IMG/VR virus record: IMGVR_UViG_3300046642_000603
Coordinates: 1 to 64,000 of that record
Origin: a virus
Length of the DNA stretch: 64,000 bases
Reading direction: 5' to 3' (one strand)
The position numbers were made by a program, and so were the translations under genes. Within the stretch, counting starts at the first letter, position 1, and every line of letters starts with the position of its first letter. This document shows, piece after piece, positions 1-64,000 of the stretch. The notes below the pieces were generated by a model that saw only the letters and a program-made list of their open reading frames with translations, did not search any database and had not been told where the DNA came from.

Positions 1-1
1 A

Positions 2-46
2 GTCGTCCGGGTCGGCGGCACCGTAAGCGAGGTCATCAGTGGCTGA
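2..46 (+). CDS. C-terminal end of upstream gene (partial)
   Basis: An open frame enters from the left edge and stops at 44-46 (last residues VVRVGGTVSEVISG), overlapping the GTG start of the next gene. Only 14 residues are visible, so no function can be assigned. Its position just before a baseplate-J-like gene suggests a baseplate or tail protein. Confidence 0.5.
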   Translation, partial: VVRVGGTVSEVISG

Positions 47-1511
47 CAACCCGGCAGTGGACTACACCTCCCGGGATTACGAGGGGTTCAAGTCCAGCCT
101 CCTGGACTTCGCCTCCCGTGCGTTCCCTCAGTGGGTGCCCTCCTCCGAGGGTGACTTCGGCGTGCTCATGGTCGAGCTGTTCTCCTACCTCGGGGACAAC
201 CTCTCCTACTACGGCGACCGGCTCCAGCAGGAGTCCTTCCTGCCCACCGCGACGCAGCGGATGTCCCTCCTCCAGATCTCCGACCTGCTCGGCTACCGCC
301 CCTCCAACGGCGTCCCGGCCAGCGGCACCGTCACCTTCCAGACGTCCAACCCGGGCCCGGCCGTCACCGTGCCAGCAGGCACCCAGGTCGTCACCGACTA
401 CGTCGACACCATCGACTCCCCGATCACGTACGAGACCGACACCGACGTGACCGTGCCCAAGAACGGCGGCACCGCGACCGTCGCCGTCACCCAGGGAGTC
501 ACCCGCACACAGGTCAACATCGGCACCAGCTCGGGCCTGCCCGTGCAGGAGTTCCGGCTGCCCGACGTGCCCGTCATCGGCGGCACGGTGCGCGTGTACG
601 TGGACGACGTCAGCACCCTCACCGAGTGGACGTACATCGACTACATCGTGGACGCCGACCCGAGCGACCGCGTCTTCAGCACCTACCTGGACGACGCAGG
701 CGCCACCTGGGTCCGCTTCGGCGACAACATCAACGGCGCCATCCCGACCACGAACCTGACCCTCTACGCCACCTACCGCGTCGGCGGAGGAGCGGTCGGC
801 AACGTGAACGCGGGCGTGGTCAGCGCCATCGCGGACTCCACCCTGCCCGGCGTCACCTTCTCGCAGGACTCCAGCGGCAACGCGATCTCCTCCGCCATGA
901 CCGGAGGGGCCGACCCGGAGACCAACGACCAGATCCGTGCGAACGCCCCCAGGATCTTCCGCACCCAGGACCGCTGCGTCACCCTCGCGGACTTCTCCGA
1001 CCTCGCACTGACCACCCCCGGCATCGTCCGGGCCAACTCCCTCGCCGCGACCTACACCTCGATCTCGGTGTTCGTCATCGGCTCCGACGGAGGCACCCCG
1101 AGCACGACCACCCTCCAGAACGTGCAGAGCACCCTCCAGGCCAAGGCCCTGGCAGGAACCACGGTCACCGTGTCCGGCCCGACCACCGTCAAGGTGAACG
1201 TCGGCAACGCCTCCAACCCGATCACCGTCGAGTGCTGGCCCCGCTACTCCCGGGCCTCCGTGCTCTACGACGTGCAGCAGTCACTGAAGACGATGCTCTC
1301 CTTCGCGAACGTCGACTTCGGTATGCGCCTGACCCTCTCCGACTTCTACAAGACGCTCCTGGACGTGGACGGAGTCCGCTACGTCGACATCCCCATGATT
1401 GCCCGCGCCGACGCGGCCCAGACCGGGACCGCCGACATCGTCATGCGCGCCTGGGAAATCCCCACGGTCGGCAACATCGCCAACATCACCATGACCGGAG
1501 GTATCGGCTGA
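39..1511 (+). CDS. Baseplate J-like / tail assembly protein
   Basis: A 490-residue protein starting at GTG 39. The N-terminal third (DYTSRDYEGF, then VLMVELFSYLGDNLSYYGDR and a Leu-rich helical stretch) matches what I know of the baseplate J / T4 gp6 superfamily, whose members form the wedge or ring around the tail tip. The middle has a Gly/Thr-rich beta region and the motif GGADPETNDQIRANAP, typical of the family just before its C-terminal domain. The stop overlaps the next ATG by one base, so it is co-translated with the tail genes that follow. The family call is by motif; the exact place in the tail tip is inference. Confidence 0.85.
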   Translation: MADNPAVDYTSRDYEGFKSSLLDFASRAFPQWVPSSEGDFGVLMVELFSYLGDNLSYYGDRLQQESFLPTATQRMSLLQISDLLGYRPSNGVPASGTVTFQTSNPGPAVTVPAGTQVVTDYVDTIDSPITYETDTDVTVPKNGGTATVAVTQGVTRTQVNIGTSSGLPVQEFRLPDVPVIGGTVRVYVDDVSTLTEWTYIDYIVDADPSDRVFSTYLDDAGATWVRFGDNINGAIPTTNLTLYATYRVGGGAVGNVNAGVVSAIADSTLPGVTFSQDSSGNAISSAMTGGADPETNDQIRANAPRIFRTQDRCVTLADFSDLALTTPGIVRANSLAATYTSISVFVIGSDGGTPSTTTLQNVQSTLQAKALAGTTVTVSGPTTVKVNVGNASNPITVECWPRYSRASVLYDVQQSLKTMLSFANVDFGMRLTLSDFYKTLLDVDGVRYVDIPMIARADAAQTGTADIVMRAWEIPTVGNIANITMTGGIG

Positions 1512-2146
1512 TGGCCGCCGTCTACCCGAAGCAGTACAAGTCCTTCACCGTGCACAAGAACCTGGTGGAGGACATCGACGCGTCGCACGTCAACAACCTC
1601 CAGGACGAGGTGCTGGCCCTTCAGCAGACCCTGGGCATCCTGCCGCACCAGGACACCGGGCTGAAGATGAAGACCAACACCTACGCCTCCGTCGCGGCCC
1701 GGCTCGACGCCATCCAGCGCGGCCAGGGCATACCCGCCTGCTACGTCTCCAAGACGTCCGACAGCGTCAAGGGCGGCGCGACCAAGACGATCTCCTTCAC
1801 CAGGCCGTCGGCGGCCCAGGACCCCGAGGGACTGTTCAACGGCCACTCGATCACGGCCAACCGCACCGGCTGGTGGATCGTCTTCGGCCGGGTCATGTGG
1901 GCCAACGCCACCGGTTCACTGGCCACAGGAGCCGACCGGCAGATCAACCTCGCGGTCGGCGGCAGCCAGGTGATGTCACAGGACCTCCCTCCGATCTCCG
2001 ACGGCAACACCCACATGCACATCGGCTGGCAGGGCTGGGTCACCGCAGGCAAGGCCATCGACCTCACCCTCTACCACCCGCTCACCACCAAGACCCTTCA
2101 ACTCCAGAACCTGCACCTGAGCGCGGTCATGATCCGGGAGGCGTGA
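1511..2146 (+). CDS. Putative tail fibre/tip protein
   Basis: A 211-residue protein with ATG overlapping the previous stop. It starts with a helical segment (residues ~10-40) and ends in a beta-rich domain with repeated aromatic strands (GWWIVFGRVMWANATG, HMHIGWQGWVTAG). This layout fits a short trimeric fibre or C1q/TNF-like head domain. Its place between the baseplate-J and receptor-binding genes supports a tail-tip role. No enzymatic motif is seen. Confidence 0.6.
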   Translation: MAAVYPKQYKSFTVHKNLVEDIDASHVNNLQDEVLALQQTLGILPHQDTGLKMKTNTYASVAARLDAIQRGQGIPACYVSKTSDSVKGGATKTISFTRPSAAQDPEGLFNGHSITANRTGWWIVFGRVMWANATGSLATGADRQINLAVGGSQVMSQDLPPISDGNTHMHIGWQGWVTAGKAIDLTLYHPLTTKTLQLQNLHLSAVMIREA

Positions 2147-2147
2147 C

Positions 2148-4130
2148 GTGGGAACGTACGGCGTCTCCATCTACGGGCTGTCGCAATACGGGACGGACGT
2201 CCACCCCGACTTCGACGTCAGCCCGTTCACAGCCACGCCCGTGGACTACTCCACCGTGCTCCTGGACTGGAAGTCCCCGGCCGGATCGTGGGACTCCCTG
2301 CGCCTGATCCGCAACAGATACGGCTGGGCCGTCAACGAGAACGACGGCGAGATCCTGCTCAACCAGACCCACGCCGCCACCTCGTTCTCCGACAAGGGCG
2401 TGGTCGGCGGCCACTGGCTGTACTACACGATCTTCATCTCCGCGTCCGGCCAGTGGTCGAGGGCGGGCACCGTCTCCTGCCTGATGCCGAAGAACAACGG
2501 CTACACCCAGCGGCTGTACGACCTGCTCCCCGACTACTACAAGGTCGACGTCCAGTCCGGCAACAACATCACCGACGACTCCAACACGCTCAACCCCTAC
2601 CTGACCCCGTTCCTGTCGATCTTCGGGTTCGGGTTCGACATGGTGAAGAGCTACTACGACTCCAACCGGTACACCAACGACGCGATGCGCACGCGCTTCG
2701 ACAACATCGCCCAGTTGGCCACCCAGTTCGGGATCCAGTACGAGGCGTCCACGCCCGCCTACCTCTTCCGCCAGCGTGTGCGCGATGCCGCCACCCTCGG
2801 CCGACAGAAGGGCACCCTGGAGCAGATCCGCTCGATCATCTCCGAGACCACCGGCTACGACGCCGACCTGAGCATCGGCGACAACCTCATGCTCTCCGAC
2901 GACCAGGCCGACTTCGACCACCCCTCCTTCCCGCAGTGGGACTCCGGTGTGAACTACGCCTCCGGGGAGAAGGTGGAGTTCGGCTCGTACCTGTACCAGG
3001 CGGGCTCCTCCGGCGCGTACGGACAGGCCCAGGCACCTACCGGCACCAACGGCTCCAACGCGTACTGGACCGTCGTCACGTACGGCACCGACTCCACCCT
3101 GGTCGACGCCAACGGGCACGTCGCGGGCTGGGAAGAGATCTCCTTCACCGCAGGCGTCACCCCGGGCACGGGCGGCGTCCTGGTGGGCATCGGCGTGCAG
3201 AACCCGACCAACCCCGACGACAAGGCGGGCAACGCGCTGTGGGTGCGCAACACCAACTCCGGCGGCTCCGTCGCCACGATGGGTGTGCGCTCGGTCGGCC
3301 GACTGTCCGGCCAGGCGACGATGGACCCACAGCAGCCGGTCCTGTTCGGCGTCCCCGTGCCGTACACCTGGCAGGCGTGGGACAACGGCGTCGACTACCA
3401 GCCCGGCGACATGGTCATCTACCACGGCCGCGTCTACCAGGCGCTCACCGCCTCCCTGAACGTCACCCCGCCGGACACCCCGACGGCGAACGCACAGTGG
3501 ACCCCGCTGGGCTACGACGACCGCGTACAGATGTGCCTGTCCGGCTACGCGCAGGCGTACTCCGGCGAGCAGGTCAACGTGTACCCGTTCGTCGAGTACT
3601 ACGACTCCCACGGCTCGCTGATCACCTCGCTGTACGCGGACGCCGTCCCGGCCTACAACGTGCTCGACTCCTTCAGCCAGGGGTGGAGCGACTGGACGAC
3701 CCGCACCAGCGACCTGGGCGCCGCGTCCTGGACCGAGACGCTGGGCCAGTGGACCTCCGGAGGCTTCTCCGGCGGAGCGGCCTACCCGGTCGGCGCCACG
3801 GCGTCCATCGCCACCGTCCCCGGCCACGCCGACGGCACGGTCTCGGCCACGTTCCTGACCAACCCAGGCAACACCCTCAAGCAGGGCGCAGTCTTCCGGC
3901 TCCAGGATGCCTCCAACTACTGGCGGGCCGGGCGCACGGCCCTGCACCTGATCCAGGCCGGAGCGGTGACCGGAACCTTCACCTACTCGACCGCCTTCTC
4001 GGACGGTGACCGGATCACGGCCGCCTTCTCGGGGAGCAACATCACGATCTACCGGAACGGAACCCAGGTGCTCACCATCACCAACTCGGCGCTCAGCACC
4101 GCCACCAAGGTCGGAATGGCGGTGACCTGA
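2148..4130 (+). CDS. Tail protein with P2 gpI-like core and two chitin-binding modules
   Basis: A 660-residue GTG-start protein. Residues ~1-115 look like an FN3-type beta domain. Residues ~120-250 (RLYDLLPDYYKV..., RFDNIAQLATQFGI, RVRDAATLGRQKGTLEQIRSIISETTG) resemble phage tail protein I/gpI. Two segments, near residues 263-310 and 408-455, have the pattern W-x-x-G-V-x-Y-x-x-G-x-x-V-x-x-x-x-x-x-Y-x-A followed by P and W, characteristic of carbohydrate-binding family 5/12 modules that bind chitin or related glycans. The C-terminal ~150 residues resemble a concanavalin/LamG-like beta sandwich. The protein probably bridges baseplate and cell-surface sugar; the host ligand is inference. Confidence 0.8.
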   Translation: MGTYGVSIYGLSQYGTDVHPDFDVSPFTATPVDYSTVLLDWKSPAGSWDSLRLIRNRYGWAVNENDGEILLNQTHAATSFSDKGVVGGHWLYYTIFISASGQWSRAGTVSCLMPKNNGYTQRLYDLLPDYYKVDVQSGNNITDDSNTLNPYLTPFLSIFGFGFDMVKSYYDSNRYTNDAMRTRFDNIAQLATQFGIQYEASTPAYLFRQRVRDAATLGRQKGTLEQIRSIISETTGYDADLSIGDNLMLSDDQADFDHPSFPQWDSGVNYASGEKVEFGSYLYQAGSSGAYGQAQAPTGTNGSNAYWTVVTYGTDSTLVDANGHVAGWEEISFTAGVTPGTGGVLVGIGVQNPTNPDDKAGNALWVRNTNSGGSVATMGVRSVGRLSGQATMDPQQPVLFGVPVPYTWQAWDNGVDYQPGDMVIYHGRVYQALTASLNVTPPDTPTANAQWTPLGYDDRVQMCLSGYAQAYSGEQVNVYPFVEYYDSHGSLITSLYADAVPAYNVLDSFSQGWSDWTTRTSDLGAASWTETLGQWTSGGFSGGAAYPVGATASIATVPGHADGTVSATFLTNPGNTLKQGAVFRLQDASNYWRAGRTALHLIQAGAVTGTFTYSTAFSDGDRITAAFSGSNITIYRNGTQVLTITNSALSTATKVGMAVT

Positions 4131-5344
4131 TGACCACGCACAACATCACCTTCGTCAACAACGACGACTGGTCCCCGACCATCTCCTTCTCCGGCATCGT
4201 CGTCGGCCGCCGCTACCGGGTGTTCGGCCCGGAGATCGGTGGACAGGTCACCCTCGACGGCACGCTGGCCATCCGGATCCCGCGCCCGCAGCCGTTGGCT
4301 CCCGAGGCCGGGCAGATCTCCTTCCAGGGTCACCTCTCGGCCGGACTGAAGACACCCGCCGCAGCGTTCAAGGACTTCGCCCACTACCCCTACGCGGGCA
4401 CCGACCCGGCCATGGCGTGGATCGGCAGCAACTCCGGCACGCTGACCTCAGCCCCCGCTGGCTCCTACAGCCGCCCCTACGCCGCGTTCACCGGCCCGGT
4501 GGACTACCCGGTATCCGGGGGCGGTTACGCCTGGAAGCGGGCCGCGTACGCATCCGTGGGCTTCAAGTTCGCGTCCATGTCGGCGAACAAGCACCAGATC
4601 CTCGACGCGGTGCAGCTCGAACCGCTGCCGCTCGGGGCGAGTGGACCGAGCGCCTACCAGAACGCGCGGGAGATCCAGGCCGTCATCAAGCCGACCCGGC
4701 TGAACTACGCGCCCAACCCCAACTTCGAGAGCGGCATCACCGGGGCTGCAGCCACCAACGGCGCCTCGGTGGCCGCTGACACCTCACTCGTCTGGAAGGG
4801 GACGCAGTCCCTGAAGGTGACCGTCCCGACCACGGTGACCGTGGATGCCGGGTGGAACTTCCAGTTGACCGGGCTCATCCCGGGGCGCACGTACACGTTC
4901 AGCGCCAGGGTCTCCGCCGCGCAGTACTGCGGCAACGTCTACCCGTGGAGCAGCACCAACGGCTCGACACCGGGGGCCCGGCTGGCCTACAACTCGGCAG
5001 CACCTGGCCGGTGGCGGACCATCTGGACCACCTTCGTCGCCACGGCGTCCAGCGTCTGGGTGGGGATGAACGTCTCCAAGCCCACCATGACGGCCGGGCA
5101 GTCCAGCATCTTCTGGGCCGACGGGATCCTCGTGGAAGAGGGCACCGCCGTCCGCTCCTACTTCGACGGCTCGATGGGCGGGGACTACCTGTGGGAGCAG
5201 GGCGGGACAGCGAACCTGACCCGCTCGTACTTCTACGAGAACTACGTCGAGCGCAGTTACCTCATCCGCACCCTGCTCGAAGAGAATGTTCCTCTGGGAA
5301 TCACGGCGGCTGTACCCAAGTACGCCGTTCTGCCGACCCAGTAA
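4130..5344 (+). CDS. Minor tail / receptor-binding protein with carbohydrate-binding-like domain
   Basis: A 404-residue protein overlapping the previous stop by one base (TGATG). Residues ~180-350 (NYAPNPNFESGITGAA..., then GLIPGRTYTFSARVSA...) carry the signature of a CBM4/9-like jelly roll often found in actinophage minor tail proteins. The C-terminus is a short amphipathic tail (ENYVERSYLIRTLLEENVPLG). As the last structural gene before two membrane proteins, it is probably the distal adsorption protein. Specificity cannot be read from the sequence. Confidence 0.7.
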   Translation: MTTHNITFVNNDDWSPTISFSGIVVGRRYRVFGPEIGGQVTLDGTLAIRIPRPQPLAPEAGQISFQGHLSAGLKTPAAAFKDFAHYPYAGTDPAMAWIGSNSGTLTSAPAGSYSRPYAAFTGPVDYPVSGGGYAWKRAAYASVGFKFASMSANKHQILDAVQLEPLPLGASGPSAYQNAREIQAVIKPTRLNYAPNPNFESGITGAAATNGASVAADTSLVWKGTQSLKVTVPTTVTVDAGWNFQLTGLIPGRTYTFSARVSAAQYCGNVYPWSSTNGSTPGARLAYNSAAPGRWRTIWTTFVATASSVWVGMNVSKPTMTAGQSSIFWADGILVEEGTAVRSYFDGSMGGDYLWEQGGTANLTRSYFYENYVERSYLIRTLLEENVPLGITAAVPKYAVLPTQ

Positions 5345-5366
5345 CCACGACCCCGTAAGGATCCCC

Positions 5367-5951
5367 ATGCTTACCAACTACGCCGACGTGGCGGCCCTCG
5401 CCGTCGGCCTGGTCCTGCCCGCCATCGTGGCGGTGTTCACCAAGCCGTCGACCAACTCCACCGTCAAGGGCACCGTGCACGCCGTCCTGGCCGTTGCCAC
5501 CGGCTCCCTGGCCACCTACAAGGCCGACCCGTCGAACTTCGTGTGGGCGCCTGCGGTGATCGCCGCGTTCCTGGCCTGGCTGTCCGGCACCACGGCCTAC
5601 CACTCGCTGCTGAAGAAGTACTCGTGGTTCGCCGCGCTCCAGAACCTGTTCGTGTCCGAGGTCGAGAGCCATCTTAATACCGGCGGCGCGGACATCGAGA
5701 GCTACTTCCTGGTGGCGCAGGCGGCCGAGCAGTCCGAGGACGAGCAGGGCATCACCAACGACTTCCCCTTGAGCACCGACATCATCGAGTCCGGCGTGGA
5801 GGAGGCGGTCAAGGCGGCCGAGGAGATCCCCGTCGTCGGCACCGTGGTCCAGAACATCGAGTCGGTCGCGGTCCCGGCCATCGTCACGGCCGTGGAAGCC
5901 GTCCCCGCCGTCGCCGTGCAGTCCAGCGGCCTGGGCCCGAGGGCGTTCTGA
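5367..5951 (+). CDS. Membrane protein, candidate holin
   Basis: A 194-residue protein starting at ATG 5367 behind a GTAAGG ribosome-binding site. Three hydrophobic segments fall near residues 5-25, 35-50 and 55-75, followed by a long acidic soluble tail. Small multi-span proteins directly after the tail genes are often holins, but no lysin is adjacent here (the GH25 lysin is at 34.4 kb). The leftmost CTTAATACC copy in the window encodes Leu-Asn-Thr at residue 103, at the start of the acidic tail. Confidence 0.55.
   Translation: MLTNYADVAALAVGLVLPAIVAVFTKPSTNSTVKGTVHAVLAVATGSLATYKADPSNFVWAPAVIAAFLAWLSGTTAYHSLLKKYSWFAALQNLFVSEVESHLNTGGADIESYFLVAQAAEQSEDEQGITNDFPLSTDIIESGVEEAVKAAEEIPVVGTVVQNIESVAVPAIVTAVEAVPAVAVQSSGLGPRAF
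5673..5681 (+). repeat. CTTAATACC element 1
   Basis: Leu-Asn-Thr at residues 103-105 of the candidate holin. Confidence 0.9.
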
Positions 5952-5953
5952 TC

Positions 5954-6238
5954 ATGGACTGGTTCCGGCTGCTGCTGATCGCCTTCGCCACCTTCACCGC
6001 GTGGGAGTGGCTGCGTGACCTCCTGCCCACCATCCCGGCCGCGCTCCAGCCGCTGGTCGTGGTGGGCCTGGCCTACGGAGCGCAGCGTGTTCCCGGCCCG
6101 TGGCTGGCCGCTGTGGCGGCTGCCGGAGTCGTGGCGGTGCTGCACACGCAGGTGAGGGGGAGCGGGGCGGAGACGTCCTCTCTGCGCCTTCCGCGCAGGC
6201 ATCCGGCCACCGGGCGCAGGGTTCCCGACCTGCCCTGA
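5954..6238 (+). CDS. Small membrane protein, possible second holin-like protein
   Basis: A 94-residue protein with an N-terminal hydrophobic helix (WFRLLLIAFATFTAW) and a second near residues 34-62, then a basic tail (RLPRRHPATGRR). It lies 2 bases after the preceding membrane protein and just before a strong terminator, so the two are probably co-expressed. Function is inferred only from size, topology and context. Confidence 0.5.
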   Translation: MDWFRLLLIAFATFTAWEWLRDLLPTIPAALQPLVVVGLAYGAQRVPGPWLAAVAAAGVVAVLHTQVRGSGAETSSLRLPRRHPATGRRVPDLP

Positions 6239-6253
6239 TTGTCAAGCACAAGT

Positions 6254-6280
6254 AAAACCCCGCTAGACAAGCGGGGTTTT
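6254..6280 (+). terminator. Intrinsic terminator
   Basis: Perfect 10-bp stem (AAAACCCCGC / GCGGGGTTTT) with a 7-base loop, ending in a T-run. It closes the structural operon and could also work on the opposite strand. Confidence 0.9.
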
Positions 6281-6299
6281 CTTGCTTTTAGAAGCCGTA

Positions 6300-7598
6300 A
6301 TGGCTAAGGTCTTCCTTGTTGCCAACCACGGCAGCGACCACCACAACACTGGAGCAGACTTGAGCAAGCAGCCCATCACCCTGGCCTTCGCTGGTTCCGC
6401 CGACATCGACCCCGAGAACGTCAAGGACCTGCTCAACGACTGGCTCGGCTTCGGCGACGAGGACAAGGACGGCTTCTTCGAGCCGAGCGACCGCGAGGTC
6501 AACCTGATCTTCCCGGTCACCCGGGAGCACCTGTCCGACGGCCTGGAAGCGGTCCTCGGCTGGGCCGAGAAGGCCGACCTCCCCTACGTCGCCGTCGCGG
6601 ACAACAAGCGCAGCCGCGCCACCGAGCAGATCCTCAAGGACGCCGAAGAGACCGTCCACGTCGCCAACGTCACGGCGGGCGTCGTCGACCTGCTGAAGAA
6701 GGCCGACAGCGTCGGCGACGAGGTCCACGTCATCCTCCTGTGGGGCGACGAGGGCAGCGAGCAGGCCGAACTCCTCCTGGACGCCGCCGACCAGGCGGGT
6801 ATCAAGGCCAAGGACCTCACCGCCGGGCTCGACGACATCAGTTTCGGCGAGCAGCCGCAGGCCGAGGAGCCGGAAGAGGAGCCCCAGCCGGAGCCCGAGC
6901 CGGAGCCCGAGCCGGAGGCCCCCAAGCGTGGCCGTCGCCGTGGCCGCCGTGCTGAGCCGGAGGAGGCCGAGCCGGAGGAGGAGCCGCTGACCGAGGAGGA
7001 CGCGCCGGAGGAGCCCAAGGCCGAGGAGCCCAAGCGTGGCCGTCGCGGTCGCCAGGCCGACCCCGAGCCGGAGCCCGAGGAGCACCCGGTCGAGCAGGAC
7101 ATCCAGGAGCAGCAGGAGGACCTGGAGCAGGAGGTCAACCGCGCCGCGCAGAAGATCCAGCGCGAGACCGCCCCGGTCTCCGACAAGGAGATCGACCTCA
7201 TCCTCATCGGCAACGCTTTGGAGGGTGCCTACAACGCCTTCCGCCTGGAGGACGAGCGCAACGCGGTCATCAACCAGGCCGAGGTACGCCTCCGGCCGCT
7301 GACCGAACTGCTGGCCAAGGCGCTTAATATCGTCGCCGACTCGGTCCACGACAAGGAGGCCGAGAAGCAGGAGCGCCCGGCCGAGAAGAAGGCCGAGGAG
7401 CCGGAGGAGGAGCAGCAGACCTCCGGACGCCGTCGCCGTGGACGCCCGCGCGACGAGAGCAAGACGTTCGCCTTCCTGGTGGACGACGAGGGCAACTACA
7501 GCCGTCGTGGCCGTGGCCGTATCCCGGCCGGACAGACCGTCGTCCACCTGACCCGGGCGGAGATCGAGGAGAAGGGCCTCGAACTCGACTCGGAGTGA
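6300..7598 (+). CDS. Acidic repeat protein with AT-hook-like basic patches
   Basis: A 432-residue protein starting at ATG 6300, preceded by a GCCGTAAT element. Residues 1-180 form a compact alpha/beta domain of unknown type. Residues ~185-280 are low complexity, alternating Glu/Pro blocks (PEPEPEPEP) with KRGRRRGRR and KRGRRGRQ patches. The C-terminal ~70 residues contain GRRRRGRPRD, an AT-hook-like core (RGRP), and RRGRGRIPAG. It stands alone between two terminators, which suggests strong independent expression, as for an abundant nucleoprotein. One CTTAATATC copy lies at residue 342. Function unknown; DNA binding is inferred from the basic patches only. Confidence 0.75.
   Translation: MAKVFLVANHGSDHHNTGADLSKQPITLAFAGSADIDPENVKDLLNDWLGFGDEDKDGFFEPSDREVNLIFPVTREHLSDGLEAVLGWAEKADLPYVAVADNKRSRATEQILKDAEETVHVANVTAGVVDLLKKADSVGDEVHVILLWGDEGSEQAELLLDAADQAGIKAKDLTAGLDDISFGEQPQAEEPEEEPQPEPEPEPEPEAPKRGRRRGRRAEPEEAEPEEEPLTEEDAPEEPKAEEPKRGRRGRQADPEPEPEEHPVEQDIQEQQEDLEQEVNRAAQKIQRETAPVSDKEIDLILIGNALEGAYNAFRLEDERNAVINQAEVRLRPLTELLAKALNIVADSVHDKEAEKQERPAEKKAEEPEEEQQTSGRRRRGRPRDESKTFAFLVDDEGNYSRRGRGRIPAGQTVVHLTRAEIEEKGLELDSE
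7323..7331 (+). repeat. CTTAATATC element 2
   Basis: Leu-Asn-Ile, residues 342-344 of the acidic repeat protein. Confidence 0.88.
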
Positions 7599-7603
7599 GT
7601 AAC

Positions 7604-7662
7604 GCAAAAGCCCCCGGCGCTGAAGAGGTTCGAGACCTCAATTCACTGCCGGGGGCTTTTGC
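7604..7662 (+). terminator. Long intrinsic terminator with nested hairpin
   Basis: Perfect 15-bp stem (7604-7618 with 7648-7662; GCAAAAGCCCCCGGC) enclosing a second 5-bp hairpin (GAGGT...ACCTC, 7625-7639). It ends the transcript of the acidic repeat protein. Confidence 0.88.
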
Positions 7663-7712
7663 CCACCACACCCCGAGGCCCACCACAAACCCCGAGATGG
7701 GAAGAACCTAAC

Positions 7713-7760
7713 ATGTCGAGCCGACTTAATATCAATCACTTCCTGGCGGTGACTGAGTGA
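7713..7760 (+). CDS. 15-residue micro-ORF carrying the CTTAATATC element
   Basis: ATG at 7713 opens a 15-codon frame (MSSRLNINHFLAVTE) whose TGA overlaps the GTG of the next gene (GTGA). A weak purine stretch (GGGAAG) precedes it. The element at 7725-7733 is read as Leu-Asn-Ile, the same frame as every other copy. Translation is plausible because of the tight coupling to the next gene, but not proven. Confidence 0.45.
   Translation: MSSRLNINHFLAVTE
7725..7733 (+). repeat. CTTAATATC element 3
   Basis: Inside the 15-residue micro-ORF. Confidence 0.88.
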
Positions 7761-9028
7761 GCCTTGCTATCACCGCCGAGGTCTGGAAGCACGCCCCCAT
7801 AGGCAAGGGTGACTTGCTGGTGCTCCTGCGTATAGCGGACGCCGCCGGGGAAGAGCACCGGATGATGTGGGAGTCCGTCAAGACGCTCGCCAAGCACACC
7901 CGCATGACCGAGCGCAGCATCTACAACAGCCTGCGCAACCTGGCGCTCCAGGACATCATCGAGACGGTTCCGAAGGAGGCTGCGCCCCCGGAGGCGCGGC
8001 TGTACAAGTCCGTGGTCCGCCGCGTCCGCCCCGTGGAGGAGTGGATCGACCTCAAGACCCCGGAGGAGCGGGAGGCCGCCGAGCGACGCCAGGCGGTGCG
8101 TGACCGGTTCGAGGCCAAGGCGGGAGAGTTCCGCCGGAAGATCCTCGCGCGTGACGGAGCGGTCTGCCGTCACTGCGGGGAGACGGATGAGTCTGTGCTG
8201 GTCTGTGACCACATGATTTCCGTCTACGACGGGGGTACCAACGACCTGGAAAACCTCCAGATCCTGTGCGTCATGTGCAACTCCCGCAAGGGTCGGCACA
8301 GCGAAGTTGGTATGCAAAATTTGCAGGGTCCAAAGCCGGACATAGCCTCCCTGCAAAATCTGCACCCTGAACAGGTTTCATACAACCCCAATAACCAACT
8401 GGAAGTTAGAGATATAGAAGAAACTACGTTTCTTCCACCGCGCCGGTCGGCACGGTCTGATTCCGGCGGAGCCGAGGAGATCCCTTCGAGGCCGGGTGCT
8501 CGTGGCTGGGATGCGGTTGCGGCTCCCCGTCGTGGCGGCCGGAAGAAGACCCGGAAGCAGCAGGCGGAGGAGGCCGCCCTGGCGGAGAAGGAACTCGACC
8601 CGGCGTACGTCGTGGCCCAGGCCCTCGGCGAGGAAGATCCAGGAAGCAGCCCCGCTGGCCGTCTCCCGGCCTCGGACAGCGACCTGGCCCCTCCGGTCCG
8701 GCGACCTCGTGAGAAGCGCTCCAAGAGGCCGTCGGAGGAACTGGCCGAGTTCTTCGGGAAGCGGGCCGAGGAGGTAGGCCACCCGGTACCTGGCGCCACC
8801 AACCTCAGAGCCCTCACCGGACAGTTCGGCCGGTGGATGGCCCAGGGCCTGGAACGGGAGACGATCCGGCAGATGGTCCTGACGTACTGGTCGTCCTCCT
8901 GGAGCCGGTCGGAGAACCATCCGGCCTGGAAGGACTTCCTCGCTGCCCGTGGTCTGCTGACCGAGCGGCTGGGCAAGGCTGAGAACGTGATGGAGAAGCA
9001 CCGGCACGACGAGTCCTACTGGGACTGA
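7757..9028 (+). CDS. Winged-helix/HNH replication initiator-like protein
   Basis: A 423-residue protein, GTG start. Residues ~1-75 form a winged helix (SVKTLAKHTRMTERSIYNSLRNL) like phage replisome organisers. Residues ~125-180 are an HNH domain with two CxxC pairs (CRHCG, CVMCN), the DHMISVYDGG core and NLQILC. An AT-rich hinge follows, with the repeated peptide MQNLQ/LQNLH encoded by two iteron-like DNA repeats. The rest is basic and low complexity, with a final helical domain (LTGQFGRWMAQGLERETIRQMV). It is the first gene of the replication module, right before helicase loader and helicase, which supports initiator function. Whether the HNH part is active or a captured module is open. Confidence 0.75.
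   Translation: MSLAITAEVWKHAPIGKGDLLVLLRIADAAGEEHRMMWESVKTLAKHTRMTERSIYNSLRNLALQDIIETVPKEAAPPEARLYKSVVRRVRPVEEWIDLKTPEEREAAERRQAVRDRFEAKAGEFRRKILARDGAVCRHCGETDESVLVCDHMISVYDGGTNDLENLQILCVMCNSRKGRHSEVGMQNLQGPKPDIASLQNLHPEQVSYNPNNQLEVRDIEETTFLPPRRSARSDSGGAEEIPSRPGARGWDAVAAPRRGGRKKTRKQQAEEAALAEKELDPAYVVAQALGEEDPGSSPAGRLPASDSDLAPPVRRPREKRSKRPSEELAEFFGKRAEEVGHPVPGATNLRALTGQFGRWMAQGLERETIRQMVLTYWSSSWSRSENHPAWKDFLAARGLLTERLGKAENVMEKHRHDESYWD
8312..8432 (+). other. Candidate replication origin: iteron-like repeats plus AT-rich segment
   Basis: Two copies of TGCAAAAT[T/C]TGCA, at 8313-8325 and 8352-8364, lie 39 bp apart inside the initiator-like gene. A stretch of ~55 bases (8377-8432) much richer in A/T than its surroundings follows. 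Iterons plus an unwinding region inside the initiator gene is the arrangement of lambda O. No functional proof in the sequence. Confidence 0.5.
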
Positions 9029-9085
9029 TGCCATCAGGGGCGGGCTGCTACGGCGGTCCGCCCCTTACGTTTACCCAAAGGCGTA

Positions 9086-9113
9086 TTCCGAAAGACGTAA
9101 TCTGTGGTAGCCT
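9086..9113 (+). promoter_or_regulatory. Promoter upstream of the DnaC-like gene
   Basis: TTCCGA (9086-9091), 16-base spacer, TAGCCT (9108-9113). The spacer holds the AAGACGTAATC half-site shared with other promoters; a second half-site-like TTACGTTT lies at 9065. The -35 is weak, so an activator may be needed. Confidence 0.5.
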
Positions 9114-9150
9114 CCTGAACGTTGAACCACCACCACACAAGGAGGCAACC

Positions 9151-9810
9151 GTGGCGACAGACCCCCGGGTCCACGCCTTGCGGCTCAAGGAGTACAACGT
9201 CCCCGCGCACTACCGGGCCCTGCGGCTTAATACCGTGGCGGACGCCCCTGAGCGCGCCGCCTGCCAGACCTGGCTCGACGAACTGCGCGACCACTACGTC
9301 ACCGACAAGCGACCCCTCACGGAGTACCCCGAGGACTGGGGAGCCATCGGCAAGGGCCTGCTGATCGTCGGCCCTCCCGGCACCGGCAAGACGACCCTCG
9401 CCACCGCCACGCTGCTGGAGGTGTACTACACCCACCGGCTCCCGGTGCACTGGCTGGCCTACGCCGACTTCGTGAAGGACTCCATCGAGAAGATGGGCCT
9501 CCAGGACCGCAGCGAGCCCGAAGCCGTCTCCCGCTGGTGGGAGATCCAGGACAAGATCGTGGCGGCCGAGAAGGCCCCCGTCCTCGTGCTGGACGACGTC
9601 GGCAAGGAGCACCGGACCAAGACCGGGTACGCCGAGGGCCTGCTGGACACCCTGCTGCGCCAGCGGCACCGCGAGGCCCGGCCCACGATCGTCACCTCCA
9701 ACCTCCCGCCCAGGGAGTGGGGCGCCGTCTACAACCCCACGATGGGCTCCTTCATCCAGCAGGCATTCACACAGGTCAAGTTGATCGGAGAGGACCGCCG
9801 TGCAGCATGA
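9151..9810 (+). CDS. DnaC-like helicase loader ATPase
   Basis: A 219-residue AAA+ ATPase. GTG 9151 is chosen as start because GGAGG sits 5 bases upstream; longer upstream frames run through the promoter. Walker A is GPPGTGKT (residues ~74-81) and Walker B is VLVLDDVG (~147-154), followed by a sensor-like IVTSNLP. These are the signatures of DnaC/IstB-type loaders that place DnaB on DNA. The DnaB gene lies 0.7 kb downstream in the same run. A CTTAATACC copy encodes residues 26-28. Confidence 0.9.
   Translation: MATDPRVHALRLKEYNVPAHYRALRLNTVADAPERAACQTWLDELRDHYVTDKRPLTEYPEDWGAIGKGLLIVGPPGTGKTTLATATLLEVYYTHRLPVHWLAYADFVKDSIEKMGLQDRSEPEAVSRWWEIQDKIVAAEKAPVLVLDDVGKEHRTKTGYAEGLLDTLLRQRHREARPTIVTSNLPPREWGAVYNPTMGSFIQQAFTQVKLIGEDRRAA
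9226..9234 (+). repeat. CTTAATACC element 4
   Basis: Residues 26-28 of the DnaC-like loader. Confidence 0.9.
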
Positions 9811-10027
9811 GCAACTGGCTCTTCCGTTCGAGGACGAGGTTTTGGTGGTTCTCTACAAACGAGAGGCCGAGTCCCGCAGCCTCCACGCGTACTGGGACGC
9901 ACTGGAGTACACCGTCCGCGTCCGCGTGAAGTCCCTCGGCTTCACCATCAAGCGCTCCAGCCGGGAGTCCTGGTACGAGGACGGGCGGCTTAATATCCAG
10001 CTCCGCGCAGAGGCGGAGCGCACCTGA
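9800..10027 (+). CDS. Small unknown protein
   Basis: A 75-residue GTG-start protein overlapping the loader gene by 11 bases and the next gene by 1. It is mixed charge and soluble, with a CTTAATATC copy at residues 64-66 close to the C-terminus. No motif recognised; replication context only. Confidence 0.7.
   Translation: MQHEQLALPFEDEVLVVLYKREAESRSLHAYWDALEYTVRVRVKSLGFTIKRSSRESWYEDGRLNIQLRAEAERT
9989..9997 (+). repeat. CTTAATATC element 5
   Basis: Residues 64-66 of a 75-residue protein. Confidence 0.88.
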
Positions 10028-10485
10028 TGGAACGGGGCGACATCTCCAACGAGGTCGTCCCGCGCTTGGTCATCGCGTACGAAGGCATGCTCGGCGTCCT
10101 GCCCGAGAAGCCCGAGGGGTACGTCACCGAGCTGGTCGCCCGCAAGTTCGGGCGCCGGTCTCGTCAGGCCAAGCGGACCGTGGACGCATACGAGATCAAC
10201 GACGCGCTGGCCCGGGTCATCTGGGACACCGTCTGGCGGTTCAAGTACTCGGTCGACGTCGTCACCTACCTCGGAGACGACGCCGTCGAGCCCCTGGAGG
10301 CCCGCCTGGACGCCGAGGGACTTCCCATCGGCCGGGTGTGGGCCACGACCCCGGAGCGGCTGGCCAGACGCCTGCCCTACATGCCGGACGTCGCCGCGAT
10401 CTTCGACAACGAACACCACCTGATCTTCGGCAGCAAGGGCCGTGCCCTGCCCGCCGCACCCACCACCCTCTTGGGAGCACTTTAG
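10027..10485 (+). CDS. Unknown protein of the replication operon
   Basis: A 152-residue protein, ATG overlapping the previous stop. The N-terminus is helical and basic (RKFGRRSRQAKRTVDAYEIND); the C-terminus reads like a short alpha/beta unit (RVWATTPERLARRLPYMPDVAAIFD). It lies between loader and helicase, so a replisome accessory role is possible, but no known domain is recognised. Confidence 0.7.
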   Translation: MERGDISNEVVPRLVIAYEGMLGVLPEKPEGYVTELVARKFGRRSRQAKRTVDAYEINDALARVIWDTVWRFKYSVDVVTYLGDDAVEPLEARLDAEGLPIGRVWATTPERLARRLPYMPDVAAIFDNEHHLIFGSKGRALPAAPTTLLGAL

Positions 10486-11751
10486 ATGGCTGACTTCGAG
10501 CGGCTGCTCGTCTCCCGCGTCATCCAGGACAAGGACCTGGCCGTCGTCGCGGACGCGGGCGTCACTGCCGAGTTCTTCGGCGACCCGGACAACAAGGCCG
10601 TCTTCAAGGCGATCCTTCGGCACAAGGCCACCTACGGCGAGATCCCCAGCCTCGCCACCATCAAGACCGACTTCCCGATGTACCGGTTCGTCAAGGTCGA
10701 GGACAGCATGCAGGTGCTGACCGACCGGCTGCGTGAGCAGCACACCCTGGCGCTGCTGGAGCAGGGCCTGGCGGACTCGGTCGACGCCCACGAGGAGGGC
10801 AACGCAACCGGTGCGATGGAGGCGCTGGCCCGCACGCTGGCATCCATCGCCTCGGCCGTCCCCAACGCCCGCGACACCGACCTGACGGAGACCGGGCAGG
10901 AGCGCCTTGCGCGGTACCTCACGCTCAAGGACCTGCCCGACGGGCTCCGGGGTGTGCCGACCGGCTTCAACACGATCGACAGGGCCACCCAGGGCCTTCA
11001 GAAGGAGCAGTTGGTCACCTTCGTCGGCCCGCCGAAGGCCGGTAAGTCGACGCTGCTGTTGTTGGCTGCCATGGCTGCGCACCTTTACGGTGAGCGCCCG
11101 CTTTTCATCGGCTTCGAAATGTCGAATGAGGAGCAGGAGGAACGTTTCGACGCGATCCGTGCGGGGATTTCGCACGCCCGGCTGCGGAACGGAACTCTGA
11201 AGAAGGCGGAGTGGGACAAACTCGAAAGGGCCCTGCGGGAACTGGAGGCTATGCCTTCGTTCTTCCTGTCCTCGGACTCCATGAATGCGACGACGCTTAC
11301 CGGTGTGCAGTCGAAGATTGACGCCATTCGGCCGACGATCGTATTCGTGGACGGCATCTACATGATGCAGGACGAACTCGGCGAGGCTCAGGGATCCAGT
11401 CAGGCGCTTACCAACCTCACCCGAGGATTCAAGCGCATGGCGAAGAACCTTCAGATCCCTCTCGTCATTTCCACGCAGGTCCTGGAATGGAAGATGAACA
11501 AGAAGAAGGGGATCACCTCCGACTCGATCGGATACTCGTCCTCTTTCGCCCAGGACTCCGACGTGATTCTCGGTGTGGAATCCACGGAGGACGCGAACAT
11601 CAACAAGATCAAGGTCGTCCTGGCCCGTAACTGCCCGCCCCTGGAGACGTACTGCCAGTGGGACTGGGAGACCGGCAAGTTCGAGGAACTGAACGAGGAC
11701 CCGTTCGCCATGGACGAGATGAACACCGATGGCTATGTCGGATCCTTCTGA
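10486..11751 (+). CDS. dnaB: DnaB-like replicative helicase
   Basis: A 421-residue RecA-fold helicase. An N-terminal helical domain (~1-130) is followed by a linker and the ATPase core: Walker A GPPKAGKST (~180), a Walker-B-type IVFVDGIYMM (~287), and the downstream Q/S-rich IPLVISTQVLEW region. Length and order match DnaB family members. It unwinds the fork and should work with the DnaC-like loader and DnaG-like primase encoded on either side. The stretch 11.1-11.6 kb has somewhat more A/T at third codon positions than its neighbours. Confidence 0.93.
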   Translation: MADFERLLVSRVIQDKDLAVVADAGVTAEFFGDPDNKAVFKAILRHKATYGEIPSLATIKTDFPMYRFVKVEDSMQVLTDRLREQHTLALLEQGLADSVDAHEEGNATGAMEALARTLASIASAVPNARDTDLTETGQERLARYLTLKDLPDGLRGVPTGFNTIDRATQGLQKEQLVTFVGPPKAGKSTLLLLAAMAAHLYGERPLFIGFEMSNEEQEERFDAIRAGISHARLRNGTLKKAEWDKLERALRELEAMPSFFLSSDSMNATTLTGVQSKIDAIRPTIVFVDGIYMMQDELGEAQGSSQALTNLTRGFKRMAKNLQIPLVISTQVLEWKMNKKKGITSDSIGYSSSFAQDSDVILGVESTEDANINKIKVVLARNCPPLETYCQWDWETGKFEELNEDPFAMDEMNTDGYVGSF

Positions 11752-12028
11752 GCCCCGGCTGGTAGTCCTCGCCGGGAACTTCCGGGAGTTCCAGTTCTGG
11801 TGCAGGGAGAACGAACGCAATCCCCGTGACCGGAATCTGATATACGCCAGCGAATTCCACCGGCTGCGCGGCCTGGGAAAGTTCCGGTACATCACGTACG
11901 GAACCTGGTATTGGCGCCGCGACGCCTGGGAGATCAAGAACTACCTCGACTACCTGGTAAGGAGAGAGCAGTGCCCCGAGCAAAGGCCGGGTGGGACGCC
12001 ATTGGCAACCCCATCCCCGGAAACGTGA
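11735..12028 (+). CDS. Small unknown protein between helicase and primase
   Basis: About 97 residues from ATG 11735 (ATG 11729 is an alternative), overlapping the helicase end and the primase start. It is rich in Arg, Trp and Tyr (GKFRYITYGTWYWRRDAWEIKNYLDYLVRRE). No known domain recognised. The tight overlaps argue it is a real co-translated gene. Confidence 0.65.
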   Translation: MSDPSEPRLVVLAGNFREFQFWCRENERNPRDRNLIYASEFHRLRGLGKFRYITYGTWYWRRDAWEIKNYLDYLVRREQCPEQRPGGTPLATPSPET

Positions 12029-12936
12029 CAGCCTGCCTCGACACCCTCGAACTGGAATACAAAGTCCAGGGCGACGAGATTCATATGCCCTGCCCCATGC
12101 ACGAGCAGCGCACCGGAAAGAAAGACGCGCACCCATCCTTTTCCATAAACTACGACGAGGGATATTTCAACTGCTTCTCCTGCGGATACCGTGGCGCGTT
12201 CTGGGTCCTCGTCCGGGACGTCCACGAGATCTCCGAGGCCGACGCCAAGAACTGGGTCCGGCGCAGGGGAGGAGCGGAGAGGGTCCGGAAGTACCTGGAG
12301 AAGAAGAAGGAGCAGCGCGCCGACAAGGCCGACACGACGAAGCAGATCAATGAGGCGTCGCTGGCCCTGTACACCGTGCCTCCGCTGAGTGCCTGCGCCG
12401 AGCGGCTGTTCATGCCGGAGGACGCGGAGGCGTGCGGGGTGCTGTGGGATCCGGCCCGGGACATGTGGATCGTTCCGGTGCGCGACCCGGACACCGGGAT
12501 GCTGTGGGGCTGGCAGGAGAAGAACGCCCGGTACTTCCGCAACCGGCCGCCGGGCATGGCCAAGTCGAAGACGCTCTTCGGGCTGGACACCTACGACGAC
12601 GACGTGGCCGTGCTGGTCGAGTCGCCGCTGGACGTGGCCCGGCTGTGGGCCTGCGGGGTCAGGGGAGGGCTGGCGTCCTACGGCGCCGGAGTCTCCGACG
12701 CGCAGATGGACCTGATCCGCGACCACTTCGACACCGTCATCGTCGCCCTCGACAACGACGAGGCCGGAGCCGAGGCGTGCAAGCGGCTGCTGAAGGAGTG
12801 GACCGGCCGGGGCCTGACCCTCAAGTTCCTCGACTACTCCGTGGCCCCGCTCGCCAAGGACCCCGGCGACATGACCGCCGACCAGATCAAGGCCGCTGTA
12901 CGCGGCGCCTACTCATCCGTCGTTGCACGTTTCTAG
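11971..12936 (+). CDS. dnaG: DnaG-like DNA primase
   Basis: A 321-residue GTG-start protein behind AAGGAGAG. Residues ~40-70 form the zinc-binding domain (CPMH ... CFSCGY). The TOPRIM fold shows VESPLDVA (~216-223) with the catalytic Glu and VALDNDEAG (~258-266) with the Asp-x-Asp. It lacks the C-terminal helicase-interacting domain of bacterial DnaG, so it is short, as in many phages. It makes RNA primers at the fork with the neighbouring DnaB. Confidence 0.9.
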   Translation: MPRAKAGWDAIGNPIPGNVTACLDTLELEYKVQGDEIHMPCPMHEQRTGKKDAHPSFSINYDEGYFNCFSCGYRGAFWVLVRDVHEISEADAKNWVRRRGGAERVRKYLEKKKEQRADKADTTKQINEASLALYTVPPLSACAERLFMPEDAEACGVLWDPARDMWIVPVRDPDTGMLWGWQEKNARYFRNRPPGMAKSKTLFGLDTYDDDVAVLVESPLDVARLWACGVRGGLASYGAGVSDAQMDLIRDHFDTVIVALDNDEAGAEACKRLLKEWTGRGLTLKFLDYSVAPLAKDPGDMTADQIKAAVRGAYSSVVARF

Positions 12937-12945
12937 GAGACCGAC

Positions 12946-12990
12946 ATGACCCGGCTTAATACCTGCCCCCGCCAGGGGGACCACCGATGA
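12946..12990 (+). CDS. 14-residue micro-ORF carrying the CTTAATACC element
   Basis: ATG 12946 has a perfect AGGAG 6 bases upstream and opens a 14-codon frame (MTRLNTCPRQGDHR) ending in TGA that overlaps the ATG of the next gene (ATGA). The element at 12955-12963 is read as Leu-Asn-Thr. The strong ribosome-binding site argues that it is translated. Confidence 0.6.
   Translation: MTRLNTCPRQGDHR
12955..12963 (+). repeat. CTTAATACC element 6
   Basis: Inside the 14-residue micro-ORF. Confidence 0.9.
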
Positions 12991-13283
12991 AGGCACCCGA
13001 GGGCTACGAGCACCTGGGTGAGGACTTCTGGGCCCGCGTCGAGCCGGACCCGGACACCGACTGCCTCATCTTCCAGTCCACCGCGACGCGGCCGTACTAC
13101 CAGGGCAAGACTCTGCTGTCCTTCCTGACCGGCGGCGACGGCCGACAGAAGCACCGGGCGTGCAGGCGCCGGATGTGCGCCAACCCGGACCACATCCAGG
13201 ACGGGCACTTCGACATGGGGACGCCGTACGCCCGGCGCCCCCGGTCGAGTTCGCAGTTCGCCCGTCAGTACTCGCAGTGCTGA
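12987..13283 (+). CDS. HNH-like small protein, probably partial domain
   Basis: A 98-residue protein with Arg/Cys-rich CRRRMCANPDHIQDG near residues 58-72. This resembles the C-N-P-x-H-I/L segment of HNH_3-type phage endonucleases. The expected downstream HNH half is short or missing, so it may be a remnant or a DNA-binding derivative. It is translationally coupled to the micro-ORF before it and overlaps the SNF2 gene after it. Confidence 0.6.
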   Translation: MKAPEGYEHLGEDFWARVEPDPDTDCLIFQSTATRPYYQGKTLLSFLTGGDGRQKHRACRRRMCANPDHIQDGHFDMGTPYARRPRSSSQFARQYSQC

Positions 13284-14917
13284 CCGTCGACCTCCACCCC
13301 TTCCAGGAGTCTGCGGCCGACAGGATGGTGGAGAGGGGCTGCCTTCTCGTTGCCTACGAGATGGGGCTGGGCAAGACCGTGCTGGCCCTGGCCGCCATCG
13401 AGGAGCTACTGGAGAAGGGGGAGGTCGAGACCGCCGTCATCGTGGTCCCGGCCAACCTCAAGTACCAGTGGGCCAAGTCCATCGCGAAACTCACCGACGT
13501 GCCGACCCGTGTGGTCACGGTGCGCGAGGACGGGCTGAAGCAGGAGATCACCGTCCCGACGGAGGAGTACTGCGTCCTGATCGACGGCGACGCGAAGAAG
13601 CGCGCCGGGCTGTACGCCAAGGTCAAGACGCTCCGGCCGGACTACGTGATCCTCGGCTACGAGAACGTCGTCAACGACTGGAACTTCGTCAGGAGGATCA
13701 AACCGGAGTGCATCGTCCTCGACGAGTGCACCGCGATCAAGACGTTCCGGGCCCAGCGCACCAGGAAGATCAAGCGGCTCACCGCGCCGTACCGCTTCGG
13801 GATGACCGGCACTCCGGTGGAGAACGGGAAGCCCGAGGAACTGTTCTCGATCATGCAGTGGGTCGACGACCAGGTCCTGGGCCGGTTCGACCTGTTCGAC
13901 AAGACGTACATCGTGCGCAACAAGTTCGGCGGGGTGCAGAACTACCGCAACCTGCCGGTGCTGCACGCCAAACTGGCCGAGGTGATGGTCCGCAAGACGC
14001 GGCTGGACGAGGACGTCCGGCCGTACCTGCCCGAGGTGCAGGAGTCGGTCATCCCGGTCGCCCTGGACGCCAAGACGAAGAAGGCATACCAGGCCATCGC
14101 GGGGGACCTGCTCGCCGAGCTGCGGGCGGCCGGGCCGACGATGGGTGACTTCGATCTGTTCGCGCACTACCACGGGGGAGAGGCGGGCAACGAGAACAGC
14201 CAGCAGGGCAAGATCATGTCTCGCATGCAGGCGCTGGACATGCTGCTGAACCACCCGGACCTGATCGTCATGTCCGGGCAGAGTTACGAGGAGAGCGAGG
14301 AGGCCCGGCAGCGGGGCGTGCAGAAGAAGGTGTGGCCGGGCTCGAAGTACGCGTACGAGGTGTGGCAGTCCGGCCTGCTCGATGACGTCACCACGGCCCC
14401 GAAACTGGACGCCGTGGCGGCTGCGGTCGAGGACATCATGGCGGTCCCCGGAAACAAGATCATCGTCTTCTCGGTCAACCCCGACATGCTGGACCTGATC
14501 GGTGACCGGCTGCCGGAGAACTCGTTCGTCACGTACACCGGCCGGATGTCCTCGGCGGCCAAGGCATATGCCGCCCAGCGGTTCGAGACCGACGAACAGT
14601 GTCGGGTGTTCCTGTCCAGCCACGCGGGAGCGTTCGGCACCGACCTGTACATGGCCAACTACCTGATCAACTACGACCTCGCCTGGTCGGCCGGGAAGCA
14701 GGACCAGATCAACGCCCGGCACAACCGAGCGAGCAGCCAGTTCAAGGACATCTACATCCTGAACGCCATCACGTCGGGCACCACCGAGCCACGCAAGCTG
14801 GCGATGCTGGCGCACAAGCGCAGGGTGGGCAGCGCCATCACAGACGGGCGCGGAGCCGACGAGAAGGGCCGGATCGAGAACGACGTCCAGACCCTTACGC
14901 AGTGCCTGGAGGCGTAA
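13277..14917 (+). CDS. SNF2-family DEAD-like helicase/ATPase
   Basis: A 546-residue protein; start GTG 13277 overlaps the previous stop and gives the expected N-terminal Q-like motif LHPFQESAADRM. Helicase motif I is EMGLGKT (~28-34), motif II is VLDECTAIK (~147-155), motif III FGMTGTPVENGKP, and the C-terminal lobe has motifs V/VI (DLYMANYLINYDLAW, QINARHNRASS). Phage SNF2 proteins are thought to help remodel forks or recombination intermediates; substrate unknown. Confidence 0.88.
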   Translation: MLTVDLHPFQESAADRMVERGCLLVAYEMGLGKTVLALAAIEELLEKGEVETAVIVVPANLKYQWAKSIAKLTDVPTRVVTVREDGLKQEITVPTEEYCVLIDGDAKKRAGLYAKVKTLRPDYVILGYENVVNDWNFVRRIKPECIVLDECTAIKTFRAQRTRKIKRLTAPYRFGMTGTPVENGKPEELFSIMQWVDDQVLGRFDLFDKTYIVRNKFGGVQNYRNLPVLHAKLAEVMVRKTRLDEDVRPYLPEVQESVIPVALDAKTKKAYQAIAGDLLAELRAAGPTMGDFDLFAHYHGGEAGNENSQQGKIMSRMQALDMLLNHPDLIVMSGQSYEESEEARQRGVQKKVWPGSKYAYEVWQSGLLDDVTTAPKLDAVAAAVEDIMAVPGNKIIVFSVNPDMLDLIGDRLPENSFVTYTGRMSSAAKAYAAQRFETDEQCRVFLSSHAGAFGTDLYMANYLINYDLAWSAGKQDQINARHNRASSQFKDIYILNAITSGTTEPRKLAMLAHKRRVGSAITDGRGADEKGRIENDVQTLTQCLEA

Positions 14918-14935
14918 CTTCCAGGATCTCACGAG

Positions 14936-15007
14936 GCACGTCGAGTGGTTCTAAACCCGTAATCGCATGGCACCATCAGGGTATGCGAGAAGAACCACTC
15001 GACGTGC
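14936..15007 (+). repeat. 17-bp inverted repeat enclosing a start codon
   Basis: GCACGTCGAGTGGTTCT at 14936-14952 is perfectly complementary to 14991-15007. The 38-base loop contains CCCGTAATC and the ATG of the next small ORF (14983). In RNA the stem would include codons 4-8 of that ORF and could control its translation. Confidence 0.85.
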
Positions 15008-15117
15008 TGCTCCGTGAGGGGCTTGACCACGTCATATGCCCTCCGGAGGAGCAGGAGGACTGGGATCTGACCCCCGTCCGCCTGGCGCTCCGTGGTGCCC
15101 CAGCCGACCGCTGGTGA
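14983..15117 (+). CDS. Small acidic unknown protein
   Basis: A 44-residue frame (starts MREEPLDVLLREGLDH) beginning in the loop of a long inverted repeat. The AGGG upstream is only 1 base from ATG, too close for a normal site, so initiation may be leaderless or depend on the hairpin. No similarity recognised. Confidence 0.45.
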   Translation: MREEPLDVLLREGLDHVICPPEEQEDWDLTPVRLALRGAPADRW

Positions 15118-15127
15118 AGTTGTAAAC

Positions 15128-15173
15128 CGGATTCGGCGAATCCGTTGACAAGGGCATATGCGGAACGTAGAGT
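15128..15173 (+). promoter_or_regulatory. Promoter with upstream palindromic operator
   Basis: TTGACA (15145-15150), 17-base spacer, TAGAGT (15168-15173). A palindrome CGGATTCG-G-CGAATCCG (15128-15144) touches the -35 box, a good place for a regulator. Drives the DUF4258-like gene. Confidence 0.8.
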
Positions 15174-15225
15174 CGTCCTCACGAAGCGTTGATCGAACGA
15201 AGGATCAAACCACGCAGGAGGACGC

Positions 15226-15591
15226 ATGACCACCATCGCGGAAGCCCTCGGCATCTCCTGGGGCAACGGTGCAACGGACGCCCCCGAGTACCGGCTGACC
15301 TACCACGCACAGCAGCAGGCCGCAGCCAAGGGCTGGACCAGCGCGCAGGTGCTGGAGGCCGCGAACCGCCCGCAGCACACCTCCCCTTCCAGCCGGTTCC
15401 CCGGCCAGCAGCGCCACGTCCGAGGCGAGATAGTCGCCGTCGTCGACCCGGCCGACCACCGCGTCATCACCGTCTACCAGGACGTCCGTGAGACCGGTCT
15501 GCGCACCGACCAGACCGACCGCGACGCGAAGCGCTACGCCACCCGCCTGGGTCAGCAGGTCCCGGCCGAGGTCGACGAAGTTACGTACTGA
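15226..15591 (+). CDS. DUF4258-like protein
   Basis: A 121-residue protein behind GGAGG. The core (residues ~22-90) has H-A-x-Q-Q-x-A-x-x-K-G-W, a central arginine-rich strand with RHVRGEIVAVVD, and VITVYQDV, resembling DUF4258 proteins, which share the BrnT/RelE-like fold. No antitoxin partner is recognisable next to it. It has its own strong promoter, so it may act early. Confidence 0.6.
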   Translation: MTTIAEALGISWGNGATDAPEYRLTYHAQQQAAAKGWTSAQVLEAANRPQHTSPSSRFPGQQRHVRGEIVAVVDPADHRVITVYQDVRETGLRTDQTDRDAKRYATRLGQQVPAEVDEVTY

Positions 15592-15609
15592 GAAACACGT
15601 AATCTCGAA

Positions 15610-15638
15610 TGGACAATCTCGAAGACGTAATGTAGAGT
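15610..15638 (+). promoter_or_regulatory. Promoter
   Basis: TGGACA (15610-15615), 17-base spacer containing GAAGACGTAATG, TAGAGT (15633-15638). Another CACGTAATCTC half-site lies just upstream (15597-15606). Drives the gene at 15688 and probably the ssDNA-binding/polymerase run. Confidence 0.72.
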
Positions 15639-15687
15639 CGGACCTGCTCAACCGACCTACTACTCCGTAGAAAGAGAGCCCCGCTCT

Positions 15688-16164
15688 ATGGCTACCGTGC
15701 AGAGACGAGCAACCCAGCGCATCGAGCGCCCCATCTCCCTCAACCAGGCCGCCCCCTGGGAGAAGACCCGCCAGTTCCTGGCCCTGAAGTTCCAGGAGAC
15801 CGAGATCGTCACCCGCAAGAACAAGTTGCGCGACGAGGTCAGCGTCCACGTGGACGCCAACGGCGACATCGACGAGAAGGGCAGCAAGTTCTGGAAGTTG
15901 GACCCGCCCATCGAGGTCAACGGCCAGAAGTTCACCGAGGTCAAGCGTGAGCGCCGCGTCAGCGTGAACCTGGACGAAGAGGCCGTCGAGACCCTGGTCA
16001 ACGCCAAGGGGATCCGCGACCGGGTCTTCAAGCAGGTGACCCAGGAGGTCCTGGACCAGGACGAGTTGTACGTCCTCAACCAGGAAGGCGTCATCACCGA
16101 CGAGGAACTGGACGGACTGTTCACCGAGACCGAGTCCTTCGCGTTCAAGCCCATTCGCGGCTGA
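15688..16164 (+). CDS. Unknown acidic protein
   Basis: A 158-residue soluble protein with alternating charged helices (NLDEEAVETLVNAKGIRDRVFKQVTQEVLDQDELY). It is the first gene after a promoter, upstream of an HTH protein and the putative ssDNA-binding protein. No known domain recognised. Confidence 0.75.
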   Translation: MATVQRRATQRIERPISLNQAAPWEKTRQFLALKFQETEIVTRKNKLRDEVSVHVDANGDIDEKGSKFWKLDPPIEVNGQKFTEVKRERRVSVNLDEEAVETLVNAKGIRDRVFKQVTQEVLDQDELYVLNQEGVITDEELDGLFTETESFAFKPIRG

Positions 16165-16179
16165 TAGGAGACCCACCAC

Positions 16180-16650
16180 ATGAGCACCGTCGCAGACACC
16201 ATCGACCAGTCCTTCGCCGAACTCGGTGAGCAGTTCTACCCCGGCTCGACGCGCCCCCTGGTACGTCACCGCAACCGCCTTAATACCGAGGCCGCCGCGT
16301 CGGCGGCCGAACCCGGAGCATGGGACGCCAAGCCCCGTAAGTACGTCGTGGCCGGAGTCGAGACGGAGTTCTTCACCGTCGGCGACCTCGCCAAGGCGCT
16401 GGGACGGCAGCCCGTGACCATCCGGAAGTGGGAGCGCGAGGGAGTCATTCCCAAGAGCACCTACCAGTCCCCGGGCAAGGACGGAGACGTACGCGGCCGA
16501 CGCCGCCTGTACATCCGCGAGCAGGTCGAGGGCATGGTCCGCATCGCGCACGAGGAAGGCGTCCTCGTGTCCCACCAGAAGCCCATCAAGGGCACCCGCT
16601 TCACCGAGCGCGTCGTCGCCCTCTTCAAGGCCCTGGCGGGCGACGAGTGA
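16180..16650 (+). CDS. MerR/excisionase-like helix-turn-helix protein
   Basis: A 156-residue protein, start ATG behind AGGAG. Residues ~67-110 contain FTVGDLAKALGRQPVTIRKWEREGVIP, a typical MerR/Xis winged-helix segment, followed by a basic RGRRRLYIREQ wing. Such proteins bind specific DNA to regulate transcription or recombination. A CTTAATACC copy lies at residues 34-36, in the N-terminal linker. Confidence 0.75.
   Translation: MSTVADTIDQSFAELGEQFYPGSTRPLVRHRNRLNTEAAASAAEPGAWDAKPRKYVVAGVETEFFTVGDLAKALGRQPVTIRKWEREGVIPKSTYQSPGKDGDVRGRRRLYIREQVEGMVRIAHEEGVLVSHQKPIKGTRFTERVVALFKALAGDE
16279..16287 (+). repeat. CTTAATACC element 7
   Basis: Residues 34-36 of the HTH protein. Confidence 0.9.
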
Positions 16651-16883
16651 GGATCGTCAAGAGCCAGAAGCACCACGTGTCCATGGGGAACTTCGAGTGG
16701 GTGGAGTTCGGCTACGAGGTCGACATCACCACCGACGACTTCCCCAAGGCACGCACCCTCGACGACCTGGACAAGGTCGCCACCGACCAGATCACCAAGG
16801 CCCTCGCGGCCGACATCGAGGAAGCCCGTCTCAACACGGGCGAAGCATCCTCGTACATCCATCTCTACCAGCAGGAGAACTGA
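16647..16883 (+). CDS. Small unknown protein
   Basis: A 78-residue GTG-start protein overlapping the previous stop (GTGA). It contains Leu-Asn-Thr (residues 62-64) written CTC-AAC-ACG, i.e. the peptide without the nucleotide element. This is a useful control showing that the repeated element elsewhere is conserved as DNA. Confidence 0.65.
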   Translation: MRIVKSQKHHVSMGNFEWVEFGYEVDITTDDFPKARTLDDLDKVATDQITKALAADIEEARLNTGEASSYIHLYQQEN

Positions 16884-17699
16884 ATGCCCCGCACCCTGAC
16901 CCGCCGCCGCACCGCCCGCGACACCGAGGCGTACTCCCCGGCCGACGAGCCCGAGGACGAGCAGGGCTACGCGGAGGAAGAGGACGAGGCCCCGGCCCGT
17001 GGCTCCCGCCGAGGCTCGCGCCGCAGCCTTAATACCGAGGAGGCCGACACCTCCCGACGCTCCCGCCGCGCCCCCGCGCGTGACGAGGACGACGACGAGG
17101 ACGACGAGCCCACGCCGAAGGTCGGCGGCCGTGGCTGGGGATCGTACGAGAAGACCAAGCAGGCGTCCTCCGGCTTCCCCGACAACTTCAAGGCGTCCAC
17201 CGAGTCCGTGATCGTGAAGTTCCTGGACGAGGAGCCGTTCCTGGTCTTCCTCCAGCACTGGATCGAGCGCTCCGGCAAGAAGTCATTCACCTGCCTGGAG
17301 AGCAAGTGCCCGCTGTGCGACGACGCGGGTGACAAGCCCAGCCAGCAGGTCTCCTTCAACGTCGTCGACTTCACCGACCCCGAGGACCCGCAGGTCAAGG
17401 TCTGGCAGGTCGGCCCGATGGTCGCGGACATCCTGAAGAACTACGCCAAGGACAAGAAGACGTCGCCGATCAACCGCGACGACCTCTACTTCTCCGTCCG
17501 CAAGGAGACCAAGAACAAGAAGACCAACTACTACATCACGCCGGTCAAGGAGCGTGACCTCCTCGACGACTGGGACATCGAGCCCCTGAGCGAGGACGAC
17601 CTGGAGACGTTCGACGCCAAGGCGTACGACGAGGACATCCTCCAGGTCACCCGGCGCACGGAACTCAAGGTCATCGTCCGCGAGATCCTGAACGACTAG
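16884..17699 (+). CDS. Probable single-stranded DNA-binding protein
   Basis: A 271-residue protein. Residues 1-85 are a disordered acidic/basic tail with a CTTAATACC copy (residues 49-51). The core from ~90 has a zinc-ribbon-like CLESKCPLCDDAGDKP and beta-rich strands (VSFNVVDFTD, VKVWQVGPMV, YYITPVKERDL), as in gp32/T7-type phage SSBs. The gene precedes DNA polymerase, which fits a replication-fork coat protein. The acidic tail lies at the N-terminus rather than the more usual C-terminus. Confidence 0.65.
   Translation: MPRTLTRRRTARDTEAYSPADEPEDEQGYAEEEDEAPARGSRRGSRRSLNTEEADTSRRSRRAPARDEDDDEDDEPTPKVGGRGWGSYEKTKQASSGFPDNFKASTESVIVKFLDEEPFLVFLQHWIERSGKKSFTCLESKCPLCDDAGDKPSQQVSFNVVDFTDPEDPQVKVWQVGPMVADILKNYAKDKKTSPINRDDLYFSVRKETKNKKTNYYITPVKERDLLDDWDIEPLSEDDLETFDAKAYDEDILQVTRRTELKVIVREILND
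17028..17036 (+). repeat. CTTAATACC element 8
   Basis: Residues 49-51, disordered tail of the ssDNA-binding-like protein. Confidence 0.9.
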
Positions 17700-17710
17700 C
17701 AGCCTCCGAC

Positions 17711-17743
17711 GGGGAGGCTCCAGCACAGCGCTGGGGCCTCCCC
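17711..17743 (+). terminator. Intrinsic terminator/attenuator
   Basis: 14-bp stem (17711-17724 with 17730-17743, GGGGAGGCTCCAGC) with one wobble pair and a 5-base loop, between the ssDNA-binding-like gene and the polymerase gene. No strong T-run follows, so read-through is likely. Confidence 0.6.
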
Positions 17744-17778
17744 CTCAGCTTCCCCATCCACCACCACCGGAGCCCGCT

Positions 17779-19758
17779 GTGAAGATCCGCAACTCCGTCA
17801 TCCTCACCCCCGACCGACTTAATACCGTGGTCGAGCGCTTCATGGAGCGTCCGGCCTTCGCATTCGACATCGAGACCTTCGGCCCCAACCGAGGCGTCCC
17901 GACGCAGAACGTCGCCAACTGGCTCTCCCTGGCCTCCGACGGCATGGCCTACGCCATCCCCTTCGGGCACCCCAACGGCGACGTCCTGATCAGCAAGGCC
18001 ACCCGCAAGAAGAACCGGCTCACCAACAAGTTCGACGCCATCCCGGCCGTCTACGACGCCCCGCCGGAGCAGATGCTCCCGAGCGAGGTCTTCTCCATCC
18101 TCCGGCCGCTGTTCTTCGCCGAAGACAAGATCAAGATCGCGCATAACGCCACGTTCGACCTGATCTCCACGGCGAAGTACTGGGGCGAGATCTGCCCGCC
18201 GGAGTACAGCGACACCATCGTCCTTCAGTGGCTCCTCGACGAGAACATGAAGCAAAAGGGCCTGAAGGAGTTGATCAAGCGCTACTACAAGGTCGACTAC
18301 GACACCGAGAACGTCGGCAAGTGCGTCGAGGCCCACCCCTTCTCGAAGGTCGCCCACTACGCGTACATGGACTCCAAGTACACGTGGCTGCTCTGGAAGC
18401 GCTACCAGAACCAGATCAAGGAGCAGAACCTCACCCACGTCCGGCGCCTGGAGGAAGACGTCCTGGGGGTGCTGCTCGACATGGGCATCACCGGAGCACC
18501 GGTCGACGAAGCCGCGATGCGTGAGCTGGTACAGGACATGTCCGCCCGGCTCGTCGACATCGAGGCCGACATCTACCGGGCCGCAGGCAAGCAGTTCAAC
18601 CTGAACGCCCCGGCGCAGAAGGCCGAGGTGCTGTACGCCCCCAAGAGCGACGGCGGCCAGGGCCTCAAGCCGATGAAGCCCACCGACGGCGGCAAGAAGA
18701 AGCGCGACGCGGGCCAGACGCTGGAGTGGAAGGACTTCAGCACCGACTCCGACAGCCTGGAGAAGCACCCCAACAACCCGGTCGTCAAGAAGATGCTGGA
18801 GTACGCGGAAGTCAGCAAACTGCTCGACTACCCCATCGCGTACCTCGGTGTCGAGGACGACCCGAAGAAGCCGTGCCGGATCTTCAACGGCAGGATCCAC
18901 GCCGACTTCGTCCAGTACGGGACGGTGACCGGCCGGTTCTCCTGCCGCGAACCCAACCTCCAGAACATCCCCCGGCCCGACACCGACCTCGGCAAGCGGA
19001 TCCGTGGACTGTTCGTCGCACCGCCCGGCTACAAGCTGGTCGTCGCGGACTACGGGCAGATCGAACTCGTCGTGCTCGCGCACTTCATCGGCCGTGGCGA
19101 CCTCTACAAGGGGTTCCACAACGGCGTCGACCCGCACTCGGCGACGGCTGCCGCGCTGATGGGTGTGGACCCGCAGGAGTTCATGCGGCGGGTCAAGGAA
19201 GGCGACCGCACCTGCATCGACTTCCGCCAGGTCGCCAAGGGCATCAACTTCGCCGTCGTGTACGGCGCGGGCCCGGACAAGGTCGCCTCGATGGCAGGCA
19301 TCTCCGTCAAGGACGCCAAGCGGTTCATGGAGATGCACCAGAAGATGTTCCCGGAGATCTACCGCTTCAAGGAAGAAGTCATCCGAGTGTGCCGGTCGCG
19401 TCGGCCCGCACACATCCGCACCCTGCTCGGCCGCAAGCGGCGCCTGCCGCTCATCCTCAGCCAGAACAACGGCCTGCGGATGGGAGCCGAGCGCCAGGCG
19501 GTGAACTCCCTCATCCAGGGATCCGCCGCCGACCTGATCAAACTGGCCATGATCCGGCTGAACAGCGCACTGCCGGACGAAATGCGCCTGATCCTCTCCG
19601 TGCACGACGAACTCGTGACGCTCGCGCCGGAGGACCGGGCCGAGGAATGCGCCGACCTGGTTCGGGAAGCCATGCTCGGCGAAGGAATCCAGAAACTCCT
19701 GCGCGTCCCACTCTCGTCGGACGTGAAGATCGTGGACCGCTGGTCGGAGGCAAAGTAA
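17779..19758 (+). CDS. polA: DNA polymerase I (family A)
   Basis: A 659-residue GTG-start protein. The N-terminal 3'-5' exonuclease shows FAFDIETFG (~28-36), AHNATFDL and YMDSKYTWLL. The polymerase part has VTGRFSCREPNLQNIPRP, motif A VVADYGQIELV (~420-430), motif B RQVAKGINFAVVYGAG and motif C SVHDELV (~605-611). It lacks a 5'-3' exonuclease domain, as is common in phages. The catalytic Asp in motifs A and C and the exonuclease acidic residues are present, so it should be active and proofreading. A CTTAATACC copy encodes residues 14-16, before the first domain. Confidence 0.96.
   Translation: MKIRNSVILTPDRLNTVVERFMERPAFAFDIETFGPNRGVPTQNVANWLSLASDGMAYAIPFGHPNGDVLISKATRKKNRLTNKFDAIPAVYDAPPEQMLPSEVFSILRPLFFAEDKIKIAHNATFDLISTAKYWGEICPPEYSDTIVLQWLLDENMKQKGLKELIKRYYKVDYDTENVGKCVEAHPFSKVAHYAYMDSKYTWLLWKRYQNQIKEQNLTHVRRLEEDVLGVLLDMGITGAPVDEAAMRELVQDMSARLVDIEADIYRAAGKQFNLNAPAQKAEVLYAPKSDGGQGLKPMKPTDGGKKKRDAGQTLEWKDFSTDSDSLEKHPNNPVVKKMLEYAEVSKLLDYPIAYLGVEDDPKKPCRIFNGRIHADFVQYGTVTGRFSCREPNLQNIPRPDTDLGKRIRGLFVAPPGYKLVVADYGQIELVVLAHFIGRGDLYKGFHNGVDPHSATAAALMGVDPQEFMRRVKEGDRTCIDFRQVAKGINFAVVYGAGPDKVASMAGISVKDAKRFMEMHQKMFPEIYRFKEEVIRVCRSRRPAHIRTLLGRKRRLPLILSQNNGLRMGAERQAVNSLIQGSAADLIKLAMIRLNSALPDEMRLILSVHDELVTLAPEDRAEECADLVREAMLGEGIQKLLRVPLSSDVKIVDRWSEAK
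17818..17826 (+). repeat. CTTAATACC element 9
   Basis: Residues 14-16 of DNA polymerase. Confidence 0.9.
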
Positions 19759-20226
19759 ATGGGCATCTTCAGCCGCAAGAACGACGACGACATACCCGAC
19801 ATCCTTAATACCGAGGAGGACGACCTCCAGGTCGACCTCTACACCCCGCAGATGCTCACCAAGCGGCTGGCCTGGGACATCGTCCCGTGCAGCGAGGTCG
19901 AGGCACTGCTCCCGCTCATGGGACTCAGCCCCGACAGTGCGGAAGTATCCGAAATGGAGCACGAGGCCAGCCACGACCGGATAGAACAACTCACGCCGCT
20001 GAAGGAAATGCTAGCGCTGCTCATCCCGCTAGTTTCCGGCATTACTGCCTCGGCTATGCTGGTTAACTCCGGAAATTCCGTGGACGAGGAAACCGCCGCA
20101 GTTCTCCAGCGGCATCATTCCGTCGTCGTCCGCGCCGGAGTGGTGGCGGTCCTCGCCAATCTCCTCGACATGGGAATCATCACGTATTCGGATGGAGTGC
20201 AGTTCGGTGACCAACTTCTGGGCTAA
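19759..20226 (+). CDS. Unknown protein after DNA polymerase
   Basis: A 155-residue protein starting on the base after the polymerase stop. An acidic N-terminus (with CTTAATACC at residues 16-18) is followed by a hydrophobic helical middle (LALLIPLVSGITASAMLV) and a second (VVAVLANLLDMGIITY). It may be membrane-associated or a helical bundle. No known family recognised. Codon use is a little less GC-biased toward its end. Confidence 0.7.
   Translation: MGIFSRKNDDDIPDILNTEEDDLQVDLYTPQMLTKRLAWDIVPCSEVEALLPLMGLSPDSAEVSEMEHEASHDRIEQLTPLKEMLALLIPLVSGITASAMLVNSGNSVDEETAAVLQRHHSVVVRAGVVAVLANLLDMGIITYSDGVQFGDQLLG
19804..19812 (+). repeat. CTTAATACC element 10
   Basis: Residues 16-18 of the gene after polymerase. 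Confidence 0.9.
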
Positions 20227-20656
20227 CAAACTGGGGGCGGCCCGACCGGCCGCCCCGGCCCCGGCCCCGGCGCCGGTCCAGCAGCAACAGCAGATCGGCG
20301 GCCCATGGTGGGCCTCTCCGCAACAGCAGCCCTACCCCCCGCAGCAGCCGGTCCAGCAGACAGTGCCAGAACCCCAGCAGAAGGCCCCGGCCCGAGCGAT
20401 GGTGGCCAAGCAGGACACCCACTGCCCGGACTGCCAGGGCACGAACTACTTCCGCCCGGTCGGCATGATGAACGCGATGGCGCAGTGCTACGAGTGCGGA
20501 TACAACCCGCGCTTCCAGCAGAGCACCGCTGGACTCCCGTCCGGCAGCGGAGGAGACGGCCCCGCCACCCCAGCCAAGCAGGTCGCCTCGGGCGGTCTGG
20601 GAGGCCGAAGCAACTACAACCCGGGCGCCATCATCAGGGCCGACGGCTCGGTCTAG
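20207..20656 (+). CDS. Pro/Gln-rich zinc-ribbon protein
   Basis: About 149 residues from GTG 20207 (ATG 20192 is possible). The first 70 residues are Ala/Pro/Gln low complexity (APAPAPAPVQQQQQ). A zinc ribbon follows: CPDCQGTNYF ... CYECGYNPRF, two CxxC pairs ~25 residues apart. The C-terminus is Gly-rich. Four cysteines suggest a structural zinc site for nucleic acid or protein contact; function unknown. Confidence 0.7.
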   Translation: MTNFWANKLGAARPAAPAPAPAPVQQQQQIGGPWWASPQQQPYPPQQPVQQTVPEPQQKAPARAMVAKQDTHCPDCQGTNYFRPVGMMNAMAQCYECGYNPRFQQSTAGLPSGSGGDGPATPAKQVASGGLGGRSNYNPGAIIRADGSV

Positions 20657-20687
20657 CGCCCACTCCTCCCTGCCGCACCACTACTGA

Positions 20688-22649
20688 ATGGAATTACTGG
20701 TGACCTCCCTGCTCACCCCCTCCGGCGACCTCTCCGATCCCTACCGCTCCTTCATCGCGAAATCGCGATACAGCCGCTGGATCGACGACGAGAACCGGCG
20801 CGAGACCTGGTCCGAGACCGTCGCCCGCTACGTGACGTTCATGCTCGGCCAGTTGAAGGACAAGCACGACTACACCCCCGACCGTGCCGTGGTCGACGAG
20901 ATCCACGCGGCCATCCTCAACCACGAGGTCATGCCGTCCATGCGTGCGGTCATGACGGCCGGTCCCGCCCTGGACCGCTCGAACATCGCCGGGTTCAATT
21001 GCAGTTACTTGCCGCTGAAGGACGCCCGCGCTCTGGACGAGCTGCTGTACGTCCTGATGAACGGAACCGGCGTCGGCTACTCGGTCGAGCGGAAGTACAC
21101 CGACCAACTCCCGGCCGTCCCCGAGACCATCACCTTCAACGATGCCGTCTACATCCCCGTCGCCGACTCCAAGGAGGGCTGGGGCCTGGCCTTCCGTGCA
21201 CTGCTCACCTCCCTGTGGAACGGCGAGTACTGCCACTGGGACCTGTCCGAGGTCCGTCCGGCTGGCGCCCGTCTTAATACCTTCGGAGGGCGAGCCTCCG
21301 GTCCGGGTCCGCTGGAAGAACTGTTCGCCTTCACGGTCGAGAAGTTCAAGCAGGCCGCCGGTCGCAAGTTCCGGCCGATCGAGGTCCACGACATCGCCTG
21401 CAAGATCGCATCCGTCGTGGTCGTCGGTGGTGTACGGCGCTCCGCGATGATCTCCCTGTCCGACCTGGACGACCGCGAGATGGCCGAGGCGAAGAGCGGG
21501 GAGTGGTGGGTCGAGCACCCCTACCGCGCCCTGTCGAACAACTCGGCTGTCTACACCGACGGCATGCGCTACGAGGAGTTCAACCAGGAGTGGGACTTCC
21601 TCGTCGCGTCCGGCTCCGGTGAGCGCGGCATCTTCCACCGTGGCGCAGCGCAGCGGCAGGCAGCGAAGTTCGGCAAGCGGGAGGCCGACACGGACTACGG
21701 GACCAACCCCTGTAGCGAGATCATTCTGCGGCCGTTCTCCTTCTGCAACCTCTCCGAGGTCGTGGTCCGGGAGACCGACACCCCCCAGGACCTGACCCGC
21801 AAGGTGCGCCTGGCGGCCGTCCTCGGCACCTGGCAGTCCACGCTGACGGACTACCCGTACCTGCGCGAGGAGTGGAAGAAGAACGCGGAGGAGGAGCGGC
21901 TGCTGGGTGTCTCCCTCACGGGGGTCTACAGCAACCGCTGGACCAACGGCACGATCAACCTCAGCGCCACCGAGGTGCTGCTGGAGGGCCTGCGCGGGGA
22001 GGTCGTCGATGCCAACGCTGCGGAGGCCGACCGCATCGGTATCCCGCGCTCGGCTGCGACCACCTGCAACAAGCCCAGCGGCACCGTGTCCCAGTTGGTC
22101 GACTGTGAGTCCGGCCTGCACCAGAAGCACGCGAAGTTCTACAAGCGCCGGGTGCGGGTGGACAAGAAGGACCCGATCGCGTTCGTGCTCAGTGACGCGG
22201 GCCTGCCGAAGGAGGAGGACTCCTACAACTCCTCCGCGTGGGTGTTCACCTTCCCGCAGAAGGCTGGCGCCACGGCCCTCGTGCGGGACGACGTGAGTGC
22301 GATCGAGCACCTGGAACTGTGGCTGGCGTTCCAGCGGCACTGGTGCGAGCACAAGCCGTCCGTGACCATCAGCGTCCGCGAGCACGAGTGGGAGCAGGTC
22401 GGCGAGTGGGTGTGGGAGCACCTGGACGAGATCTCCGGCGTCTCCTTCCTGCCTTTCAGCGAGCACACGTACGTCCAGGCGCCGTACGAGGAGATCACGC
22501 AGGAGGAGTACGAGGCGCTGGCGGCCAAGGAGTACCGGGTCGAGTGGACGGACCTCGCGTTCTACGAGACCTACGACCAGACCACGGGGTCGCAGGAACT
22601 GGCCTGCGTCGCGGGTGCGTGTGAGGTCGTCGACCTCGTGACCACCTGA
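20688..22649 (+). CDS. nrdJ: Class II (B12-dependent) ribonucleotide reductase
   Basis: About 653 residues. The sequence resembles the monomeric adenosylcobalamin-dependent ribonucleoside-triphosphate reductases: MPSMRAVMTAGPALDRSNIAGFNCSYLPL near the start, the active-site loop TNPCSEIILRPFSFCNLSEV (~340), ATTCNKPSGT, and a C-terminal CVAGAC cysteine pair near the end that could re-reduce the active site. It needs no second subunit and works with or without oxygen, relying on host cobalamin. There is no clear ribosome-binding site before ATG 20688; GTG 20700 has GGA upstream. It feeds dNTPs to the replication genes here. Confidence 0.88.
   Translation: MELLVTSLLTPSGDLSDPYRSFIAKSRYSRWIDDENRRETWSETVARYVTFMLGQLKDKHDYTPDRAVVDEIHAAILNHEVMPSMRAVMTAGPALDRSNIAGFNCSYLPLKDARALDELLYVLMNGTGVGYSVERKYTDQLPAVPETITFNDAVYIPVADSKEGWGLAFRALLTSLWNGEYCHWDLSEVRPAGARLNTFGGRASGPGPLEELFAFTVEKFKQAAGRKFRPIEVHDIACKIASVVVVGGVRRSAMISLSDLDDREMAEAKSGEWWVEHPYRALSNNSAVYTDGMRYEEFNQEWDFLVASGSGERGIFHRGAAQRQAAKFGKREADTDYGTNPCSEIILRPFSFCNLSEVVVRETDTPQDLTRKVRLAAVLGTWQSTLTDYPYLREEWKKNAEEERLLGVSLTGVYSNRWTNGTINLSATEVLLEGLRGEVVDANAAEADRIGIPRSAATTCNKPSGTVSQLVDCESGLHQKHAKFYKRRVRVDKKDPIAFVLSDAGLPKEEDSYNSSAWVFTFPQKAGATALVRDDVSAIEHLELWLAFQRHWCEHKPSVTISVREHEWEQVGEWVWEHLDEISGVSFLPFSEHTYVQAPYEEITQEEYEALAAKEYRVEWTDLAFYETYDQTTGSQELACVAGACEVVDLVTT
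21273..21281 (+). repeat. CTTAATACC element 11
   Basis: Residues 196-198 of the ribonucleotide reductase. Confidence 0.9.
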
Positions 22650-22693
22650 AACTCGTTAAAAGATCTTGCTCTGACTAGTTGATACATGGCTGG

Positions 22694-22734
22694 ACCGGTA
22701 GTTCCCGACCGATTACGGTATGGGGACTACCGGT
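22694..22734 (+). promoter_or_regulatory. Hairpin in the recA leader
   Basis: 13-bp stem (ACCGGTAGTTCCC with GGGGACTACCGGT, one wobble) and a 15-base loop holding GATTACGG, 47 bases before the recA start. Could be an operator in DNA or a leader hairpin in RNA. Confidence 0.6.
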
Positions 22735-22780
22735 TCTGCTTTACGGCTTCGGCATTACGGGATTGGAAGACACCACACAC

Positions 22781-23983
22781 ATGGCACTTAATACCAACGC
22801 GGGCGGCCCCGGCAAGGAAGCCCTCGCGCTCATCGCAAAGATCAACAAGGCCCACCCGGGCGCGGTCTGTTTCGCCTCCGAGATGCGGGTGGCCAAGCGC
22901 TTCACCTCCGGCTCCCTCTCCCTCGACATCGCCCTCGGCGGTGGCTGGCCCGGCAACCAGTGGGTCGAGGTGATCGGGCGGGAGAGCAACGGCAAGACCG
23001 CCCTCGTCCTCAAGACGGTCGCGGCCAACCAGAAGAAGGACCCCAACTTCACCGCCCTGTGGATCGCCGCAGAGCACTACGACGTCGACCAGGCCACCGC
23101 GCTGGGCGTCGACAACGAGCGCGTCCTGGTGGTCCCCACGCAGGCCATGGAGTTCGCCTACCAGACGATGTTGGATTTCGCCGAGTCCCGCTCCGTCGAC
23201 ATGATCGTCCTCGACTCCTACCCGGCGCTCATCGCCGACGAGGAGTCCGAGAAGGACATGGACGAGGCCGTCATGGCGCTCGGTGCCCGCCTCACCGGCA
23301 AGTTCTTCCGCAAGAGCGGGGCGGCCACCAAGCGGTCCATGACGGACGAAGACGACCGGCCGCTGCTCGGCATCGTGATCAACCAGTTCCGTGACGCCAT
23401 CGGCAAGTTCAGCCCCCACGGCACACCGACCACGACCCCGGGCGGCAACGCCAAGAACTACGCGTTCTACACCCGCGTCGAGGTCCGGCGCGACGAGTGG
23501 ATCCAGGAGTCCCGGCCGGGCAAGGGCAAGGTCAACGTCGGCCAGGTCATCAAGGTCAAGACGATCAAGAACAAGTCGGCCGCGCCGCAGCAGACCGCGA
23601 CGATCGACTTCTACTTCCGCTCCGCCCCGTACCTGAACTTCGCTCGCGGTGACTACGACATCGTGAAGGAGATCATGATCATGGGGATCCTCTTCGACGT
23701 CATCCAGCGCAAGGGCGCCTACTTCCAGATCGACACCGGGGAGTACGACGACAAGGGCAAGCCGGTCCTGCGCTGGCAGGGCAAGGACCCCATGCTCGAC
23801 CACATCCGCCAGGACCTGGACCTCCAGGAAACCCTCTACGAGAAGATCCTCATCGCCTCCAAGAAGGTCGACGAGCGGTCCATCTCCGAAGAGGACCTGG
23901 ACGCCGCCGAGACGGCCGGAACCAAGAAGGTCACCCGACGGCCCAAGGCCGAGGACGAGGCGCTTAATACCGAGGCCGCCTGA
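22781..23983 (+). CDS. recA: RecA-like recombinase
   Basis: A 400-residue RecA-fold protein. ATG 22781 is preferred over an upstream in-frame start at 22679, because the extra residues would be read through the leader hairpin and GGAAG precedes this ATG. The N-terminus has SGSLSLDIALGGGWPGNQWVEVIGRESNGKTALVL with Walker A GRESNGKT (~64-71). Walker B is VDMIVLDSYPAL; DNA-binding loops follow. It should pair homologous DNA in phage recombination. It is unique in the window in carrying two CTTAATACC copies, at codons 3-5 and 395-397 near the C-terminus. Confidence 0.92.
   Translation: MALNTNAGGPGKEALALIAKINKAHPGAVCFASEMRVAKRFTSGSLSLDIALGGGWPGNQWVEVIGRESNGKTALVLKTVAANQKKDPNFTALWIAAEHYDVDQATALGVDNERVLVVPTQAMEFAYQTMLDFAESRSVDMIVLDSYPALIADEESEKDMDEAVMALGARLTGKFFRKSGAATKRSMTDEDDRPLLGIVINQFRDAIGKFSPHGTPTTTPGGNAKNYAFYTRVEVRRDEWIQESRPGKGKVNVGQVIKVKTIKNKSAAPQQTATIDFYFRSAPYLNFARGDYDIVKEIMIMGILFDVIQRKGAYFQIDTGEYDDKGKPVLRWQGKDPMLDHIRQDLDLQETLYEKILIASKKVDERSISEEDLDAAETAGTKKVTRRPKAEDEALNTEAA
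22787..22795 (+). repeat. CTTAATACC element 12
   Basis: Codons 3-5 of recA. Confidence 0.9.
23963..23971 (+). repeat. CTTAATACC element 13
   Basis: Codons 395-397 of recA, four residues before the end. Confidence 0.9.
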
Positions 23984-24186
23984 TGGTGGCCCTGCTCTCC
24001 CTCCTCCTGGCCTTCGCGGCCCTCTACGTGGTGATCCTCGGCGTCCGGTACTCCCGGCGCCAGGGCCGCGCCCACAAGAAGTTCCTCATCCTCACCGACC
24101 TCCTGGAGAAGTCCTATGGCGGACATGCTGAAGAAATCCCAGAAGCAGGAGAGGCGGGGAGCAGCACTCCTCGGCGGGACGGTTAA
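23983..24186 (+). CDS. Small single-pass membrane protein
   Basis: A 67-residue protein. An N-terminal transmembrane helix (LLSLLLAFAALYVVILGV) is followed by a basic stretch (RYSRRQGRAHKK) and a charged tail. ATG overlaps the recA stop and the gene overlaps the next by 71 bases. Function unknown. Confidence 0.6.
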   Translation: MVALLSLLLAFAALYVVILGVRYSRRQGRAHKKFLILTDLLEKSYGGHAEEIPEAGEAGSSTPRRDG

Positions 24187-24460
24187 CGCGGGCAGCGGAA
24201 ACGGCTGGGTCCGGAAGAACGACGTACGGACCCCGGAGTACTCCGTCGAATACAAGGTCACCGGCAAGAAGCAATACCCCCTGAAAGACGCAGAACTCCA
24301 GACCGCAGAGAAACAGGCCCTCCTCGACGGCAGGGAAATGCTCTTCGGGATCCAGATGGACAGCGGAAGGACCTGGATCGTGATGAGCGAGGAAACATTC
24401 CTCACGCTTAATACCAAGGCGTTTCCGGACGCCGACCCCGACGAGGTGCTGTCGTGGTAA
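24116..24460 (+). CDS. PD-(D/E)XK-type resolvase-like nuclease
   Basis: A 114-residue protein. The segment GSGNGWVRKNDVRTPEYSVE then YKVTGKK gives an Asp followed by Glu-x-Lys (EYK), the catalytic pattern of PD-(D/E)XK nucleases, and the KQALLDGREMLFGIQMD helix/strand resembles small phage Holliday-junction resolvases. Being next to recA supports a recombination role. A CTTAATACC copy is at residues 98-100. Confidence 0.6.
   Translation: MADMLKKSQKQERRGAALLGGTVNAGSGNGWVRKNDVRTPEYSVEYKVTGKKQYPLKDAELQTAEKQALLDGREMLFGIQMDSGRTWIVMSEETFLTLNTKAFPDADPDEVLSW
24407..24415 (+). repeat. CTTAATACC element 14
   Basis: Residues 98-100 of the resolvase-like protein. Confidence 0.9.
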
Positions 24461-24879
24461 TGCACCTGCGCCTCAACGCCCCCGAATGGGACGGCGGAGG
24501 GAACCCGGACAAGGAAGCCGCCTGCCGGAAGTTCCGGCCGACCAGGGACCACGACGACTTCTTCGGAGACGGCACCGGGGAGGAGACCGAGGCCAAGCAC
24601 GTCTGCAACGGCACCTATACCGACCGGGTGTGTCCGCTGCGAGAACAGTGTCTCCAATTCGCTCTGGTCAACAACGAGCACTACGGCGTCTGGGGCGGGC
24701 TCACCGTCCTGGAGCGGGCCTACATCAGGAGGTTCGTCCCCAAGCAAGACTGGAGTTTCGACAATGCCCCGACCCGCGAAGACCTCGTCCGCGTCTGGCC
24801 GGACCGGGTCGCGCCGGAAGACCTCGACGACGAAGGCGACGGGGAAGATGGCAGCGCTGGCGGAGTCGAAGAAGAGTAG
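24454..24879 (+). CDS. whiB: WhiB-family iron-sulfur regulator
   Basis: A 141-residue protein, GTG start with GAGG 7 bases upstream. It has Cys24, Cys51, Cys60 and Cys66 followed by the hallmark GVWGGLTVLER turn. WhiB proteins bind [4Fe-4S] and modulate sigma-factor-dependent transcription in actinobacteria; phage members can reprogram the host. The middle cysteines are separated by 8 residues rather than the usual 2, while Cx5C is kept. The C-terminus is an acidic tail. Confidence 0.88.
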   Translation: MVMHLRLNAPEWDGGGNPDKEAACRKFRPTRDHDDFFGDGTGEETEAKHVCNGTYTDRVCPLREQCLQFALVNNEHYGVWGGLTVLERAYIRRFVPKQDWSFDNAPTREDLVRVWPDRVAPEDLDDEGDGEDGSAGGVEEE

Positions 24880-26029
24880 GTCCGTCCTCCTCGGGGACAT
24901 CCACAAGCACCTGCTCGACCAGCACGGCAAGCCGACCGACCGTCGGCAGGACATCATCCACCCCAGCGAGATGGCAAAGAGCGACTGGTGCCCCCGTCAG
25001 ACCTACTACAGGCTGGCGGGGGTTTCCCCCGAGAAGGGCCGCTCGTTCTCCGCGCAACTGGAGGCCGTCTTCGAGGAGGGCCACGGCATCCACGCGAAGT
25101 GGCAGAAGTGGCTCCAGCAGATGGACCGCCTGTGGGGCAAGTGGAAGTGCCCGGTGTGCGATTACTGGGAGATGGGCACAGGCGGACGCAAGACCTGCCC
25201 GTCCTGCCGCGACCGCACCAGTATGGCGACCCTCCCGGTCTACCTGGACTACGCCGAGGTCCCCGTCCAGGCCGAATCGGATTTCCTGATCGCCGGGCAC
25301 GAGGACGGCGCCATCGAGGACCTGAAAGCCCTGATCGAGATCAAGTCCGTCGGCATCGGAACCGTCCGCTTCGACCAGCCCGAACTGCTGCGCGAGTACA
25401 CGGTGAAGACCGAGGACGGCAAGACCGTAATCGACCTGGACGGCCTGTGGAAGGCGCTGCGGCGTCCCTTCGGCAGCCATATCCGCCAGACCCAGATTTA
25501 TCTGCGGCTCTGCCAGGAGATGGGATTGCCTTTCGACAAGGTCATATTCCTCTACGAGTACAAGGCGACGCAGGCCCACAAGGAATTCGTCGTCCAGTAC
25601 AACCCGGAGATCGCCGAGCCGCTTTTCGAGTCCGCGCTCGACATCAAATACGCCCTGAAGAAGGGCAAGCCACCGCCCCGGCCGGATTTCTGCGGCCAGG
25701 ACAAAAAGGTCTGCAAGACCGAATGCCCATTCTTCACGCACTGCTGGGAGAACACCACAGATGACCAGAGCGGTAGCACGCAGGGGCTGGGAAGCAGTCC
25801 TGAGCCCGAGCCAGAGGGCGACGAAGCGTCTGGAGCGGGAGGACCTGTTCCTGCCTCCGAAGCCGGAGGGCGACGCGCCAGAACTTCCAGCGGATCCCAC
25901 CGAACTCGGCGACGGCGAACTGATGGCGCTGTTCGCCAGGACGACAGCGTGGGTGGAGTACACGGGCAGCCGACTGGCAGCGGCGGAGGTGGACGAAAAG
26001 TCGTGCGTCGACACACTCGAACAACATAA
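24848..26029 (+). CDS. Cas4/RecB-like PD-(D/E)XK exonuclease
   Basis: About 393 residues from ATG 24848. It opens with IIHPSEMAKSDWCPRQTYYRL (Cas4/RecB-like first Cys) and has two zinc-like pairs (CPVCDYW, CPSCRDR), the nuclease core ESDFLIAGHEDGAIEDLKAL with IEIKSV (D...E-x-K), QTQIYLRLC (RecB motif) and a terminal Cys cluster (CGQDKKVCKTECPFFTHCW). These cysteines probably hold a [4Fe-4S] cluster. It likely resects DNA ends for recombination. After residue ~305 the frame runs 269 bases over the next gene as Arg/Gly-rich sequence with no domain character. Confidence 0.85.
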   Translation: MAALAESKKSRSVLLGDIHKHLLDQHGKPTDRRQDIIHPSEMAKSDWCPRQTYYRLAGVSPEKGRSFSAQLEAVFEEGHGIHAKWQKWLQQMDRLWGKWKCPVCDYWEMGTGGRKTCPSCRDRTSMATLPVYLDYAEVPVQAESDFLIAGHEDGAIEDLKALIEIKSVGIGTVRFDQPELLREYTVKTEDGKTVIDLDGLWKALRRPFGSHIRQTQIYLRLCQEMGLPFDKVIFLYEYKATQAHKEFVVQYNPEIAEPLFESALDIKYALKKGKPPPRPDFCGQDKKVCKTECPFFTHCWENTTDDQSGSTQGLGSSPEPEPEGDEASGAGGPVPASEAGGRRARTSSGSHRTRRRRTDGAVRQDDSVGGVHGQPTGSGGGGRKVVRRHTRTT

Positions 26030-26270
26030 GGCCCTATCCGCCGTCCGCAATGCGGGCCAGAAGACAGTGACGCAGGCCAAGGCGAAGGCGTACGAGGACC
26101 CGGAGTACATCGAGGCCCAGGAGGCCAAGACGGCCGCCTACGCCTACCGCAAGATGGTCCAGGCCCTGCACTCCTCCGCCGAACTGCGCAACACCCTGCT
26201 GAGCCGCGAACTGACCCGCCGGGTCGGCCGTGGTGACCGCGAGGCCCGCGCCGGACGGATGCAGGCGTGA
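25761..26270 (+). CDS. Unknown helical protein
   Basis: A 169-residue protein. The second half is a long charged helix (TQAKAKAYEDPEYIEAQEAKTAAYAYRKMVQALH), suggesting a coiled coil. Its first 269 bases overlap the nuclease frame. The amino-acid composition here is normal, whereas the overlapping frame is low complexity, so this gene is the better-supported one in the overlap. No known family recognised. Confidence 0.7.
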   Translation: MTRAVARRGWEAVLSPSQRATKRLEREDLFLPPKPEGDAPELPADPTELGDGELMALFARTTAWVEYTGSRLAAAEVDEKSCVDTLEQHKALSAVRNAGQKTVTQAKAKAYEDPEYIEAQEAKTAAYAYRKMVQALHSSAELRNTLLSRELTRRVGRGDREARAGRMQA

Positions 26271-26692
26271 GGACCGTACGCCGCAAGGTGACACGCATGG
26301 AGCAGCCCCGGCCGCCGTGGGAGTGGCGACCCTCCTTCCGGGCCGGGGCGCCCCGCACGTGCCTGTCCAACCACCGTGACCCGGTCTTCCTGCGGCAGGG
26401 GGAGCACGTCTTCAGGGTGGGGCAGTTCGACTGGCTGCTGCGGCTGTACCAGCACGTGGGGGTCTCGGAGCAGTCCGTCCGGTGGGAGGGCTATGTCCTC
26501 TACGACCTGGATTACGAGATTCCCCTAATCAGGTTGTCAACGGATTGGCTTGAGTACGTTGACAACCGTCGGGAGATGGTGTTTCGTATCTCCAAGAAGG
26601 AAGCACTCGCCGCCGGGGGAGAGGTTGAGACCCCCGACGGACCCCGCTTCGCAGTACCACTCAGCGCTTACTCGTCCTACGAAGGGGACTGA
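26267..26692 (+). CDS. Unknown protein
   Basis: A 141-residue GTG-start protein overlapping the previous stop. It is rich in Trp and Tyr (GQFDWLLRLYQHVGV, VRWEGYVLYDLDYEIPL). Its middle has local A/T-rich DNA holding an 11-bp inverted repeat. No known domain recognised. Confidence 0.65.
   Translation: MRTVRRKVTRMEQPRPPWEWRPSFRAGAPRTCLSNHRDPVFLRQGEHVFRVGQFDWLLRLYQHVGVSEQSVRWEGYVLYDLDYEIPLIRLSTDWLEYVDNRREMVFRISKKEALAAGGEVETPDGPRFAVPLSAYSSYEGD
26532..26567 (+). promoter_or_regulatory. Operator-like inverted repeat inside a gene
   Basis: GGTTGTCAACG (26532-26542) and CGTTGACAACC (26557-26567), a perfect 11-bp inverted repeat with a 14-base centre. The right arm contains TTGACA. It could control the ligase gene 130 bases downstream. 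Confidence 0.45.
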
Positions 26693-26699
26693 CCACCAC

Positions 26700-27362
26700 A
26701 TGACCGTCATCGCGTACCCGAAGTTCCGCCCGATCCCGCGCCTGCACCGCCGCATCGTGATCACCGAGAAGATCCACGGCTCGAACGGCTTGATCGAGGT
26801 CACCAAGGTCGACGACTTCAACGACCCCGAGGGAGTCGGCGTCGTCGTCATCCACAACGGCGAGCACTACGTCCTCCGGGCGGGCAGCCGCAACCGATGG
26901 CTCACCCCCGACGACGACAATTTCGGCTTCGCCCGCTTCGTCTGGGACAACGCCCAGTCCCTGGTCAACCTCGGCGAGGGCAAGCACTACGGCGAGTGGT
27001 TCGGCAAGGGCATCAACGCCGGATACGGCCTCGACGAGAAGCGCTTCGCCCTCTTCAACGTCGCCAAGTGGTACGACCCGCGCGACCCCGAGATCACCGA
27101 GAAGTTCCTCCAGACCTTCCCCAAGGCGCAGCCCGCGCCGGAAGCGGTCACCGTCGTCCCGGTCATCTCCGTCATCGACGGCAAGCACCTGAACTACGCG
27201 GTCGAAGAGGCGCTTAATACCCTGGAGTCCGAGGGCTCCTTCATCTCCCCCGGCTTCCGGGACCCCGAGGGCGTCGTCGTCTTCCACGACGCGGCCGGGA
27301 CCTACTTCAAGGCCACCCTCAAGAACGACGAGCAGCCCAAGTCCAAGGTGGCTGCCAAGTGA
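26700..27362 (+). CDS. RNA/DNA ligase-like nucleotidyltransferase
   Basis: A 220-residue protein. Motif I is EKIHGSNG (Lys23 as the likely adenylated lysine), then RAGSRNRW, GEWFGKGI (motif III-like), PEGVVVFH (motif IV) and FKATLKND (motif V). These are the covalent nucleotidyltransferase motifs of the RNA ligase / ATP-dependent ligase superfamily, and the short length favours an RNA-ligase-type enzyme. It may repair nicked RNA or DNA. A CTTAATACC copy is at residues 172-174, between motifs III and IV. Confidence 0.8.
   Translation: MTVIAYPKFRPIPRLHRRIVITEKIHGSNGLIEVTKVDDFNDPEGVGVVVIHNGEHYVLRAGSRNRWLTPDDDNFGFARFVWDNAQSLVNLGEGKHYGEWFGKGINAGYGLDEKRFALFNVAKWYDPRDPEITEKFLQTFPKAQPAPEAVTVVPVISVIDGKHLNYAVEEALNTLESEGSFISPGFRDPEGVVVFHDAAGTYFKATLKNDEQPKSKVAAK
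27213..27221 (+). repeat. CTTAATACC element 15
   Basis: Residues 172-174 of the 26.7 kb ligase. Confidence 0.9.
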
Positions 27363-28066
27363 GCGTCACCTACCGATCCACCGTCTCCGCCGTCCTCGAC
27401 ACCGACAACATCGCCGGGTCCGACGCGAAGATCTGCCAGGCCGCCCGAGTCTCCACCGTCGGCTCCGCAGCAGCGGGGACCGAGGAGGCCGCCGGACTCA
27501 TCCGGTACCTGATGAAGGGCCGCCACGGCAGCCCCTTCGAGCACGGCCAGATGTCCTTCATGATCGAGGCCCCGATCTTCGTCGCCCGGGAGTTCATGAG
27601 GCACAGGGCTGGCTGGAGTTACAACGAATCCAGCGGAAGATACCGTGAGTTGGAGCCCGTCTTCTACATGCCCGACCCCGACCGGCCGCTCGTGCAGCAG
27701 GGCAAGGCGGGGGAGTACACCTTCGTCCAGGGCACCCAGGACCAGTACGCCAACACCCGCTGGCAGCACACCCTGGCCTACAGCGCCGCATGGTCCGCCT
27801 ACCGCCTGATGCTCGCCGACGGCGTGGCCAAGGAAGTCGCCCGCAGCGTCCTGCCGGTCGGCACCTTCACCTCCTTCTACGCCACCTGCAACCCGCGCAG
27901 CCTCATGCACTTCCTGAGCCTGCGAACCAAGGCCGAACACTCCACGTTCCCCTCCTTCCCCCAGCAGGAGATCGAGCAGGTCGCCGTGGACATGGAGATC
28001 GCGTTCGGCGAGCACTTCCCGCTCACCTACCAGGCATTCGCCGACAACGGAAGGGTCGCACCATGA
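27359..28066 (+). CDS. thyX: Flavin-dependent thymidylate synthase ThyX
   Basis: A 235-residue GTG-start protein overlapping the ligase stop. The ThyX motif RHRAGWSYNESSGRY (RHR-x7-S, residues ~81-95) is complete, with HGSPFEHGQMSFMIEAPIFVAREFMRH before it and RSLMHFLSLR near the C-terminus. It makes dTMP from dUMP using FAD, NADPH and methylene-tetrahydrofolate. It sits with RNR and dNMP kinase in a nucleotide-supply set. Confidence 0.95.
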   Translation: MSVTYRSTVSAVLDTDNIAGSDAKICQAARVSTVGSAAAGTEEAAGLIRYLMKGRHGSPFEHGQMSFMIEAPIFVAREFMRHRAGWSYNESSGRYRELEPVFYMPDPDRPLVQQGKAGEYTFVQGTQDQYANTRWQHTLAYSAAWSAYRLMLADGVAKEVARSVLPVGTFTSFYATCNPRSLMHFLSLRTKAEHSTFPSFPQQEIEQVAVDMEIAFGEHFPLTYQAFADNGRVAP

Positions 28067-28224
28067 GCAGACGAAACGACGACCGCCCCACGACCATCGT
28101 GGCCCTCACCCTCCTGGCCCTCCTGATCAGCCTGTCCATCTGGTCCTGGACGTCCGCCCCGTGCGGCATGTGGAAGTTCGCCACCGCTGGAGACACGCCC
28201 GCCCGGTGCCTGATGCACCGATGA
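28063..28224 (+). CDS. Small membrane protein
   Basis: A 53-residue protein overlapping the ThyX stop (ATGA). A transmembrane helix (IVALTLLALLISLSIWSW) is followed by a short tail with two cysteines. Function unknown. Confidence 0.6.
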   Translation: MSRRNDDRPTTIVALTLLALLISLSIWSWTSAPCGMWKFATAGDTPARCLMHR

Positions 28225-28586
28225 ACACCATCCTCCTCATCGCCGTCATCGTCGGCTGGGTCGGACTCCTCATGTTCATGGCCTGGGCCCTGATCAACCT
28301 CCGCACCCAACTCGACCGCAAGATCGACGAACTCGCCATGGAGCGCAACCGGCTCCGCAAGACCGAGAAGCAGGCCCTGCGGCTCGTCGAGACGGTCACC
28401 CCGCTGCTCGCGCAGACCGACTGGATGACCGGCCGCTGGAACGGCCAGTTCAACACCCTCCAGCGCCTGGAGGCCAAGCGCAACGAGTCGGTCGTCCAGG
28501 CCCGCCGGGCCCTGTGGGATATCCCCCTCGTCGCCGACCACATCAAGAAGAGCCTCACCACCAAGACCCCCGGAGCAGACCAGTGA
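28221..28586 (+). CDS. Membrane-anchored coiled-coil protein
   Basis: A 121-residue protein with an N-terminal transmembrane helix (ILLIAVIVGWVGLLMFMAWALI), then a basic/acidic helix (LDRKIDELAMERNRLRKTEKQALRL) likely to form a coiled coil. It overlaps both neighbours by 4 bases. A spanin-like or membrane scaffold role is possible, but no lysis gene is adjacent. Confidence 0.6.
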   Translation: MNTILLIAVIVGWVGLLMFMAWALINLRTQLDRKIDELAMERNRLRKTEKQALRLVETVTPLLAQTDWMTGRWNGQFNTLQRLEAKRNESVVQARRALWDIPLVADHIKKSLTTKTPGADQ

Positions 28587-29185
28587 ACGCCGCCACCGCA
28601 CCCGTCGACCACGACACCGAGATCATCGAGTCCTGGCTCCCGCAGTACATCGGCCTCCACGGCTTCGCCGGGGCCGGTAAGGACACCGTCGCCGAGATCC
28701 TGGCCCAGTACGGCTACACCCGCGTCGCCTTCGCCGACGTCCTGCGCGAGGCCCTGTACGTCCTCAACCCGGTCATCCTCTTCCACCCCTACGGCGAGGA
28801 CCAGCGAGTCCAGGACCTGGTGGACCGACACGGCTGGGACGAGGCCAAGCGCCAGTACGAGGAGATCCGCCGGATGCTCCAGGTCCTCGGCACCGAGGTC
28901 GGCCGGGAAATGATCGACCAGAACGTGTGGGTCGACTCGGTGTTCAAGAAGTTGGAGGAGGGCAAGAAGTACGTCTTCACCGACGTCCGCTTCGTCAACG
29001 AGCACCACGCCATCGACTCCCGCCTCGGCACGCTCATCAAGATCGACCGGCCCGGATACGGTCCCGTCAACGACCACAAGTCCGACAAGGGACTGCCGCC
29101 CGAGTGGTTCGACGCCGCGATCGTCAACGACGGGACGATCGAGGACCTTAATACCAAGGTCCGCGAGATCCTTCGCCTCGCGTGA
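28583..29185 (+). CDS. Deoxynucleoside monophosphate kinase
   Basis: A 200-residue GTG-start protein with P-loop GFAGAGKDT (~27-35) and VFTDVRFVNEHHAI, matching phage dNMP kinases (T4 gp1 type) that phosphorylate dNMPs to dNDPs. The neighbouring ThyX and class II RNR support this. A CTTAATACC copy lies at residues 189-191, near the C-terminus. Confidence 0.85.
   Translation: MNAATAPVDHDTEIIESWLPQYIGLHGFAGAGKDTVAEILAQYGYTRVAFADVLREALYVLNPVILFHPYGEDQRVQDLVDRHGWDEAKRQYEEIRRMLQVLGTEVGREMIDQNVWVDSVFKKLEEGKKYVFTDVRFVNEHHAIDSRLGTLIKIDRPGYGPVNDHKSDKGLPPEWFDAAIVNDGTIEDLNTKVREILRLA
29147..29155 (+). repeat. CTTAATACC element 16
   Basis: Residues 189-191 of the dNMP kinase. Confidence 0.9.
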
Positions 29186-29589
29186 CCGCCCCGAAGATCT
29201 GCAAGGACTGTGAGCCCGGGAGCAAACGCCCAGCGCCCAATCCCGGGCCACGGTGCGCCACGCACTGGCGCGAGGAGAAGAAGCGGCGCAGCCGGGCCGC
29301 CCACGAGAAGCGCGTCCAGGCCACGTACGGACTCGGCGAAGGTGACTACGCCACCCTGTACGAGGCCCAGGGCGGGAAGTGCGCCATCTGCACCCGGGCC
29401 ACCGGGGCGACCCGGCGCCTGTCGGTCGATCATGATCACAAGACGCTGCTCGTGAGGGGCTTGCTCTGCCGCCCGTGCAACGACCTCCTCGGGCATGCGA
29501 GGGACGATCCGGAGTTCTTCTCCCGGGCCAAGGTCTACCTCGAAAAGCCACCAGCGCAGGAACTCGGCCGCTGGTACGCAACTGAATAG
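29182..29589 (+). CDS. Endonuclease VII-like HNH nuclease
   Basis: A 135-residue GTG-start protein with CAICTRATGATRRLSVDHDH, then RGLLCRPCNDLLGHARDDPEFF: two CxxC pairs and the D-H-D-H core typical of T4 endonuclease VII / recombination endonuclease VII proteins. It probably resolves branched DNA before packaging. It is the second resolvase-type nuclease in the window. Confidence 0.88.
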   Translation: MTAPKICKDCEPGSKRPAPNPGPRCATHWREEKKRRSRAAHEKRVQATYGLGEGDYATLYEAQGGKCAICTRATGATRRLSVDHDHKTLLVRGLLCRPCNDLLGHARDDPEFFSRAKVYLEKPPAQELGRWYATE

Positions 29590-29604
29590 CAACTCCGCAC
29601 GCAG

Positions 29605-29638
29605 CAGGCCCCAGGTGTAGACGACGCCCTGGGGCCTG
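29605..29638 (+). terminator. Intrinsic terminator
   Basis: Perfect 11-bp stem CAGGCCCCAGG / CCTGGGGCCTG with a 12-base loop, followed by TTGTCATT. Ends the replication/nucleotide operon. Confidence 0.88.
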
Positions 29639-29712
29639 TTGTCATTAACACAAGATTCCTGCGTCTCCGTATTCTCGAATTGTGATCAGAATCGGACACA
29701 CAGGAGTCACCA

Positions 29713-30012
29713 ATGGGAGTTCAGTACGACGACCAGGGGGCCAGTAACGAGGCCATCCTGCGCGTCAAGAGTTCGTCTTCTGCCGCCAGCCTGGCCAGCG
29801 CCATTTCCCACGCCGTCTACGACGGTAAGCGGGTCACGCTGCGGGCCATCGGAGCCGGAGCGGTAAACCAGTCCATGAAGGCCATCGCCATCGCCAACAG
29901 TTTCGTGGCGCCCCGGGGAATCGTGCTCGACTGCCGACCCGGATTCACGACGGTCACCACACAGGACGCCGGAGATATCTCCGCCCTGCTGCTGCGGATC
30001 CTCGTCCACTGA
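29713..30012 (+). CDS. spoVS: SpoVS-like DNA-binding protein
   Basis: A 99-residue protein behind AGGAG, covering the whole SpoVS fold: LRVKSSSSAASLASAISHAVYDG, then VTLRAIGAGAVNQSMKAIAI and FVAPRGIVLDCRPGF. SpoVS is an Alba-like sporulation protein of Gram-positive bacteria; the AIGAGAVNQ...KAIAI core is very conserved. It stands alone after a terminator. It may bind nucleic acid and affect host development or phage chromatin; that role is inference. Confidence 0.88.
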   Translation: MGVQYDDQGASNEAILRVKSSSSAASLASAISHAVYDGKRVTLRAIGAGAVNQSMKAIAIANSFVAPRGIVLDCRPGFTTVTTQDAGDISALLLRILVH

Positions 30013-30068
30013 GGTTCTAATCCGCTGCCTTTCCGTCTTTACACTTGGTTTGATCCAGTGGAGGCGTA

Positions 30069-30347
30069 ATGAATGGTGTTTCGGACGGGCGCAACGGCTC
30101 GTTTTCGACCGGCGCAATGGAGACAAAGTATCCCTCGCTAAATCTTCAGCCGGTCGCGCGTTTCCAGCCCACGTCTGTCTTCGACGAAACCCAGGTTCGC
30201 GGCTCCGCCAATGGCCTCGGCTCGGAGGACTACGACCGCAAGCGTATTGGCGGTGGCTTCGCGCCGTCGGCAAACGGTGCGTCGTCGCAGACGTACGACA
30301 AGCGGCTGTGGATTGACAAGAACCCCTACCGAACCATCGGCGGCTAA
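30069..30347 (+). CDS. Small polar unknown protein
   Basis: A 92-residue protein, ATG preceded by GGAGG. It is rich in Gly, Ser, Asn and Tyr with little predicted secondary structure. First of a run of small basic or polar proteins (30-34.4 kb) with close spacing. No known domain recognised. Confidence 0.65.
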   Translation: MNGVSDGRNGSFSTGAMETKYPSLNLQPVARFQPTSVFDETQVRGSANGLGSEDYDRKRIGGGFAPSANGASSQTYDKRLWIDKNPYRTIGG

Positions 30348-30357
30348 GGAGCCAGCA

Positions 30358-30696
30358 GTGGCGAAGAAGAAGAGCGACATCGTGACGACGGACAATCCGT
30401 CGCTGCGTCCGACCATGGGCACCGACGCCTCCCGGCTCGCCAACGTGGCCAAGCCGATCAAGGGCCGGTCCGTGCCGAAGAAGAACCAGGCCAAGGGTGG
30501 CTTCCTTGAGTCCGCTACGGCCCAGCACCGCCCCAACATCCTGGAGCGCAACGGCGCCTCCCTGCGGCCGACCGCGACCCTCTACGCCGCCAACGCGGCC
30601 GAGGCCGGTGTGGTCCAGCGCAACGTCGTGACCGTCCCGAGCGCCGTCGGCAACCGGGACTTCTACCTGCGCCGCCAGTACCGGCAGGGGATGTGA
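30358..30696 (+). CDS. Small basic unknown protein
   Basis: A 112-residue GTG-start protein behind AAGGA. Lys/Arg-rich start (AKKKSD), then RPTMGTDASRLANVAKPIKGRSVPKKNQAKGG-type polar sequence (not contiguous motif), ending in RRQYRQGM. Possibly a virion or nucleic-acid-associated protein. Confidence 0.65.
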   Translation: MAKKKSDIVTTDNPSLRPTMGTDASRLANVAKPIKGRSVPKKNQAKGGFLESATAQHRPNILERNGASLRPTATLYAANAAEAGVVQRNVVTVPSAVGNRDFYLRRQYRQGM

Positions 30697-30707
30697 CGTA
30701 GGCAGCC

Positions 30708-31265
30708 ATGTCCAGTAACTGGTCGTACAACACCCCGTACGCCATCGGACAGCCGGGCGCTCCAGTGCGCGCGAACGGAGGAGCCGGAACAGACGGCCTC
30801 TCCTTCCGTGACCCGCTGGACGCCCGGCGCGCTGCTATGGGTGCCCGCACCCCGGCAGCCGAGTACCCCGACGGCTACCTCGGCACCATCAACGACAGAC
30901 GGCGTGACCGCGTCATGGAAGGCGTCCAGAAGCGCCTGACCGACCGCAGCTATCAGCGCGGTGTCCACAAGGGCGACGTCATCGACCGCTCCGACTACTT
31001 CTGGCCGGACGTCGGCGGGGTCAACCCGCAGGCCGGTCTCCTCTATGAGTCCCAGGGCCTGAAGTGGACCCAGTCCGGGAACGTCACCGAGCGCCTGGCC
31101 CACGGCGGCAAGAACACCGCGCTGTCCCCGGCCGAGATGGGCGCCCTCCAGCAGAAGTACGGCATCTCCGAGGTCATGGCCGACATCGACCCGATCCGCA
31201 GCCAGCGGATGAAGAAGTTGCTGCCGTCCGCGTCGCCGTACAACTCGCCCGACCAGTGGAGGTGA
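30708..31265 (+). CDS. Unknown protein
   Basis: A 185-residue soluble protein with several Tyr/Gly-rich turns and repeated RSD/DPIRSQR segments. Overlaps the next small gene by 4 bases. No known domain recognised. Confidence 0.7.
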   Translation: MSSNWSYNTPYAIGQPGAPVRANGGAGTDGLSFRDPLDARRAAMGARTPAAEYPDGYLGTINDRRRDRVMEGVQKRLTDRSYQRGVHKGDVIDRSDYFWPDVGGVNPQAGLLYESQGLKWTQSGNVTERLAHGGKNTALSPAEMGALQQKYGISEVMADIDPIRSQRMKKLLPSASPYNSPDQWR

Positions 31266-31381
31266 GTGTGCGCACTCAGGAATTCCGGGGCCAGATCCAG
31301 GCGATCAAGAAGGCCACCCCCAAGAGCCCAGTGCAGTCCATCCGCGACGCACAGAAGACCCAGGGAGCAGGTTCGTCGTAA
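31262..31381 (+). CDS. Small basic unknown protein
   Basis: A 39-residue GTG-start frame (VSVRTQEFRGQIQAIKKATP...) coupled to both neighbours: GTGA overlap upstream and a one-base TAATG overlap downstream. Tight coupling supports translation. Confidence 0.55.
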   Translation: MSVRTQEFRGQIQAIKKATPKSPVQSIRDAQKTQGAGSS

Positions 31382-33135
31382 TGGCAGCACCGAAGAAGGA
31401 AGAGACCCCCGGGCCTTCCATGTCCTTCCTGAACAAGCGCCCGCTGTTCAACGAGGACCTGACTCCGGCCGAGGACAAGCGCTCCAACACCAAGCGCTCG
31501 GAGCACATACGCTCCATCCCCAAGCGTGCGAAGTCCTACCAGGACAACGCGCAGGCCACGGCCAGCGACGCGAGCAAGCCGGAGGCGGTGCGCAAGAAGG
31601 CGCAGTCGACGGCCGACATGTACAAGGCCGTACGGCCGCACCTCAAGAGCGTCAACGAGTCCCGTGGCAAGGCCGCTGAGCGCATCGCCGGGCGTCTGAT
31701 GACTCCCAACCCGGCGACCCGCATGAAGGGCGAGACGGCGGCCCCTGGAGCCTCCTGGTACGTCGACCACAACCGGCACATCCACGAGGCGATCCAGGGC
31801 ACCGACGTCCCGTTCAGGCACGCTGCGGTGTCCTCCGGCTCGATGTCCCCGCTCAACAGCCCGGACAACGAGGTCGCGGCCGTCCGTGCCATCGCGCAGG
31901 CCACGCACACCAACGCCAAGACCCACATCACGCCCGAGCTGGCGGAGCACGTGCGGTCCAAACTGGCCAAGGACAACACCGTGGGCGGCGCCAAGCCGTC
32001 GGACATCCTCCCCGACCACCAGATCGGCCGGGAGGTCGGGTTCAACGAGTTGCACCCCGCCGCGATCTCGCACATCACCGGCACCGACACCCAGAAGAAG
32101 TTCCCGGGGCTTAATACCGGCATCGACCTGAACGGCATCCGCCGCGCCGGGCCGAACCGCGTGTCAGGCATCGAGGGCATCCGAGGCAAGTCGAACAACG
32201 AACTGAACCCGCCCGCCGGAGCGCCGAAGGTCAACACCTACGTCCACAACGGTCTGGCGTTCAACTCCAAGGACCCGGCGATCAAGGACGAGATCGACTT
32301 CCGGGCCACCGACGCGGTCCGCCGCAAGCGGCACGAGGACCTGGAGACCAAGCGGAACACGGTCGGCCTGAGCCCGGCCGAGCACCAGGAGCAGAAGTAC
32401 CTGCCCTCCCGGCACGACGTCCCGCTGGACTTCCACAACACCCACGACGACCGCTTCCACATGACGGCCGCCCACGCCGCGCACATCGAGGCGCACGGCG
32501 GCCCGACGGACAGCGGCCCCGGGATGGTCCGGATGCGCGACATGCACCCGGCCGCCGTGATGGCGCTGTCCCACCCGGACAACCCCGACCCGCACACCCG
32601 TCGCCTGGCCGTCCTGTCCAGCCAGCACCCCACGGTGCAGGACTCCTGGGCGCAGGCGGAGGTCCACAACCAGCCCAACGTCAACGTCGGCCGTTCGACG
32701 AACATCCGCAAGACGGCCGGGTCGGAGAAGTTGGGCTACTGGCAGGGCAAGAACGCGGGCGGCACCTGGAACGGCGAAAAGGCCAAGTTCGAGGGCGGCG
32801 AGTCGGTCATCAACCGCAAGCGTCCCGAGGGTGCGAAGGTCACGCCGGTCGGCCTGGGTCACACCGAGTACGACAAGATCACGCGCATGGCGGCCCAGCA
32901 CGTCCAGAAGCACCTGGACACGCCGTACGACTACCCGTCCACCGCCGCCCAGGCCATGCCGTGGGTGGAGATGCGCCGGGAGGCCCCGGGCAAGGACAAG
33001 GAATTCGAGACGCACAAGAAGGCCCAGCAGCCTGCCACCCCGGCCATTCACGCCCAGGGCAACGCCGGACGGTCCCAGCAGTTCATTGCCAGCGCCGAAT
33101 CGCTGCGGGCGACCGCACACCCGAGGCTGTTCTAA
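31381..33135 (+). CDS. Large His-rich unknown protein
   Basis: A 584-residue protein, unusually rich in His, Asn and Pro (FHNTHDDRFHMTAAHAAHIEAH). The first 110 residues are charged and helical; no catalytic pattern is evident apart from clustered His/Asp. The size and the surrounding small proteins suggest a virion-associated or injected protein, which is a guess. A CTTAATACC copy is at residues 244-246. Confidence 0.7.
   Translation: MAAPKKEETPGPSMSFLNKRPLFNEDLTPAEDKRSNTKRSEHIRSIPKRAKSYQDNAQATASDASKPEAVRKKAQSTADMYKAVRPHLKSVNESRGKAAERIAGRLMTPNPATRMKGETAAPGASWYVDHNRHIHEAIQGTDVPFRHAAVSSGSMSPLNSPDNEVAAVRAIAQATHTNAKTHITPELAEHVRSKLAKDNTVGGAKPSDILPDHQIGREVGFNELHPAAISHITGTDTQKKFPGLNTGIDLNGIRRAGPNRVSGIEGIRGKSNNELNPPAGAPKVNTYVHNGLAFNSKDPAIKDEIDFRATDAVRRKRHEDLETKRNTVGLSPAEHQEQKYLPSRHDVPLDFHNTHDDRFHMTAAHAAHIEAHGGPTDSGPGMVRMRDMHPAAVMALSHPDNPDPHTRRLAVLSSQHPTVQDSWAQAEVHNQPNVNVGRSTNIRKTAGSEKLGYWQGKNAGGTWNGEKAKFEGGESVINRKRPEGAKVTPVGLGHTEYDKITRMAAQHVQKHLDTPYDYPSTAAQAMPWVEMRREAPGKDKEFETHKKAQQPATPAIHAQGNAGRSQQFIASAESLRATAHPRLF
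32110..32118 (+). repeat. CTTAATACC element 17
   Basis: Residues 244-246 of the large His-rich protein. Confidence 0.9.
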
Positions 33136-33142
33136 ATAACTC

Positions 33143-33201
33143 CCACCAAGCAGTCAGATCCGTATAAGATCATGACATGACTACTACTGACTGCTTGGTG
33201 G
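33143..33201 (+). repeat. 15-bp inverted repeat enclosing the HNH gene start
   Basis: CCACCAAGCAGTCAG (33143-33157) is perfectly complementary to 33187-33201. The 29-base loop contains TATAAG (33163-33168) and the ATG at 33177; the right arm encodes codons 4-8. Same arrangement as at 14936-15007. Confidence 0.85.
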
Positions 33202-33728
33202 ACGACTGCAAGGTGCCCGTGAAGGCAAAGGGTTACTGTGGCCCGCATTACCATAGATTTGTTCGTTACGGCGATCCCCTTGTAGTTAAAGGACCCTCTA
33301 GGACGAAGTTTGTCCCGGATAAGTGCTACGTGGAGGATTGCGAGGCCGATAGCCTCAGTCTCGGCCTGTGCAACAAGCACTACATGCGCTACAGGCGGTA
33401 CGGAACCACGGGTCTGCCCCAGCGGGAACGCAAGAAGAAGGCTAAGTCGGGGAAGTACACGTACTTGTGGCTCCCGGAGCACCCTAACGCCTATGCAAAT
33501 GGCTACGTGGCAGAGCATGTCGTCGTAATGTCCAACCATCTCGGACGCCCCCTTAGAAAGGGGGAGAACGTCCACCACAAGAACGGCATCCCGACCGACA
33601 ACCGGATAGAAAACCTGGAACTCTGGGTCTCTCGGCAACCTCACGGTCAGCGTCCCGCCGATCTAGTCGCGTGGGCTAAAGAGATCCTTGAACTGTACGC
33701 GGAAGAGGTCGAGGAGGACCTGTGCTGA
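33177..33728 (+). CDS. HNH homing-type endonuclease
   Basis: A 183-residue protein. Two zinc-knuckle-like units ([22 protein letters not shown] and [22 protein letters not shown] share C-x4-C...C-x2-H) precede an HNH_3 core ([35 protein letters not shown]). Codon use is visibly more A/T-rich than in the neighbours and the CTTAATACC element is absent, both signs of recent arrival. There is no ribosome-binding site; start ATG lies ~9 bases after TATAAG, which could give a leaderless transcript. Confidence 0.88.
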
Positions 33729-34021
33729 GTAGTGACGGGTGTTATGACCGGACGCATCCGTGGGCTTCCCTCCCTGAGCGGATTCTCACGGATGCGCTCG
33801 GCGTAGCCAACATTCCGGGCGATGTGATCGCACTCCAGAGCGCACCGCCCCCGGTCGTCCGACCTCTTTTCCCTCCGAGGTTCGGATACAGAGACACGGC
33901 CCTCGGAATTGAGGACGTGCTCCAGGTAGACCAGGTGTATCCCTCGCCCTCGACGAACTTCTATACGGGAAGTCAGGGCGGATACTCTGGTAGTTCGAGG
34001 TCCACCAATGGGGGCTCATAA
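33722..34021 (+). CDS. Small unknown protein
   Basis: A 99-residue GTG-start protein overlapping the HNH stop by 7 bases. Pro/Gly/Ser-rich C-terminus ([20 protein letters not shown]). Also somewhat low in GC, so it may have travelled with the HNH gene. Confidence 0.6.
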
Positions 34022-34185
34022 TGTCCAAGCACAGAAAGCCGCATCGCGCTGACGACAAGCGGCGTCCAGGCATGTCCGACAACTCCAAGCGCACGGTTTC
34101 GGACGGTTCTACCGGAGCCGCGAGGCCGCTGGCCATCTTCAACGACCGCCGTGGCGCTAACGGCAACGGAAAGCGAGCGAAGTAA
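34021..34185 (+). CDS. Small basic unknown protein
   Basis: A 54-residue Lys/Arg-rich protein ([17 protein letters not shown]...NGKRAK) with ATG and stop each overlapping the neighbouring gene by one base (TAATG). Nucleic-acid binding is possible from charge alone. Confidence 0.6.
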   Translation: MSKHRKPHRADDKRRPGMSDNSKRTVSDGSTGAARPLAIFNDRRGANGNGKRAK

Positions 34186-34433
34186 TGGCTTACGCCCCCT
34201 CGCGTTCGATGAACGCTGAACTAAACGAGGGCGCCACCGACGGGCGATACAAGAAGGTCGTCAGGGACAGGGGCGGCCTCGGCGTCACGCACAGCGAGAC
34301 CGCGCACGTTCGCGGAGACCTCAACGACGTCTGGTACGGCATCCACGAGAAGCCGGAGAAGGTCCGGCCCGACGGCCGTGCCGTCCGTACCCCCAACTTC
34401 ATTCCGACCCCACCCGCGCAGGCAGGATTCTGA
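34185..34433 (+). CDS. Small unknown protein
   Basis: An 82-residue protein, one-base overlap with the previous stop and 1 base before the endolysin GTG. Contains HSETAHVRGDLNDVWYGIHEKPE, no recognised family. Confidence 0.65.
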   Translation: MAYAPSRSMNAELNEGATDGRYKKVVRDRGGLGVTHSETAHVRGDLNDVWYGIHEKPEKVRPDGRAVRTPNFIPTPPAQAGF

Positions 34434-34434
34434 C

Positions 34435-35415
34435 GTGTCCCTCCACGGAGTCGACCTCTCCAACAACAACGACGCGGCGCACATCGCGTCGGCCATCGCC
34501 AGCAAGAACAACGCCTTCATCATCGCGAAGGCGTCCGAGGGCGAGCACACGGGCGACGCGAAGCACGCGAGCATCGTCAAGGCGGTCCGGGCGGCGAAGA
34601 AGCCCCTGGGCCACTACCACTTCGCCCACCCGACCCAGGACGCGGTGACCGAGGCCAAGCACTTCCTGTCCGCCGCTGGCGCGCAGGCCGGTGAGGTCCT
34701 GGTGCTCGACCTGGAAGCCTCCGAGGGCTCCTGGAGCCAGCGGCTGCACTACGCCCTGGCGTGGCTGAAGTACGTGAAGGCGCAGACGAAGGCGTCTCCG
34801 CTGCTGTACACGTACACCTCGTACCTCACCGGCCTGCTCGGTGTGGCCACGGAGGCGCAGAAGACCGAACTGCGGTCCTACCCGCTGTGGGTGGCCGACC
34901 CGAACAACCCGGCCGGGCACCCGCTGACGGCGGGCTGGGCGACGTGGACCCTGCACCAGTACGGCATCGTCGGCGGCCTGGACCAGAACCTGCTGAACGG
35001 CGACCTTAATACCTGGAAGGCCCTGGCCATCCCGGCCAAGGCTGTCGTCAAGCCGACTCCGGCCCCCGCTCCGGCGCCCAAGCCGACCCCCGCTCCCGCT
35101 CCTGCTCCAACCCCTGCGAAGGCGTACACGATGGTGATCTTCGGCGAGAACATCGACTCCATGACCGCTGCGGCGGCCACCGATGCGTTCCAGCCCAAGG
35201 GCGCTGTCGCCACCGGCCGTCTGGACGTGGCCAAGGCCGCTCTGGCTGCCGGTGACGTCGTCGTCGCGGTCGGCGGTCCGGCCAACACCGCGCTGGGCTA
35301 CGCGCACGCCAAGTCCGGCACGGTGGCCGTCTCCGGCAAGAAGGTATCCGTCCTCGGTGCCACGGCCGGTGACTCCTACGTGCTGCTCGGCCGCTACCTG
35401 GCCACCGGCAAGTAA
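34435..35415 (+). CDS. GH25 endolysin (lysozyme) with C-terminal wall-binding-like domain
   Basis: A 326-residue GTG-start protein. Residues 1-200 are glycoside hydrolase family 25: GVDLSNNN at the start, FIIAKASEG, GHYHFAHP, VLVLDLEAS (catalytic Asp/Glu region) and LHQYGIVGGLDQNLLNG. A Pro/Ala linker (~203-225) leads to a ~95-residue domain (MVIFGENIDSMTAAAATDAF..., VVVAVGGPAN) resembling cell-wall-binding repeat 2 folds. It should cleave peptidoglycan glycan strands for lysis. A CTTAATACC copy lies at residues 191-193, where the GH25 fold naturally has a Leu. Confidence 0.92.
   Translation: MSLHGVDLSNNNDAAHIASAIASKNNAFIIAKASEGEHTGDAKHASIVKAVRAAKKPLGHYHFAHPTQDAVTEAKHFLSAAGAQAGEVLVLDLEASEGSWSQRLHYALAWLKYVKAQTKASPLLYTYTSYLTGLLGVATEAQKTELRSYPLWVADPNNPAGHPLTAGWATWTLHQYGIVGGLDQNLLNGDLNTWKALAIPAKAVVKPTPAPAPAPKPTPAPAPAPTPAKAYTMVIFGENIDSMTAAAATDAFQPKGAVATGRLDVAKAALAAGDVVVAVGGPANTALGYAHAKSGTVAVSGKKVSVLGATAGDSYVLLGRYLATGK
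35005..35013 (+). repeat. CTTAATACC element 18
   Basis: Residues 191-193 of the GH25 endolysin. Confidence 0.9.
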
Positions 35416-35440
35416 CACCTTCCCGACTACGTCATCCCCA

Positions 35441-35476
35441 TTACGTCTTCCCAAGGCGTAATGGGGATGCTATGTT
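35441..35476 (+). promoter_or_regulatory. Promoter with inverted-repeat operator
   Basis: ATTACGTCTT-CCC-AAGGCGTAAT (35440-35462, one mismatch pair) covers a weak -35 (TTCCCA, 35448-35453); 17-base spacer; -10 TATGTT (35471-35476). Drives the gene at 35510. Confidence 0.75.
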
Positions 35477-35509
35477 TGGTCCCTGAACAGCCCCCCGAGG
35501 AAGGACAAC

Positions 35510-35995
35510 ATGTCCGAGCACGTACGGCTCCTGCTCTGTAAGACCTGCGGATCCCTGGAGGAACTGCCCGACTACGAGGGCGACCCGAGCCGGGACTGGC
35601 TCCTCGAAGCCCTGGTCCAGAAGCACCCCAACCACATCGCACACCCGATGCTGCGCGTGGAGAAGAAGCACTGGGACTCCCCGAGCACCCGCGACTCGAT
35701 CATCGCCAAGATCCGCGAGACCACCGGGCACACCGGCTTCGACCCGTCGTTCTACGCGGCCAAGAACACCTTCCAGGAAGACGCCCACGCCTGCTGGGCC
35801 AAGCACCTGCGCAACCCCGGCTGCAACGACTACAAGACCGCCTCCAAGCGGCTCACCCCGGACACCGCAGCCGAACGCAAGGCCGCCGGACTCCCCAGGT
35901 ACAAGTCCGCCCAGGACCGCTACCTCTGCGAGTTCTGCCCCGTCCACTCCCTCGTGGTCCAGTCGGCCCGCGAGAAGGCCGGACTCTACAAGTAA
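35510..35995 (+). CDS. Zinc-binding-type unknown protein
   Basis: A 161-residue protein behind GAGGAAGG. Two cysteine pairs, CKTCG near the N-terminus and CEFCP near the C-terminus, may bind zinc. The central part holds a Lys/His-rich helical segment. It has its own operator-bearing promoter directly after the lysin. Confidence 0.7.
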   Translation: MSEHVRLLLCKTCGSLEELPDYEGDPSRDWLLEALVQKHPNHIAHPMLRVEKKHWDSPSTRDSIIAKIRETTGHTGFDPSFYAAKNTFQEDAHACWAKHLRNPGCNDYKTASKRLTPDTAAERKAAGLPRYKSAQDRYLCEFCPVHSLVVQSAREKAGLYK

Positions 35996-36024
35996 CCCCA
36001 CCCGAACCACACCTGGAGCACTGC

Positions 36025-36417
36025 ATGCCCAACATCCCGATCCTCGGCCAGACGACCCCCACCGCCGACAAGGGGCTTAATACCGAAGACCTCACCCCCG
36101 AGCAGCGCGAGGCCCTGGCCAAGATGGCCGAGGACAACCCGCCCTCCGAGGACGAGGTCGGTACCCCCGTCACCACGGCGTTCCTCGTCGCCGTCGGCCT
36201 GGACGGAGCGGTCGTGGCCACCTCCGACCTCACCCAGCAGTTCGTCCCCCGTCGCGGCGCCACCCCGGACGACATCTACGGTGCGGCCTCCGTCGTGCTG
36301 AAGGACCTGGAAGTCATGGAGACGGCCTCCCGGACCCAGCAGGCCATGATGATGATGGGCCAGGCCATGCAACAGCAGCAGCAGGAAGCCGCGCTGCGAT
36401 CCCGCCTGAAACTCTAA
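36025..36417 (+). CDS. Unknown protein with Met/Gln-rich C-terminus
   Basis: A 130-residue protein. CTTAATACC at residues 18-20 is followed by an acidic helix (EDLTPEQREALAKMAEDNPP). A compact middle (AFLVAVGLDGAVVATSDL) precedes a MMMMGQAMQQQQQ tail. No known domain recognised. Confidence 0.7.
   Translation: MPNIPILGQTTPTADKGLNTEDLTPEQREALAKMAEDNPPSEDEVGTPVTTAFLVAVGLDGAVVATSDLTQQFVPRRGATPDDIYGAASVVLKDLEVMETASRTQQAMMMMGQAMQQQQQEAALRSRLKL
36076..36084 (+). repeat. CTTAATACC element 19
   Basis: Residues 18-20 of the Met/Gln-rich protein. Confidence 0.9.
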
Positions 36418-36436
36418 ACGGGTAAGTAGCAACTAT

Positions 36437-36482
36437 AAAGCCCCCAGTCTCCCTCCATATCGGATCGGATTCTGGGGGCTTT
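36437..36482 (+). terminator. Intrinsic terminator
   Basis: Perfect 11-bp stem AAAGCCCCCAG / CTGGGGGCTTT with a 24-base loop, then TCCC. Closes the short transcript from the 35.4 kb promoter. Confidence 0.85.
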
Positions 36483-36507
36483 CCCTATTCCAGCTAGAAT
36501 CGAAACC

Positions 36508-37500
36508 ATGGCCGGATACGAGTTCTACCTCAATCGAGCAATAGCCCAGGGACAGCAGCCCGACATTCACACGGGCGCCTCCGGGTATTTCAGCGCACCC
36601 CAGGCAGGGCTCGACCCGCACATCTTCGACGGCGAACACATCAAGCCGGACGTCCGCGACCACATTCTCGGCGTCCTTAATACCTACCTCGACGGCCACT
36701 ACCAGGGCGTACGCATCTGGCTGGCCGCCTGGCTCGCCGGATCCGGTATCTCTTTCCAGTGGGCCGGAGACCGGGGGAACGGTGACCTCGACGTTCTCTT
36801 CGGAATTGACTTCCCGAAGTTCTACGAGATGAACCCGACCTACCAGGGCATCTCTGAGGCGGAATTCTCCGACCTGATGAACTCGGACCTGAAGAAGAAC
36901 CTGTGGCCGCGCACCGCGACCACCGATTTCCACGGCCAGGTATACGAGGTCACCTACTACCTGAACCCGGGTACGACGTCGCAGTCCATCGCGGCAATCA
37001 ACCCTTACGCCGCCTATAACCTCACCCGGGACCGCTGGGACATCCGGCCTCCGTCCCTGCCCGCCGACCCCCACAGCCTGTACCCCAAGCACTGGTGGGG
37101 CGCCGTGCAGCGCGAGGAAGACCACGCCCGCACCCTCGTCGAGCGCTACAACCACCTGCGCTCGGCCACCTCCAGCGCCTCACCCAACTCCGCCGCCTGG
37201 CACAACTCCCTCGCCTCCCAGAAGATCGTCGTCGAGCAGGCCAAGGCCCTCTTCGACGACATCCACCTCGGCCGCAGGCAGGCATTCGGCCCCGGGGGAT
37301 CCGGCTACGGCGACTACTACAACTTCCGCTGGCAGGCACACAAGCAGGCAGGCACGGTCCAGGCACTCAACTCCCTGGCCACAGCGGACGTCGAGGCCCA
37401 CAAGGCGCAGGAGACCGACCTCTACGGGGCTCCGCTCGATGACGCCGCCAACGCACTCGCGAAGGCGGCTCTTTGGAACACCCCCTACCGGAGGTCGTAA
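36508..37500 (+). CDS. Nucleotidyltransferase-like protein
   Basis: A 330-residue protein. The segment WLAGSGISFQWAGDRGNGDL followed by DVLFGID gives Gly-Ser, then Asp-x-Asp about 16-18 residues later, the catalytic pattern of the polymerase-beta-type nucleotidyltransferase fold. The C-terminal half is helical (VERYNHLRSATSS, KIVVEQAKALFDDI). Substrate unknown; it could modify RNA, protein or an antibiotic. A CTTAATACC copy is at residues 57-59. Confidence 0.6.
   Translation: MAGYEFYLNRAIAQGQQPDIHTGASGYFSAPQAGLDPHIFDGEHIKPDVRDHILGVLNTYLDGHYQGVRIWLAAWLAGSGISFQWAGDRGNGDLDVLFGIDFPKFYEMNPTYQGISEAEFSDLMNSDLKKNLWPRTATTDFHGQVYEVTYYLNPGTTSQSIAAINPYAAYNLTRDRWDIRPPSLPADPHSLYPKHWWGAVQREEDHARTLVERYNHLRSATSSASPNSAAWHNSLASQKIVVEQAKALFDDIHLGRRQAFGPGGSGYGDYYNFRWQAHKQAGTVQALNSLATADVEAHKAQETDLYGAPLDDAANALAKAALWNTPYRRS
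36676..36684 (+). repeat. CTTAATACC element 20
   Basis: Residues 57-59 of the nucleotidyltransferase-like protein. Confidence 0.9.
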
Positions 37501-38333
37501 TGGCCAACTCCCTCGGGCCACAGTTCGAGCAGACCGCGCTGCCGGTCCCGCTCGGCAGCCGCGTGTCCCCGCAGAACCAGAAGCAGACCGCGCTGCGCGC
37601 CCAGTACCACCTGACGCGGGACACTCCGCTGCACCTCCAGACGAGCTACGCGCCAGGGAAACTTAATATCCCGCATCCCGCTCCCCACCCGGGCGGGATG
37701 CACACCAAGGTCACTGCCATCGGCTCGCCGCGCGACCACGATCTGATCCACGACGAGGAGCGCACCAACTACCCCCAGGCCGAGGGGCAGATGGTCATGG
37801 GCCCGCCGCACAATCCGCAGCAGTTCGGGCACCTGGACGGCCACGGCAACGTCGTCGACCCCAAGATCGGCGACCGCTGGTACGTCAAGCACGGCCCGCA
37901 GATGAGCGACAGCAACGAAGCCTTCTGGAACAAGCACGCCAAGGTCACCAGCATCAGCACCAGCTCGCCGCTGCACACCGGCCAGACTGCCTTCGAGACC
38001 GGCTCCCACTCCTACATCACCGGCCCGCTCGACCCCGACCACCCGCACGTCAAGGTCATCGTCCAGGGCGGCACACCGTACGTCGCCGACGCGCACCACC
38101 GGCTCGCCGAAGCGCGCGGCCGGGGAGACAGCCACGTCGGCGCGCACGTGCTCAACCTCGACCAGTTCCAGGCCAAGACCCTGCCGAAGATCAAGAAGAA
38201 GACGGCGCCCGAGGACATCGTCGCGCACCTGGCCGAGCACCACGGCTACAGCCCGAACATGAACCCCAAGCACGCCTTCAACGCCCACGAGACCGCGCAC
38301 CGCACCGGTCTCCACGAGCACGAGCACGGGTGA
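37500..38333 (+). CDS. ParB/Srx-like fold protein
   Basis: A 277-residue protein. Residues ~180-220 (VKVIVQGGTPYVADAHHRLA then EARGRGDSHVGAHVL) match the ParB/sulfiredoxin-like motif G-x-x-Y-V-x-D-x-H-H-R-x-x-A. The usual Gly before HHR is Ala here. The rest is His/Pro-rich. ParB-like phage proteins can be nucleases or CTP-dependent DNA clamps; here the function is open. A CTTAATATC copy is at residues 55-57. Confidence 0.65.
   Translation: MANSLGPQFEQTALPVPLGSRVSPQNQKQTALRAQYHLTRDTPLHLQTSYAPGKLNIPHPAPHPGGMHTKVTAIGSPRDHDLIHDEERTNYPQAEGQMVMGPPHNPQQFGHLDGHGNVVDPKIGDRWYVKHGPQMSDSNEAFWNKHAKVTSISTSSPLHTGQTAFETGSHSYITGPLDPDHPHVKVIVQGGTPYVADAHHRLAEARGRGDSHVGAHVLNLDQFQAKTLPKIKKKTAPEDIVAHLAEHHGYSPNMNPKHAFNAHETAHRTGLHEHEHG
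37662..37670 (+). repeat. CTTAATATC element 21
   Basis: Residues 55-57 of the ParB-like protein. Confidence 0.88.
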
Positions 38334-38340
38334 TGGCGCC

Positions 38341-38835
38341 ATGACTGCAACCGTCGCCATCGTCATCGAGGGTGTACTCCAGCGGGAAGTCGGAGACGCG
38401 GTCATCCACCAGGGCCAGCGCCTGTACTGGGGCCTGATGGAGACCTACAAGGTCGCCCTGGTCACCGACGACACCGACGCCGCACCGGTCCAGCACTGGC
38501 TGCGCGTCAACGGCTTCAACAAGCACCCCTACCTGATCACCGCCAACGTGCTGGACCCCGAGGACGAAGGCCCACGAAGGCTCCAGCAGATCTCCCGGCT
38601 GCGGCAGGCCGGATGCAACGTCGAGCTGGTCATCGAGCCCAACCCCCAGGTCGCCGCCTACCTCATGGCGAACGGCATCGGTGTCCTGAACTACCTGCAC
38701 CCGAACTACTCCAACCCCAAGTTCCGGCCGGACTACCAGGAGACCGTCACCCCCTGGTCGGAACTGGTCGGCGAGGTGGAGCGGCAGCGAGCACTACGCG
38801 AAGAAGACACGAGACCACACATGGAGATCCTGTGA
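38341..38835 (+). CDS. Unknown alpha/beta protein
   Basis: A 164-residue protein. The start VAIVIEGVLQREVGD and later KVALVTDDTDAAPV look like alternating strands of an alpha/beta (HAD-like) fold, but the first catalytic Asp of HAD enzymes is Glu here. No confident family call. Confidence 0.6.
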   Translation: MTATVAIVIEGVLQREVGDAVIHQGQRLYWGLMETYKVALVTDDTDAAPVQHWLRVNGFNKHPYLITANVLDPEDEGPRRLQQISRLRQAGCNVELVIEPNPQVAAYLMANGIGVLNYLHPNYSNPKFRPDYQETVTPWSELVGEVERQRALREEDTRPHMEIL

Positions 38836-39122
38836 CCGTCGCCCTGGTGATCACCATCACCCGCATGCTCAACGCCCTCGTCGGCGCCGCGTTCTCGGCC
38901 CTGCTCCTGCGGGCCACCATCCCCGTCTGGCGACAGCTCGGCGCCGCAGAGAAGTGGCTGTCCGCAGCCCTCTTCCTCTACAGCGCCAACATCGCCGTCT
39001 TCTGCGCCGTCTTCTGGACCTCCCCGTCCTCCGGCCGGTCCTGGATCAACGTCGGCTTCCTCCTCTCCCTCCTCGCCGCGCACCGCTACCTCTACTTCGT
39101 CCGAAGGGACACACGACCATGA
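38832..39122 (+). CDS. Small multi-span membrane protein
   Basis: A 96-residue GTG-start protein with three hydrophobic helices (ITRMLNALVGAAFSALLL, LSAALFLYSANIAVFCAVFW, INVGFLLSLLAAHRYLYF). It overlaps both neighbours by 4 bases. Could be a holin, but no lysin is adjacent. Confidence 0.65.
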   Translation: MTVALVITITRMLNALVGAAFSALLLRATIPVWRQLGAAEKWLSAALFLYSANIAVFCAVFWTSPSSGRSWINVGFLLSLLAAHRYLYFVRRDTRP

Positions 39123-39910
39123 GCGTCGAAGGCATCCACGCGATCACCAGCAAGTTCAAGGAGCGCTGGCTCTCCCCGCTCCAGTTCCCCGGCTCCCACC
39201 GCTCCGTCGACCAGCGCCTGGACGACCTGGAGAACGCCAAGCAGGGCCAGCAGCCCGCCAACTCCCGCATCAAGATCCGCGTCAAGGGTCAGAAGAGCAA
39301 GGCCGCCGCCCCGCAGGCGTCCCCGGCCGCCCGCGAGGAGATCAAGCGCGTCGGCGAGGACCACGTCTCGGACTCCTACGGCTGGCACGCGGAGCACTCC
39401 ACTGCCGCGACCGACCTGCTGCACACCTTCAACCAGCGCATGAACTCCATCCAGGCGCAGCAGAAGCCGTCCGCGTCCGGCGGCTGGGCCGCGTACAACG
39501 ACACCTTCGGCGCGGGTGCCCACTCGACCGCCAGCCCGTCCCCGGCGCCCGGCGGCCAGGCCGAGTGGCGTGACCACGGCCAGGGCCACCAGATCCGCAC
39601 CTACCCGACCTACAACCCCGACGGCTCGCGCGGTGCCCGCAAGATCGGTATCCGGCCCAAGCCGGAAGGCGCCTCGGCCGCTCCCGCAGCCCCGCTTAAT
39701 ACCTCGGCGGCCCCGGCCGCCAAGAAGCCGCAGCGCGTCACCCAGCCCGGCCTGTTCGGCCCGAGCCAGGTCGCCCCGGTCCGCTCCCAGCAGCAGTTCG
39801 GCCAGGCCGCCAAGGCCGCCCCGTCGAAGGGCGGTCCGACCCCGGCCCGCAAGCCCCGAGTCACCCAGCCCGGCCTCTTCCCGAAGAGCGCCGTCAAGCC
39901 CCCGCAGTAA
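39119..39910 (+). CDS. Low-complexity basic protein with repeated VTQPGLF motif
   Basis: A 263-residue protein. A helical N-terminus is followed by Ala/Pro/Ser-rich regions and two copies of RVTQPGLF (residues ~206-213 and ~243-250), which may be short docking motifs. A CTTAATACC copy lies at residues 193-195 just before the first. Function unknown. Confidence 0.65.
   Translation: MSVEGIHAITSKFKERWLSPLQFPGSHRSVDQRLDDLENAKQGQQPANSRIKIRVKGQKSKAAAPQASPAAREEIKRVGEDHVSDSYGWHAEHSTAATDLLHTFNQRMNSIQAQQKPSASGGWAAYNDTFGAGAHSTASPSPAPGGQAEWRDHGQGHQIRTYPTYNPDGSRGARKIGIRPKPEGASAAPAAPLNTSAAPAAKKPQRVTQPGLFGPSQVAPVRSQQQFGQAAKAAPSKGGPTPARKPRVTQPGLFPKSAVKPPQ
39695..39703 (+). repeat. CTTAATACC element 22
   Basis: Residues 193-195 of the VTQPGLF-repeat protein. 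Confidence 0.9.
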
Positions 39911-39936
39911 CCAACTCAGATTCGGAGAAACAACCC

Positions 39937-41475
39937 GTGGAACTGTACTTCGGCGGTTCAGAGATTCCCGGCTGGCGCAAGATGCTGGCCGAGGAAGGCG
40001 TCGAGAACGTCTCCCTCTCCTACATGGGGCTGCGGAGGCGGACCAAGTTCTCCCGGCCGTGGCTCATCGAGGACCACTACCTGGAGGGCCAGAAGGTCTT
40101 CCTCGACTCCGGCGCCTACACCGTGAACAAGGCCGAGGACGACGCGTACTCGGTCGGTGAACTCAAGGAGATCGCCGCTCATTACGAGGCGTTCGTCCAG
40201 CAGAATATCGACTCGCTTAATATGGTGTCCGAGTTCGACGCGGTCGTTCTCGGGCGCGAGTGGATAGAGGCCCGGCGCGAGGATTTCTGGGAGGATCTGC
40301 CGGAGGACAAGTTCCTTCCTATCTGGCACGCGGAATGGGGCGTCGATGAACTCGACCGCCTCGCTCAGCGGTATAAGCGTGTCGGAATTACCCAGACGGA
40401 TTTGGACGGACGGAATCTCTCTCCCGTTCTCAACGAGATCACCCGGAAATACGGAACCCTGCTCCACGGCGTCGCAATGACGAAGCCTGCGGAAATGGCT
40501 GCCGTCACCTGGGATTCCGTCGCGTCCACCTCCTGGATTTCCCCCTCGCAGTACGGTGACACCATCGTCTGGACCGGCCGGGAATTGAAGCGGTACCCGA
40601 AGAAATACAAGGACCAGGCGCGTAAGCGGCACCGCACGCTTTTCCAGGAAGCGGGCTTCGACCCGGACAAGATAGAGGACGGGGACAACAACGAGGTCCT
40701 GCGGTTCACCATCTGGTCGTGGCAGCAGTTGGCGGCCTCCATCGAGCAGCACCGTGCGCCCGAGACCGAAGCAGTTACTACTTCCGCTTCAGGGATACTC
40801 TCCGCTTTCTCTCAAACGCAGGGGGGCACAGTTGATACGACGACCGGAGAAGTGGTCAACGCCGTAGCAACTCCCACCCCTCGCCGGGACCGCCCGCGTA
40901 CCAACTTGCCGGTGATCGGCGTGGTGCAGGAGAAGGAGGTCTACACCGACCCCGACGACGGCGTGAACAAGGAGCGCGACGTCCCGCTGGTCACCGTCCG
41001 CTCGCAGTCCATGCGGGTCTGCTCGTCCTGCTTCCTCTCCTCGAAGTGCCCGGCCTTCGACAAGGATGCCAACTGCGCGTACGACATCCCGGTCGAGGTG
41101 AAGAGCAAGCAGCAGATGGGCGCGCTCCAGAATTCGCTCATTGAGATGCAGGCGCAGCGGGTCCTCTTCATGAAGATGGTCGAGGATATGACCGGCGGTT
41201 ACGCGGATCCGAACCTCTCCGGTGAGATCGACCGGCTCCAGAAACTGGTGAAGGTGAAGACCGAACTGGAGCAGGACTCCTTCTCCGTGAAACTGGAGGC
41301 TAAGGGGAACGGTGCGCAGGCCGGTATGATCAGCCGTCTGTTCGGAAAAGACGCAGGGCAGCAGATGACCGCCTTCGACAACCCCGTGTCGGCGGACCGG
41401 ATGATCGAGTCCGGCAGCGGATTCATCGACGCGGAAATCGTCGATGTACCAACTCTCTACAACCAGGAAGGTTAG
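39937..41475 (+). CDS. TGT/DpdA-like protein with Cys-rich C-terminal region
   Basis: A 512-residue GTG-start protein. KVFLDSGAYTV (~56-66) resembles the catalytic D-S-G-G/A-F/Y signature of tRNA-guanine transglycosylases and their DNA-acting relatives (DpdA). FLPIWHAEWGVDELDRLAQR and LLHGVAMTKP fit later barrel strands. Residues ~350-400 contain CSSCFLSSKCPAFDKDANCAY, four cysteines that may bind zinc or an Fe-S cluster. No 7-deazaguanine biosynthesis gene is seen in the window, so base exchange is an inference. The middle (40.2-40.7 kb) is lower in GC. It carries the only CTTAATATG variant (residues 94-96). Confidence 0.55.
   Translation: MELYFGGSEIPGWRKMLAEEGVENVSLSYMGLRRRTKFSRPWLIEDHYLEGQKVFLDSGAYTVNKAEDDAYSVGELKEIAAHYEAFVQQNIDSLNMVSEFDAVVLGREWIEARREDFWEDLPEDKFLPIWHAEWGVDELDRLAQRYKRVGITQTDLDGRNLSPVLNEITRKYGTLLHGVAMTKPAEMAAVTWDSVASTSWISPSQYGDTIVWTGRELKRYPKKYKDQARKRHRTLFQEAGFDPDKIEDGDNNEVLRFTIWSWQQLAASIEQHRAPETEAVTTSASGILSAFSQTQGGTVDTTTGEVVNAVATPTPRRDRPRTNLPVIGVVQEKEVYTDPDDGVNKERDVPLVTVRSQSMRVCSSCFLSSKCPAFDKDANCAYDIPVEVKSKQQMGALQNSLIEMQAQRVLFMKMVEDMTGGYADPNLSGEIDRLQKLVKVKTELEQDSFSVKLEAKGNGAQAGMISRLFGKDAGQQMTAFDNPVSADRMIESGSGFIDAEIVDVPTLYNQEG
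40216..40224 (+). repeat. CTTAATATG element 23
   Basis: Residues 94-96 of the TGT/DpdA-like protein; the only copy ending in G. Confidence 0.82.
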
Positions 41476-41487
41476 TTAGTACTTCTC

Positions 41488-41637
41488 ATGGACACGCACG
41501 TGCATGCAGTGTCTTTCGCCGAAAGCGGCGAGAGCACGGCAGAAGAGGTCGAGTGCAAGCGCTGCTACGGCACGGGGGAGGACCGCGACGGAGCGGACTG
41601 TGTCCCCTGCGAGGGCTACGGTACGGTGCTGGTATGA
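41488..41637 (+). CDS. Small DnaJ-type zinc-finger protein
   Basis: A 49-residue protein with two CxxCxGxG-type units: CKRCYGTG and CVPCEGYG. This is a minimal DnaJ central-domain-like zinc finger. Overlaps the next ATG by 4 bases (ATGA). Confidence 0.65.
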   Translation: MDTHVHAVSFAESGESTAEEVECKRCYGTGEDRDGADCVPCEGYGTVLV

Positions 41638-42017
41638 ACAGATTCCGCCGAGTAAAGGCCGCCCTCATCACAATCGGAATTCTCGCGATTCCTGCGATCG
41701 GACTTTCCGTGATCCCCGAGCAGGATTCCACCGGGCTTAATACCGGAGTTTCCAGGTCGGTTTCTTCCGGAACAGAGGGGGATTCCAACCCGCAGCCTGT
41801 TGCCACAGTCACCCGGTATGCCGAGGCGCCCGCTAAGCGGAATACGGGCACATGCAAGGTGTCGCTCGTGATCGGGCCCTCGCCCGCCGTACCCGCACCT
41901 ACGTCCTCGGCCACGCCTTACGCACCCGTGAATGGGCTCGCACATACGCATTCCGTGCAGGTCAAGATTCCGTGCCCCGTGGAGACGGTGACGGAAACAC
42001 CAACGTCTACCAAGTAA
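41634..42017 (+). CDS. Exported or membrane-anchored small protein
   Basis: A 127-residue protein with a typical signal/anchor: basic MNRFRRVKA then hydrophobic ALITIGILAIPAIGLSVI. The mature part is Ser/Thr/Pro-rich with two cysteines. CTTAATACC at residues 35-37 follows the hydrophobic segment. It is the last gene with the element before the 17-kb gap. Confidence 0.65.
   Translation: MNRFRRVKAALITIGILAIPAIGLSVIPEQDSTGLNTGVSRSVSSGTEGDSNPQPVATVTRYAEAPAKRNTGTCKVSLVIGPSPAVPAPTSSATPYAPVNGLAHTHSVQVKIPCPVETVTETPTSTK
41736..41744 (+). repeat. CTTAATACC element 24
   Basis: Residues 35-37 of the exported small protein; last copy before the gap. Confidence 0.9.
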
Positions 42018-42039
42018 TCCACCGCCTGGTCAACATATG

Positions 42040-42076
42040 AAAGCCGTGAGCTGCCTGTGACGCAGCTCACGGCTTT
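42040..42076 (+). terminator. Strong intrinsic terminator
   Basis: Perfect 15-bp stem AAAGCCGTGAGCTGC / GCAGCTCACGGCTTT with a 7-base loop, then CTTC. It marks the boundary between the element-rich region and the promoter-rich small-gene block. Confidence 0.92.
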
Positions 42077-42082
42077 CTTCGT

Positions 42083-42130
42083 TACGTCTCGCAGATTACG
42101 TCTTGACGGTTACGGCTTTCGGAGTAGTGT
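42083..42130 (+). promoter_or_regulatory. Promoter with TTACG operator half-sites
   Basis: TTGACG (42103-42108), 16-base spacer, TAGTGT (42125-42130). GTTACGTCTC, GATTACGTC and GTTACGGCTTT occur in a row across 42081-42120, three phased half-sites. The leader continues into CCTGTCA and the shared CCAACCGCCCC/CAGGAGG leader motif. Confidence 0.8.
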
Positions 42131-42144
42131 TCTCCCTGTCAACA

Positions 42145-42168
42145 CCAACCGCCCCCACAGCAGGAGGA
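42145..42168 (+). repeat. Shared leader motif copy 1
   Basis: CCAACCGCCCC, 5 bases, CAGGAGG, just before the ATG at 42176. One of at least eight near-identical leaders in 42-53.5 kb. Confidence 0.75.
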
Positions 42169-42175
42169 GCACCCC

Positions 42176-42535
42176 ATGACCGACAACAGCGTCCGCGAAT
42201 ACCTCGCCCTGGAGCAGAAGTACTCCGAGGTGATCCACATCGTCGAGGCCGCCATGAACGGCGAGCGCGTGAACATCACCGACGTGCGCCGCGCCCTCGA
42301 CGACATCTACAACGCGGGCCGCGACAAGGGCCCCGCCATCGAGACCCCGCGCCGTCCGCTGTCCTACGAGATCAGCGACAACATCGTCCTGGTCATGGGC
42401 GGTGGCACCTCCGAGAAGGGCGCCCGCCAGCACACCGAGAACCTGGTCAACGCGGCCAAGGAGCACGGCTTCAAGCAGGGCTACGCCGAGGCCAAGCGCA
42501 AGGTCCTGCTCGCCCTGACCGGCAAGGAGGTCTGA
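42176..42535 (+). CDS. Small unknown protein
   Basis: A 119-residue helical protein (first gene of the early-type block) with its own promoter. Charged helices (NLVNAAKEHGFKQGYAEAKRKVLLAL) suggest a small soluble protein. No family recognised. Confidence 0.7.
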   Translation: MTDNSVREYLALEQKYSEVIHIVEAAMNGERVNITDVRRALDDIYNAGRDKGPAIETPRRPLSYEISDNIVLVMGGGTSEKGARQHTENLVNAAKEHGFKQGYAEAKRKVLLALTGKEV

Positions 42536-42537
42536 GC

Positions 42538-43053
42538 ATGCGCGACAACCAGAAGTCCAAGGTCTACAGCGCCGAAAACCTCGTCATGGACGTGCTGGCC
42601 ACCGTCGCCAAGACCGACGCCCGCACCTTCGACTTCTACGGCTCCGGCCTGGTCCTGCCCGACGAGCGCAAGTTCGGCGACCTCGACGGCGTCCAGCGCT
42701 ACATCGACCAGGTCCTCGGCCTGAACTGGGTACGCGCCACCTGGCCCACCCGGGCCGCCCTGCCGGTCACCGTCCGCGCCAGGAAGGGCGACGCCCACGC
42801 CCACTACGAACCGCTGCGCCACGTCATCGCCGTCCCCGAGCACCATCGCGGGATCTCCTGGGCCATGCGCGAGATGGTCATCATCCACGAGCTGGCCCAC
42901 CATCTCGCCCGGGGCGGAGAGGTCCACGGCGTGCAGTTCGTCTCCACCTACCTGCACCTGGTCAAGGAACTGGTAGGCGACGAGGTCGGTCTGCTGCTCA
43001 CCGACGCCTTCGCCCGTAACGGCGTCGCCTTCGGCGCCCTCGTCGCCGCCTGA
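42538..43053 (+). CDS. TIGR04338-like zinc metalloprotein
   Basis: A 171-residue protein with MVIIHELAHHLARGGEVHG (HExxH zinc motif at ~115-120) in a small alpha/beta domain. It resembles actinobacterial TIGR04338 proteins, which are typically encoded beside a DUF2786 gene, as here (43386). Probable metallopeptidase of unknown target. Confidence 0.8.
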   Translation: MRDNQKSKVYSAENLVMDVLATVAKTDARTFDFYGSGLVLPDERKFGDLDGVQRYIDQVLGLNWVRATWPTRAALPVTVRARKGDAHAHYEPLRHVIAVPEHHRGISWAMREMVIIHELAHHLARGGEVHGVQFVSTYLHLVKELVGDEVGLLLTDAFARNGVAFGALVAA

Positions 43054-43062
43054 GAGGTCCCC

Positions 43063-43266
43063 ATGCCCATCGAGCCCAAGCGTGAAGCCCGAATCCGTCG
43101 CATGGTCGCGCACCTCATGAACGAGGCATTGCGTACGGCGCCCATCGCCCCCGAGGACGGGAAGCCCTTCCAGCCTGACGACGTGAACGTCTGGGAGATC
43201 ATCTCCTACGTCCGCAACGCCACGATCACCGAATTCCGCGACGCCGTGGAAGACCTGCGTCACTGA
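43063..43266 (+). CDS. Small unknown protein
   Basis: A 67-residue protein, basic N-terminus (EPKREARIRRMVAHLMNEAL) and an acidic C-terminal helix. Third gene of the first early-type transcript. Confidence 0.65.
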   Translation: MPIEPKREARIRRMVAHLMNEALRTAPIAPEDGKPFQPDDVNVWEIISYVRNATITEFRDAVEDLRH

Positions 43267-43314
43267 AAGGCCCTCGTGTCTCTCACTGTCCCGCAAGTAA
43301 TCTCGCAATAACGC

Positions 43315-43344
43315 TTGACAACGGGTTTCGTGAACCCGTAACGT
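43315..43344 (+). promoter_or_regulatory. Promoter with internal palindromic operator
   Basis: TTGACA (43315-43320), 18-base spacer, TAACGT (43339-43344). The spacer is the inverted repeat ACGGGTT-TCGTG-AACCCGT, so a bound regulator would block polymerase. Confidence 0.78.
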
Positions 43345-43354
43345 CTACCTCACA

Positions 43355-43377
43355 CCAACCGCCCCCGTAACAGGAGG
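43355..43377 (+). repeat. Shared leader motif copy 2
   Basis: CCAACCGCCCCCGTAACAGGAGG (in two parts: CCAACCGCCCC, then CAGGAGG) immediately upstream of the DUF2786-like gene. Confidence 0.75.
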
Positions 43378-43385
43378 AGCCCACG

Positions 43386-44243
43386 ATGGCTGACCGCATG
43401 CTCGACAAGCTGGCCAAGATCCTCGCCCAGGCCGAGAACGCCTCGACCCCCGAGGAAGCCGCGACCTACATGAAGAAGGCGCAGTCCCTGGCTACCCTCG
43501 GCAGCATCGACCTCGCCGTGGCCCGGCAGCACACCGCGAAGAAGGAGCAGCGCGAGCAGCCGACCCACAAGATGATCACCATCGGCCAGGCCCGCAAGCA
43601 GAACAACGCGCGGCTGGTCAACCTGTTCAACGCCATCGCGTACGCCAACGACGTCCGGCTCAACATCGCGAACAACAGCACCTTCGTCATCGCGTTCGGC
43701 ATGCCGTCGGACATCGAGGTCGTCGAGGTCCTGTACGCCAGCCTGCTCTTCCAGATGGTCGAGTCCGCCAACGCCTGGCTGAAGACCGGCGAGTACAAGA
43801 AGGAGACGGTCCGGGGCAAGAAGAAGGTCTGGGACGCCTACTGGGGCGAGTGGGACTACGAGACGGTCTACAAGCCCATGGACGGCCGCACCGCCCGCGC
43901 CAACTTCTACGACGCCTTCACCGGCCGCATCTCCGCCCGCCTGCAAGAGGCCCGCCGGGAGGCCCTGGAGGCCGCCAAGGAGAAGACCTACAGCGTGCCC
44001 AGCACGGGCGTGGACGGCCGTGAGTACGAGATCGAGGTGACCGCTGCCCTCGTCCTCTTCGACAAGAAGAAGGAGGTCTCCGACTACTTCAACGCGAAGT
44101 CCACCGCCAGGGGCACCTGGAAGGGCGCCAGCACCACCACCCGCAGCAGCACCGCCCGCAGCGCCGGGGACAGCGCGGCCAGGTCCGCCCGTCTGGGCAG
44201 CGCCAAGGCCATCGGTGGTCAGCGCACGCCCCTCGCCGCCTGA
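43386..44243 (+). CDS. DUF2786-like protein
   Basis: A 285-residue protein. The N-terminus LDKLAKILAQAENASTPEEA then AATYMKKAQSLA matches the ~40-residue DUF2786 helical domain. The middle holds a longer conserved-looking region (MPSDIEVVEVLYASLLFQM) and the C-terminus is a Ser/Thr/Ala/Arg-rich tail. It pairs with the TIGR04338-like gene upstream. Function of the family is unknown. Confidence 0.8.
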   Translation: MADRMLDKLAKILAQAENASTPEEAATYMKKAQSLATLGSIDLAVARQHTAKKEQREQPTHKMITIGQARKQNNARLVNLFNAIAYANDVRLNIANNSTFVIAFGMPSDIEVVEVLYASLLFQMVESANAWLKTGEYKKETVRGKKKVWDAYWGEWDYETVYKPMDGRTARANFYDAFTGRISARLQEARREALEAAKEKTYSVPSTGVDGREYEIEVTAALVLFDKKKEVSDYFNAKSTARGTWKGASTTTRSSTARSAGDSAARSARLGSAKAIGGQRTPLAA

Positions 44244-44263
44244 GACCCTAGGAGATCACCAGC

Positions 44264-44494
44264 ATGCGCACCGTCGCCCGCACCGCCACGAAGAAGATCG
44301 CCGCCATCAAGGCCGACTTCACCGACTGCCGCTCCTACGACGGCACGGAGATGGTCTCCGTGGACGCCGACCACGCCTGGCAGGCCCTGACGGCCTACCC
44401 CAAGGCCCGGCTGATCGAGTCCTCGGACGGCACCCGCTACACCATCCAGGTCCACGGCGGCAAGTTCTACCACCTGCGGCGCCCCGCCGCGTGA
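44264..44494 (+). CDS. Small basic unknown protein
   Basis: A 76-residue protein behind AGGAG. Basic helix at the start (RTVARTATKKIAAIKADF), then short beta strands. No family recognised. Confidence 0.65.
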   Translation: MRTVARTATKKIAAIKADFTDCRSYDGTEMVSVDADHAWQALTAYPKARLIESSDGTRYTIQVHGGKFYHLRRPAA

Positions 44495-44510
44495 TCCTTG
44501 CGCACCCCCT

Positions 44511-44557
44511 GCGTACGGGCCGTCCGACTCGACACCTGAGCCGGGCGGCCCGTACGC
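44511..44557 (+). terminator. Hairpin, probable terminator/attenuator
   Basis: 16-bp stem with one wobble: GCGTACGGGCCG (44511-44522) pairs with 44546-44557, continued by TCCG/CGGG inside. No T-run follows, so termination may be partial. Confidence 0.6.
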
Positions 44558-44597
44558 TTCCCGCGACCATCAATCCCCGCACCAGGAGGAGCCCACC

Positions 44598-44933
44598 ATG
44601 CCCGCGCCCCGCAGCATGTCCCGCAGCGACTACGAGACCCTGTCCGCCGCCCTCGCCGACTCCGACGACCAGGACATCAACGCCCGCCGCAACATCGCCT
44701 TCAACATCGCCGACGCCCTCACCGGCACGGGCGACCGCTTCGACCCCATCCTGTGGCTGCGCCAGTGCAAGATCGGCCCGTTCTCCCCGGCCGACGTGGC
44801 CGACTGGTCCACCCGCCTGGACCTGCGCATCAAGGCCATCGGCAAGAAGCGCCGCAACTCCCTGGACATGGGGTACGACATCGAGCAGTACATCGACGCA
44901 AGCGGTTCGCCGATTACGGTTGACAAGGCGTAG
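44598..44933 (+). CDS. Small unknown protein
   Basis: A 111-residue soluble protein behind CCAGGAGGAG. Contains DDQDINARRNIAFNIADALTG and IGKKRRNSLDMGYD. Its last codons overlap the next promoter. Confidence 0.65.
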   Translation: MPAPRSMSRSDYETLSAALADSDDQDINARRNIAFNIADALTGTGDRFDPILWLRQCKIGPFSPADVADWSTRLDLRIKAIGKKRRNSLDMGYDIEQYIDASGSPITVDKA

Positions 44934-44948
44934 CCGCCCTCATAGAGT
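44920..44948 (+). promoter_or_regulatory. Consensus-like promoter
   Basis: TTGACA (44920-44925), 17-base spacer, TAGAGT (44943-44948). GATTACGG touches the -35. The leader has CCTGTCA then the shared motif. Confidence 0.85.
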
Positions 44949-44963
44949 CTTACCTGTCAGCAA

Positions 44964-44984
44964 CAACCGCCCCGAAACAGGAGG
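44964..44984 (+). repeat. Shared leader motif copy 3
   Basis: CAACCGCCCC, 5 bases, CAGGAGG before the GTG at 44991. Confidence 0.72.
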
Positions 44985-44990
44985 CCCCAG

Positions 44991-45953
44991 GTGAACCTCA
45001 CCACCGCTACCCCCGTCGAGATCGACACCGTCCTCTCCGACATGTGGGCCGAGCAGCAGGCCGTCGAGCTGCGCATCGCTGGCTACCAGCGCGCCGAGGC
45101 CGAGACCTTCGTGATCATCGAGAAGATCAGGAACGGCTTCCGGCTGCCGCAGTACCGCACCGTCCTCGACGGCATCGAGCTGGTGGAACAGCTCAACCTG
45201 CTCAAGGGGAACATCGAGGCGTACAAGGCCGAGCTGGCCGAGCTGGAGAAGAAGTCCCTCCCCTACGAGAACGAGTACGTCCGTCGCGGCGGCTGGGCCC
45301 GAGTGTTCCTGGCCAAGAGCAGCGACGGCCACGCCCACAACGGCCAGAACTGCTCCACCTGCCACCACGGCGAGTACCGCACGCAGTTCGCCTGGCTGGT
45401 CGAGTACTCCGGCAAGCCGGAGGCCGAGATCGTCGCCGATGCCGGGAAGCGCGCCTGCACCACCTGCTACCCCTCGGCCCCGGTGAACGCCAAGGACACC
45501 AAGATGTTCACGCCGGAGGAGCGCGAGGCCCAGCAGGCCCGCGAGGAGCGCGAGGCGGAGCGGACCCGCAAGGCCCGGGAGGCGGCCGACAAGAGCATCA
45601 CCACCCCCGAGGGCGAGAAGCTGTACGCGGGCAAGGACCACGACTCCTGGGACGTCTGCAAGACCCTTCGTACCGCCGAGGTCGCCGCGACCGACGCCCT
45701 GCTGGAGGTCCTGCTGGACCAGGCGCGCGAGAACGACCCGGAGTGGGCCCACTACTTCGAGCACAGGTCCTACGCCCAGCGGCAGATGGAGAACACCCGC
45801 CACGCCTGGTACCTGCTCCGGGCCATCGCCAACAAGAAGGGCCTGACCTTCCAGGAGGTCTTCGAGACCCACGAGAAGAAGGCCCAGGCGAAGCAGCGCA
45901 AGATCGAGCGCGAGTGGGCGAAGGACACGCGCAACCCGAACCGCGTCAAGTGA
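44991..45953 (+). CDS. Unknown protein with CxxC zinc-type pairs
   Basis: A 320-residue GTG-start protein. N-terminal helices (LVEQLNLLKGNIEAYKAELAEL), then NCSTCHHGEY and ACTTCYPSA, two CxxC pairs ~40 residues apart likely to bind zinc. A long charged helical segment follows (EEREAQQAREEREAERTRKAREAA). Own consensus promoter suggests strong early expression. Confidence 0.7.
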   Translation: MNLTTATPVEIDTVLSDMWAEQQAVELRIAGYQRAEAETFVIIEKIRNGFRLPQYRTVLDGIELVEQLNLLKGNIEAYKAELAELEKKSLPYENEYVRRGGWARVFLAKSSDGHAHNGQNCSTCHHGEYRTQFAWLVEYSGKPEAEIVADAGKRACTTCYPSAPVNAKDTKMFTPEEREAQQAREEREAERTRKAREAADKSITTPEGEKLYAGKDHDSWDVCKTLRTAEVAATDALLEVLLDQARENDPEWAHYFEHRSYAQRQMENTRHAWYLLRAIANKKGLTFQEVFETHEKKAQAKQRKIEREWAKDTRNPNRVK

Positions 45954-45954
45954 A

Positions 45955-46008
45955 GCCGTAACTCGGAAGCCGTAGGGGAGAACCCATAACCTGGAATCTT
46001 CCCTACGG
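45955..46008 (+). promoter_or_regulatory. Regulatory leader with CCGTA half-sites and hairpin
   Basis: GCCGTAACTC and GCCGTAGGGG lie in tandem; CCGTAGGGGA (45971-45980) pairs with TTCCCTACGG (45998-46007) with one wobble. CATAACCT in the loop may serve as -10. Upstream of the GTG at 46023. Confidence 0.45.
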
Positions 46009-46022
46009 CCCCGGAGGCACCC

Positions 46023-46169
46023 GTGAACGACCAGCAGCAGACCCCCGAGCACGTCCGCGCCGTCCAGGAGCGTCGGCGCAGCGGAGCGGCCGGAGGACAC
46101 GATTCCCGCCCCCGCAAGCAGCGAACGCGCAAGACTGCCAAGCACGCAGCCATACGAGACCAGGAGTAG
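46023..46169 (+). CDS. Small basic unknown protein
   Basis: A 48-residue GTG-start protein behind GGAGG, very rich in Arg/Lys/Gln (RRRSGAAGGHDSRPRKQRTRKTAKH). A nucleic-acid contact is plausible from charge. Confidence 0.6.
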   Translation: MNDQQQTPEHVRAVQERRRSGAAGGHDSRPRKQRTRKTAKHAAIRDQE

Positions 46170-46174
46170 CCACC

Positions 46175-46579
46175 GTGGACGCCAACGCGACCGCCAAGTA
46201 CATCGAGAAGGCCGTCACCGGAGCCGTGGACGGCGCCAACAAGGCCCGCGCGAACTACGCCGACCTGCTGCGCCTCCCGCTCAACGTCGGCAGCTCCATG
46301 TCCTCCCCGCACGTCCTGGACGCCGTCACCCACGCCGAGGCCGTCGCCCTGTCGTTCCTGGAGATCCACGACGTGGCCAACGGCACCCTGGAGCAGGTCG
46401 GCACGGAGAAGTTCCTGGAGGCCACCGAGACCGTGCGCAAGCGAATCCTGGACTGGCTGCGCACCTCCCGCGTGGAGAACGGCGGCATCGTCCAGGTGCA
46501 GGCCAACGCCCGCCACAACGCCGCCACCCGCGTGCTGTCCGTCACGGACATCATCGAACTCATCGACGAGGAGGACTGA
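46175..46579 (+). CDS. Unknown helical protein
   Basis: A 134-residue GTG-start protein behind AGGAG, mainly helical (GTEKFLEATETVRKRILDWLRTSR). No family recognised. Confidence 0.65.
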   Translation: MDANATAKYIEKAVTGAVDGANKARANYADLLRLPLNVGSSMSSPHVLDAVTHAEAVALSFLEIHDVANGTLEQVGTEKFLEATETVRKRILDWLRTSRVENGGIVQVQANARHNAATRVLSVTDIIELIDEED

Positions 46580-46581
46580 CC

Positions 46582-46710
46582 GTGTGCAAGTGCCGTGCCA
46601 CCACCTACCAGGGGCACCTCAAGAAGGTCGAGCAGGACGGTTACCCGGCCCACGTCTACAAGGGGCACTACTGGGCCCCCAAGGACGACACCGCAGCTCC
46701 CCAGCACTGA
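46582..46710 (+). CDS. Small unknown protein
   Basis: A 42-residue GTG-start frame (VCKCRATTYQGHLKK...) behind GAGGAGGA. It has a CxC at the start and a Tyr/His-rich end. Confidence 0.55.
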   Translation: MCKCRATTYQGHLKKVEQDGYPAHVYKGHYWAPKDDTAAPQH

Positions 46711-46733
46711 CCAACCACCCCACCATCAGGAGG
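46711..46733 (+). repeat. Shared leader motif copy 4
   Basis: CCAACCACCCC, 5 bases, TCAGGAGG, directly after the previous stop and before ATG 46742. No promoter boxes are seen here, so the motif also occurs inside a transcript. Confidence 0.68.
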
Positions 46734-46741
46734 GCACCACC

Positions 46742-47092
46742 ATGAAGATCGTCCCCACCAACTGGGCCACCCGCCGCGAGGTCTTCGTCCCCGTCGAGGA
46801 CGGGCCGACCATCCCCACCGGGGCCTACTCGGGCCGGGCCAAGGACAAGGAGATGAAGGTCGTCCGGTTCCACCTGACCTACTGGCCGAGCAACGGTGAG
46901 TGGAAGGCCGCGTCCCTGCCGGTCATCGGGGTCCTGCTGAAGCAGGACGGCACGCCGGGACAGGTCGAGCACCTGACCTCCTACAGCCTGGAGAACGACG
47001 ACATCCCGCAGTGGGCGAGGGACGTCGTCGAGCACTTCCGCCCGAAGGAGCCCGCGCCGACCTCGCCGGACTCCCTGGAACTCAGCGTCTGA
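46742..47092 (+). CDS. Unknown beta-rich protein
   Basis: A 116-residue protein with several alternating strands (MKVVRFHLTYWPSNGEWKAASLPVIGVLL). No family recognised. Confidence 0.68.
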   Translation: MKIVPTNWATRREVFVPVEDGPTIPTGAYSGRAKDKEMKVVRFHLTYWPSNGEWKAASLPVIGVLLKQDGTPGQVEHLTSYSLENDDIPQWARDVVEHFRPKEPAPTSPDSLELSV

Positions 47093-47109
47093 CACACGAG
47101 GAGCACGAC

Positions 47110-47352
47110 ATGAGCGAGCAGCCCGAAGAGCTGGAGTGCCTGGAAGACAACACGGGCGCGTGCAGCGGCCCCGTGGAGTTCCGTGACCCGCTGTCCGGCA
47201 CGGGCAAGTCCTTCCCGCGCTGCGCCGCCCACTGGTCGGCACGGCTGAAGAAGCAGGAGGAGATCGTCGCCCGGTACGCGCCGTTCTCCGACGTCCCGCC
47301 GAGCGGCTTCGACCCGACGTACGCGGGCGAGCGCTGGGACGAGGACTACTGA
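47110..47352 (+). CDS. Small acidic unknown protein
   Basis: An 80-residue protein with three Cys/His candidates (LECLEDNTGACSGP, RCAAHW). Could bind a metal. Ends the transcript before a terminator. Confidence 0.65.
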   Translation: MSEQPEELECLEDNTGACSGPVEFRDPLSGTGKSFPRCAAHWSARLKKQEEIVARYAPFSDVPPSGFDPTYAGERWDEDY

Positions 47353-47363
47353 TCGCAAGCACT

Positions 47364-47403
47364 TTAAGGGGATCGCTTGACGACTGTCGAGCGGTCCCCT
47401 TAA
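47364..47403 (+). terminator. Long intrinsic terminator
   Basis: 18-bp stem (TTAAGGGGATCGCTTGAC with GTCGAGCGGTCCCCTTAA, two wobble pairs) with a 4-base loop, then CTGTTGT. Confidence 0.85.
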
Positions 47404-47441
47404 CTGTTGTCTGACAACGCACCCCACACCAGGAGGAGCAG

Positions 47442-47684
47442 ATGGCAGGCAGCCCGTTCCGATCCGTCCTGCTGGCCACGCGCCACGAGGCCGCCGACGA
47501 GCTGATCAGGCAGCGCGAGAAATCGCTGAAAGTCCTGGAGAGCCGCTGGCGCAAGGAGTCCAGGGCAGCCCGCCAGCGCATCCTCATGACCCGCATCCAG
47601 GCAACACGCAACAGCCTTGTCAGTTGGCAGGACTACATTGCCCAGGGATGCCCCCGCGTCGACAACGCCACCACCCGAGTCTGA
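47442..47684 (+). CDS. Small basic helical protein
   Basis: An 80-residue protein behind CAGGAGGAG. Highly charged helix (LIRQREKSLKVLESRWRKESRAARQRI). Possible nucleic-acid binder; unknown family. Confidence 0.65.
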   Translation: MAGSPFRSVLLATRHEAADELIRQREKSLKVLESRWRKESRAARQRILMTRIQATRNSLVSWQDYIAQGCPRVDNATTRV

Positions 47685-47698
47685 GCAGGAGCAGCACC

Positions 47699-47911
47699 GT
47701 GGAGAGTTTCAAGGTCTTGTGGACCGACACCAACGGCCACGCGCACGTGTCCGTCGTGAGCTACGACAAGACCAGCGCCGACCGCCGGGCCGGGGAGTTG
47801 CGGGGGACCATGACCAACGTCTCGGTCGTCCCTGTCTTCCCGCCCAACTGGACGTTCGAGCAGCAGCCCAAGGGGCGCATCGTCCAGCGCAGGCACACCG
47901 CAGTCAAGTAA
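47699..47911 (+). CDS. Small unknown protein
   Basis: A 70-residue GTG-start protein, beta-rich (FKVLWTDTNGHAHVSVVSYD), ending in a basic tail. No family recognised. Confidence 0.62.
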   Translation: MESFKVLWTDTNGHAHVSVVSYDKTSADRRAGELRGTMTNVSVVPVFPPNWTFEQQPKGRIVQRRHTAVK

Positions 47912-47925
47912 GTTCAGGGTAGCGC

Positions 47926-47955
47926 TTGACGAGACGTATTGAAGGCGACTAGCTT
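47926..47955 (+). promoter_or_regulatory. Promoter
   Basis: TTGACG (47926-47931), 18-base spacer with GACGTA, TAGCTT (47950-47955), then CCTGTCA and leader motif copy 5 (47966-47990). Confidence 0.75.
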
Positions 47956-47996
47956 CGTCCTGTCACCAACCACCCCGCCCGAATAAGGAGCGAACC

Positions 47997-48419
47997 ATGG
48001 TCGAGGCCACCACCCCCGAGCCGACGTTCACCGCCCAGCTCACCCGCGCACAGGTCACCGCCCTCCTGATCGACGGCAACGCCGTCCACTTCCCCGGCCT
48101 GGACAGCTCGGACTCCACGGTCAAGTTCTTCGCCGAGCTGAAGGACTGGTACCTGGAGAACAAGACCGACACGGCCCCCGCGTACTGGGCGCAGGTCAAG
48201 GGCCGCCACGAGGGCGCCGGGTGGTACACGGTCGGATCCTCCGAGAAGGATGGCCACGACGCCGCCTGGGGCGAACTGACCAACGAGATGCAGCGCCGGG
48301 GCCTGCGCTACGGCGAGCTGGCCGCGCACATCGCCGACATGGAGAACGGTCACGAGCTGGGCGCCGAGGACGGCACAATGTTCCGCATCCTCAAGCCCGG
48401 CCAGGAGATCACCCAGTGA
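47997..48419 (+). CDS. Unknown protein
   Basis: A 140-residue soluble protein with Trp/Tyr-rich middle (KDWYLENKTDTAPAYWAQVKGR). Own promoter. Overlaps the next GTG by 4 bases. Confidence 0.68.
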   Translation: MVEATTPEPTFTAQLTRAQVTALLIDGNAVHFPGLDSSDSTVKFFAELKDWYLENKTDTAPAYWAQVKGRHEGAGWYTVGSSEKDGHDAAWGELTNEMQRRGLRYGELAAHIADMENGHELGAEDGTMFRILKPGQEITQ

Positions 48420-48877
48420 GTACACCCCCCATGGTCTGCCAGACCTGCAAGCGCCCCCTGGAGCGCCACATCGAGAAGGGGACGGGGGAGGAGTCCTGGC
48501 AGCACCACGAACAGGACTCCCTCTCCGGGCACAAGGCAATTCCCGTGGAACCCGAGGGCGGAAAAGTCCACGGCCGCTGCGACTTCTGCAACCAGGATCT
48601 GGGAGCGGAAAAGTTCCTCCTGCCGGTGGCGGATTTCGTGGCGGGACGGCATCCGGTCAGCGGCAAGATGCAGGGCTACGAGGGCGACTGGATGGCCTGC
48701 GGAATCTGCGCCGCGCTGATCGACACCAACCAGTGGTCGGCGCTGCTGCGCAGGGTCCAGCACTCCTGGGAGAAGGACCACGGGATGCCCGCCCCGCAGG
48801 ACAAGAAGACCGGCTGGGCCCACCTGTACCGGCTGCTGCGGCGCAACATCACCGGAGCGCTCCGCCCGGCCGAGTAG
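48416..48877 (+). CDS. Multi-CxxC zinc-ribbon protein
   Basis: A 153-residue GTG-start protein with three cysteine pairs: CQTCKRP, CDFCNQD and CGICAAL. Two of them could form a zinc ribbon. C-terminal basic helix (HLYRLLRRNITGAL). Function unknown. Confidence 0.7.
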   Translation: MSTPPMVCQTCKRPLERHIEKGTGEESWQHHEQDSLSGHKAIPVEPEGGKVHGRCDFCNQDLGAEKFLLPVADFVAGRHPVSGKMQGYEGDWMACGICAALIDTNQWSALLRRVQHSWEKDHGMPAPQDKKTGWAHLYRLLRRNITGALRPAE

Positions 48878-48890
48878 GCCCGGGACATGA

Positions 48891-48932
48891 CGAAGGCCCC
48901 CACCGAATCGAGCTGGCCGGTGGGGGCCTTCG
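48891..48932 (+). terminator. Strong intrinsic terminator
   Basis: Perfect 15-bp stem CGAAGGCCCCCACCG / CGGTGGGGGCCTTCG with a 12-base loop ending GCTGGC. The core is repeated at 50725-50758. Confidence 0.88.
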
Positions 48933-48972
48933 GTGTCCATGAGAACACGCGAAAGCTGCTGAGGCAAACGGG

Positions 48973-49001
48973 TAGACAACGGCTTCCAGAAGCCGTAATC
49001 T
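48973..49001 (+). promoter_or_regulatory. Promoter with internal palindromic operator
   Basis: TAGACA (48973-48978), 17-base spacer that is the inverted repeat ACGGCTTC-CA-GAAGCCGT, TAATCT (48996-49001). Leader motif copy 6 (49011-49035) follows. Confidence 0.75.
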
Positions 49002-49040
49002 CATGCGAGTCAACAACCCGCCCCGCATCAGGAGGCCCGC

Positions 49041-50708
49041 ATGTCCGCGCGAATCGACAGCTACCAGCTCGCCACCACCCTCGCGAAGATCGAGAAGATC
49101 AACGACCGCGCGGCCAAGCGGGGCCTGTCCGGCCGCCTGGACCTGGACGTGACCGAGGTCGAGGTGAAGACCAAGGACGACCTGGGCTTCGAGGTCGTCG
49201 AGATCCTGTACGACGTCTTCTTCACGGGCGAGGCGCCCAAGCACAACGGCTGGACCTTCCTCGCCACCCTGGACTGGGACGAGAACGCCGGTCTCATCGT
49301 GCGCACCGCGCCCGGCGTCCACTCCGTCGACCGCGAGGCCGTCCGCGAGGGCGTCTGCGACCACTGCAAGAAGATCCGCACCCGCCGCGAGACCTTCCTC
49401 GTCAAGCACGAGGAGACCGGCGAGGAGAAGCAGATCGGCCGCTCCTGCATCAAGGACTTCCTCGGCTGGGACACCACCGTCGCCTGGCCCACCAGCCCCG
49501 CCGACGACGACGAGGAGAAGGAGTTCTACGGCATGGGCGGCGGGGACCGCGACGTGTCCACCGAGACCGTCCTCGCCTACGCCTGGGCCTGCGTCAAGGC
49601 GTTCGGTTTCGTCCGCAGCCAGGACTACCACGCCACCCCCACCGTGCGGCTCGTGCGCAACGCGCTCTCCCCCTCCCGCGCCAAGCGTGACCGGGAGTTC
49701 GCCGACAAGATGGCGCCGCTGGCCGGGGAGGCCAAGGGCAAGGCCGCCGAGATCCGCGCGTTCATCCTCTCCGACGACTTCTCCGGCACCTCGGAGTACG
49801 TCACCAACCTGAAGGCCATCGCGGGCGCCAAGATGGTCTCCTCGCGCAACTTCGGCATCCTCGTCTCCGCCCCGCAGGCGTGGGCCCGCTTCAACGAGCA
49901 GACCCTCATCCGCAAGCAGCGCGAGGGCAAGCCGTCCGAGTGGATCGGCACCGCGCCCGACAAGGCCGCCGGGGTCAAGGGCTCGCGTATCACCTTCACC
50001 GGCATCGTGGAGTCCATCCGCTACATCGACAGCGTGTACGGCTCGACCACCCTCTACCAGGTGCGCGCCGAGGACTCCGGCGTCGTCGTGAAGTGGTTCG
50101 CCTCCAGCCACGCGCTGGGCGAGGACACGGGCGTGCGCGTCACCCTCCGGGGCACCGTCAAGGCGCACGACGAGTACAAGGGCACCAAGGCCACCGTCCT
50201 CACCCGCTGCACCCTCGTCGAGGACCACGTGACCGAGCCGAAGCCGTACGAGATCGACGCGGTCAAGAAGGCCCGCACCCCGCGCAAGAAGGCCGCTGCG
50301 GCTCCCGTCGAGGAGACCCCGGCCCCTGCGCCCGTCGTCGAGGAGATCGCCCCGGAAATCGCCGAGGAGACCCCGCAGAACACCGAGTCGGATTCTGTCG
50401 CGGACACCACGGCGAACGACGACCAGAATCGCCTGGCGTACTACGCGGGCGGGGCGGACGGATTCGCCCGCTCGATCGCCGAGAACACCGAGGAGGAATC
50501 CCGGTTCCGCGCCCGGATGGATTCCCGTCAGATGTGGGTCCGGCTCGGTGAGGACGTCGAGCTGATGTCCATGGCGGATGCCTTCGACCTGATGGCCCAG
50601 GCATACGCCGATGGCGCCGAGTGGGTCGACGGGGTCGGCATCGACGCCGCCAACTGGGACGGCCTGCTGCTGGCCATCGGCCAGGCCGCCGAGGCCGCCA
50701 CCGTCTGA
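49041..50708 (+). CDS. Large unknown protein with zinc-knuckle and OB-like region
   Basis: A 555-residue protein. CDHCKKIRTRRETFLVKHEE then GRSCIKDFLG (residues ~107-135) gives three Cys plus further ligands. Residues ~310-400 (SRITFTGIVESIRYID, TTLYQVRAEDSGVVVKWFAS, RVTLRGTVKAHDEYKG) look like a beta-barrel OB fold, often nucleic-acid binding. A Pro/Glu linker (~420-455) leads to a C-terminal helical domain. The 49.0 kb promoter drives it alone. Function unknown. Confidence 0.75.
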   Translation: MSARIDSYQLATTLAKIEKINDRAAKRGLSGRLDLDVTEVEVKTKDDLGFEVVEILYDVFFTGEAPKHNGWTFLATLDWDENAGLIVRTAPGVHSVDREAVREGVCDHCKKIRTRRETFLVKHEETGEEKQIGRSCIKDFLGWDTTVAWPTSPADDDEEKEFYGMGGGDRDVSTETVLAYAWACVKAFGFVRSQDYHATPTVRLVRNALSPSRAKRDREFADKMAPLAGEAKGKAAEIRAFILSDDFSGTSEYVTNLKAIAGAKMVSSRNFGILVSAPQAWARFNEQTLIRKQREGKPSEWIGTAPDKAAGVKGSRITFTGIVESIRYIDSVYGSTTLYQVRAEDSGVVVKWFASSHALGEDTGVRVTLRGTVKAHDEYKGTKATVLTRCTLVEDHVTEPKPYEIDAVKKARTPRKKAAAAPVEETPAPAPVVEEIAPEIAEETPQNTESDSVADTTANDDQNRLAYYAGGADGFARSIAENTEEESRFRARMDSRQMWVRLGEDVELMSMADAFDLMAQAYADGAEWVDGVGIDAANWDGLLLAIGQAAEAATV

Positions 50709-50724
50709 CCCCGGGCATGCAAAA

Positions 50725-50758
50725 GGCCCCCACCGCGTCCCGCTGGCCGGTGGGGGCC
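50725..50758 (+). terminator. Intrinsic terminator, repeat of the 48.9 kb one
   Basis: Perfect 11-bp stem GGCCCCCACCG / CGGTGGGGGCC with a loop ending GCTGGC, the same core as at 48891-48932. Confidence 0.85.
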
Positions 50759-50849
50759 CTGTTGTGTCCGGCCCCCAGGAGAACACACCCCCGCCGGGGC
50801 CGCTGGTCACAGCTTCATAACGTCTTGTAAATCCATGTGCTCAAAGGGC

Positions 50850-50878
50850 TTGACAAGGGGTTCCCCCTACGGAAAAGT
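50850..50878 (+). promoter_or_regulatory. Probable promoter
   Basis: TTGACA (50850-50855) followed by AGGGGTTCCCC palindrome; at 17 bases lies only AAAAGT (50873-50878). Strong -35, weak -10. Upstream of ATG 50916. Confidence 0.55.
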
Positions 50879-50915
50879 CAGCGCTCCCACCACACACGTA
50901 CGAAGGAGCGACACC

Positions 50916-52067
50916 ATGGACACGATCTCCGGTTACAAGCTGGCGCAGGTCGGCAAGGGCAAGACCGCGCACTACAGCACCGGCAACGACGAGACCGTCT
51001 GCGGGCGCCTGGTCACCACCTACGTCAGCTTCGGCGACGCGGCCAACATGCCGGGCGGCTTCTGCTCCCGCTGCTCCCGCTACGTCGACACGCACGGCGA
51101 CTACCAGGGTTACGACGCGGAGACCGGCGCCCGCTTCCTGTCCATCACGAACCCGCGCCCGGAGGCGGTCGACCTGACCGGCCACTACGAGCCCAACGAG
51201 CCCGGCGCCCGCACCCTGCGCGACGCCCGCCCGCTGCACATCGACGGCAAGCGCGTGACGGTGTCCATCGAGGGCGACCAGCTTTACCTGTACGTCGGCA
51301 CCACGTGGCTTTACAGCGGCCCCATCCCGGCGGAGATCAAGACCCGCGCCGACGTGAACCCCTGGGCCGCCCGCACCGCGCTGGCCGACCCCGCCAAGTG
51401 GGCCCAGGTGGGCGCCCGCATCTCCACCAGCCTCGGCCGTGGCACGGTCACCGGCCGCACCATCTGGGACGACGGCACGTACGCCGTGGTCTACCGCGCC
51501 GACAAGCGCGACGGTGACGACTGGGTGATCACGGCCGGTTCCGAGCACCTGGGCCGACTGTGCGTCATGTGCGACACCATCGGCGACTCGGACGACGACC
51601 CGGAGTACCCCGCCCGGTTCTCGCGGTTCGGCGCCTACCTGTGCGGCTTCTGCGCCCACGCCTACACCGGCCGCTACGTGGCCCGCATGATGCCGGGCCG
51701 TCCCGAGGACGGCTGGGCGATCTTCGACCGTGAGCTGATCATGTGGACGACCCTCCGCATGACCGAGGACGACGCCAACGCCCGCGCCGAGGAGCTGAAC
51801 GCGCGCCAGGAGCCCCAGGAAGCCCCCCAGGGCGGCCGCGCGTCGCTGTCCGGCCTCCCGCTGCCCGTGGTGACCGTTGCGGAGGCCCTGGAGCTGCTGA
51901 AGCCCGTTGCGTACACCCCCGCGCCGACGTCGGTCTACGTGACGACCGAGGGCGGCGAGCGCATCGAGTACGCGCACGTCCCGAGCGGCGACCTGGACCG
52001 CGTCGCGCACTTCCTGGACGCCGCCCGCGCCGTCCCCGCGTTCCGGGACGTGTCCACCACCCGCTAG
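50916..52067 (+). CDS. Unknown protein with several CxxC pairs
   Basis: A 383-residue protein; ATG 50916 is chosen because AAGGAG precedes it. Cysteine pairs occur at FCSRCSRY, LCVMCDTIG and LCGFCAHAY, two of which flank a short acidic loop and likely hold zinc. N-terminal part is beta-rich (ARPLHIDGKRVTVSIEGDQ). C-terminal helix includes FDRELIMWTTLRMTEDDANA. No family recognised. Confidence 0.7.
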   Translation: MDTISGYKLAQVGKGKTAHYSTGNDETVCGRLVTTYVSFGDAANMPGGFCSRCSRYVDTHGDYQGYDAETGARFLSITNPRPEAVDLTGHYEPNEPGARTLRDARPLHIDGKRVTVSIEGDQLYLYVGTTWLYSGPIPAEIKTRADVNPWAARTALADPAKWAQVGARISTSLGRGTVTGRTIWDDGTYAVVYRADKRDGDDWVITAGSEHLGRLCVMCDTIGDSDDDPEYPARFSRFGAYLCGFCAHAYTGRYVARMMPGRPEDGWAIFDRELIMWTTLRMTEDDANARAEELNARQEPQEAPQGGRASLSGLPLPVVTVAEALELLKPVAYTPAPTSVYVTTEGGERIEYAHVPSGDLDRVAHFLDAARAVPAFRDVSTTR

Positions 52068-52117
52068 CCCTGGGTCACAACTCTATAAAGACTTGTCCAC
52101 TGATCCCCGAAACTGGC

Positions 52118-52145
52118 TTTACAAGTCGTAATCGGGGGCTAGTGT
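52118..52145 (+). promoter_or_regulatory. Promoter
   Basis: TTTACA (52118-52123), 16-base spacer with GTCGTAATC, TAGTGT (52140-52145). Leader motif copy 7 (52163-52184) follows. Confidence 0.75.
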
Positions 52146-52190
52146 GAGCACACAACAACACACCAACCGCCCCGCAACAGGAGGCCCCCA

Positions 52191-52934
52191 ATGCGTACCG
52201 CCAACGTCCCCGCCCTGACCGTCTCGCCCATCCGCGCCATCGTCGAGGGCTCGCGCAACTTCTGCGCCAAGGCCGGACTGTCCACCCGCGACCACTGGGA
52301 CTACTCCCGCGTCATCGTCGCCCCCTCGGCCGTCGAGAAGATCGCCGCCGCGTACGGGGAACTGCCGTTCATCGACAACGCCGCCCCGGCCGCCTGGCGC
52401 GCCATGGCCGAGGGCGTCAAGCGGCAGTACGAGTTCATGACCGCCCCCGCGTCGCGTGGCGGCCTCGGCATCGCCGTGAGCGTCGAGGACGCCGACCCCT
52501 ACGACATGGACAAGCAGGGCACCCGCGCGTTCTTCGAGGACGTCCGCAACGGCCGCATGCGCATCCTGGCGACGGCCGCCACGGGCGGGCACTTCTTCTT
52601 CGACGACGACACGAACGACATGTTCCGCGCCGTGCACGACGTGTTCGGCCACTGCGGCACCGGGCGCGGCGTCGACCGCCACGGCGAGGAGGCCGCGTTC
52701 CGTAAGCACTCCCTGATGTTCTCCCCCCTCGCCCGCAAGGCGCTGGCCACGGAGACCCGCGCGCAGAATCACGCGATGATCGCCGCCGGGGGCGTCTTCC
52801 AGACGCAGAAGGTCGCCGTAATGCCGCACTGGGCCCGCCAGTTCGAGGCGGTCCGCCCGGCCTCGCTCGCGGAGTACCGCGCCACGTTCAAGCAGGCGCA
52901 GAAGATGCACGCCGCGCAGGGCCTCGCCGAGTAG
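52191..52934 (+). CDS. Putative metalloenzyme with HDxFGH motif
   Basis: A 247-residue protein. Residues ~140-200 read NDMFRAVHDVFGHCGTGRGV ... HGEEAAFRKHSLMFSPLARKALATETRAQNHA. The H-D-x-F-G-H plus later Glu and His are arranged like a mononuclear metal site; the HD-x-x-GH part recalls aromatic amino acid hydroxylases, though overall similarity was not testable. The N-terminus is alpha/beta. I recall similar proteins in other actinophages but no proven function. Confidence 0.65.
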   Translation: MRTANVPALTVSPIRAIVEGSRNFCAKAGLSTRDHWDYSRVIVAPSAVEKIAAAYGELPFIDNAAPAAWRAMAEGVKRQYEFMTAPASRGGLGIAVSVEDADPYDMDKQGTRAFFEDVRNGRMRILATAATGGHFFFDDDTNDMFRAVHDVFGHCGTGRGVDRHGEEAAFRKHSLMFSPLARKALATETRAQNHAMIAAGGVFQTQKVAVMPHWARQFEAVRPASLAEYRATFKQAQKMHAAQGLAE

Positions 52935-52951
52935 CACCCGCCCCACACCAC

Positions 52952-52978
52952 GGGGGCCGGGGAAGCGCTCCGGCCCCC
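52952..52978 (+). terminator. Intrinsic terminator
   Basis: 9-bp GC stem GGGGGCCGG / CCGGCCCCC with a 9-base loop. No T-run. Confidence 0.65.
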
Positions 52979-52998
52979 TCCCACTCACCCCAGGGAGG

Positions 52999-53007
52999 CC
53001 CCCCCCC
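52999..53007 (+). repeat. C9 homopolymer between ribosome-binding site and start
   Basis: Nine consecutive C bases are the entire spacer between GGGAGG (52993-52998) and the ATG at 53008. Slippage here would change ribosome-binding-site spacing. Confidence 0.8.
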
Positions 53008-53439
53008 ATGCTCCGCACCGTCTACGGCTGCCCGACCACCACGCCCCACCCCGCCCACGACTGGACGGCCGCCCGCTTCGGCCGCGTCTCCTGTGACGGT
53101 CTGGAGCCCGTCCCCGCCACCCTCGCGCAGGACCTGACCGCCCGGTTCCCCGGCGTCCGCGTCTCCCTGGAAACGAACGGTGCAGGGTTCGTGATCCTGT
53201 CCGTTCTGATCGTCCCCAAGGGGGAGCGCAACAACGGCTCCGGCTCGGCCGTCATGGGCGAACTGACCGCCTACGCCGACGCGCACGGCCTGCCCCTGGC
53301 CACCACCCCTAGCCCCGACTTTGGCGGGAGCGTCCGGCGCCTCACCGCCTTTTACCGCCGGTTTGGGTTCGCGCCCAACAAGGGACGCGCCCGCGACTAC
53401 GGCACGCAGGAAACCATGATCCGCCGCCCCCAGCACTGA
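53008..53439 (+). CDS. GNAT-family acetyltransferase-like protein
   Basis: A 143-residue protein. FVILSVLIVPKGERNNGSGS then AVMGELTAYADAHG fits GNAT motif A (acetyl-CoA binding, R/Q-x-x-G-x-G/A), and LTAFYRRFGFAPNKGRARDY fits motif B with the typical F-Y-x-x-x-G-F. Likely a small N-acetyltransferase; substrate unknown. The C9 tract may tune its expression. Confidence 0.8.
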   Translation: MLRTVYGCPTTTPHPAHDWTAARFGRVSCDGLEPVPATLAQDLTARFPGVRVSLETNGAGFVILSVLIVPKGERNNGSGSAVMGELTAYADAHGLPLATTPSPDFGGSVRRLTAFYRRFGFAPNKGRARDYGTQETMIRRPQH

Positions 53440-53440
53440 C

Positions 53441-53466
53441 CAACCAACCCGCCCCACATCAGGAGG
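53441..53466 (+). repeat. Shared leader motif copy 8
   Basis: CAACCAACCCGCCCC then CATCAGGAGG, directly after the previous stop and before ATG 53476. Confidence 0.68.
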
Positions 53467-53475
53467 ACAACCCCC

Positions 53476-53991
53476 ATGCGCATCACGCACACCACCGCCG
53501 CCATGGTCGCCGCCCACCTCGGCGCCCTCACCCATGAGCGCGTGTCCGTCCAGGTCGGCACCGGCCGCGACGGTCACGGGTACCGCGTCACCGTCTCCGC
53601 CTCCCCGCTGGCGCGACAGCTCACGTGGGATTCCGCGCGCAACGAAGGACGCCAGGCCGTCGCGTACATGCTCGGCGCCGTGGACGCCTACACCGACGGG
53701 GAAGCCTTCGACCGTACGCCGTTCCTGGCCGACCTGCGCCGCGTCCTGGCATGGCGCCCCGAACTGGCCGACTCCCTGGAAATGGGCCGCGAGGATGGCA
53801 CCGCCGCCCGCCCCACCACCCCCGCGCCCCTCGGCGTCGGCGACGAATACACCGGCATTGCGACCAACGGTCACCGCATGGTCTACACCGTCGCCGGGTT
53901 CTACGAGGACGGCACGCCCCGCGCGGCCAACGGGAGCGCGTACCACGCCGACACCTGCCCGTGTGTGACCGAAGCTGAGACCGACTACTGA
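53476..53991 (+). CDS. Unknown protein
   Basis: A 171-residue protein. N-terminal alpha/beta segment (VSVQVGTGRDGHGYRVTVSAS) and a C-terminal beta segment with CPC near the end. Last + strand gene before the non-coding gap. Confidence 0.68.
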   Translation: MRITHTTAAMVAAHLGALTHERVSVQVGTGRDGHGYRVTVSASPLARQLTWDSARNEGRQAVAYMLGAVDAYTDGEAFDRTPFLADLRRVLAWRPELADSLEMGREDGTAARPTTPAPLGVGDEYTGIATNGHRMVYTVAGFYEDGTPRAANGSAYHADTCPCVTEAETDY

Positions 53992-54011
53992 CCGCCTGAA
54001 CGGCCCTACGC

Positions 54012-54048
54012 AGCCCCTCACCGCCCTTTCTCGGGCCGGTGGGGGGCT
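54012..54048 (+). terminator. Intrinsic terminator
   Basis: 12-bp stem AGCCCCTCACCG / CGGTGGGGGGCT (one wobble), then TCTTCG. Could serve genes converging from both sides. Confidence 0.75.
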
Positions 54049-54332
54049 TCTTCGTGTTCGCCTCCACCACGGGGATACAGGGCCACCCAGGTAATGCCGT
54101 GCTCCGAGTGCCACCGCTTCCCACGGCACACCGCGTGCAGTCCGTCCGTGCACATCTCACACCGCAGCACGCCCGCTGAGTGCTTCAACAGGCACCCGCG
54201 CCAGCCCGGCTGATATCGGGCCAGGGAGCGCCGTACAGAGCTGTTCAGGGCATGCGCTGCGGCGTCCACCGTGGGGAACTCTCCCCATGCCTGGCCGTAC
54301 CCCAACGCGCCCCAAGACATACCTACGCCCAT
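54018..54332 (-). CDS. Possible minus-strand small protein
   Basis: A 104-residue frame on the minus strand (alternative ATG four codons in). It contains LRCEMCTDGLHAVCRGKRWH, Cys-x-x-Cys plus Cys and His, and WVALYPRGGG. Cys/Trp-rich content is unlike a random shadow frame, and no + strand gene competes, but no clear ribosome-binding site is seen. Confidence 0.35.
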   Translation of the reverse strand: MGVGMSWGALGYGQAWGEFPTVDAAAHALNSSVRRSLARYQPGWRGCLLKHSAGVLRCEMCTDGLHAVCRGKRWHSEHGITWVALYPRGGGEHEEAPHRPEKGR

Positions 54333-54923
54333 ACGTCAAGGGTCCCACCATGCCGACCGCATGGCCAGGGATTCCGGGGCCGGGGGAAGGCTCCCCACTG
54401 CTGCTCTCCCTGGTAGACACAGCACTGACACACGTACGGCCATGCGGTCGCCAGGCTCACAGTCAATACGCCGTAACTCCCTGGCCCCCCTGGTTGTCGA
54501 GTTGCTACAGCGAACCCCACCCCTCCATATGTCGGGGCATATTTGCAGCAACGTAAATCAGCGAATTGGGGTAGTGGCCTCATGAATAACGCCGAATTGC
54601 CATGCATAATATGCGTCGATCCCAGGGGTTGACAGGCCCAAGGGGGTGTGTATGGGTGCTGGGAGTGGTGCAGGTCACACCAAAAGCAAGGGTGCAGATA
54701 CTGAAAGGAAGCGCGAGGCTTGATATTGCCCGGCTCAGGGGATTGACGGGCCGCGTGTCAATAGTGTAGGGCCAATGAATAAATATTCGACCCCCCTACC
54801 CTTAAGTGCAAATTTGCAGAAGCAAAGGGCCTAGACAGCCGCGCAGCGCACCGATTGTGGGAATCGGACAGTGTCACAGTGCCAGGGGAATTCGGGGAAT
54901 TGGGGGCACCGGGAACTGGGGGA
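54333..54923. other. Non-coding, AT-richer region with promoter-like and palindromic sequences
   Basis: No convincing gene on either strand. It holds TTGACAGGCC with TATGGG 16 bases on (54629-54656), TTGACGGGCC with TAGGGC 18 bases on (~54744-54773), the palindrome TGCAAATTTGCA (54807-54818) and several A/T-rich patches. It lies at a change in gene organisation. Confidence 0.6.
54807..54818. repeat. Palindrome TGCAAATTTGCA
   Basis: Perfect 12-bp palindrome in the non-coding region, nearly the same as the iteron-like repeats at 8313 and 8352. Confidence 0.7.
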
Positions 54924-55115
54924 TCAGGGCTTGCGGGGTTCGAGGAAGACGCCGTAGGGACGCTCCTCGTAGGTAGCGTTGCCGTACCTGCGGAGGGTGC
55001 CGTGCACCACGGCGTTGTAGCCCATGCGGCGGGCGGTGGTCGTCAGCTTCCGGGCTTCGTCGAGTGCAGCGGCTCGGGTGCCGCGCCACATGAGTGCATC
55101 ACGCAGGTTTCGCAT
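54924..55115 (-). CDS. Probable minus-strand small protein
   Basis: A 63-residue frame (starts MRNLRDALMWRGTRAAALDE) with a helical start and a YEERPYGVFLEPRKP end; composition looks protein-like. ATG lies 6 bases after a TTAAAT-like box on the minus strand with no ribosome-binding site, so it could be leaderless. Would be one of only two minus-strand genes. Confidence 0.45.
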   Translation of the reverse strand: MRNLRDALMWRGTRAAALDEARKLTTTARRMGYNAVVHGTLRRYGNATYEERPYGVFLEPRKP

Positions 55116-55173
55116 GTATTTAAGCTAAACGGACTCGGTGATTCCGGCAACGCAAACGAGTTGACCAAACAGC

Positions 55174-55202
55174 TTGACAGGGCGGAGTGTGACCCATAGA
55201 GT
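55174..55202 (+). promoter_or_regulatory. Consensus-like promoter
   Basis: TTGACA (55174-55179), 17-base spacer, TAGAGT (55197-55202), then AACCCGTAATTG. Starts the second small-gene block. Confidence 0.85.
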
Positions 55203-55238
55203 TAACCCGTAATTGAGAACGGCGGAAGGGGAGTTGAG

Positions 55239-55436
55239 ATGGCGCAGGGCAAGGTCACCACCGGCTACACGGTCGAGCCCCGCACGGTGGACGGCAAGCG
55301 CATCTTCGCGGTCATGCGGGAGTACGTGTACCGGGGCAGCCCGGGGTCGCAGTTGGTCACGATCTACGGGGACGAGGGCGTCGCCGACAGCATCAGCGCG
55401 ACGCTCAACGTGAACAAGGGATCGGAGTACCGATGA
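55239..55436 (+). CDS. Small unknown protein
   Basis: A 65-residue beta-rich protein (KVTTGYTVEPRTVDGKRIFA) behind GGGGAG. Overlaps the next ATG by 4 bases. Confidence 0.65.
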   Translation: MAQGKVTTGYTVEPRTVDGKRIFAVMREYVYRGSPGSQLVTIYGDEGVADSISATLNVNKGSEYR

Positions 55437-55819
55437 GTGACGCACGCGAGCGGTTGCTCGGAATGACGGTCGACCACGCGCACTCGGGCAGGGTTGCATC
55501 CCGCCGGTCGGAGGCCGAGTCGCTGCTGGACAAGGTGATCGCGGCGGAGGCGCGGAGCGCCGAGGTGTACGTCCTGGCCATGAGCGTGGGGCCGGAGGCT
55601 GTGAGCACCGACCTGGAACTGCTCAAGCGGACTGCCGAGAAGAAGGAGGAGTGGGCGGCCTCGGAGTTCGAGTGGCGGCGCGATCCGTACATCGGCTGGA
55701 CCGAGCGCCTGCAACTCCACTACGTCTCCAAGAGCACCGGCCGTTGGAACAAGAGCGGGCACTACATCGACAGGGTGAAGGTGCTGGAAAAGGCCGGGCA
55801 GGCGCAGAGCGCCGAGTAG
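55433..55819 (+). CDS. Unknown helical protein
   Basis: A 128-residue charged, mostly helical protein (RRSEAESLLDKVIAAEARSAEVYVLAM). No family recognised. Confidence 0.65.
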   Translation: MSDARERLLGMTVDHAHSGRVASRRSEAESLLDKVIAAEARSAEVYVLAMSVGPEAVSTDLELLKRTAEKKEEWAASEFEWRRDPYIGWTERLQLHYVSKSTGRWNKSGHYIDRVKVLEKAGQAQSAE

Positions 55820-55871
55820 GCTTACCGGCCCCAATTTCGATCATTTAAAAAGCGCGGGGAGGGTTTGGAAG

Positions 55872-56594
55872 ATGGCCAAGCTGAAGGATGACGGCGAGTT
55901 CACGGTCGAGGGAACGGTCACCATGTGGCTGCCCCTGGAACCGGAGGAGGGCGAGCGCCTGGAGATCAGTTCCTCGCAGACGATTAGCCCCCTCCAGGTG
56001 TGGGTCAGTGTGCACCCGGAGGACGGGCAGTGGGAGTTCGGCTCGATCATTGTGAAGGGGCGTCTGTACCGGAAGGACAACGCGGTCGGCGGGCGCTGGG
56101 CCGATCGGATGTACTCGGGCCCGCTGGACAAGGACTTCGAGGGACCGGACTGGCTGGTCGCCCTCCTGGAGAGGGAGATCCCCCGGCGCCTGAGCGGCCG
56201 GACGCAGGCGACAGAGGCCGGTTCGTGTGTCTCCCTCACGGACAAGCAGGTCTACGACCTCAACAACCGGCTGAACTCGAACCTCGGACTCCAGCCGACT
56301 CGCAAGGTGCTGGAGGACGTGCTCGGTACGTCGTCGGCGGCCCCGGCCGAGCCGGTCAAGGAGCGCAGCCCTCAGCGACGCTCCTTCGAGACTGCGCTCA
56401 ACGTGCTGCTGATCAAGGAGAACCTGGACGGAGCGGAGTGGGCGCTCCAGCAGATCCTCGACGAGGCCGAGATCCTTGACGGTGGCCCCGGGCTGGGGGA
56501 CACGGCCGTGGCGGAGTACCTGCGCACGCTGGTGGAGAAGGTCAGCGGCGGCCTGGACAAGCGGACGGCCGAGCTGGCCACGCGGGAGAACTGA
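55872..56594 (+). CDS. Unknown protein
   Basis: A 240-residue protein. N-terminal half is beta-rich and Trp-containing (VTMWLPLEPEEGERLEISSS, LQVWVSVHPEDGQWEFGSII); C-terminal half is helical (FETALNVLLIKENLDGAEWA). No family recognised. Confidence 0.7.
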   Translation: MAKLKDDGEFTVEGTVTMWLPLEPEEGERLEISSSQTISPLQVWVSVHPEDGQWEFGSIIVKGRLYRKDNAVGGRWADRMYSGPLDKDFEGPDWLVALLEREIPRRLSGRTQATEAGSCVSLTDKQVYDLNNRLNSNLGLQPTRKVLEDVLGTSSAAPAEPVKERSPQRRSFETALNVLLIKENLDGAEWALQQILDEAEILDGGPGLGDTAVAEYLRTLVEKVSGGLDKRTAELATREN

Positions 56595-56595
56595 C

Positions 56596-56931
56596 GTGAT
56601 AGAGCAGAGGGACCTAGAAGAGCAGCTCGCGCTCGATCTGGCGCCGCACGGCTGGGCGCGGGCGCCCCATACGAACGAGGGCAAACCTGCCGCGCCCGGC
56701 TGGAAGGTCTTCCTCTATAACGGCCTGGGCTACGCGGGCCTGTTGTGGTCGGAGCCGGACGACGGTGAGAACGCCGGGGAGGCGGGGTCCAGGCCCCTCG
56801 ACGACGCCGCGATGCGCATCGCGAACATGACCGCGATCCACGAGGTTCTGCTCAGCAGGGGGTACACGGCGGAGCTGGAGGTCGGACTCAACGACACTCC
56901 GCAGATCAGGATCACGCGCATTCCTGCCTGA
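56596..56931 (+). CDS. Small unknown protein
   Basis: A 111-residue GTG-start protein with an alpha/beta look (GWKVFLYNGLGYAGLLWSEP). No family recognised. Confidence 0.65.
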   Translation: MIEQRDLEEQLALDLAPHGWARAPHTNEGKPAAPGWKVFLYNGLGYAGLLWSEPDDGENAGEAGSRPLDDAAMRIANMTAIHEVLLSRGYTAELEVGLNDTPQIRITRIPA

Positions 56932-56995
56932 CGTCGTACGCGCAGCGTGCGCTGAACAAGGTTGTGCAGGCGCTGGTGGAAGGGAGTTAGTGGAT

Positions 56996-57391
56996 ATGGG
57001 GGGCGTTATGAGCAAGAGGGTATTGGCGGCTGTGGTCGTGCTGTTCGCGGTCGCCGGGTGTGGTGGGGCCGGGGGCTCGAAGGGGTCTGCGAAGCCGAGC
57101 GCGTCCAAGTCGGGGTACACCAAGGCGGTGGAGACCTGCTTCGTCGAGGTGATCAAGGCGGTGGACCTGACCTTGAGTACGGCCCAGGGTGCTCCGTCCG
57201 GGGTCGAGACCGAGGAGGAGTTCGCGGACTTCGGGGTGAAGGCTCAGGGGACGCCGACCTGGGACATCTACAAGACGTACGCGGACATGGGTGCCCGGGA
57301 TCTGGCGAAGGGGTCGTACGCCACGGCGACCGACGCTGTGGCGGCGTACGCGCCCTCGGTGAAGTTGGAGTGCGTGCGGGCGTACGGCTGA
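56996..57391 (+). CDS. Putative lipoprotein
   Basis: 131 residues from ATG 56996 (ATG 57008 is possible). MSKRVLAAVVVLFAVAGCGG is a lipoprotein signal peptide with AVAGC lipobox; lipidation would be at Cys after ~20 residues. The mature part is Gly/Ser/Lys-rich then a small helical domain with two Cys. It would sit on the outer face of the host membrane and may act in superinfection exclusion, which is inference. Confidence 0.75.
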   Translation: MGGVMSKRVLAAVVVLFAVAGCGGAGGSKGSAKPSASKSGYTKAVETCFVEVIKAVDLTLSTAQGAPSGVETEEEFADFGVKAQGTPTWDIYKTYADMGARDLAKGSYATATDAVAAYAPSVKLECVRAYG

Positions 57392-57405
57392 CGTAGGGCT
57401 GTAGG

Positions 57406-57437
57406 AGGCCCCTGCCTGGGTGACCGGGTGGGGGCCT
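57406..57437 (+). terminator. Intrinsic terminator of the terminator-promoter cassette
   Basis: 7-bp stem AGGCCCC / GGGGCCT followed by TTTTTCATGC. The sequence from GGGGGCC to AAGCTGT is repeated at 58194-58222. Confidence 0.75.
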
Positions 57438-57471
57438 TTTTCATGCTTGGAAAGCTGTATGCGGATACCGC

Positions 57472-57501
57472 TTGACAGTGAATGATCCACGGGGATAGCG
57501 T
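57472..57501 (+). promoter_or_regulatory. Promoter
   Basis: TTGACA (57472-57477), 18-base spacer, TAGCGT (57496-57501). Second half of the cassette; drives the gene at 57558. Confidence 0.8.
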
Positions 57502-57557
57502 GTGGATTACGCGGACAGGGGGTCCGCAGGAACGATCCAGAAAGTGGGGGGACACTC

Positions 57558-58106
57558 GTGTCTCAGCCTTACGGTCAGACGCCGCAGCAGCCCTACGGCC
57601 AGATGCCGCAGCCTTACCCGCAGCCCCAGCCGCCGAAGAAGAAGAGGGGCGTGCTGAAGTTCGGCTGCCTCGGGTTCGTCGGCATCATCGTCATCGCCGG
57701 TATCGCGTCTGCGGGGGGTGGTGGTAAGGGCGACAACTCGTCCTCCTCTAGCACCTCGTCCTCCTCCAGCGCCTCCTCGAAGGCCCCGGCGCACAAGTCG
57801 GCGCCCCAGAAGAACACGGTTGACGCCTTCAAGGCGTACGCGAAGAAGAACGAGTCCTCGCAGACCAGCGCTGCTGTGCAGCACGTCACGAAGGTGCAGG
57901 GAGGGGACTCGCAAAACGACATCCTCGACGCCGCCGACGTCTACACCAGTTACTCCGGCGGCCTCATGAGCGCCGACACCGGGAAGGCCAAGTTGATCGC
58001 CTCGGCGTTCGCGGACTTCCAGAAGAGCCGGGGCAAGTCCAGCAAGAACGGTCTGGTGACGGTCTACGGCGCGGACGGAGACCTCCTCAGCAACGGTAAG
58101 TACTGA
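57558..58106 (+). CDS. Membrane protein with Pro/Gln-rich head and Ser-rich linker
   Basis: A 182-residue GTG-start protein. Residues 1-26 are Pro/Gln/Tyr repeats (QPYGQTPQQPYGQMPQP), then KKKRG and a transmembrane helix (~32-53, FGCLGFVGIIVIAGIASAGG), a poly-Ser linker and a ~90-residue extracellular helical domain. This architecture is typical of Streptomyces chromosomal membrane proteins, so capture from a host is likely. Confidence 0.72.
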   Translation: MSQPYGQTPQQPYGQMPQPYPQPQPPKKKRGVLKFGCLGFVGIIVIAGIASAGGGGKGDNSSSSSTSSSSSASSKAPAHKSAPQKNTVDAFKAYAKKNESSQTSAAVQHVTKVQGGDSQNDILDAADVYTSYSGGLMSADTGKAKLIASAFADFQKSRGKSSKNGLVTVYGADGDLLSNGKY

Positions 58107-58168
58107 CGATCGCGGCGGCTCGCCGGGAGGACCTTGGGGGAGGACCGCCTCGGCTGATATGACCACGT

Positions 58169-58206
58169 GAAGAAGGCCCCTGCCCTGACGGGTGGGGGCC
58201 TTCTTC
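58169..58206 (+). terminator. Strong intrinsic terminator of second cassette
   Basis: 12-bp stem GAAGAAGGCCCC / GGGGCCTTCTTC, continued by CCC/GGG inside. Followed by ATGCTTGGAAAGCTGT, shared with the 57.4 kb cassette. Confidence 0.88.
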
Positions 58207-58235
58207 ATGCTTGGAAAGCTGTTTGATGAAACGCC

Positions 58236-58264
58236 TTGACGAGACCTATCAACTCCGATAGATT
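58236..58264 (+). promoter_or_regulatory. Promoter
   Basis: TTGACG (58236-58241), 17-base spacer, TAGATT (58259-58264). Downstream GCTTCGGAAGCCGTAAG and GAAGCCGTAATG place two operator half-sites in the leader. Confidence 0.8.
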
Positions 58265-58315
58265 CTCATTACTGCTTCGGAAGCCGTAAGTACGAAGCCG
58301 TAATGAGGAGGAAGC

Positions 58316-58570
58316 GTGGCGCAGAAGAGGGCACCGTTCAAGGCCGGGGACCGCGTCTCGATCATGTACGACCACAGCCTGGCCCCGGGGATCGTGCTCA
58401 AGGTCGAGCAGGGTTCCTCCGGTTCCTGGCGTGGTGACGTCCGGACCGCTGACGGCGTCCTGGAGAACCGCTCCCTCCACTCGGACTACGTCATGAAGGA
58501 GTCCCGCTTGGAGCCGGGGACGCGGACGGCATGGGCGTCGGCCTGGGAGCGCCTGGAGAGCAGGGGCTAG
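58316..58570 (+). CDS. Small SH3-like unknown protein
   Basis: An 84-residue GTG-start protein behind GAGGAGG. FKAGDRVSIMYDHSLAPGIVLK has the look of a small beta-barrel (SH3/KOW-like). Function unknown. Confidence 0.6.
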   Translation: MAQKRAPFKAGDRVSIMYDHSLAPGIVLKVEQGSSGSWRGDVRTADGVLENRSLHSDYVMKESRLEPGTRTAWASAWERLESRG

Positions 58571-58605
58571 CTGATCCTCCGGTCCGGTCCGTCGGCGGAT
58601 AGGGG

Positions 58606-58654
58606 TCGACGGGCCGGGCCGGGTCAGGTACATTACGTCTTCCAGAAGACGTAA
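58606..58654 (+). promoter_or_regulatory. Promoter with perfect operator palindrome
   Basis: TCGACG (58606-58611), 17-base spacer, TACATT (58629-58634). TTACGTCTTC-CA-GAAGACGTAA (58633-58654) is a perfect 10-bp inverted repeat over the -10 and start region: the best example of the operator family. Confidence 0.7.
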
Positions 58655-58674
58655 GGAGCAAGGGGGAGTGAGAG

Positions 58675-59037
58675 ATGAACATCCCGATGACGGACGATCC
58701 GAGGTTCGAGCGCCTGCCGAAGTGGGTCAGGGACCGCGTCCACGCGAAGGACGAAAAGATCCAGCGCCTGGAGCAGGAGCTGGCCACGGCCCGCGCGCTG
58801 CTGAACGAGGGGCCGGAGGACGCCACGGTCCGCGTCGACCCCTACAGCGCGAACCGGCGGGCGCTGCACGGCAACCCGACCATCGAGTTCCGGTGGAAGA
58901 AGCCGGGCGAGAAGTTCTGGACGTACTTCCTGGTGCGGCTGGAAGAGGACCGGCGGCTGGAGATCCACGCCAGCAGCAGCGTCGCGATCCACCCGTCGTC
59001 CGGCAACTCGATACGGGCGGAGGTCGTCGGCCGCTGA
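58675..59037 (+). CDS. Unknown protein with N-terminal coiled coil
   Basis: A 120-residue protein. VRDRVHAKDEKIQRLEQELA then TARALLNEG forms a short coiled coil; the rest is beta-rich (TIEFRWKKPGEKFWTYFLVR). Similar proteins occur in many actinophages (DUF7239-like, from memory). Confidence 0.65.
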   Translation: MNIPMTDDPRFERLPKWVRDRVHAKDEKIQRLEQELATARALLNEGPEDATVRVDPYSANRRALHGNPTIEFRWKKPGEKFWTYFLVRLEEDRRLEIHASSSVAIHPSSGNSIRAEVVGR

Positions 59038-59093
59038 CCCTGAACGACTTCGAGCGACGAGTCGTCAACCGCTACCGCCAGAAGGAGAAGAAG

Positions 59094-59270
59094 ATGAGCA
59101 GCCCCCTGACGGTCGACTACCTGGGGTTCATCGAGAGGTTCAGGGCGGGCCCGCGCCAGCAGCGCATCCGCATCCGGCCCGAGACGCTTGCTCAGTGTGA
59201 GCAGTCTGTGGGGACGGCGGCCTACGTCCGCTGGTACCTCGGTCAGCTCGCTGAGCGGCTTAATACCTAG
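59094..59270 (+). CDS. Small unknown protein ending in the CTTAATACC element
   Basis: A 58-residue protein behind GAAGGAG. Its last three codons are CTT-AAT-ACC followed directly by TAG, so the element forms the extreme C-terminus (AERLNT). It is the first copy after the 17-kb gap. Confidence 0.68.
   Translation: MSSPLTVDYLGFIERFRAGPRQQRIRIRPETLAQCEQSVGTAAYVRWYLGQLAERLNT
59259..59267 (+). repeat. CTTAATACC element 25
   Basis: Last three sense codons of a 58-residue protein. Confidence 0.9.
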
Positions 59271-59281
59271 ATGGGTATTCG

Positions 59282-59314
59282 GGCGCCCGGCGGAGGATGA
59301 GTCCACCGGGCGCC
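59282..59314 (+). terminator. Hairpin, probable terminator
   Basis: GGCGCCCGG (59282-59290) pairs with CCGGGCGCC (59306-59314), extended by GGA/TCC inside. No T-run. Confidence 0.55.
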
Positions 59315-59344
59315 TGTCCCACCAACGAGAGGTGTGCACTCTCC

Positions 59345-60031
59345 ATGGGACTGACCAAGCCTATCCAGAGCTGGCGCGAGAGTCGCGCGAGCAAGACTGA
59401 GACAGACCCTGTCTCGCCCCCGTCTCAGCCGTTCAACGGCCTGCACGCGACCGGTCTGGTCATCGGGTTCACTCTGATCCTGGTGGCGCTGGCGTTCGTG
59501 GCGCTGGTCGGTATGCGGGTGAGCTGGGTTCCCCTTCGAGACACCGCAGACGGCATCGGCCTGCACGAGGTCAGGGAGTACTACCCCCTGGTCATCGACG
59601 GGCTGGACGGTCTGGGTGTGGTCGCCTCGCTGGCGCTGGTCGGCTCCCCGGGATACCGGTGGGCGATCGGCACGGTGGTCGGTCTCACCGCTGTCTCACT
59701 CGTTCTCAACGTCGCCCACGGCTCTGCGTACGCGCATGTGACGGGGCAGTCCGCGAAGACGACGTGGGGGCACGTGATCCTGGCCTCGGCCGCTCCGACG
59801 ATCTGCATCGCGCTGGGTACGCACCTGGCCGCGCTGACGTTTCACCGGCTGGCCGGGGTGCTGAGACAGCGGCGAGACAGCAGTGAGGTCACCCTGGTCA
59901 CGGCCCGGGAGCTGGCCAAGATCCTTGAGGTGAGCCCGAGCACGATCAGCACGTGGGTCGACCGGGGCAAGCTCACCCCTGTCTCGAAGGACCCCGACGG
60001 CCGCAACCTGTTCAACCCTGCATCTCTGTGA
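59345..60031 (+). CDS. DUF2637-like membrane protein fused to a MerR-type HTH
   Basis: A 228-residue protein. Four hydrophobic helices (~32-55, ~82-101, ~103-123, ~138-162) resemble DUF2637 (Spd-like) proteins of Streptomyces plasmids. The last ~50 residues are a helix-turn-helix: VTARELAKILEVSPSTISTW then VDRGKLTPVSKDPDGR. A membrane-anchored DNA-binding protein could tether DNA or regulate in response to the membrane state. Probably plasmid- or host-derived. Confidence 0.75.
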   Translation: MGLTKPIQSWRESRASKTETDPVSPPSQPFNGLHATGLVIGFTLILVALAFVALVGMRVSWVPLRDTADGIGLHEVREYYPLVIDGLDGLGVVASLALVGSPGYRWAIGTVVGLTAVSLVLNVAHGSAYAHVTGQSAKTTWGHVILASAAPTICIALGTHLAALTFHRLAGVLRQRRDSSEVTLVTARELAKILEVSPSTISTWVDRGKLTPVSKDPDGRNLFNPASL

Positions 60032-60081
60032 CCACTCGCGGGGCCTGGTACGCCGGGCCCCGCCCCACCCCGGGAGGACCC

Positions 60082-60318
60082 GTGTCCGACTCCATCGAGA
60101 TCCCCCTGCCGCTGATCCAGGTCGTCACGACGGAGTCCTGGAAGAGCGCCGGATGGTCCGGCTACCGCGAGTTCACCTGCACCATCTCCGTCGGCGACGT
60201 CGTCCTCCTGGAGCGCAAGGGCGACGACGAGGAGGACTACAACATGCACGAGGACCGGCTGCGCGAAGAGACCGTCAACGAGTTCGGCAAGCGACTGAAG
60301 GAGGTACTGGGACTGTGA
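60082..60318 (+). CDS. Small unknown protein
   Basis: A 78-residue GTG-start protein behind GGGAGGA. Beta strands (LIQVVTTESWKSAG, FTCTISVGDVVLLE) then an acidic helix. Overlaps the next GTG by 4 bases. Confidence 0.65.
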   Translation: MSDSIEIPLPLIQVVTTESWKSAGWSGYREFTCTISVGDVVLLERKGDDEEDYNMHEDRLREETVNEFGKRLKEVLGL

Positions 60319-60443
60319 GCATCCGATCCCTGCTGGAACACGTCGGTATCGACGTGGGGGACGTCATCTTCGTCAACGGCGTTCTGCTGGACGAGACCAT
60401 CACCACGGAGCCCGATGAGGGCTTCGAGTTCGACTGCTCCTGA
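60315..60443 (+). CDS. Small acidic unknown protein
   Basis: A 42-residue GTG-start frame (VSIRSLLEHVGIDVGDVIFV...) coupled to the gene before it by GTGA. No family recognised. Confidence 0.58.
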   Translation: MSIRSLLEHVGIDVGDVIFVNGVLLDETITTEPDEGFEFDCS

Positions 60444-60455
60444 AAGGGCACCACC

Positions 60456-60920
60456 ATGACGCTTAATACCCAGGCCCACGAGGCCATCGAGATCACCCTG
60501 GACGATGCGAAGACGCTGCTGGCCCGCGCGGTCGAGGAGCGGGGCGCCGACTACCAGTACAAGATGCTCACGATCGAGTTGGAGCCGGGCCGCCAGGAGT
60601 CGCTGTGCGCCTACTTCGACCCGCAGACGAAGGTGCCGTCGTGCATCGTCGGCCAGGTGCTGTCCTACAAGGGCGTCACGTTCGACGACATGGCCGCCAA
60701 GGACAAGAACGTCTACGCCTCGGCGGGGACGCTGATCGACACCGCGTTCATCAAGGCCGACAGCGAGACGCGGGCGCTGCTGGAGGCGGTGCAGTCCGAG
60801 CAGGACTCCGGTATGCCGTGGGGCCAGGCCGTCGAAGAGGCGCTGTCGACGTACGAGGCCGTGGCGCAGGGCTACGAGGAGGAGGGTTACGACGACCCCT
60901 CCGAGGCGTACTGGTTCTGA
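60456..60920 (+). CDS. Unknown protein starting with the CTTAATACC element
   Basis: A 154-residue protein whose codons 3-5 are the element (M-T-L-N-T), like recA (M-A-L-N-T). Alpha/beta, acidic (EEGYDDPSEAYWF end). One-base overlap with the nucleotidyltransferase. Possibly functionally linked to RNA repair by position. Confidence 0.7.
   Translation: MTLNTQAHEAIEITLDDAKTLLARAVEERGADYQYKMLTIELEPGRQESLCAYFDPQTKVPSCIVGQVLSYKGVTFDDMAAKDKNVYASAGTLIDTAFIKADSETRALLEAVQSEQDSGMPWGQAVEEALSTYEAVAQGYEEEGYDDPSEAYWF
60462..60470 (+). repeat. CTTAATACC element 26
   Basis: Codons 3-5 of the gene before the RlaP-like gene. Confidence 0.9.
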
Positions 60921-61570
60921 TGGGGACGAACATCCTGCTGAGCGGGGTCGTGGGCAGCACTGCCTTCGGCCTCGCCCGGCCCGGCTCGGACACCGACCGG
61001 CTCGGCATTTTCATCCGTCCCACTCCGGAGTTCTTCCGTATTGGTTCCCAGCATCAGGACTCGCTGGTGACCACGGCTCCGGACGTCACCCTGCACGAGG
61101 TCGGCAAGTACGTGAACCTCGCGCTGAAGTGCAACCCGACGATCATGGACCTGATGTACCTGGAGGAGTACGAGCAGCAGTCCTGGGAGGGGGAGTGGTT
61201 GGTCGACATCCGCGAGGACTTCCTGTCCGAGGGCTACGTGCGCTCCGCGTACGGCGGCTACGCCATGGGCCAGATCAAGCGGATCAAGCAGGAGCTGGCC
61301 AACGAGGCCAGGCAGAAGCGGGTGGCCAAGCACGCCAGGCATTGCTTCCGGCTGCTGCGGCAGGGCCAGCAACTGCTGGAGTACGGCACGTTGACCGTCC
61401 GTGTGCCGGACCCGGACTTCTACTGGGCGTTCGACGAGATGTCGGGTGACCAGATCGAGGCCGAGTTCTGGAAGGCGTTCGACGTCTTCAACAACCTGGT
61501 CGGCATCCTTCCGGCGCAGCCGCGTACGGACCGGCTCCAGGACTTCATCAACTACGTGAGGAAGATCTGA
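60920..61570 (+). CDS. RlaP-like nucleotidyltransferase
   Basis: A 216-residue protein. GVVGSTAFGLARPGSDTDRL then GIF (residues ~9-31) is the complete G-S-x-A-x-G...S-D-x-D motif of the COG3541/RlaP group, which is linked with RNA-ligase systems. It lies 1 kb before an RNA ligase. Likely adds or transfers a nucleotide during RNA repair. Confidence 0.85.
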   Translation: MGTNILLSGVVGSTAFGLARPGSDTDRLGIFIRPTPEFFRIGSQHQDSLVTTAPDVTLHEVGKYVNLALKCNPTIMDLMYLEEYEQQSWEGEWLVDIREDFLSEGYVRSAYGGYAMGQIKRIKQELANEARQKRVAKHARHCFRLLRQGQQLLEYGTLTVRVPDPDFYWAFDEMSGDQIEAEFWKAFDVFNNLVGILPAQPRTDRLQDFINYVRKI

Positions 61571-61681
61571 ATGAAGTGGTTCCGTGAGGTTCCGGACGGT
61601 GTCTGGATCCTGGCGCTCCTGGTGGACGCGGCTGCGGCCCTGTACGTCGGGCACGCGCTGCTGGTGGCGTCCGGTCACTGA
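61571..61681 (+). CDS. Tiny membrane protein
   Basis: A 36-residue frame starting on the base after the previous stop; one transmembrane helix (WILALLVDAAAALYVGHALL). No family recognised. Confidence 0.5.
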   Translation: MKWFREVPDGVWILALLVDAAAALYVGHALLVASGH

Positions 61682-61697
61682 CCGGTCCTGACCTGCG

Positions 61698-61723
61698 AAG
61701 ACCCCTGCTACGGCGGGGGTCTT
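61698..61723 (+). terminator. Intrinsic terminator
   Basis: 8-bp stem AAGACCCC / GGGGTCTT with a 10-base loop and TT. Confidence 0.82.
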
Positions 61724-61799
61724 TTGCATGTTCGCGCAACCCCCTAGGAGTGTGATCCACGCCATACGGGTTCAGTTGAACAGATTCACGATTACGGGC

Positions 61800-61828
61800 T
61801 TGAGATTACGTCTTCTTCGTTATAGGTT
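61800..61828 (+). promoter_or_regulatory. Promoter with TTACGTCTT half-site in the spacer
   Basis: TTGAGA (61800-61805), 17-base spacer starting TTACGTCTT, TAGGTT (61823-61828). GATTACGGGCTT lies just upstream. Drives the RNA-ligase transcript. Confidence 0.75.
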
Positions 61829-61884
61829 TCTCGATGTCGGGGTCGCCCCCGGCACCACAGAACCGCAGAGCCGAGGAGCACCGC

Positions 61885-62298
61885 ATGAGCACCACCGCCA
61901 CCGACGAGCAGCGCCGCCTCTACATCCGCGAGTTCCTGAACAACCAGGGACACCATGGCCTCGGTGCGGTGCTCGCGGAGATCAACGACGGCGACACCTC
62001 GGACGACTACCTCGATTTCGGCGCCACCCTCCAGATCCAGGACTGCTCCCGCAGCGTGACCCTCGACTTCGGCGTCTACGGCCAGACCGGCACCGAGGAA
62101 GACCGTGACCAGCTCCGCAAGGACCTGGAGAACGCCCGCGCGAAGGCCGACCGCCTCAAGGGCGCCATCTACCTCTTCATCGAGAAGTTGGACGAGGCCC
62201 TGAGCGACGTGGAGACCGACCTCGACAAGCGCGACCGCCGCGCCGCGAAGAAGTCCAAGAACAAGCGCAAGAACAAGAAGGCCGCGAAGAAGGGCTGA
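61885..62298 (+). CDS. Unknown protein with Lys-rich tail
   Basis: A 137-residue protein. A central coiled coil (DRDQLRKDLENARAKADRLK) is followed by a strongly basic tail (KKSKNKRKNKKAAKKG), suggesting RNA/DNA contact. Own promoter; upstream of the RNA ligase. Confidence 0.68.
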   Translation: MSTTATDEQRRLYIREFLNNQGHHGLGAVLAEINDGDTSDDYLDFGATLQIQDCSRSVTLDFGVYGQTGTEEDRDQLRKDLENARAKADRLKGAIYLFIEKLDEALSDVETDLDKRDRRAAKKSKNKRKNKKAAKKG

Positions 62299-62300
62299 AC

Positions 62301-62531
62301 ATGACCGCGAAGCAGGACGACGACCGCCCCCTCATGGGACTCGGTCATCTGGTGATCCCCAACGTCAGCGCCGCGAAGGACTGGCTGGAGCGCCAGGGCA
62401 AGAAGCGCGAGGAAGCCGTCGAGATCGTCGTCCTTGAGACCAAGAAGTGGTTCGCCATCGACCACCTCCCCGACGAGTTCTACGAGACCTTCGCCAAGCG
62501 CGTGGTCGCCGCACTCGACCAGCGTCTCTGA
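62301..62531 (+). CDS. Small unknown protein
   Basis: A 76-residue protein, helix-strand-helix look (AAKDWLERQGKKREEAVEIV). Sits between the basic-tail protein and the RNA ligase. Confidence 0.65.
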   Translation: MTAKQDDDRPLMGLGHLVIPNVSAAKDWLERQGKKREEAVEIVVLETKKWFAIDHLPDEFYETFAKRVVAALDQRL

Positions 62532-62553
62532 CCCACCACACCCCGGAGGACAC

Positions 62554-63660
62554 ATGACCAACCTCATGAGCATCATGTCCCAGAGCCTGCTCAAGGAAAT
62601 GCTCGACAAGGGCTACGTCCGCAGGCAGAACCACCCCGACGCGTCGCTGGCCATCCTCAACTACACGAACAAGGCCCAGTACGAGGGCATGTGGAACGAC
62701 GTCACGAAGAAGACGCGCGGCCTGATCGTCGACAGCGTCACCAACGAGGTCATCTCCCGCCCGTTCGAGAAGTTCTTCAACTGGGACCAGGTACCCGAAC
62801 TGCACTCCACGCTCCTGGCGCAGCCGGTCGAGGGATACGTGAAGTGGGACGGCTCTCTGGGCGTCGGCTACACGCTTAATACCGGGGAGTTCCGCATCGC
62901 CACGCGGGGCTCCTTCACCAGCCCCCAGGCCCTGCACGCCACCGCGCTCGTGCAGGAGCGGTACCCCGAGTTCGAGCCCATCCTCGGCCTGACGTACCTC
63001 TTCGAGATCGTCTTCCCGGCCAACCGCATCGTCGTGGACTACCAGAGCCTGGACGACCTGGTGCTCCTCGCCGTCATCGACACCGCGACCGGCAAGACGC
63101 TCCCCTTCGGCACCTACGACTGGCCCGGCCTGGTCAATGAGCCGGTCGGCTTCAAGACGATGCCCGACGTCCTGGACTACATGCGCCACGTGCAGGAGAA
63201 GAACCTGGAGGGCTTCGTCGTCCGCTTCCCCTGGAGCGACACCCGGGTGAAGTTCAAGTACGACGAGTACGTCCGCCTGCACCGCATCCTGACGAACGTC
63301 TCCACCCTCTCCGTGTGGGACGCGCTGGCCAACGGGCAGGGCATCGACTCCTGGATCGACCACGTGCCGGACGAGTTCTACACCTGGGTCCACCAGCAGG
63401 TGTACCGCCTGGAGGGTGACTTCGCCCGCGAGAAGGCCCAGATCATGGACGACTACGCCTGGATCCTCAAGCGGTTGCGGCGGCCGGAGACGGACGCACA
63501 GAAGCGCCGCAAGGAGTTCGCGCTGCTCGCCCAGGAGACGCCGTACCCGGGTCTGCTGTTCCGCATCTACGGCGGCAAGGACATCACGGCCGACGTCTGG
63601 AAGCGGGTCCGGCCGACGTACGAGAAGCCGTTCCAGACGCTCTCGGAGGATGCGGCCTGA
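62554..63660 (+). CDS. RNA ligase (T4 Rnl1-like)
   Basis: A 368-residue protein. KTRGLIVD and PFEKFFNWDQ precede nucleotidyltransferase motif I EGYVKWDGSL (Lys97 likely adenylated); then TYLFEIVFP (motif III-like), LEGFVVRFP (motif IV) and VKFKYDEYVRLH (motif V). The C-terminal domain is helical. Such enzymes rejoin tRNAs cut by host anticodon nucleases. CTTAATACC at residues 108-110 lies just after motif I. With the RlaP-like gene and the 26.7 kb ligase it makes an RNA-repair set. Confidence 0.88.
   Translation: MTNLMSIMSQSLLKEMLDKGYVRRQNHPDASLAILNYTNKAQYEGMWNDVTKKTRGLIVDSVTNEVISRPFEKFFNWDQVPELHSTLLAQPVEGYVKWDGSLGVGYTLNTGEFRIATRGSFTSPQALHATALVQERYPEFEPILGLTYLFEIVFPANRIVVDYQSLDDLVLLAVIDTATGKTLPFGTYDWPGLVNEPVGFKTMPDVLDYMRHVQEKNLEGFVVRFPWSDTRVKFKYDEYVRLHRILTNVSTLSVWDALANGQGIDSWIDHVPDEFYTWVHQQVYRLEGDFAREKAQIMDDYAWILKRLRRPETDAQKRRKEFALLAQETPYPGLLFRIYGGKDITADVWKRVRPTYEKPFQTLSEDAA
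62875..62883 (+). repeat. CTTAATACC element 27
   Basis: Residues 108-110 of the RNA ligase. Confidence 0.9.
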
Positions 63661-63965
63661 TGGAGCCCGACGACCTCGGCGGCTGGTTCGAGGCGGCGGA
63701 ACTGGTGGGCGGGGAACGACTCCTCGCCCACCCCCGCAAGGACTGCATCGGCCGCCACTGCTGCGTACACAATCCCTCCGATCACCACATGGCCGACTGG
63801 CCCCAGCACTTCCGCATGGACCGCGCCCTGATGGAGCGGATGTGCTCCCACGGCGTCGGTCACCCCGACCCGGACGACCTCGCCTACAAGCGGATGTTGC
63901 AGGGCGAGGACTACAACCCCTACGAGGGCCTGCACGGCTGCGACGGGTGCTGCCGATGCCCGTGA
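63660..63965 (+). CDS. Cys/His-rich unknown protein
   Basis: A 101-residue protein. Many Cys and His (CIGRHCCVHNPSDHH, CDGCCRCP) suggest metal binding. One-base overlap with the RNA ligase stop. No family recognised. Confidence 0.65.
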   Translation: MEPDDLGGWFEAAELVGGERLLAHPRKDCIGRHCCVHNPSDHHMADWPQHFRMDRALMERMCSHGVGHPDPDDLAYKRMLQGEDYNPYEGLHGCDGCCRCP

Positions 63966-64000
63966 AGTGCCAGTGCTGCGGACCGAAGAAGACGAAGGAG
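63956..64000 (+). CDS. Start of a gene cut by the window edge
   Basis: ATG 63956 overlaps the previous gene; 15 codons are visible (MPVKCQCCGPKKTKE), with a CxCC cluster. Too short to judge. Confidence 0.4.
   Translation, partial: MPVKCQCCGPKKTKE

Follow-up and report, generated by a model that had tools for sequence, protein, structure and literature searches.

Comparison of 11 related phage contigs and genomes suggests that the 9-mer CTTAATACC would be a cis-acting mRNA element that is active only when translated in frame, and that the micro-ORF at 12946-12990 would be a minimal translated cassette, keeping the element, a start and the stop/start junction after loss of the rest of a 65-codon gene. 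The element would be read by a sequence-specific, phage-type-specific trans factor, for which the phage's own solitary HicA-like protein is the best candidate. This putative reader would act while the ribosome is held up at a hairpin, CTT being in its P site and AAT or CAT in its A site, and would either cut or block the message, which would lower the expression of about 30 phage genes, the HicA-like gene included, for example in lysogeny or in defence against a superinfecting relative. Taken as a whole, we regard this reading as evenly poised between right and wrong.

The relatives were collected from IMG/VR via the DNA polymerase, and the group consists of soil phages, probably with Streptomyces as host. 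In the window, i.e., the whole stretch of 64,000 nucleotides that was analysed, CTTAATACC occurs 22 times, always on the plus strand, compared to 0.02 copies expected (Table 1). The complete 75.9-kb record holds 26 forward and 0 reverse copies. Orthologs of the variant copy at 9989 lie within their own short ORFs in G008, G002, and G009. A stretch of 17.5 kb (41745-59258) is devoid of exact copies, and the relatives are also element-poor there; such a stretch would suit genes exempt from control.

Table 1 Coordinates of the element copies, the micro-ORFs and their neighbouring features (window numbering unless stated)
Feature	Position	Strand	Remark
Exact copies of CTTAATACC (22)	5673..62883	+	each in frame 0 of an ORF
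Copy starts	5673, 9226, 12955, 16279, 17028, 17818, 19804, 21273, 22787, 23963, 24407	+	frame 0
Copy starts, continued	27213, 29147, 32110, 35005, 36076, 36676, 39695, 41736, 59259, 60462, 62875	+	frame 0
Second micro-ORF of like build, MSSRLNINHFLAVTE and stop	7713..7760	+	variant CTTAATATC at 7725; TGA overlaps next GTG 7757
Variant copy CTTAATATC	9989..9997	+	frame 0 near 3' end of small ORF
DNA primase gene	11971..12936	+	ORF upstream of micro-ORF; homology to Streptomyces phage Alone3
AGGAG, ribosome-binding-like	12935..12939	+	read directly; overlaps primase stop TAG 12934-12936
Micro-ORF MTRLNTCPRQGDHR and stop	12946..12990	+	14 codons; frame kept in all relatives with element at this site
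Element CTTAATACC	12955..12963	+	codons 4-6 (Leu-Asn-Thr) of micro-ORF; sister-group homologs are CTTCATACC
Stem-loop CCCCC-GCCA-GGGGG	12966..12979	+	stem begins at nt 12 from C of CTT, two bases after element
98-aa ORF	12987..13283	+	start overlaps micro-ORF stop
Solitary HicA-like gene	75231-75518 of record (G000, L059)		outside window; ends in element

Among the 11 genomes, two forms of the element are mutually exclusive. The LNT genomes contain 20-37 copies of CTTAATACC per large contig and no CTTCATACC, while the LHT genomes, about half of the relatives, contain 23-34 copies of CTTCATACC and no CTTAATACC; the polymerases of the two sets are 85-90% identical. Orthologous mapping yielded 77 site classes, with 36 common to both sets, 16 found only in LNT and 25 only in LHT genomes, and the distinguishing base is switched at each of the common sites. 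Flanks of common sites are about 64-90% identical, and the element keeps around 8 of its 9 bases. In the polymerase tree, the element types do not form clean clades: the LNT genome L024 groups with LHT polymerases, so the element type goes with the genome rather than with the gene tree. Where homologs lack the element, the peptide is often unchanged but written in preferred codons (CTGAACACC, CTGCACACC), which indicates that copies were gained and lost largely via third-position changes and that conservation acts on the nucleotides rather than on the peptide. In more distant homologs, the residues at these positions are unrelated. The element is better written as CTT-(A or C)AT-A(C/T)N, followed by two bases and a G+C hairpin. 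Exceptions to the pattern are single CTTCATA sequences near the HicA-like gene in several LNT records and one CTTCATACG copy antisense to a called gene in G009.

Beyond this group, the closest isolated phages (BRock, Alone3, and pSt2308) carry 0-1 copies of the element. An INPHARED search for the nearest DNA returned no match, a GTDB scan with the polymerase found no relatives, and an Rfam scan of the window gave 0 matches above the gathering score. The element-free relative G012 (L081-L086) contains a 9-mer of its own, ATCCCAACT, on both strands (6 and 5 copies, 0.13 expected).

Within called sense-strand genes of the 11 genomes, CTTMATAY lies in frame 0 in 351 out of 351 cases and never in frames 1 or 2. 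At the level of site classes, 71 of 77 fall into called coding sequences, in frame 0, and the other six into ORFs of their own. Reverse-strand copies sit in reverse-strand ORFs and forward copies on forward genes. The frame bias of CTTAATACC alone could reflect avoidance of TAA and TTA. For CTTCATACC, frames 1 and 2 are free of stops, and synonymous changes could create the motif in either: in G004, 11 and 10 positions are reachable in these frames compared to 46 in frame 0, about 40 of which are already elements. All 22 LHT-only classes inside genes are in frame 0, a result expected by chance with a probability of ~3e-4 under a conservative reachable fraction of 0.69 and ~3e-11 under a fraction of one third.

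Copies outside called genes (about 44 instances) likewise lie in an open frame with a start, most of them preceded by a Shine-Dalgarno-like sequence; the only copy lacking a start falls within the polymerase gene, at the edge of its contig. Some of these frames are genuine genes missed by the caller (e.g., 41634-42017 in the window), and others are true micro-ORFs, among them MTRLNTCPRQGDHR, MSSRLNINHFLAVTE, MRLHTYGGPC, MTLHTCGGCP, VRRLNT, MKTIRLHT, and MNRLHTWAAE, each ending at a stop. At the site homologous to 22787, the element forms codons 3-5 of a gene in LNT genomes and sits in a micro-ORF of its own, immediately ahead of that gene, in LHT genomes, which indicates that translation of the element is kept even though its relation to the gene is not. 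The preliminary description had raised the possibility that the element must be translated; the uniform frame within genes and the ORFs around the remaining copies strongly support this, and we consider it very probable, on the comparison of sequences, that the element works only when translated. In G008 (L060, 1-3519), a reverse 49-codon ORF with the only reverse-oriented element lies directly upstream of a large serine-recombinase-like gene, beside which there is a tyrosine-integrase-like gene.

Direct reading of the micro-ORF at 12946-12990 recovered every part noted in the preliminary description, namely the AGGAG (6 nt before the ATG), the start at 12946, the element as codons 4-6, and the overlap of the TGA (12988-12990) with the ATG (12987-12989) of the downstream ORF. 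Its naming of the neighbours was supported for the primase, whose G008 ortholog matches positions 68112-69071 of Alone3 inside the annotated DNA primase; the label HNH-like for the downstream 98-aa ORF is unproven, as no Pfam match was obtained at E <= 0.1. Translation of the micro-ORF itself is predicted from the comparison of relatives, and the GGGGG arm at the 3' side of its stem-loop could serve as a Shine-Dalgarno sequence for ATG 12987.

The relatives point to the origin of this micro-ORF. In L029, L031, and L034, the locus is occupied by a gene of 65 or 66 codons (MPYNKRRLHTCGKRRF...EAANAGA and stop, or similar), and this full-length form, at about 5050, encodes a cysteine-containing small protein of 65 or 66 amino acids. 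L028 (MNNRLHTWAEAANASA and stop) and L046 (MNNRLHTRAEAANASA and stop) are intermediates in which the start, the element and the C-terminal tail of the 65-aa gene are kept and the middle is gone, and the LNT genomes encode MTRLNTCPRQGDHR or variants thereof. In one relative (G009, L040), frame and element are both gone. Every relative that keeps the element at this locus has it in an open frame with a start; a relative with the 9-mer but without the frame was searched for and none was found. Judged by this deletion series, the micro-ORF is a 65-codon gene reduced to element, hairpin, start, and stop. The idea of a frame built around the element stands insofar as the element appears to be kept translated; the frame was not newly built and appears as the deletion remnant of the 65-aa gene.

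The other part of the element as written above is the G+C hairpin that follows it. The segment from +9 to +36 folds with -8.7 to -9.8 kcal/mol; for in-frame positions drawn at random, the values are -5.1 to -5.4 kcal/mol (five genomes, p 2e-6 to 7e-12), and upstream and further-downstream windows fold near control level. A perfect stem of at least 5 bp starting at nt 12 is present in 33 of 77 classes versus 6% of controls, with a sharp peak at this position. This distance is approximately that of the mRNA entry of a ribosome that holds CTT in the P site and AAT or CAT in the A site. Taken singly, the hairpin at the 12955 site is not better than dinucleotide shuffles of its G+C-rich sequence (z 0.05), and the hairpin is missing or shifted at roughly a third of the sites. 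In the relatives of the micro-ORF, the loop bases vary and the stem persists. Covariation of the stems, counted without gaps, is mixed, with 54 double changes kept and 340 broken, many of the latter perhaps from shifted stems; the case for the hairpin is therefore based on enrichment and position, not on covariation. The sites of phage lambda known as nut (boxA plus boxB) also consist of a short single-stranded RNA sequence followed by a hairpin. The present element shares this build but differs in having about 30 in-frame sites instead of one or two leader sites and a loop that is not conserved.

Among 129 shared protein families, none separates the two groups more strongly than the HicA-like protein, which has a mean identity of 75-77% inside a group and 38% across groups; families G008_132 and G008_038 are nearly as dichotomous. 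The LNT type has a loop insertion. The gene ends in GLNTRP or a degenerate GLNL in LNT genomes and in GLHI or GLHTS in LHT genomes. Protein type and predominant element type agree, with CTTCATA at the LHT-type loci and CTTAATA at the LNT-type loci or in their records. These matches are not independent, and the link is based on two groups and hence on one or few evolutionary events. In G000 (L059), the gene has an apparent promoter of its own, a degenerate element of its own (CTTAATCTC), and a long terminator-like inverted repeat downstream, the position of which is conserved in L139.

Assignment to the HicA family draws on profiles, fold and one motif. Pfam HicA_toxin (PF07927) matched weakly in 7 out of 11 members, the best match having an E value of 5e-5 and 23.7 bits compared to a curated cut-off of 27; the G008 and G000 versions gave no match to the HicA HMM, and an INPHARED search with the protein found none. 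An AlphaFold2 model of the LHT protein (pLDDT 73.7) has the order H-E-E-E-H (alpha-beta-beta-beta-alpha). Its top structural neighbour was 1whz (probability 0.97, E 0.038), with the HicA structures 6g26 and 4p78 further down and no match reaching E 0.001 in this search. GGNH is invariant in the 11 HicA-like sequences, and its histidine may be the catalytic one, by analogy to E. coli HicA. Known motifs of E. coli toxins are short. Compared to HicAB systems, the phages differ in having about 30 long target sites in their own genes and no match to HicB_lk_antitox (PF15919) in six genomes (G000, G008, G004, G009, G019, and G016). The likeness to the HicA mRNA interferases lies in the fold topology (PMC10865869), the GGNH histidine, and the codon-phase cleavage described for E. 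coli HicA, which cuts with a strong preference right before the first base of codons, a behaviour that the authors of that study could not easily square with an enzyme acting independently of ribosomes (PMC8546651). Cleavage in codon phase would explain why the target sites must be in frame. The outgroup G016 (L139) encodes a homolog that is 46% identical, yet CTTNATACC is absent altogether and no alternative element was recognised; the HicA-like protein alone thus does not imply the element, and its role as reader has to be inferred. We regard it as the best candidate for the reader, with belief and doubt in equal measure.

A rival explanation is that another factor reads the translated element, such as a different protein of the phage, a factor that varies from host to host, or a small RNA. 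G016 with its homolog and no elements speaks for this, as do the two other families that split cleanly and the many clade-specific genes without known function. For a small RNA, an exact complement of the element (GGTATTAAG) is absent from G000 and the antisense near-matches found did not switch with the type, and an antisense RNA was rejected; among the proteins, only the HicA-like one combines an RNase fold, the dichotomy, and an element in its own gene. We therefore consider a non-HicA reader somewhat improbable. A reading at the DNA level is less probable still, and we judge it unlikely: the 9-mer would be a repressor site that halts transcription elongation, with frame 0 as a by-product of coding constraints. 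It draws on the stoperators of Cluster A mycobacteriophages (L5, TipsytheTRex repressor), where many asymmetric sites in one orientation relative to transcription go along with one cognate sequence per genome and drifting specificity (PMC6550527, PMC9283540), much like the 20-37 asymmetric sites per genome and the two exclusive types found here, and HTH-type regulators are present. However, a stoperator is a 13-bp stretch of DNA to which a two-domain HTH repressor binds, located in a promoter or a short gap between genes, whereas the copies described here are frame-0 codons with RNA hairpins and micro-ORFs and lie inside called genes in 71 of 77 classes. A DNA site has no reason for a constant frame 0, for micro-ORFs, or for an RNA-type hairpin at a fixed distance, and in the CTTCATACC group all three frames are open to the motif. 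The element thus resembles stoperators in number, orientation, and one-type-per-genome specificity, yet on account of its position, frame, and RNA structure it does not count as one.

Two further explanations were considered. As a mere leftover of the 65-aa gene, or a coupling leader for the next gene only, the micro-ORF would fit the deletion series, the stop/start overlap, and the GGGGG before ATG 12987, and it does resemble the tiny ORFs with a ribosome-binding site that precede genes in attenuation and coupling leaders. Unlike in such leaders, these codons are found again, in frame, within dozens of unrelated genes; at the micro-ORF, element, hairpin, and start have outlasted the loss of all else and the stem is retained while its loop varies, and unrelated loci show the same arrangement. 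We consider this explanation very unlikely. Even less credible is a recoding signal, in which codons and hairpin would program a frameshift or bypass. In its favour, the codons are rare and a hairpin follows them at the distance of ribosome entry. Against it, stops in the shifted frames are about as far away as at random positions, and a shift to -1 within CTTAATACC runs straight into a stop. Further, the residues of the element sit in ordinary conserved protein sequence, e.g., at codon 14 of the DNA polymerase. A programmed frameshift element was rejected, as there is no productive shifted frame and no pattern in the shifted-frame stops.

Returning to a translated element with a HicA-like reader, its sites lie mid-gene, which suggests silencing rather than useful processing. 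The phages look temperate, based on integrase-like genes that we recognised by eye at the left end of G008, and maintenance of lysogeny or control of superinfection would be a natural guess for the purpose. More tentatively, and with doubt outweighing confidence, a solitary HicA-like ribonuclease might confer translation-dependent immunity and self-control on a temperate actinophage group, in which about 30 messages would carry an in-frame target (CTT-AAT-ACC or CTT-CAT-ACC with the hairpin) for ribosome-coupled silencing, the two types would be exclusive "languages" differing by one base, and micro-ORFs, at places lacking a suitable gene, would be kept solely to present the target to ribosomes. 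The two "languages" would then be like heteroimmune classes, written in mRNA codons instead of DNA operators.

If the preferred reading is right, a nucleic-acid signal would act in codon phase throughout the genome of a virus, every copy of it having changed by one letter between relatives, and viruses would have a new means of labelling their mRNAs as self. ORFs of 6-20 codons, which annotation ignores, would also gain a function, and the puzzling codon-phase cleavage by HicA would gain a setting with a defined natural target. The two element types and the two candidate readers provide natural pairs that can be tested. A literature search for the 9-mer gave chance matches only; for similar in-frame repeats or HicA-phage systems, the search returned nothing matching, and no genome-wide in-frame element of this kind was found described in the literature collection searched.

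Several other features of these genomes were recorded. The record L059 contains phage tRNA genes for Pro, Phe, Leu(CAA), and Asn(GTT) at 7113-8279, and G004 has an additional His tRNA call of unusual length (86 nt). Phage tRNAs were considered and rejected as the cause of the Asn/His switch, given that both types have tRNA-Asn and that G004 was the only scanned genome in which a tRNA-His was found. At 100445-101480 of G008 (L065), and in orthologs, a reverse-strand pair encodes an XRE-type HTH protein and a DUF397-like small protein (families assigned by eye), which is possibly a repressor module. In G008 and G004, GCTTGACA/TTGACAA is strongly enriched and looks like a phage promoter family with the -35 sequence TTGACA.

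Follow-up and report, generated by a model that had tools for sequence, protein, structure and literature searches.

We propose, with a probability of about 60%, that the 44-residue gene behind the SNF2-type helicase of this phage is governed by a two-transcript switch, in which the read-through mRNA would be silent and a leaderless mRNA started within the loop of an inverted repeat would be translated. Messages reading through from the helicase operon would hold both arms of the repeat and fold into a stem of 17 bp or longer, which would confine the start codon to a structured loop that offers no ribosome-binding site, so that the 44-aa protein would not be made. A promoter in the loop, with an extended -10 element (TGNSANYAT), would start transcription at the A of the start codon; lacking the left arm, this leaderless message could not form the stem and would be translated in the leaderless manner that is widespread among actinobacteria. 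Because the read-through RNA would be silent and the leaderless RNA translated, the small gene would be independent of helicase transcription and would be expressed solely through use of the loop promoter. A transcript starting downstream of the left arm, regarded in the original prediction as a refutation, would be half of this mechanism.

A perfect inverted repeat around the start codon

The phage record is 75.9 kb long, and the window analysed here covers its first 64 kb. On the 5' side of the inverted repeat lies a replication operon with a DnaB-type helicase, further ORFs and, as the gene directly upstream, an SNF2-type DNA helicase (13160 to 14917, plus strand; Pfam SNF2-rel_dom and Helicase_C) whose TAA stop codon occupies 14915 to 14917. 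As originally predicted, a perfect 17-bp inverted repeat follows, with the left arm GCACGTCGAGTGGTTCT at 14936 to 14952 and the right arm AGAACCACTCGACGTGC at 14991 to 15007 (both on the plus strand) complementary in 17 of 17 bp and separated by a 38-nt loop. The left arm, which is non-coding, is supported by the repeat, by pairing and by column conservation, and the right arm by the repeat and by pairing conservation. The loop contains CCCGTAATC and encloses the ATG at 14983, which opens the 44-aa ORF of a small acidic protein (14983 to 15117, plus strand) and would at the same time provide the +1 of the leaderless mRNA. The prediction that the stem pairs with codons 4-8 is correct, since the right arm covers these five codons together with one flanking base on each side, the third of codon 3 and the first of codon 9. 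The claim that a ribosome-binding site is missing also stands: in each of 24 distinct versions of the element the longest match to the anti-Shine-Dalgarno complement between -22 and -5 is 3 nt.

The arm has no other copy within 3 mismatches in the window. The 75.9-kb record contains only 4 perfect inverted repeats with arms of 15 bp or more and loops of 12-90 nt, and 60 first-order Markov simulations produced none; the repeat is therefore improbable by chance. The RNA from 14918 to 15060 folds with a z-score of -5.4, and weaker pairing is predicted to extend outward from the stem, between about 14918-14931 and 15008-15019. The 18-nt spacer after the helicase stop (14918 to 14935, plus strand) has 12 of 18 columns invariant and contributes to this predicted extension with CUUY/GAGG, GGA/UCC and CA/UG, in which there are no double changes. 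A search of Rfam gave no match above the gathering score, only chance matches with E-values of 0.14 and 0.64. An intrinsic terminator was considered and rejected, as the loop measures 38 nt, a T run is lacking and no terminator is called on the plus strand at the stem.

By sequence and by calculation, RNA initiated upstream carries a stable helix over its translation start region. Opening positions -18 to +18 costs 22.8-34.5 kcal/mol in the 24 read-through RNAs (24/24), compared to 1.7-5.1 kcal/mol in the leaderless RNAs. The corresponding cost is 9.6-23.8 kcal/mol at 10 other starts in the window and has a median of 19.2 kcal/mol at 60 random ATGs of this GC-rich DNA; because these random ATGs reach 33.3 kcal/mol, the opening cost alone is not decisive.

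Conservation of the element

The element is shared by a family of soil-bacterial viruses. Beyond the window it is present in 37 IMG/VR contigs, each time with the same helicase on its 5' side. A helicase search yielded 54 loci, two of which (L040 and L052) end within the helicase and were left out; of the remaining 52, 37 carry the element and 15 do not. The 37 loci share, without gaps, the order of helicase stop, 18 nt, left arm, loop and ATG at equal distance. A search with the DNA pattern (arm and start) led to 37 contigs and a search with the small protein to 39, two of which hold a divergent form without the repeat. The 60 pattern instances were reduced to 24 distinct versions over 130 nt, all included in the alignment; a comparison over 108 nt gives 22.

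Over these 24 versions, 402 of the 408 cells of the 17 stem pairs are paired, and three pairs show changes in both arms, namely from G-C to C-G (3 rows), from A-U to G-C and from G-C to A-U. None of 500 stem shuffles equalled the observed pairing, and slid controls were 35-53% paired. With a tree-aware null, in which column changes were moved to random branches, the mean was 381.5 paired cells and none of 3000 runs reached 402, while 36 of 3000 reached three double-changed pairs. At 14937/15006 the window, L004 and L015 have C-G, where the other versions have G-C. Since the helicase tree separates L015 from the window and L004, this swap would represent two events per side, unless a short stretch has recombined. 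Exceptions to pairing are confined to 14949/14994 (broken in 4 of 24 rows) and 14951/14992 (2 of 24); where only one side has changed, a G-U pair mostly preserves the pairing of the RNA.

We found no coding content in the left arm, and yet 13 of its 17 columns are invariant, compared to 8 among 117 fourfold sites of the adjacent helicase gene (p about 1e-9). The retention of the stem with double changes, together with conservation of a non-coding arm beyond the neutral level, strongly indicates that the inverted repeat is an RNA structure under selection. The original prediction had suggested that translation might depend on RNA folding; the folding is upheld by the compensatory changes and the selection on the non-coding arm, while the effect on translation keeps its conditional form as part of the proposed switch. 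The other possibility named there, a protein on the stem, is not required by any of the observations.

The loop and a putative promoter

Eight of the 30 loop columns before the ATG are invariant (p 0.005), namely A14953, A14954, C14966, T14968, G14969, A14972, A14975 and T14976. Some of them belong to an inner helix, the left side of which (14964 to 14969, plus strand) is paired to the region of the start codon: CRUG against the AUG is kept, the outer pairs are variable, and there are no double changes. C14966, T14968 and G14969 pair with the AUG and the preceding base, whereas A14972, A14975 and T14976 are unpaired in this helix.

The same stretch holds a putative extended -10 element, TGG-CACCAT (14968 to 14976, plus strand; consensus TGN-SANYAT), the hexamer of which starts 12 nt before the ATG. 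T14968, G14969, A14972, A14975 and T14976 are invariant in 24 of 24 versions. Read as a promoter with its +1 at the A of the ATG, the TG would lie at -15/-14, A14972 at -11, A14975 at -8 and T14976 at -7. For the loop TG and C14966, pairing to the AUG is an equally good explanation; A14972, A14975 and T14976 have no such pairing explanation but fall at -11, -8 and -7 of the putative promoter. The pattern TGNYANNATN6ATG occurs once in the window, with 0.11 occurrences expected. Compared to the TANNNT consensus, the position, A2 and T6 of the hexamer agree in 24 of 24 versions and the first T in none: 22 versions have C at -12 and two have G, where TANNNT wants T. A -35 consensus is not evident, TTSTAA at 16 nt being weak, and a consensus promoter scan did not call the loop promoter. 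The stem, its compensatory conservation, the lack of a Shine-Dalgarno sequence and a loop motif at leaderless spacing can be read directly from the sequence. From the motif we infer that the loop carries an extended -10-like element that would place the transcription start on the A of the start codon and produce a leaderless mRNA. In bacteria, including S. coelicolor, the TA signals of leaderless genes peak with a hexamer beginning some 12 nt ahead of the start codon (PMC3160421), and about 22% of the mRNAs of S. avermitilis are leaderless (PMC8780764).

The small gene and its surroundings

The small gene is real, as judged from its sequence: third-position changes dominate (12, 6 and 26 changes at the three codon positions, codons 9-37), and a homologue follows the helicase in L117 and L118. 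In these two loci, an ORF 55% identical to the 44-aa protein (1165-1300 in L117, 1384-1519 in L118) starts 12 nt past the helicase stop, with GGGGG before the ATG, no such repeat and no -10. They offer a natural contrast, with a ribosome-binding site and no hairpin, to the clade of the window, with a hairpin spacer and no Shine-Dalgarno sequence. At 15001 to 15033, where the right arm can be set against codons 13-17, the substitution D16H in the window, L004 and L015 accompanies the arm change.

A comparison of the ORF with sequenced phages gave only chance matches (E-values of 4 and worse), the listed ones of which fall in genes for minor tail or hypothetical proteins, and no confirmed occurrence was obtained in a genome collection of 84,980 species. 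The protein had no matches in Pfam, PHROGs or PADLOC and two chance matches in the PDB (E-values of 0.54 and 0.55). Its AlphaFold model consists of two helices, with a mean pLDDT of 80 and a pTM of 0.37.

The isolated phages closest by SNF2-type helicase are Streptomyces phages, such as BRock (40% identity), and relatives occur in two bacterial genomes, of Terracoccus (53%) and Streptomyces (47%); a host among the actinobacteria is therefore likely. No nucleotide relatives of 14300-15700 were found in INPHARED. The plus strand has no terminator-like sites from 13344 to 18000, which, like the operon layout, would permit read-through from the helicase. The phage has no clear sigma factor, a point against the loop promoter: PF04542 had no match and PF08281 a sub-threshold match only (59903-59971). 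Downstream of the small ORF, 15127-15143 and 15145-15173 contain a strong sigma-70-like promoter (TTGACA-17-TAGAGT) of a 121-aa DUF4258-like gene, with a dyad, CGGATT-N5-AATCCG, adjoining the 5' side of the -35; in relatives the sequence of the dyad varies and its symmetry is often retained. A second promoter resembling this one is located at 15610-15638.

A second hairpin at an HNH endonuclease gene

A second of the record's four perfect repeats with arms of 15 bp or more, at 33143-33201, likewise encloses a start codon (ATG at 33177); the remaining two are terminator-like by sequence. Its left arm (33143 to 33157) and right arm (33187 to 33201, inside the HNH ORF), both identified from the repeat on the plus strand, form a perfect 15-bp stem around a 29-nt loop. 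The layout of stem and start matches that of the first stem, the sequence is unrelated, and the element is represented by a single copy. The loop contains TAAGAT (33165 to 33170, plus strand), a -10-like hexamer that fits TANNNT and lies 12 nt before the ATG. The gene encodes an HNH endonuclease of 183 aa (33177 to 33728, plus strand; Pfam HNH_3), and with its own hairpin leader it spans 33136-33728, the probable GTG start of the next gene overlapping its stop.

The HNH gene and its leader are probably an insertion that separates a 584-aa ORF from the gene after it. The gene is absent from this site in all six loci listed, and in L154, L156 and L160 the stop of the upstream gene, TTCTAA, directly adjoins the next gene, which makes the insertion probable; as the upstream genes of these three loci and of the window are unlike at the DNA level, it falls short of proof. 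HNH homologues with 41-70% identity over the matched part were found in 25 loci. Upstream of nine of them, several with approximate starts, there is no equivalent perfect stem. In L127, at about 540-575, the start of an HNH homologue lies at the edge of a AAGATGGCT-N8-AGCCATCTT hairpin. Elsewhere in the window, a near-perfect repeat, TGCAAAATTTGCAGGG / CCCTGCAAAATCTGCA (8313-8364), is situated immediately after an HNH domain match (8165-8296).

We scanned 1,114,256 bases of the collected loci, overlapping loci included, for perfect stems of at least 12 bp around a start together with a -10-like hexamer. Besides members of this family, the scan picked up the HNH gene and one antisense match on the family's own element (minus strand of L018), and nothing else; two family members, L019 and L022, were missed by the hexamer pattern because of their G at -12. 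A candidate in a distant phage (L053, 2253-2323), in which 22 bp pair perfectly around a 27-nt loop, was rejected as a further case, as it sits in the coding region of a minus-strand gene. We tentatively consider, at odds clearly below even, that the 44-aa gene and the HNH gene exemplify a portable leaderless switch of actinobacterial phages. Newcomer genes behind an operon stop codon would bring an arm pairing with their own first codons and a loop -10 starting RNA at the AUG, and would for this reason be hidden from the operon message and read only from leaderless RNA.

Alternative explanations

Could the stem serve a different purpose? A site for RNase III or another nuclease, at which the long duplex is cut and helicase mRNA separated from the downstream genes, would agree with a 17-bp duplex extended by inner and outer pairing, tolerant of G-U and placed right after the helicase stop, and T7-like processing stems are similar. 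We regard this explanation as unlikely, since it does not account for the invariant A..AT at leaderless -10 spacing, the missing Shine-Dalgarno sequence or the match of the stem with a start codon; such processing could moreover coexist with the two-transcript switch. To about the same degree we doubt that the element is bound by a protein, either a repressor or activator on the RNA stem-loop, or one recognizing the arms as inverted DNA half-sites around a promoter. The arms do lie at -47 to -31 and +9 to +25 of the putative start, and the conserved apical CANYAUC could serve as a binding loop. On the other hand, the 14-nt half-site has no other copy with up to 1 mismatch in the 75.9-kb record and 2 within 2 mismatches, one-sided changes mostly keep a G-U pairing of the RNA that a DNA dyad does not require, and the second element shares the layout with an unrelated sequence.

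More doubtful still is an RNA switch on a single transcript, driven by the ribosome or a ligand, in which translation of the left arm, or a helix between the right arm and codons 13-17, opens the start codon. The downstream pairing GACGUCC/GGACGUC is available for it, the whole alternative being paired in 94.1% of cells with 2 double-changed pairs, but this pairing is partly broken in the window and mostly so in L031, and GACGTC is self-complementary. A +1 frame is also open between the helicase stop and a TAA located at the edge of the loop. As a helicase extension (NFQD..VEWF), this frame was rejected: it is not coding-like, its changes are not at third positions and its variable columns number 3, 4 and 3 by codon position. 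A conserved start codon for a leader peptide is likewise lacking, the candidate ATG/ACG at 14931 being ACC in 2 versions. Finally, template switching can perfect quasi-palindromes, and the repeat might be a functionless inverted duplication made and kept perfect in this way. We consider such a by-product very improbable in view of the conserved non-coding columns flanking the left arm and in the loop, and of the persistence of the element in 37 contigs of clearly diverged phages.

Comparison with known systems

The proposed two-transcript switch resembles the silencing of late genes in read-through messages described for the T4 genes e, soc, 49 and I-TevI, and also for I-TevII/III, segB and Aeh1 mobE (PMC3014915, PMC2988022). 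A long upstream-initiated RNA there holds the start region in a helix, a promoter in or beside the helix gives RNA without the 5' strand, and the same layout recurs at homing endonuclease genes. In the T4 cases the Shine-Dalgarno sequence and/or the AUG is sequestered and the promoters are T4 late promoters (PMC3014915, PMC2988022), whereas here a Shine-Dalgarno sequence is lacking and a leaderless start is predicted. The present motif is moreover host-type and -10-like, in a GC-rich phage without homology to T4. Because a sequestered Shine-Dalgarno sequence is not found here, the element would work like the T4 cases without being a member by descent.

For sigG of B. subtilis, it is proposed that a stem of 20+ bp blocks read-through translation and that RNA from the gene's own promoter cannot form it; sigG differs in being a cellular gene with a ribosome-binding site and a 5' leader (PMC5942855). 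C.PvuII has a second, regulated promoter giving a leaderless mRNA, with the upstream-started mRNA poorly translated, as we propose here. Its early message is, however, limited by a weak ribosome-binding site instead of a start-spanning stem, and the hairpins described belong to the next gene and have no clear effect (PMC2997769). Leaderless genes of actinobacteria share a -10 hexamer about 12 nt before the start, the lack of a Shine-Dalgarno sequence and the AUG, but have TANNNT, compared to CANYAT (GANYAT in two versions) preceded by TGN in our element (PMC3160421, PMC3898074, PMC8780764). In the literature, which was covered in part, we did not find any actinophage for which a promoter-in-hairpin switch giving leaderless RNA is described. 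By analogy, the element may be viewed as a T4-like and sigG-like switch with a leaderless twist, in which promoter activity, silence of the read-through message and timing are deduced from sequence features.

If this interpretation is true, phages of GC-rich bacteria possess an equivalent of the way in which T4 hides genes from read-through, one that does without a Shine-Dalgarno sequence: the stem would stop internal initiation, and the loop promoter would yield the leaderless message. The element would then constitute a natural system in which leaderless and internal initiation are separated within one sequence, and it would show how newly inserted phage genes, homing endonucleases included, get insulated from their neighbours.
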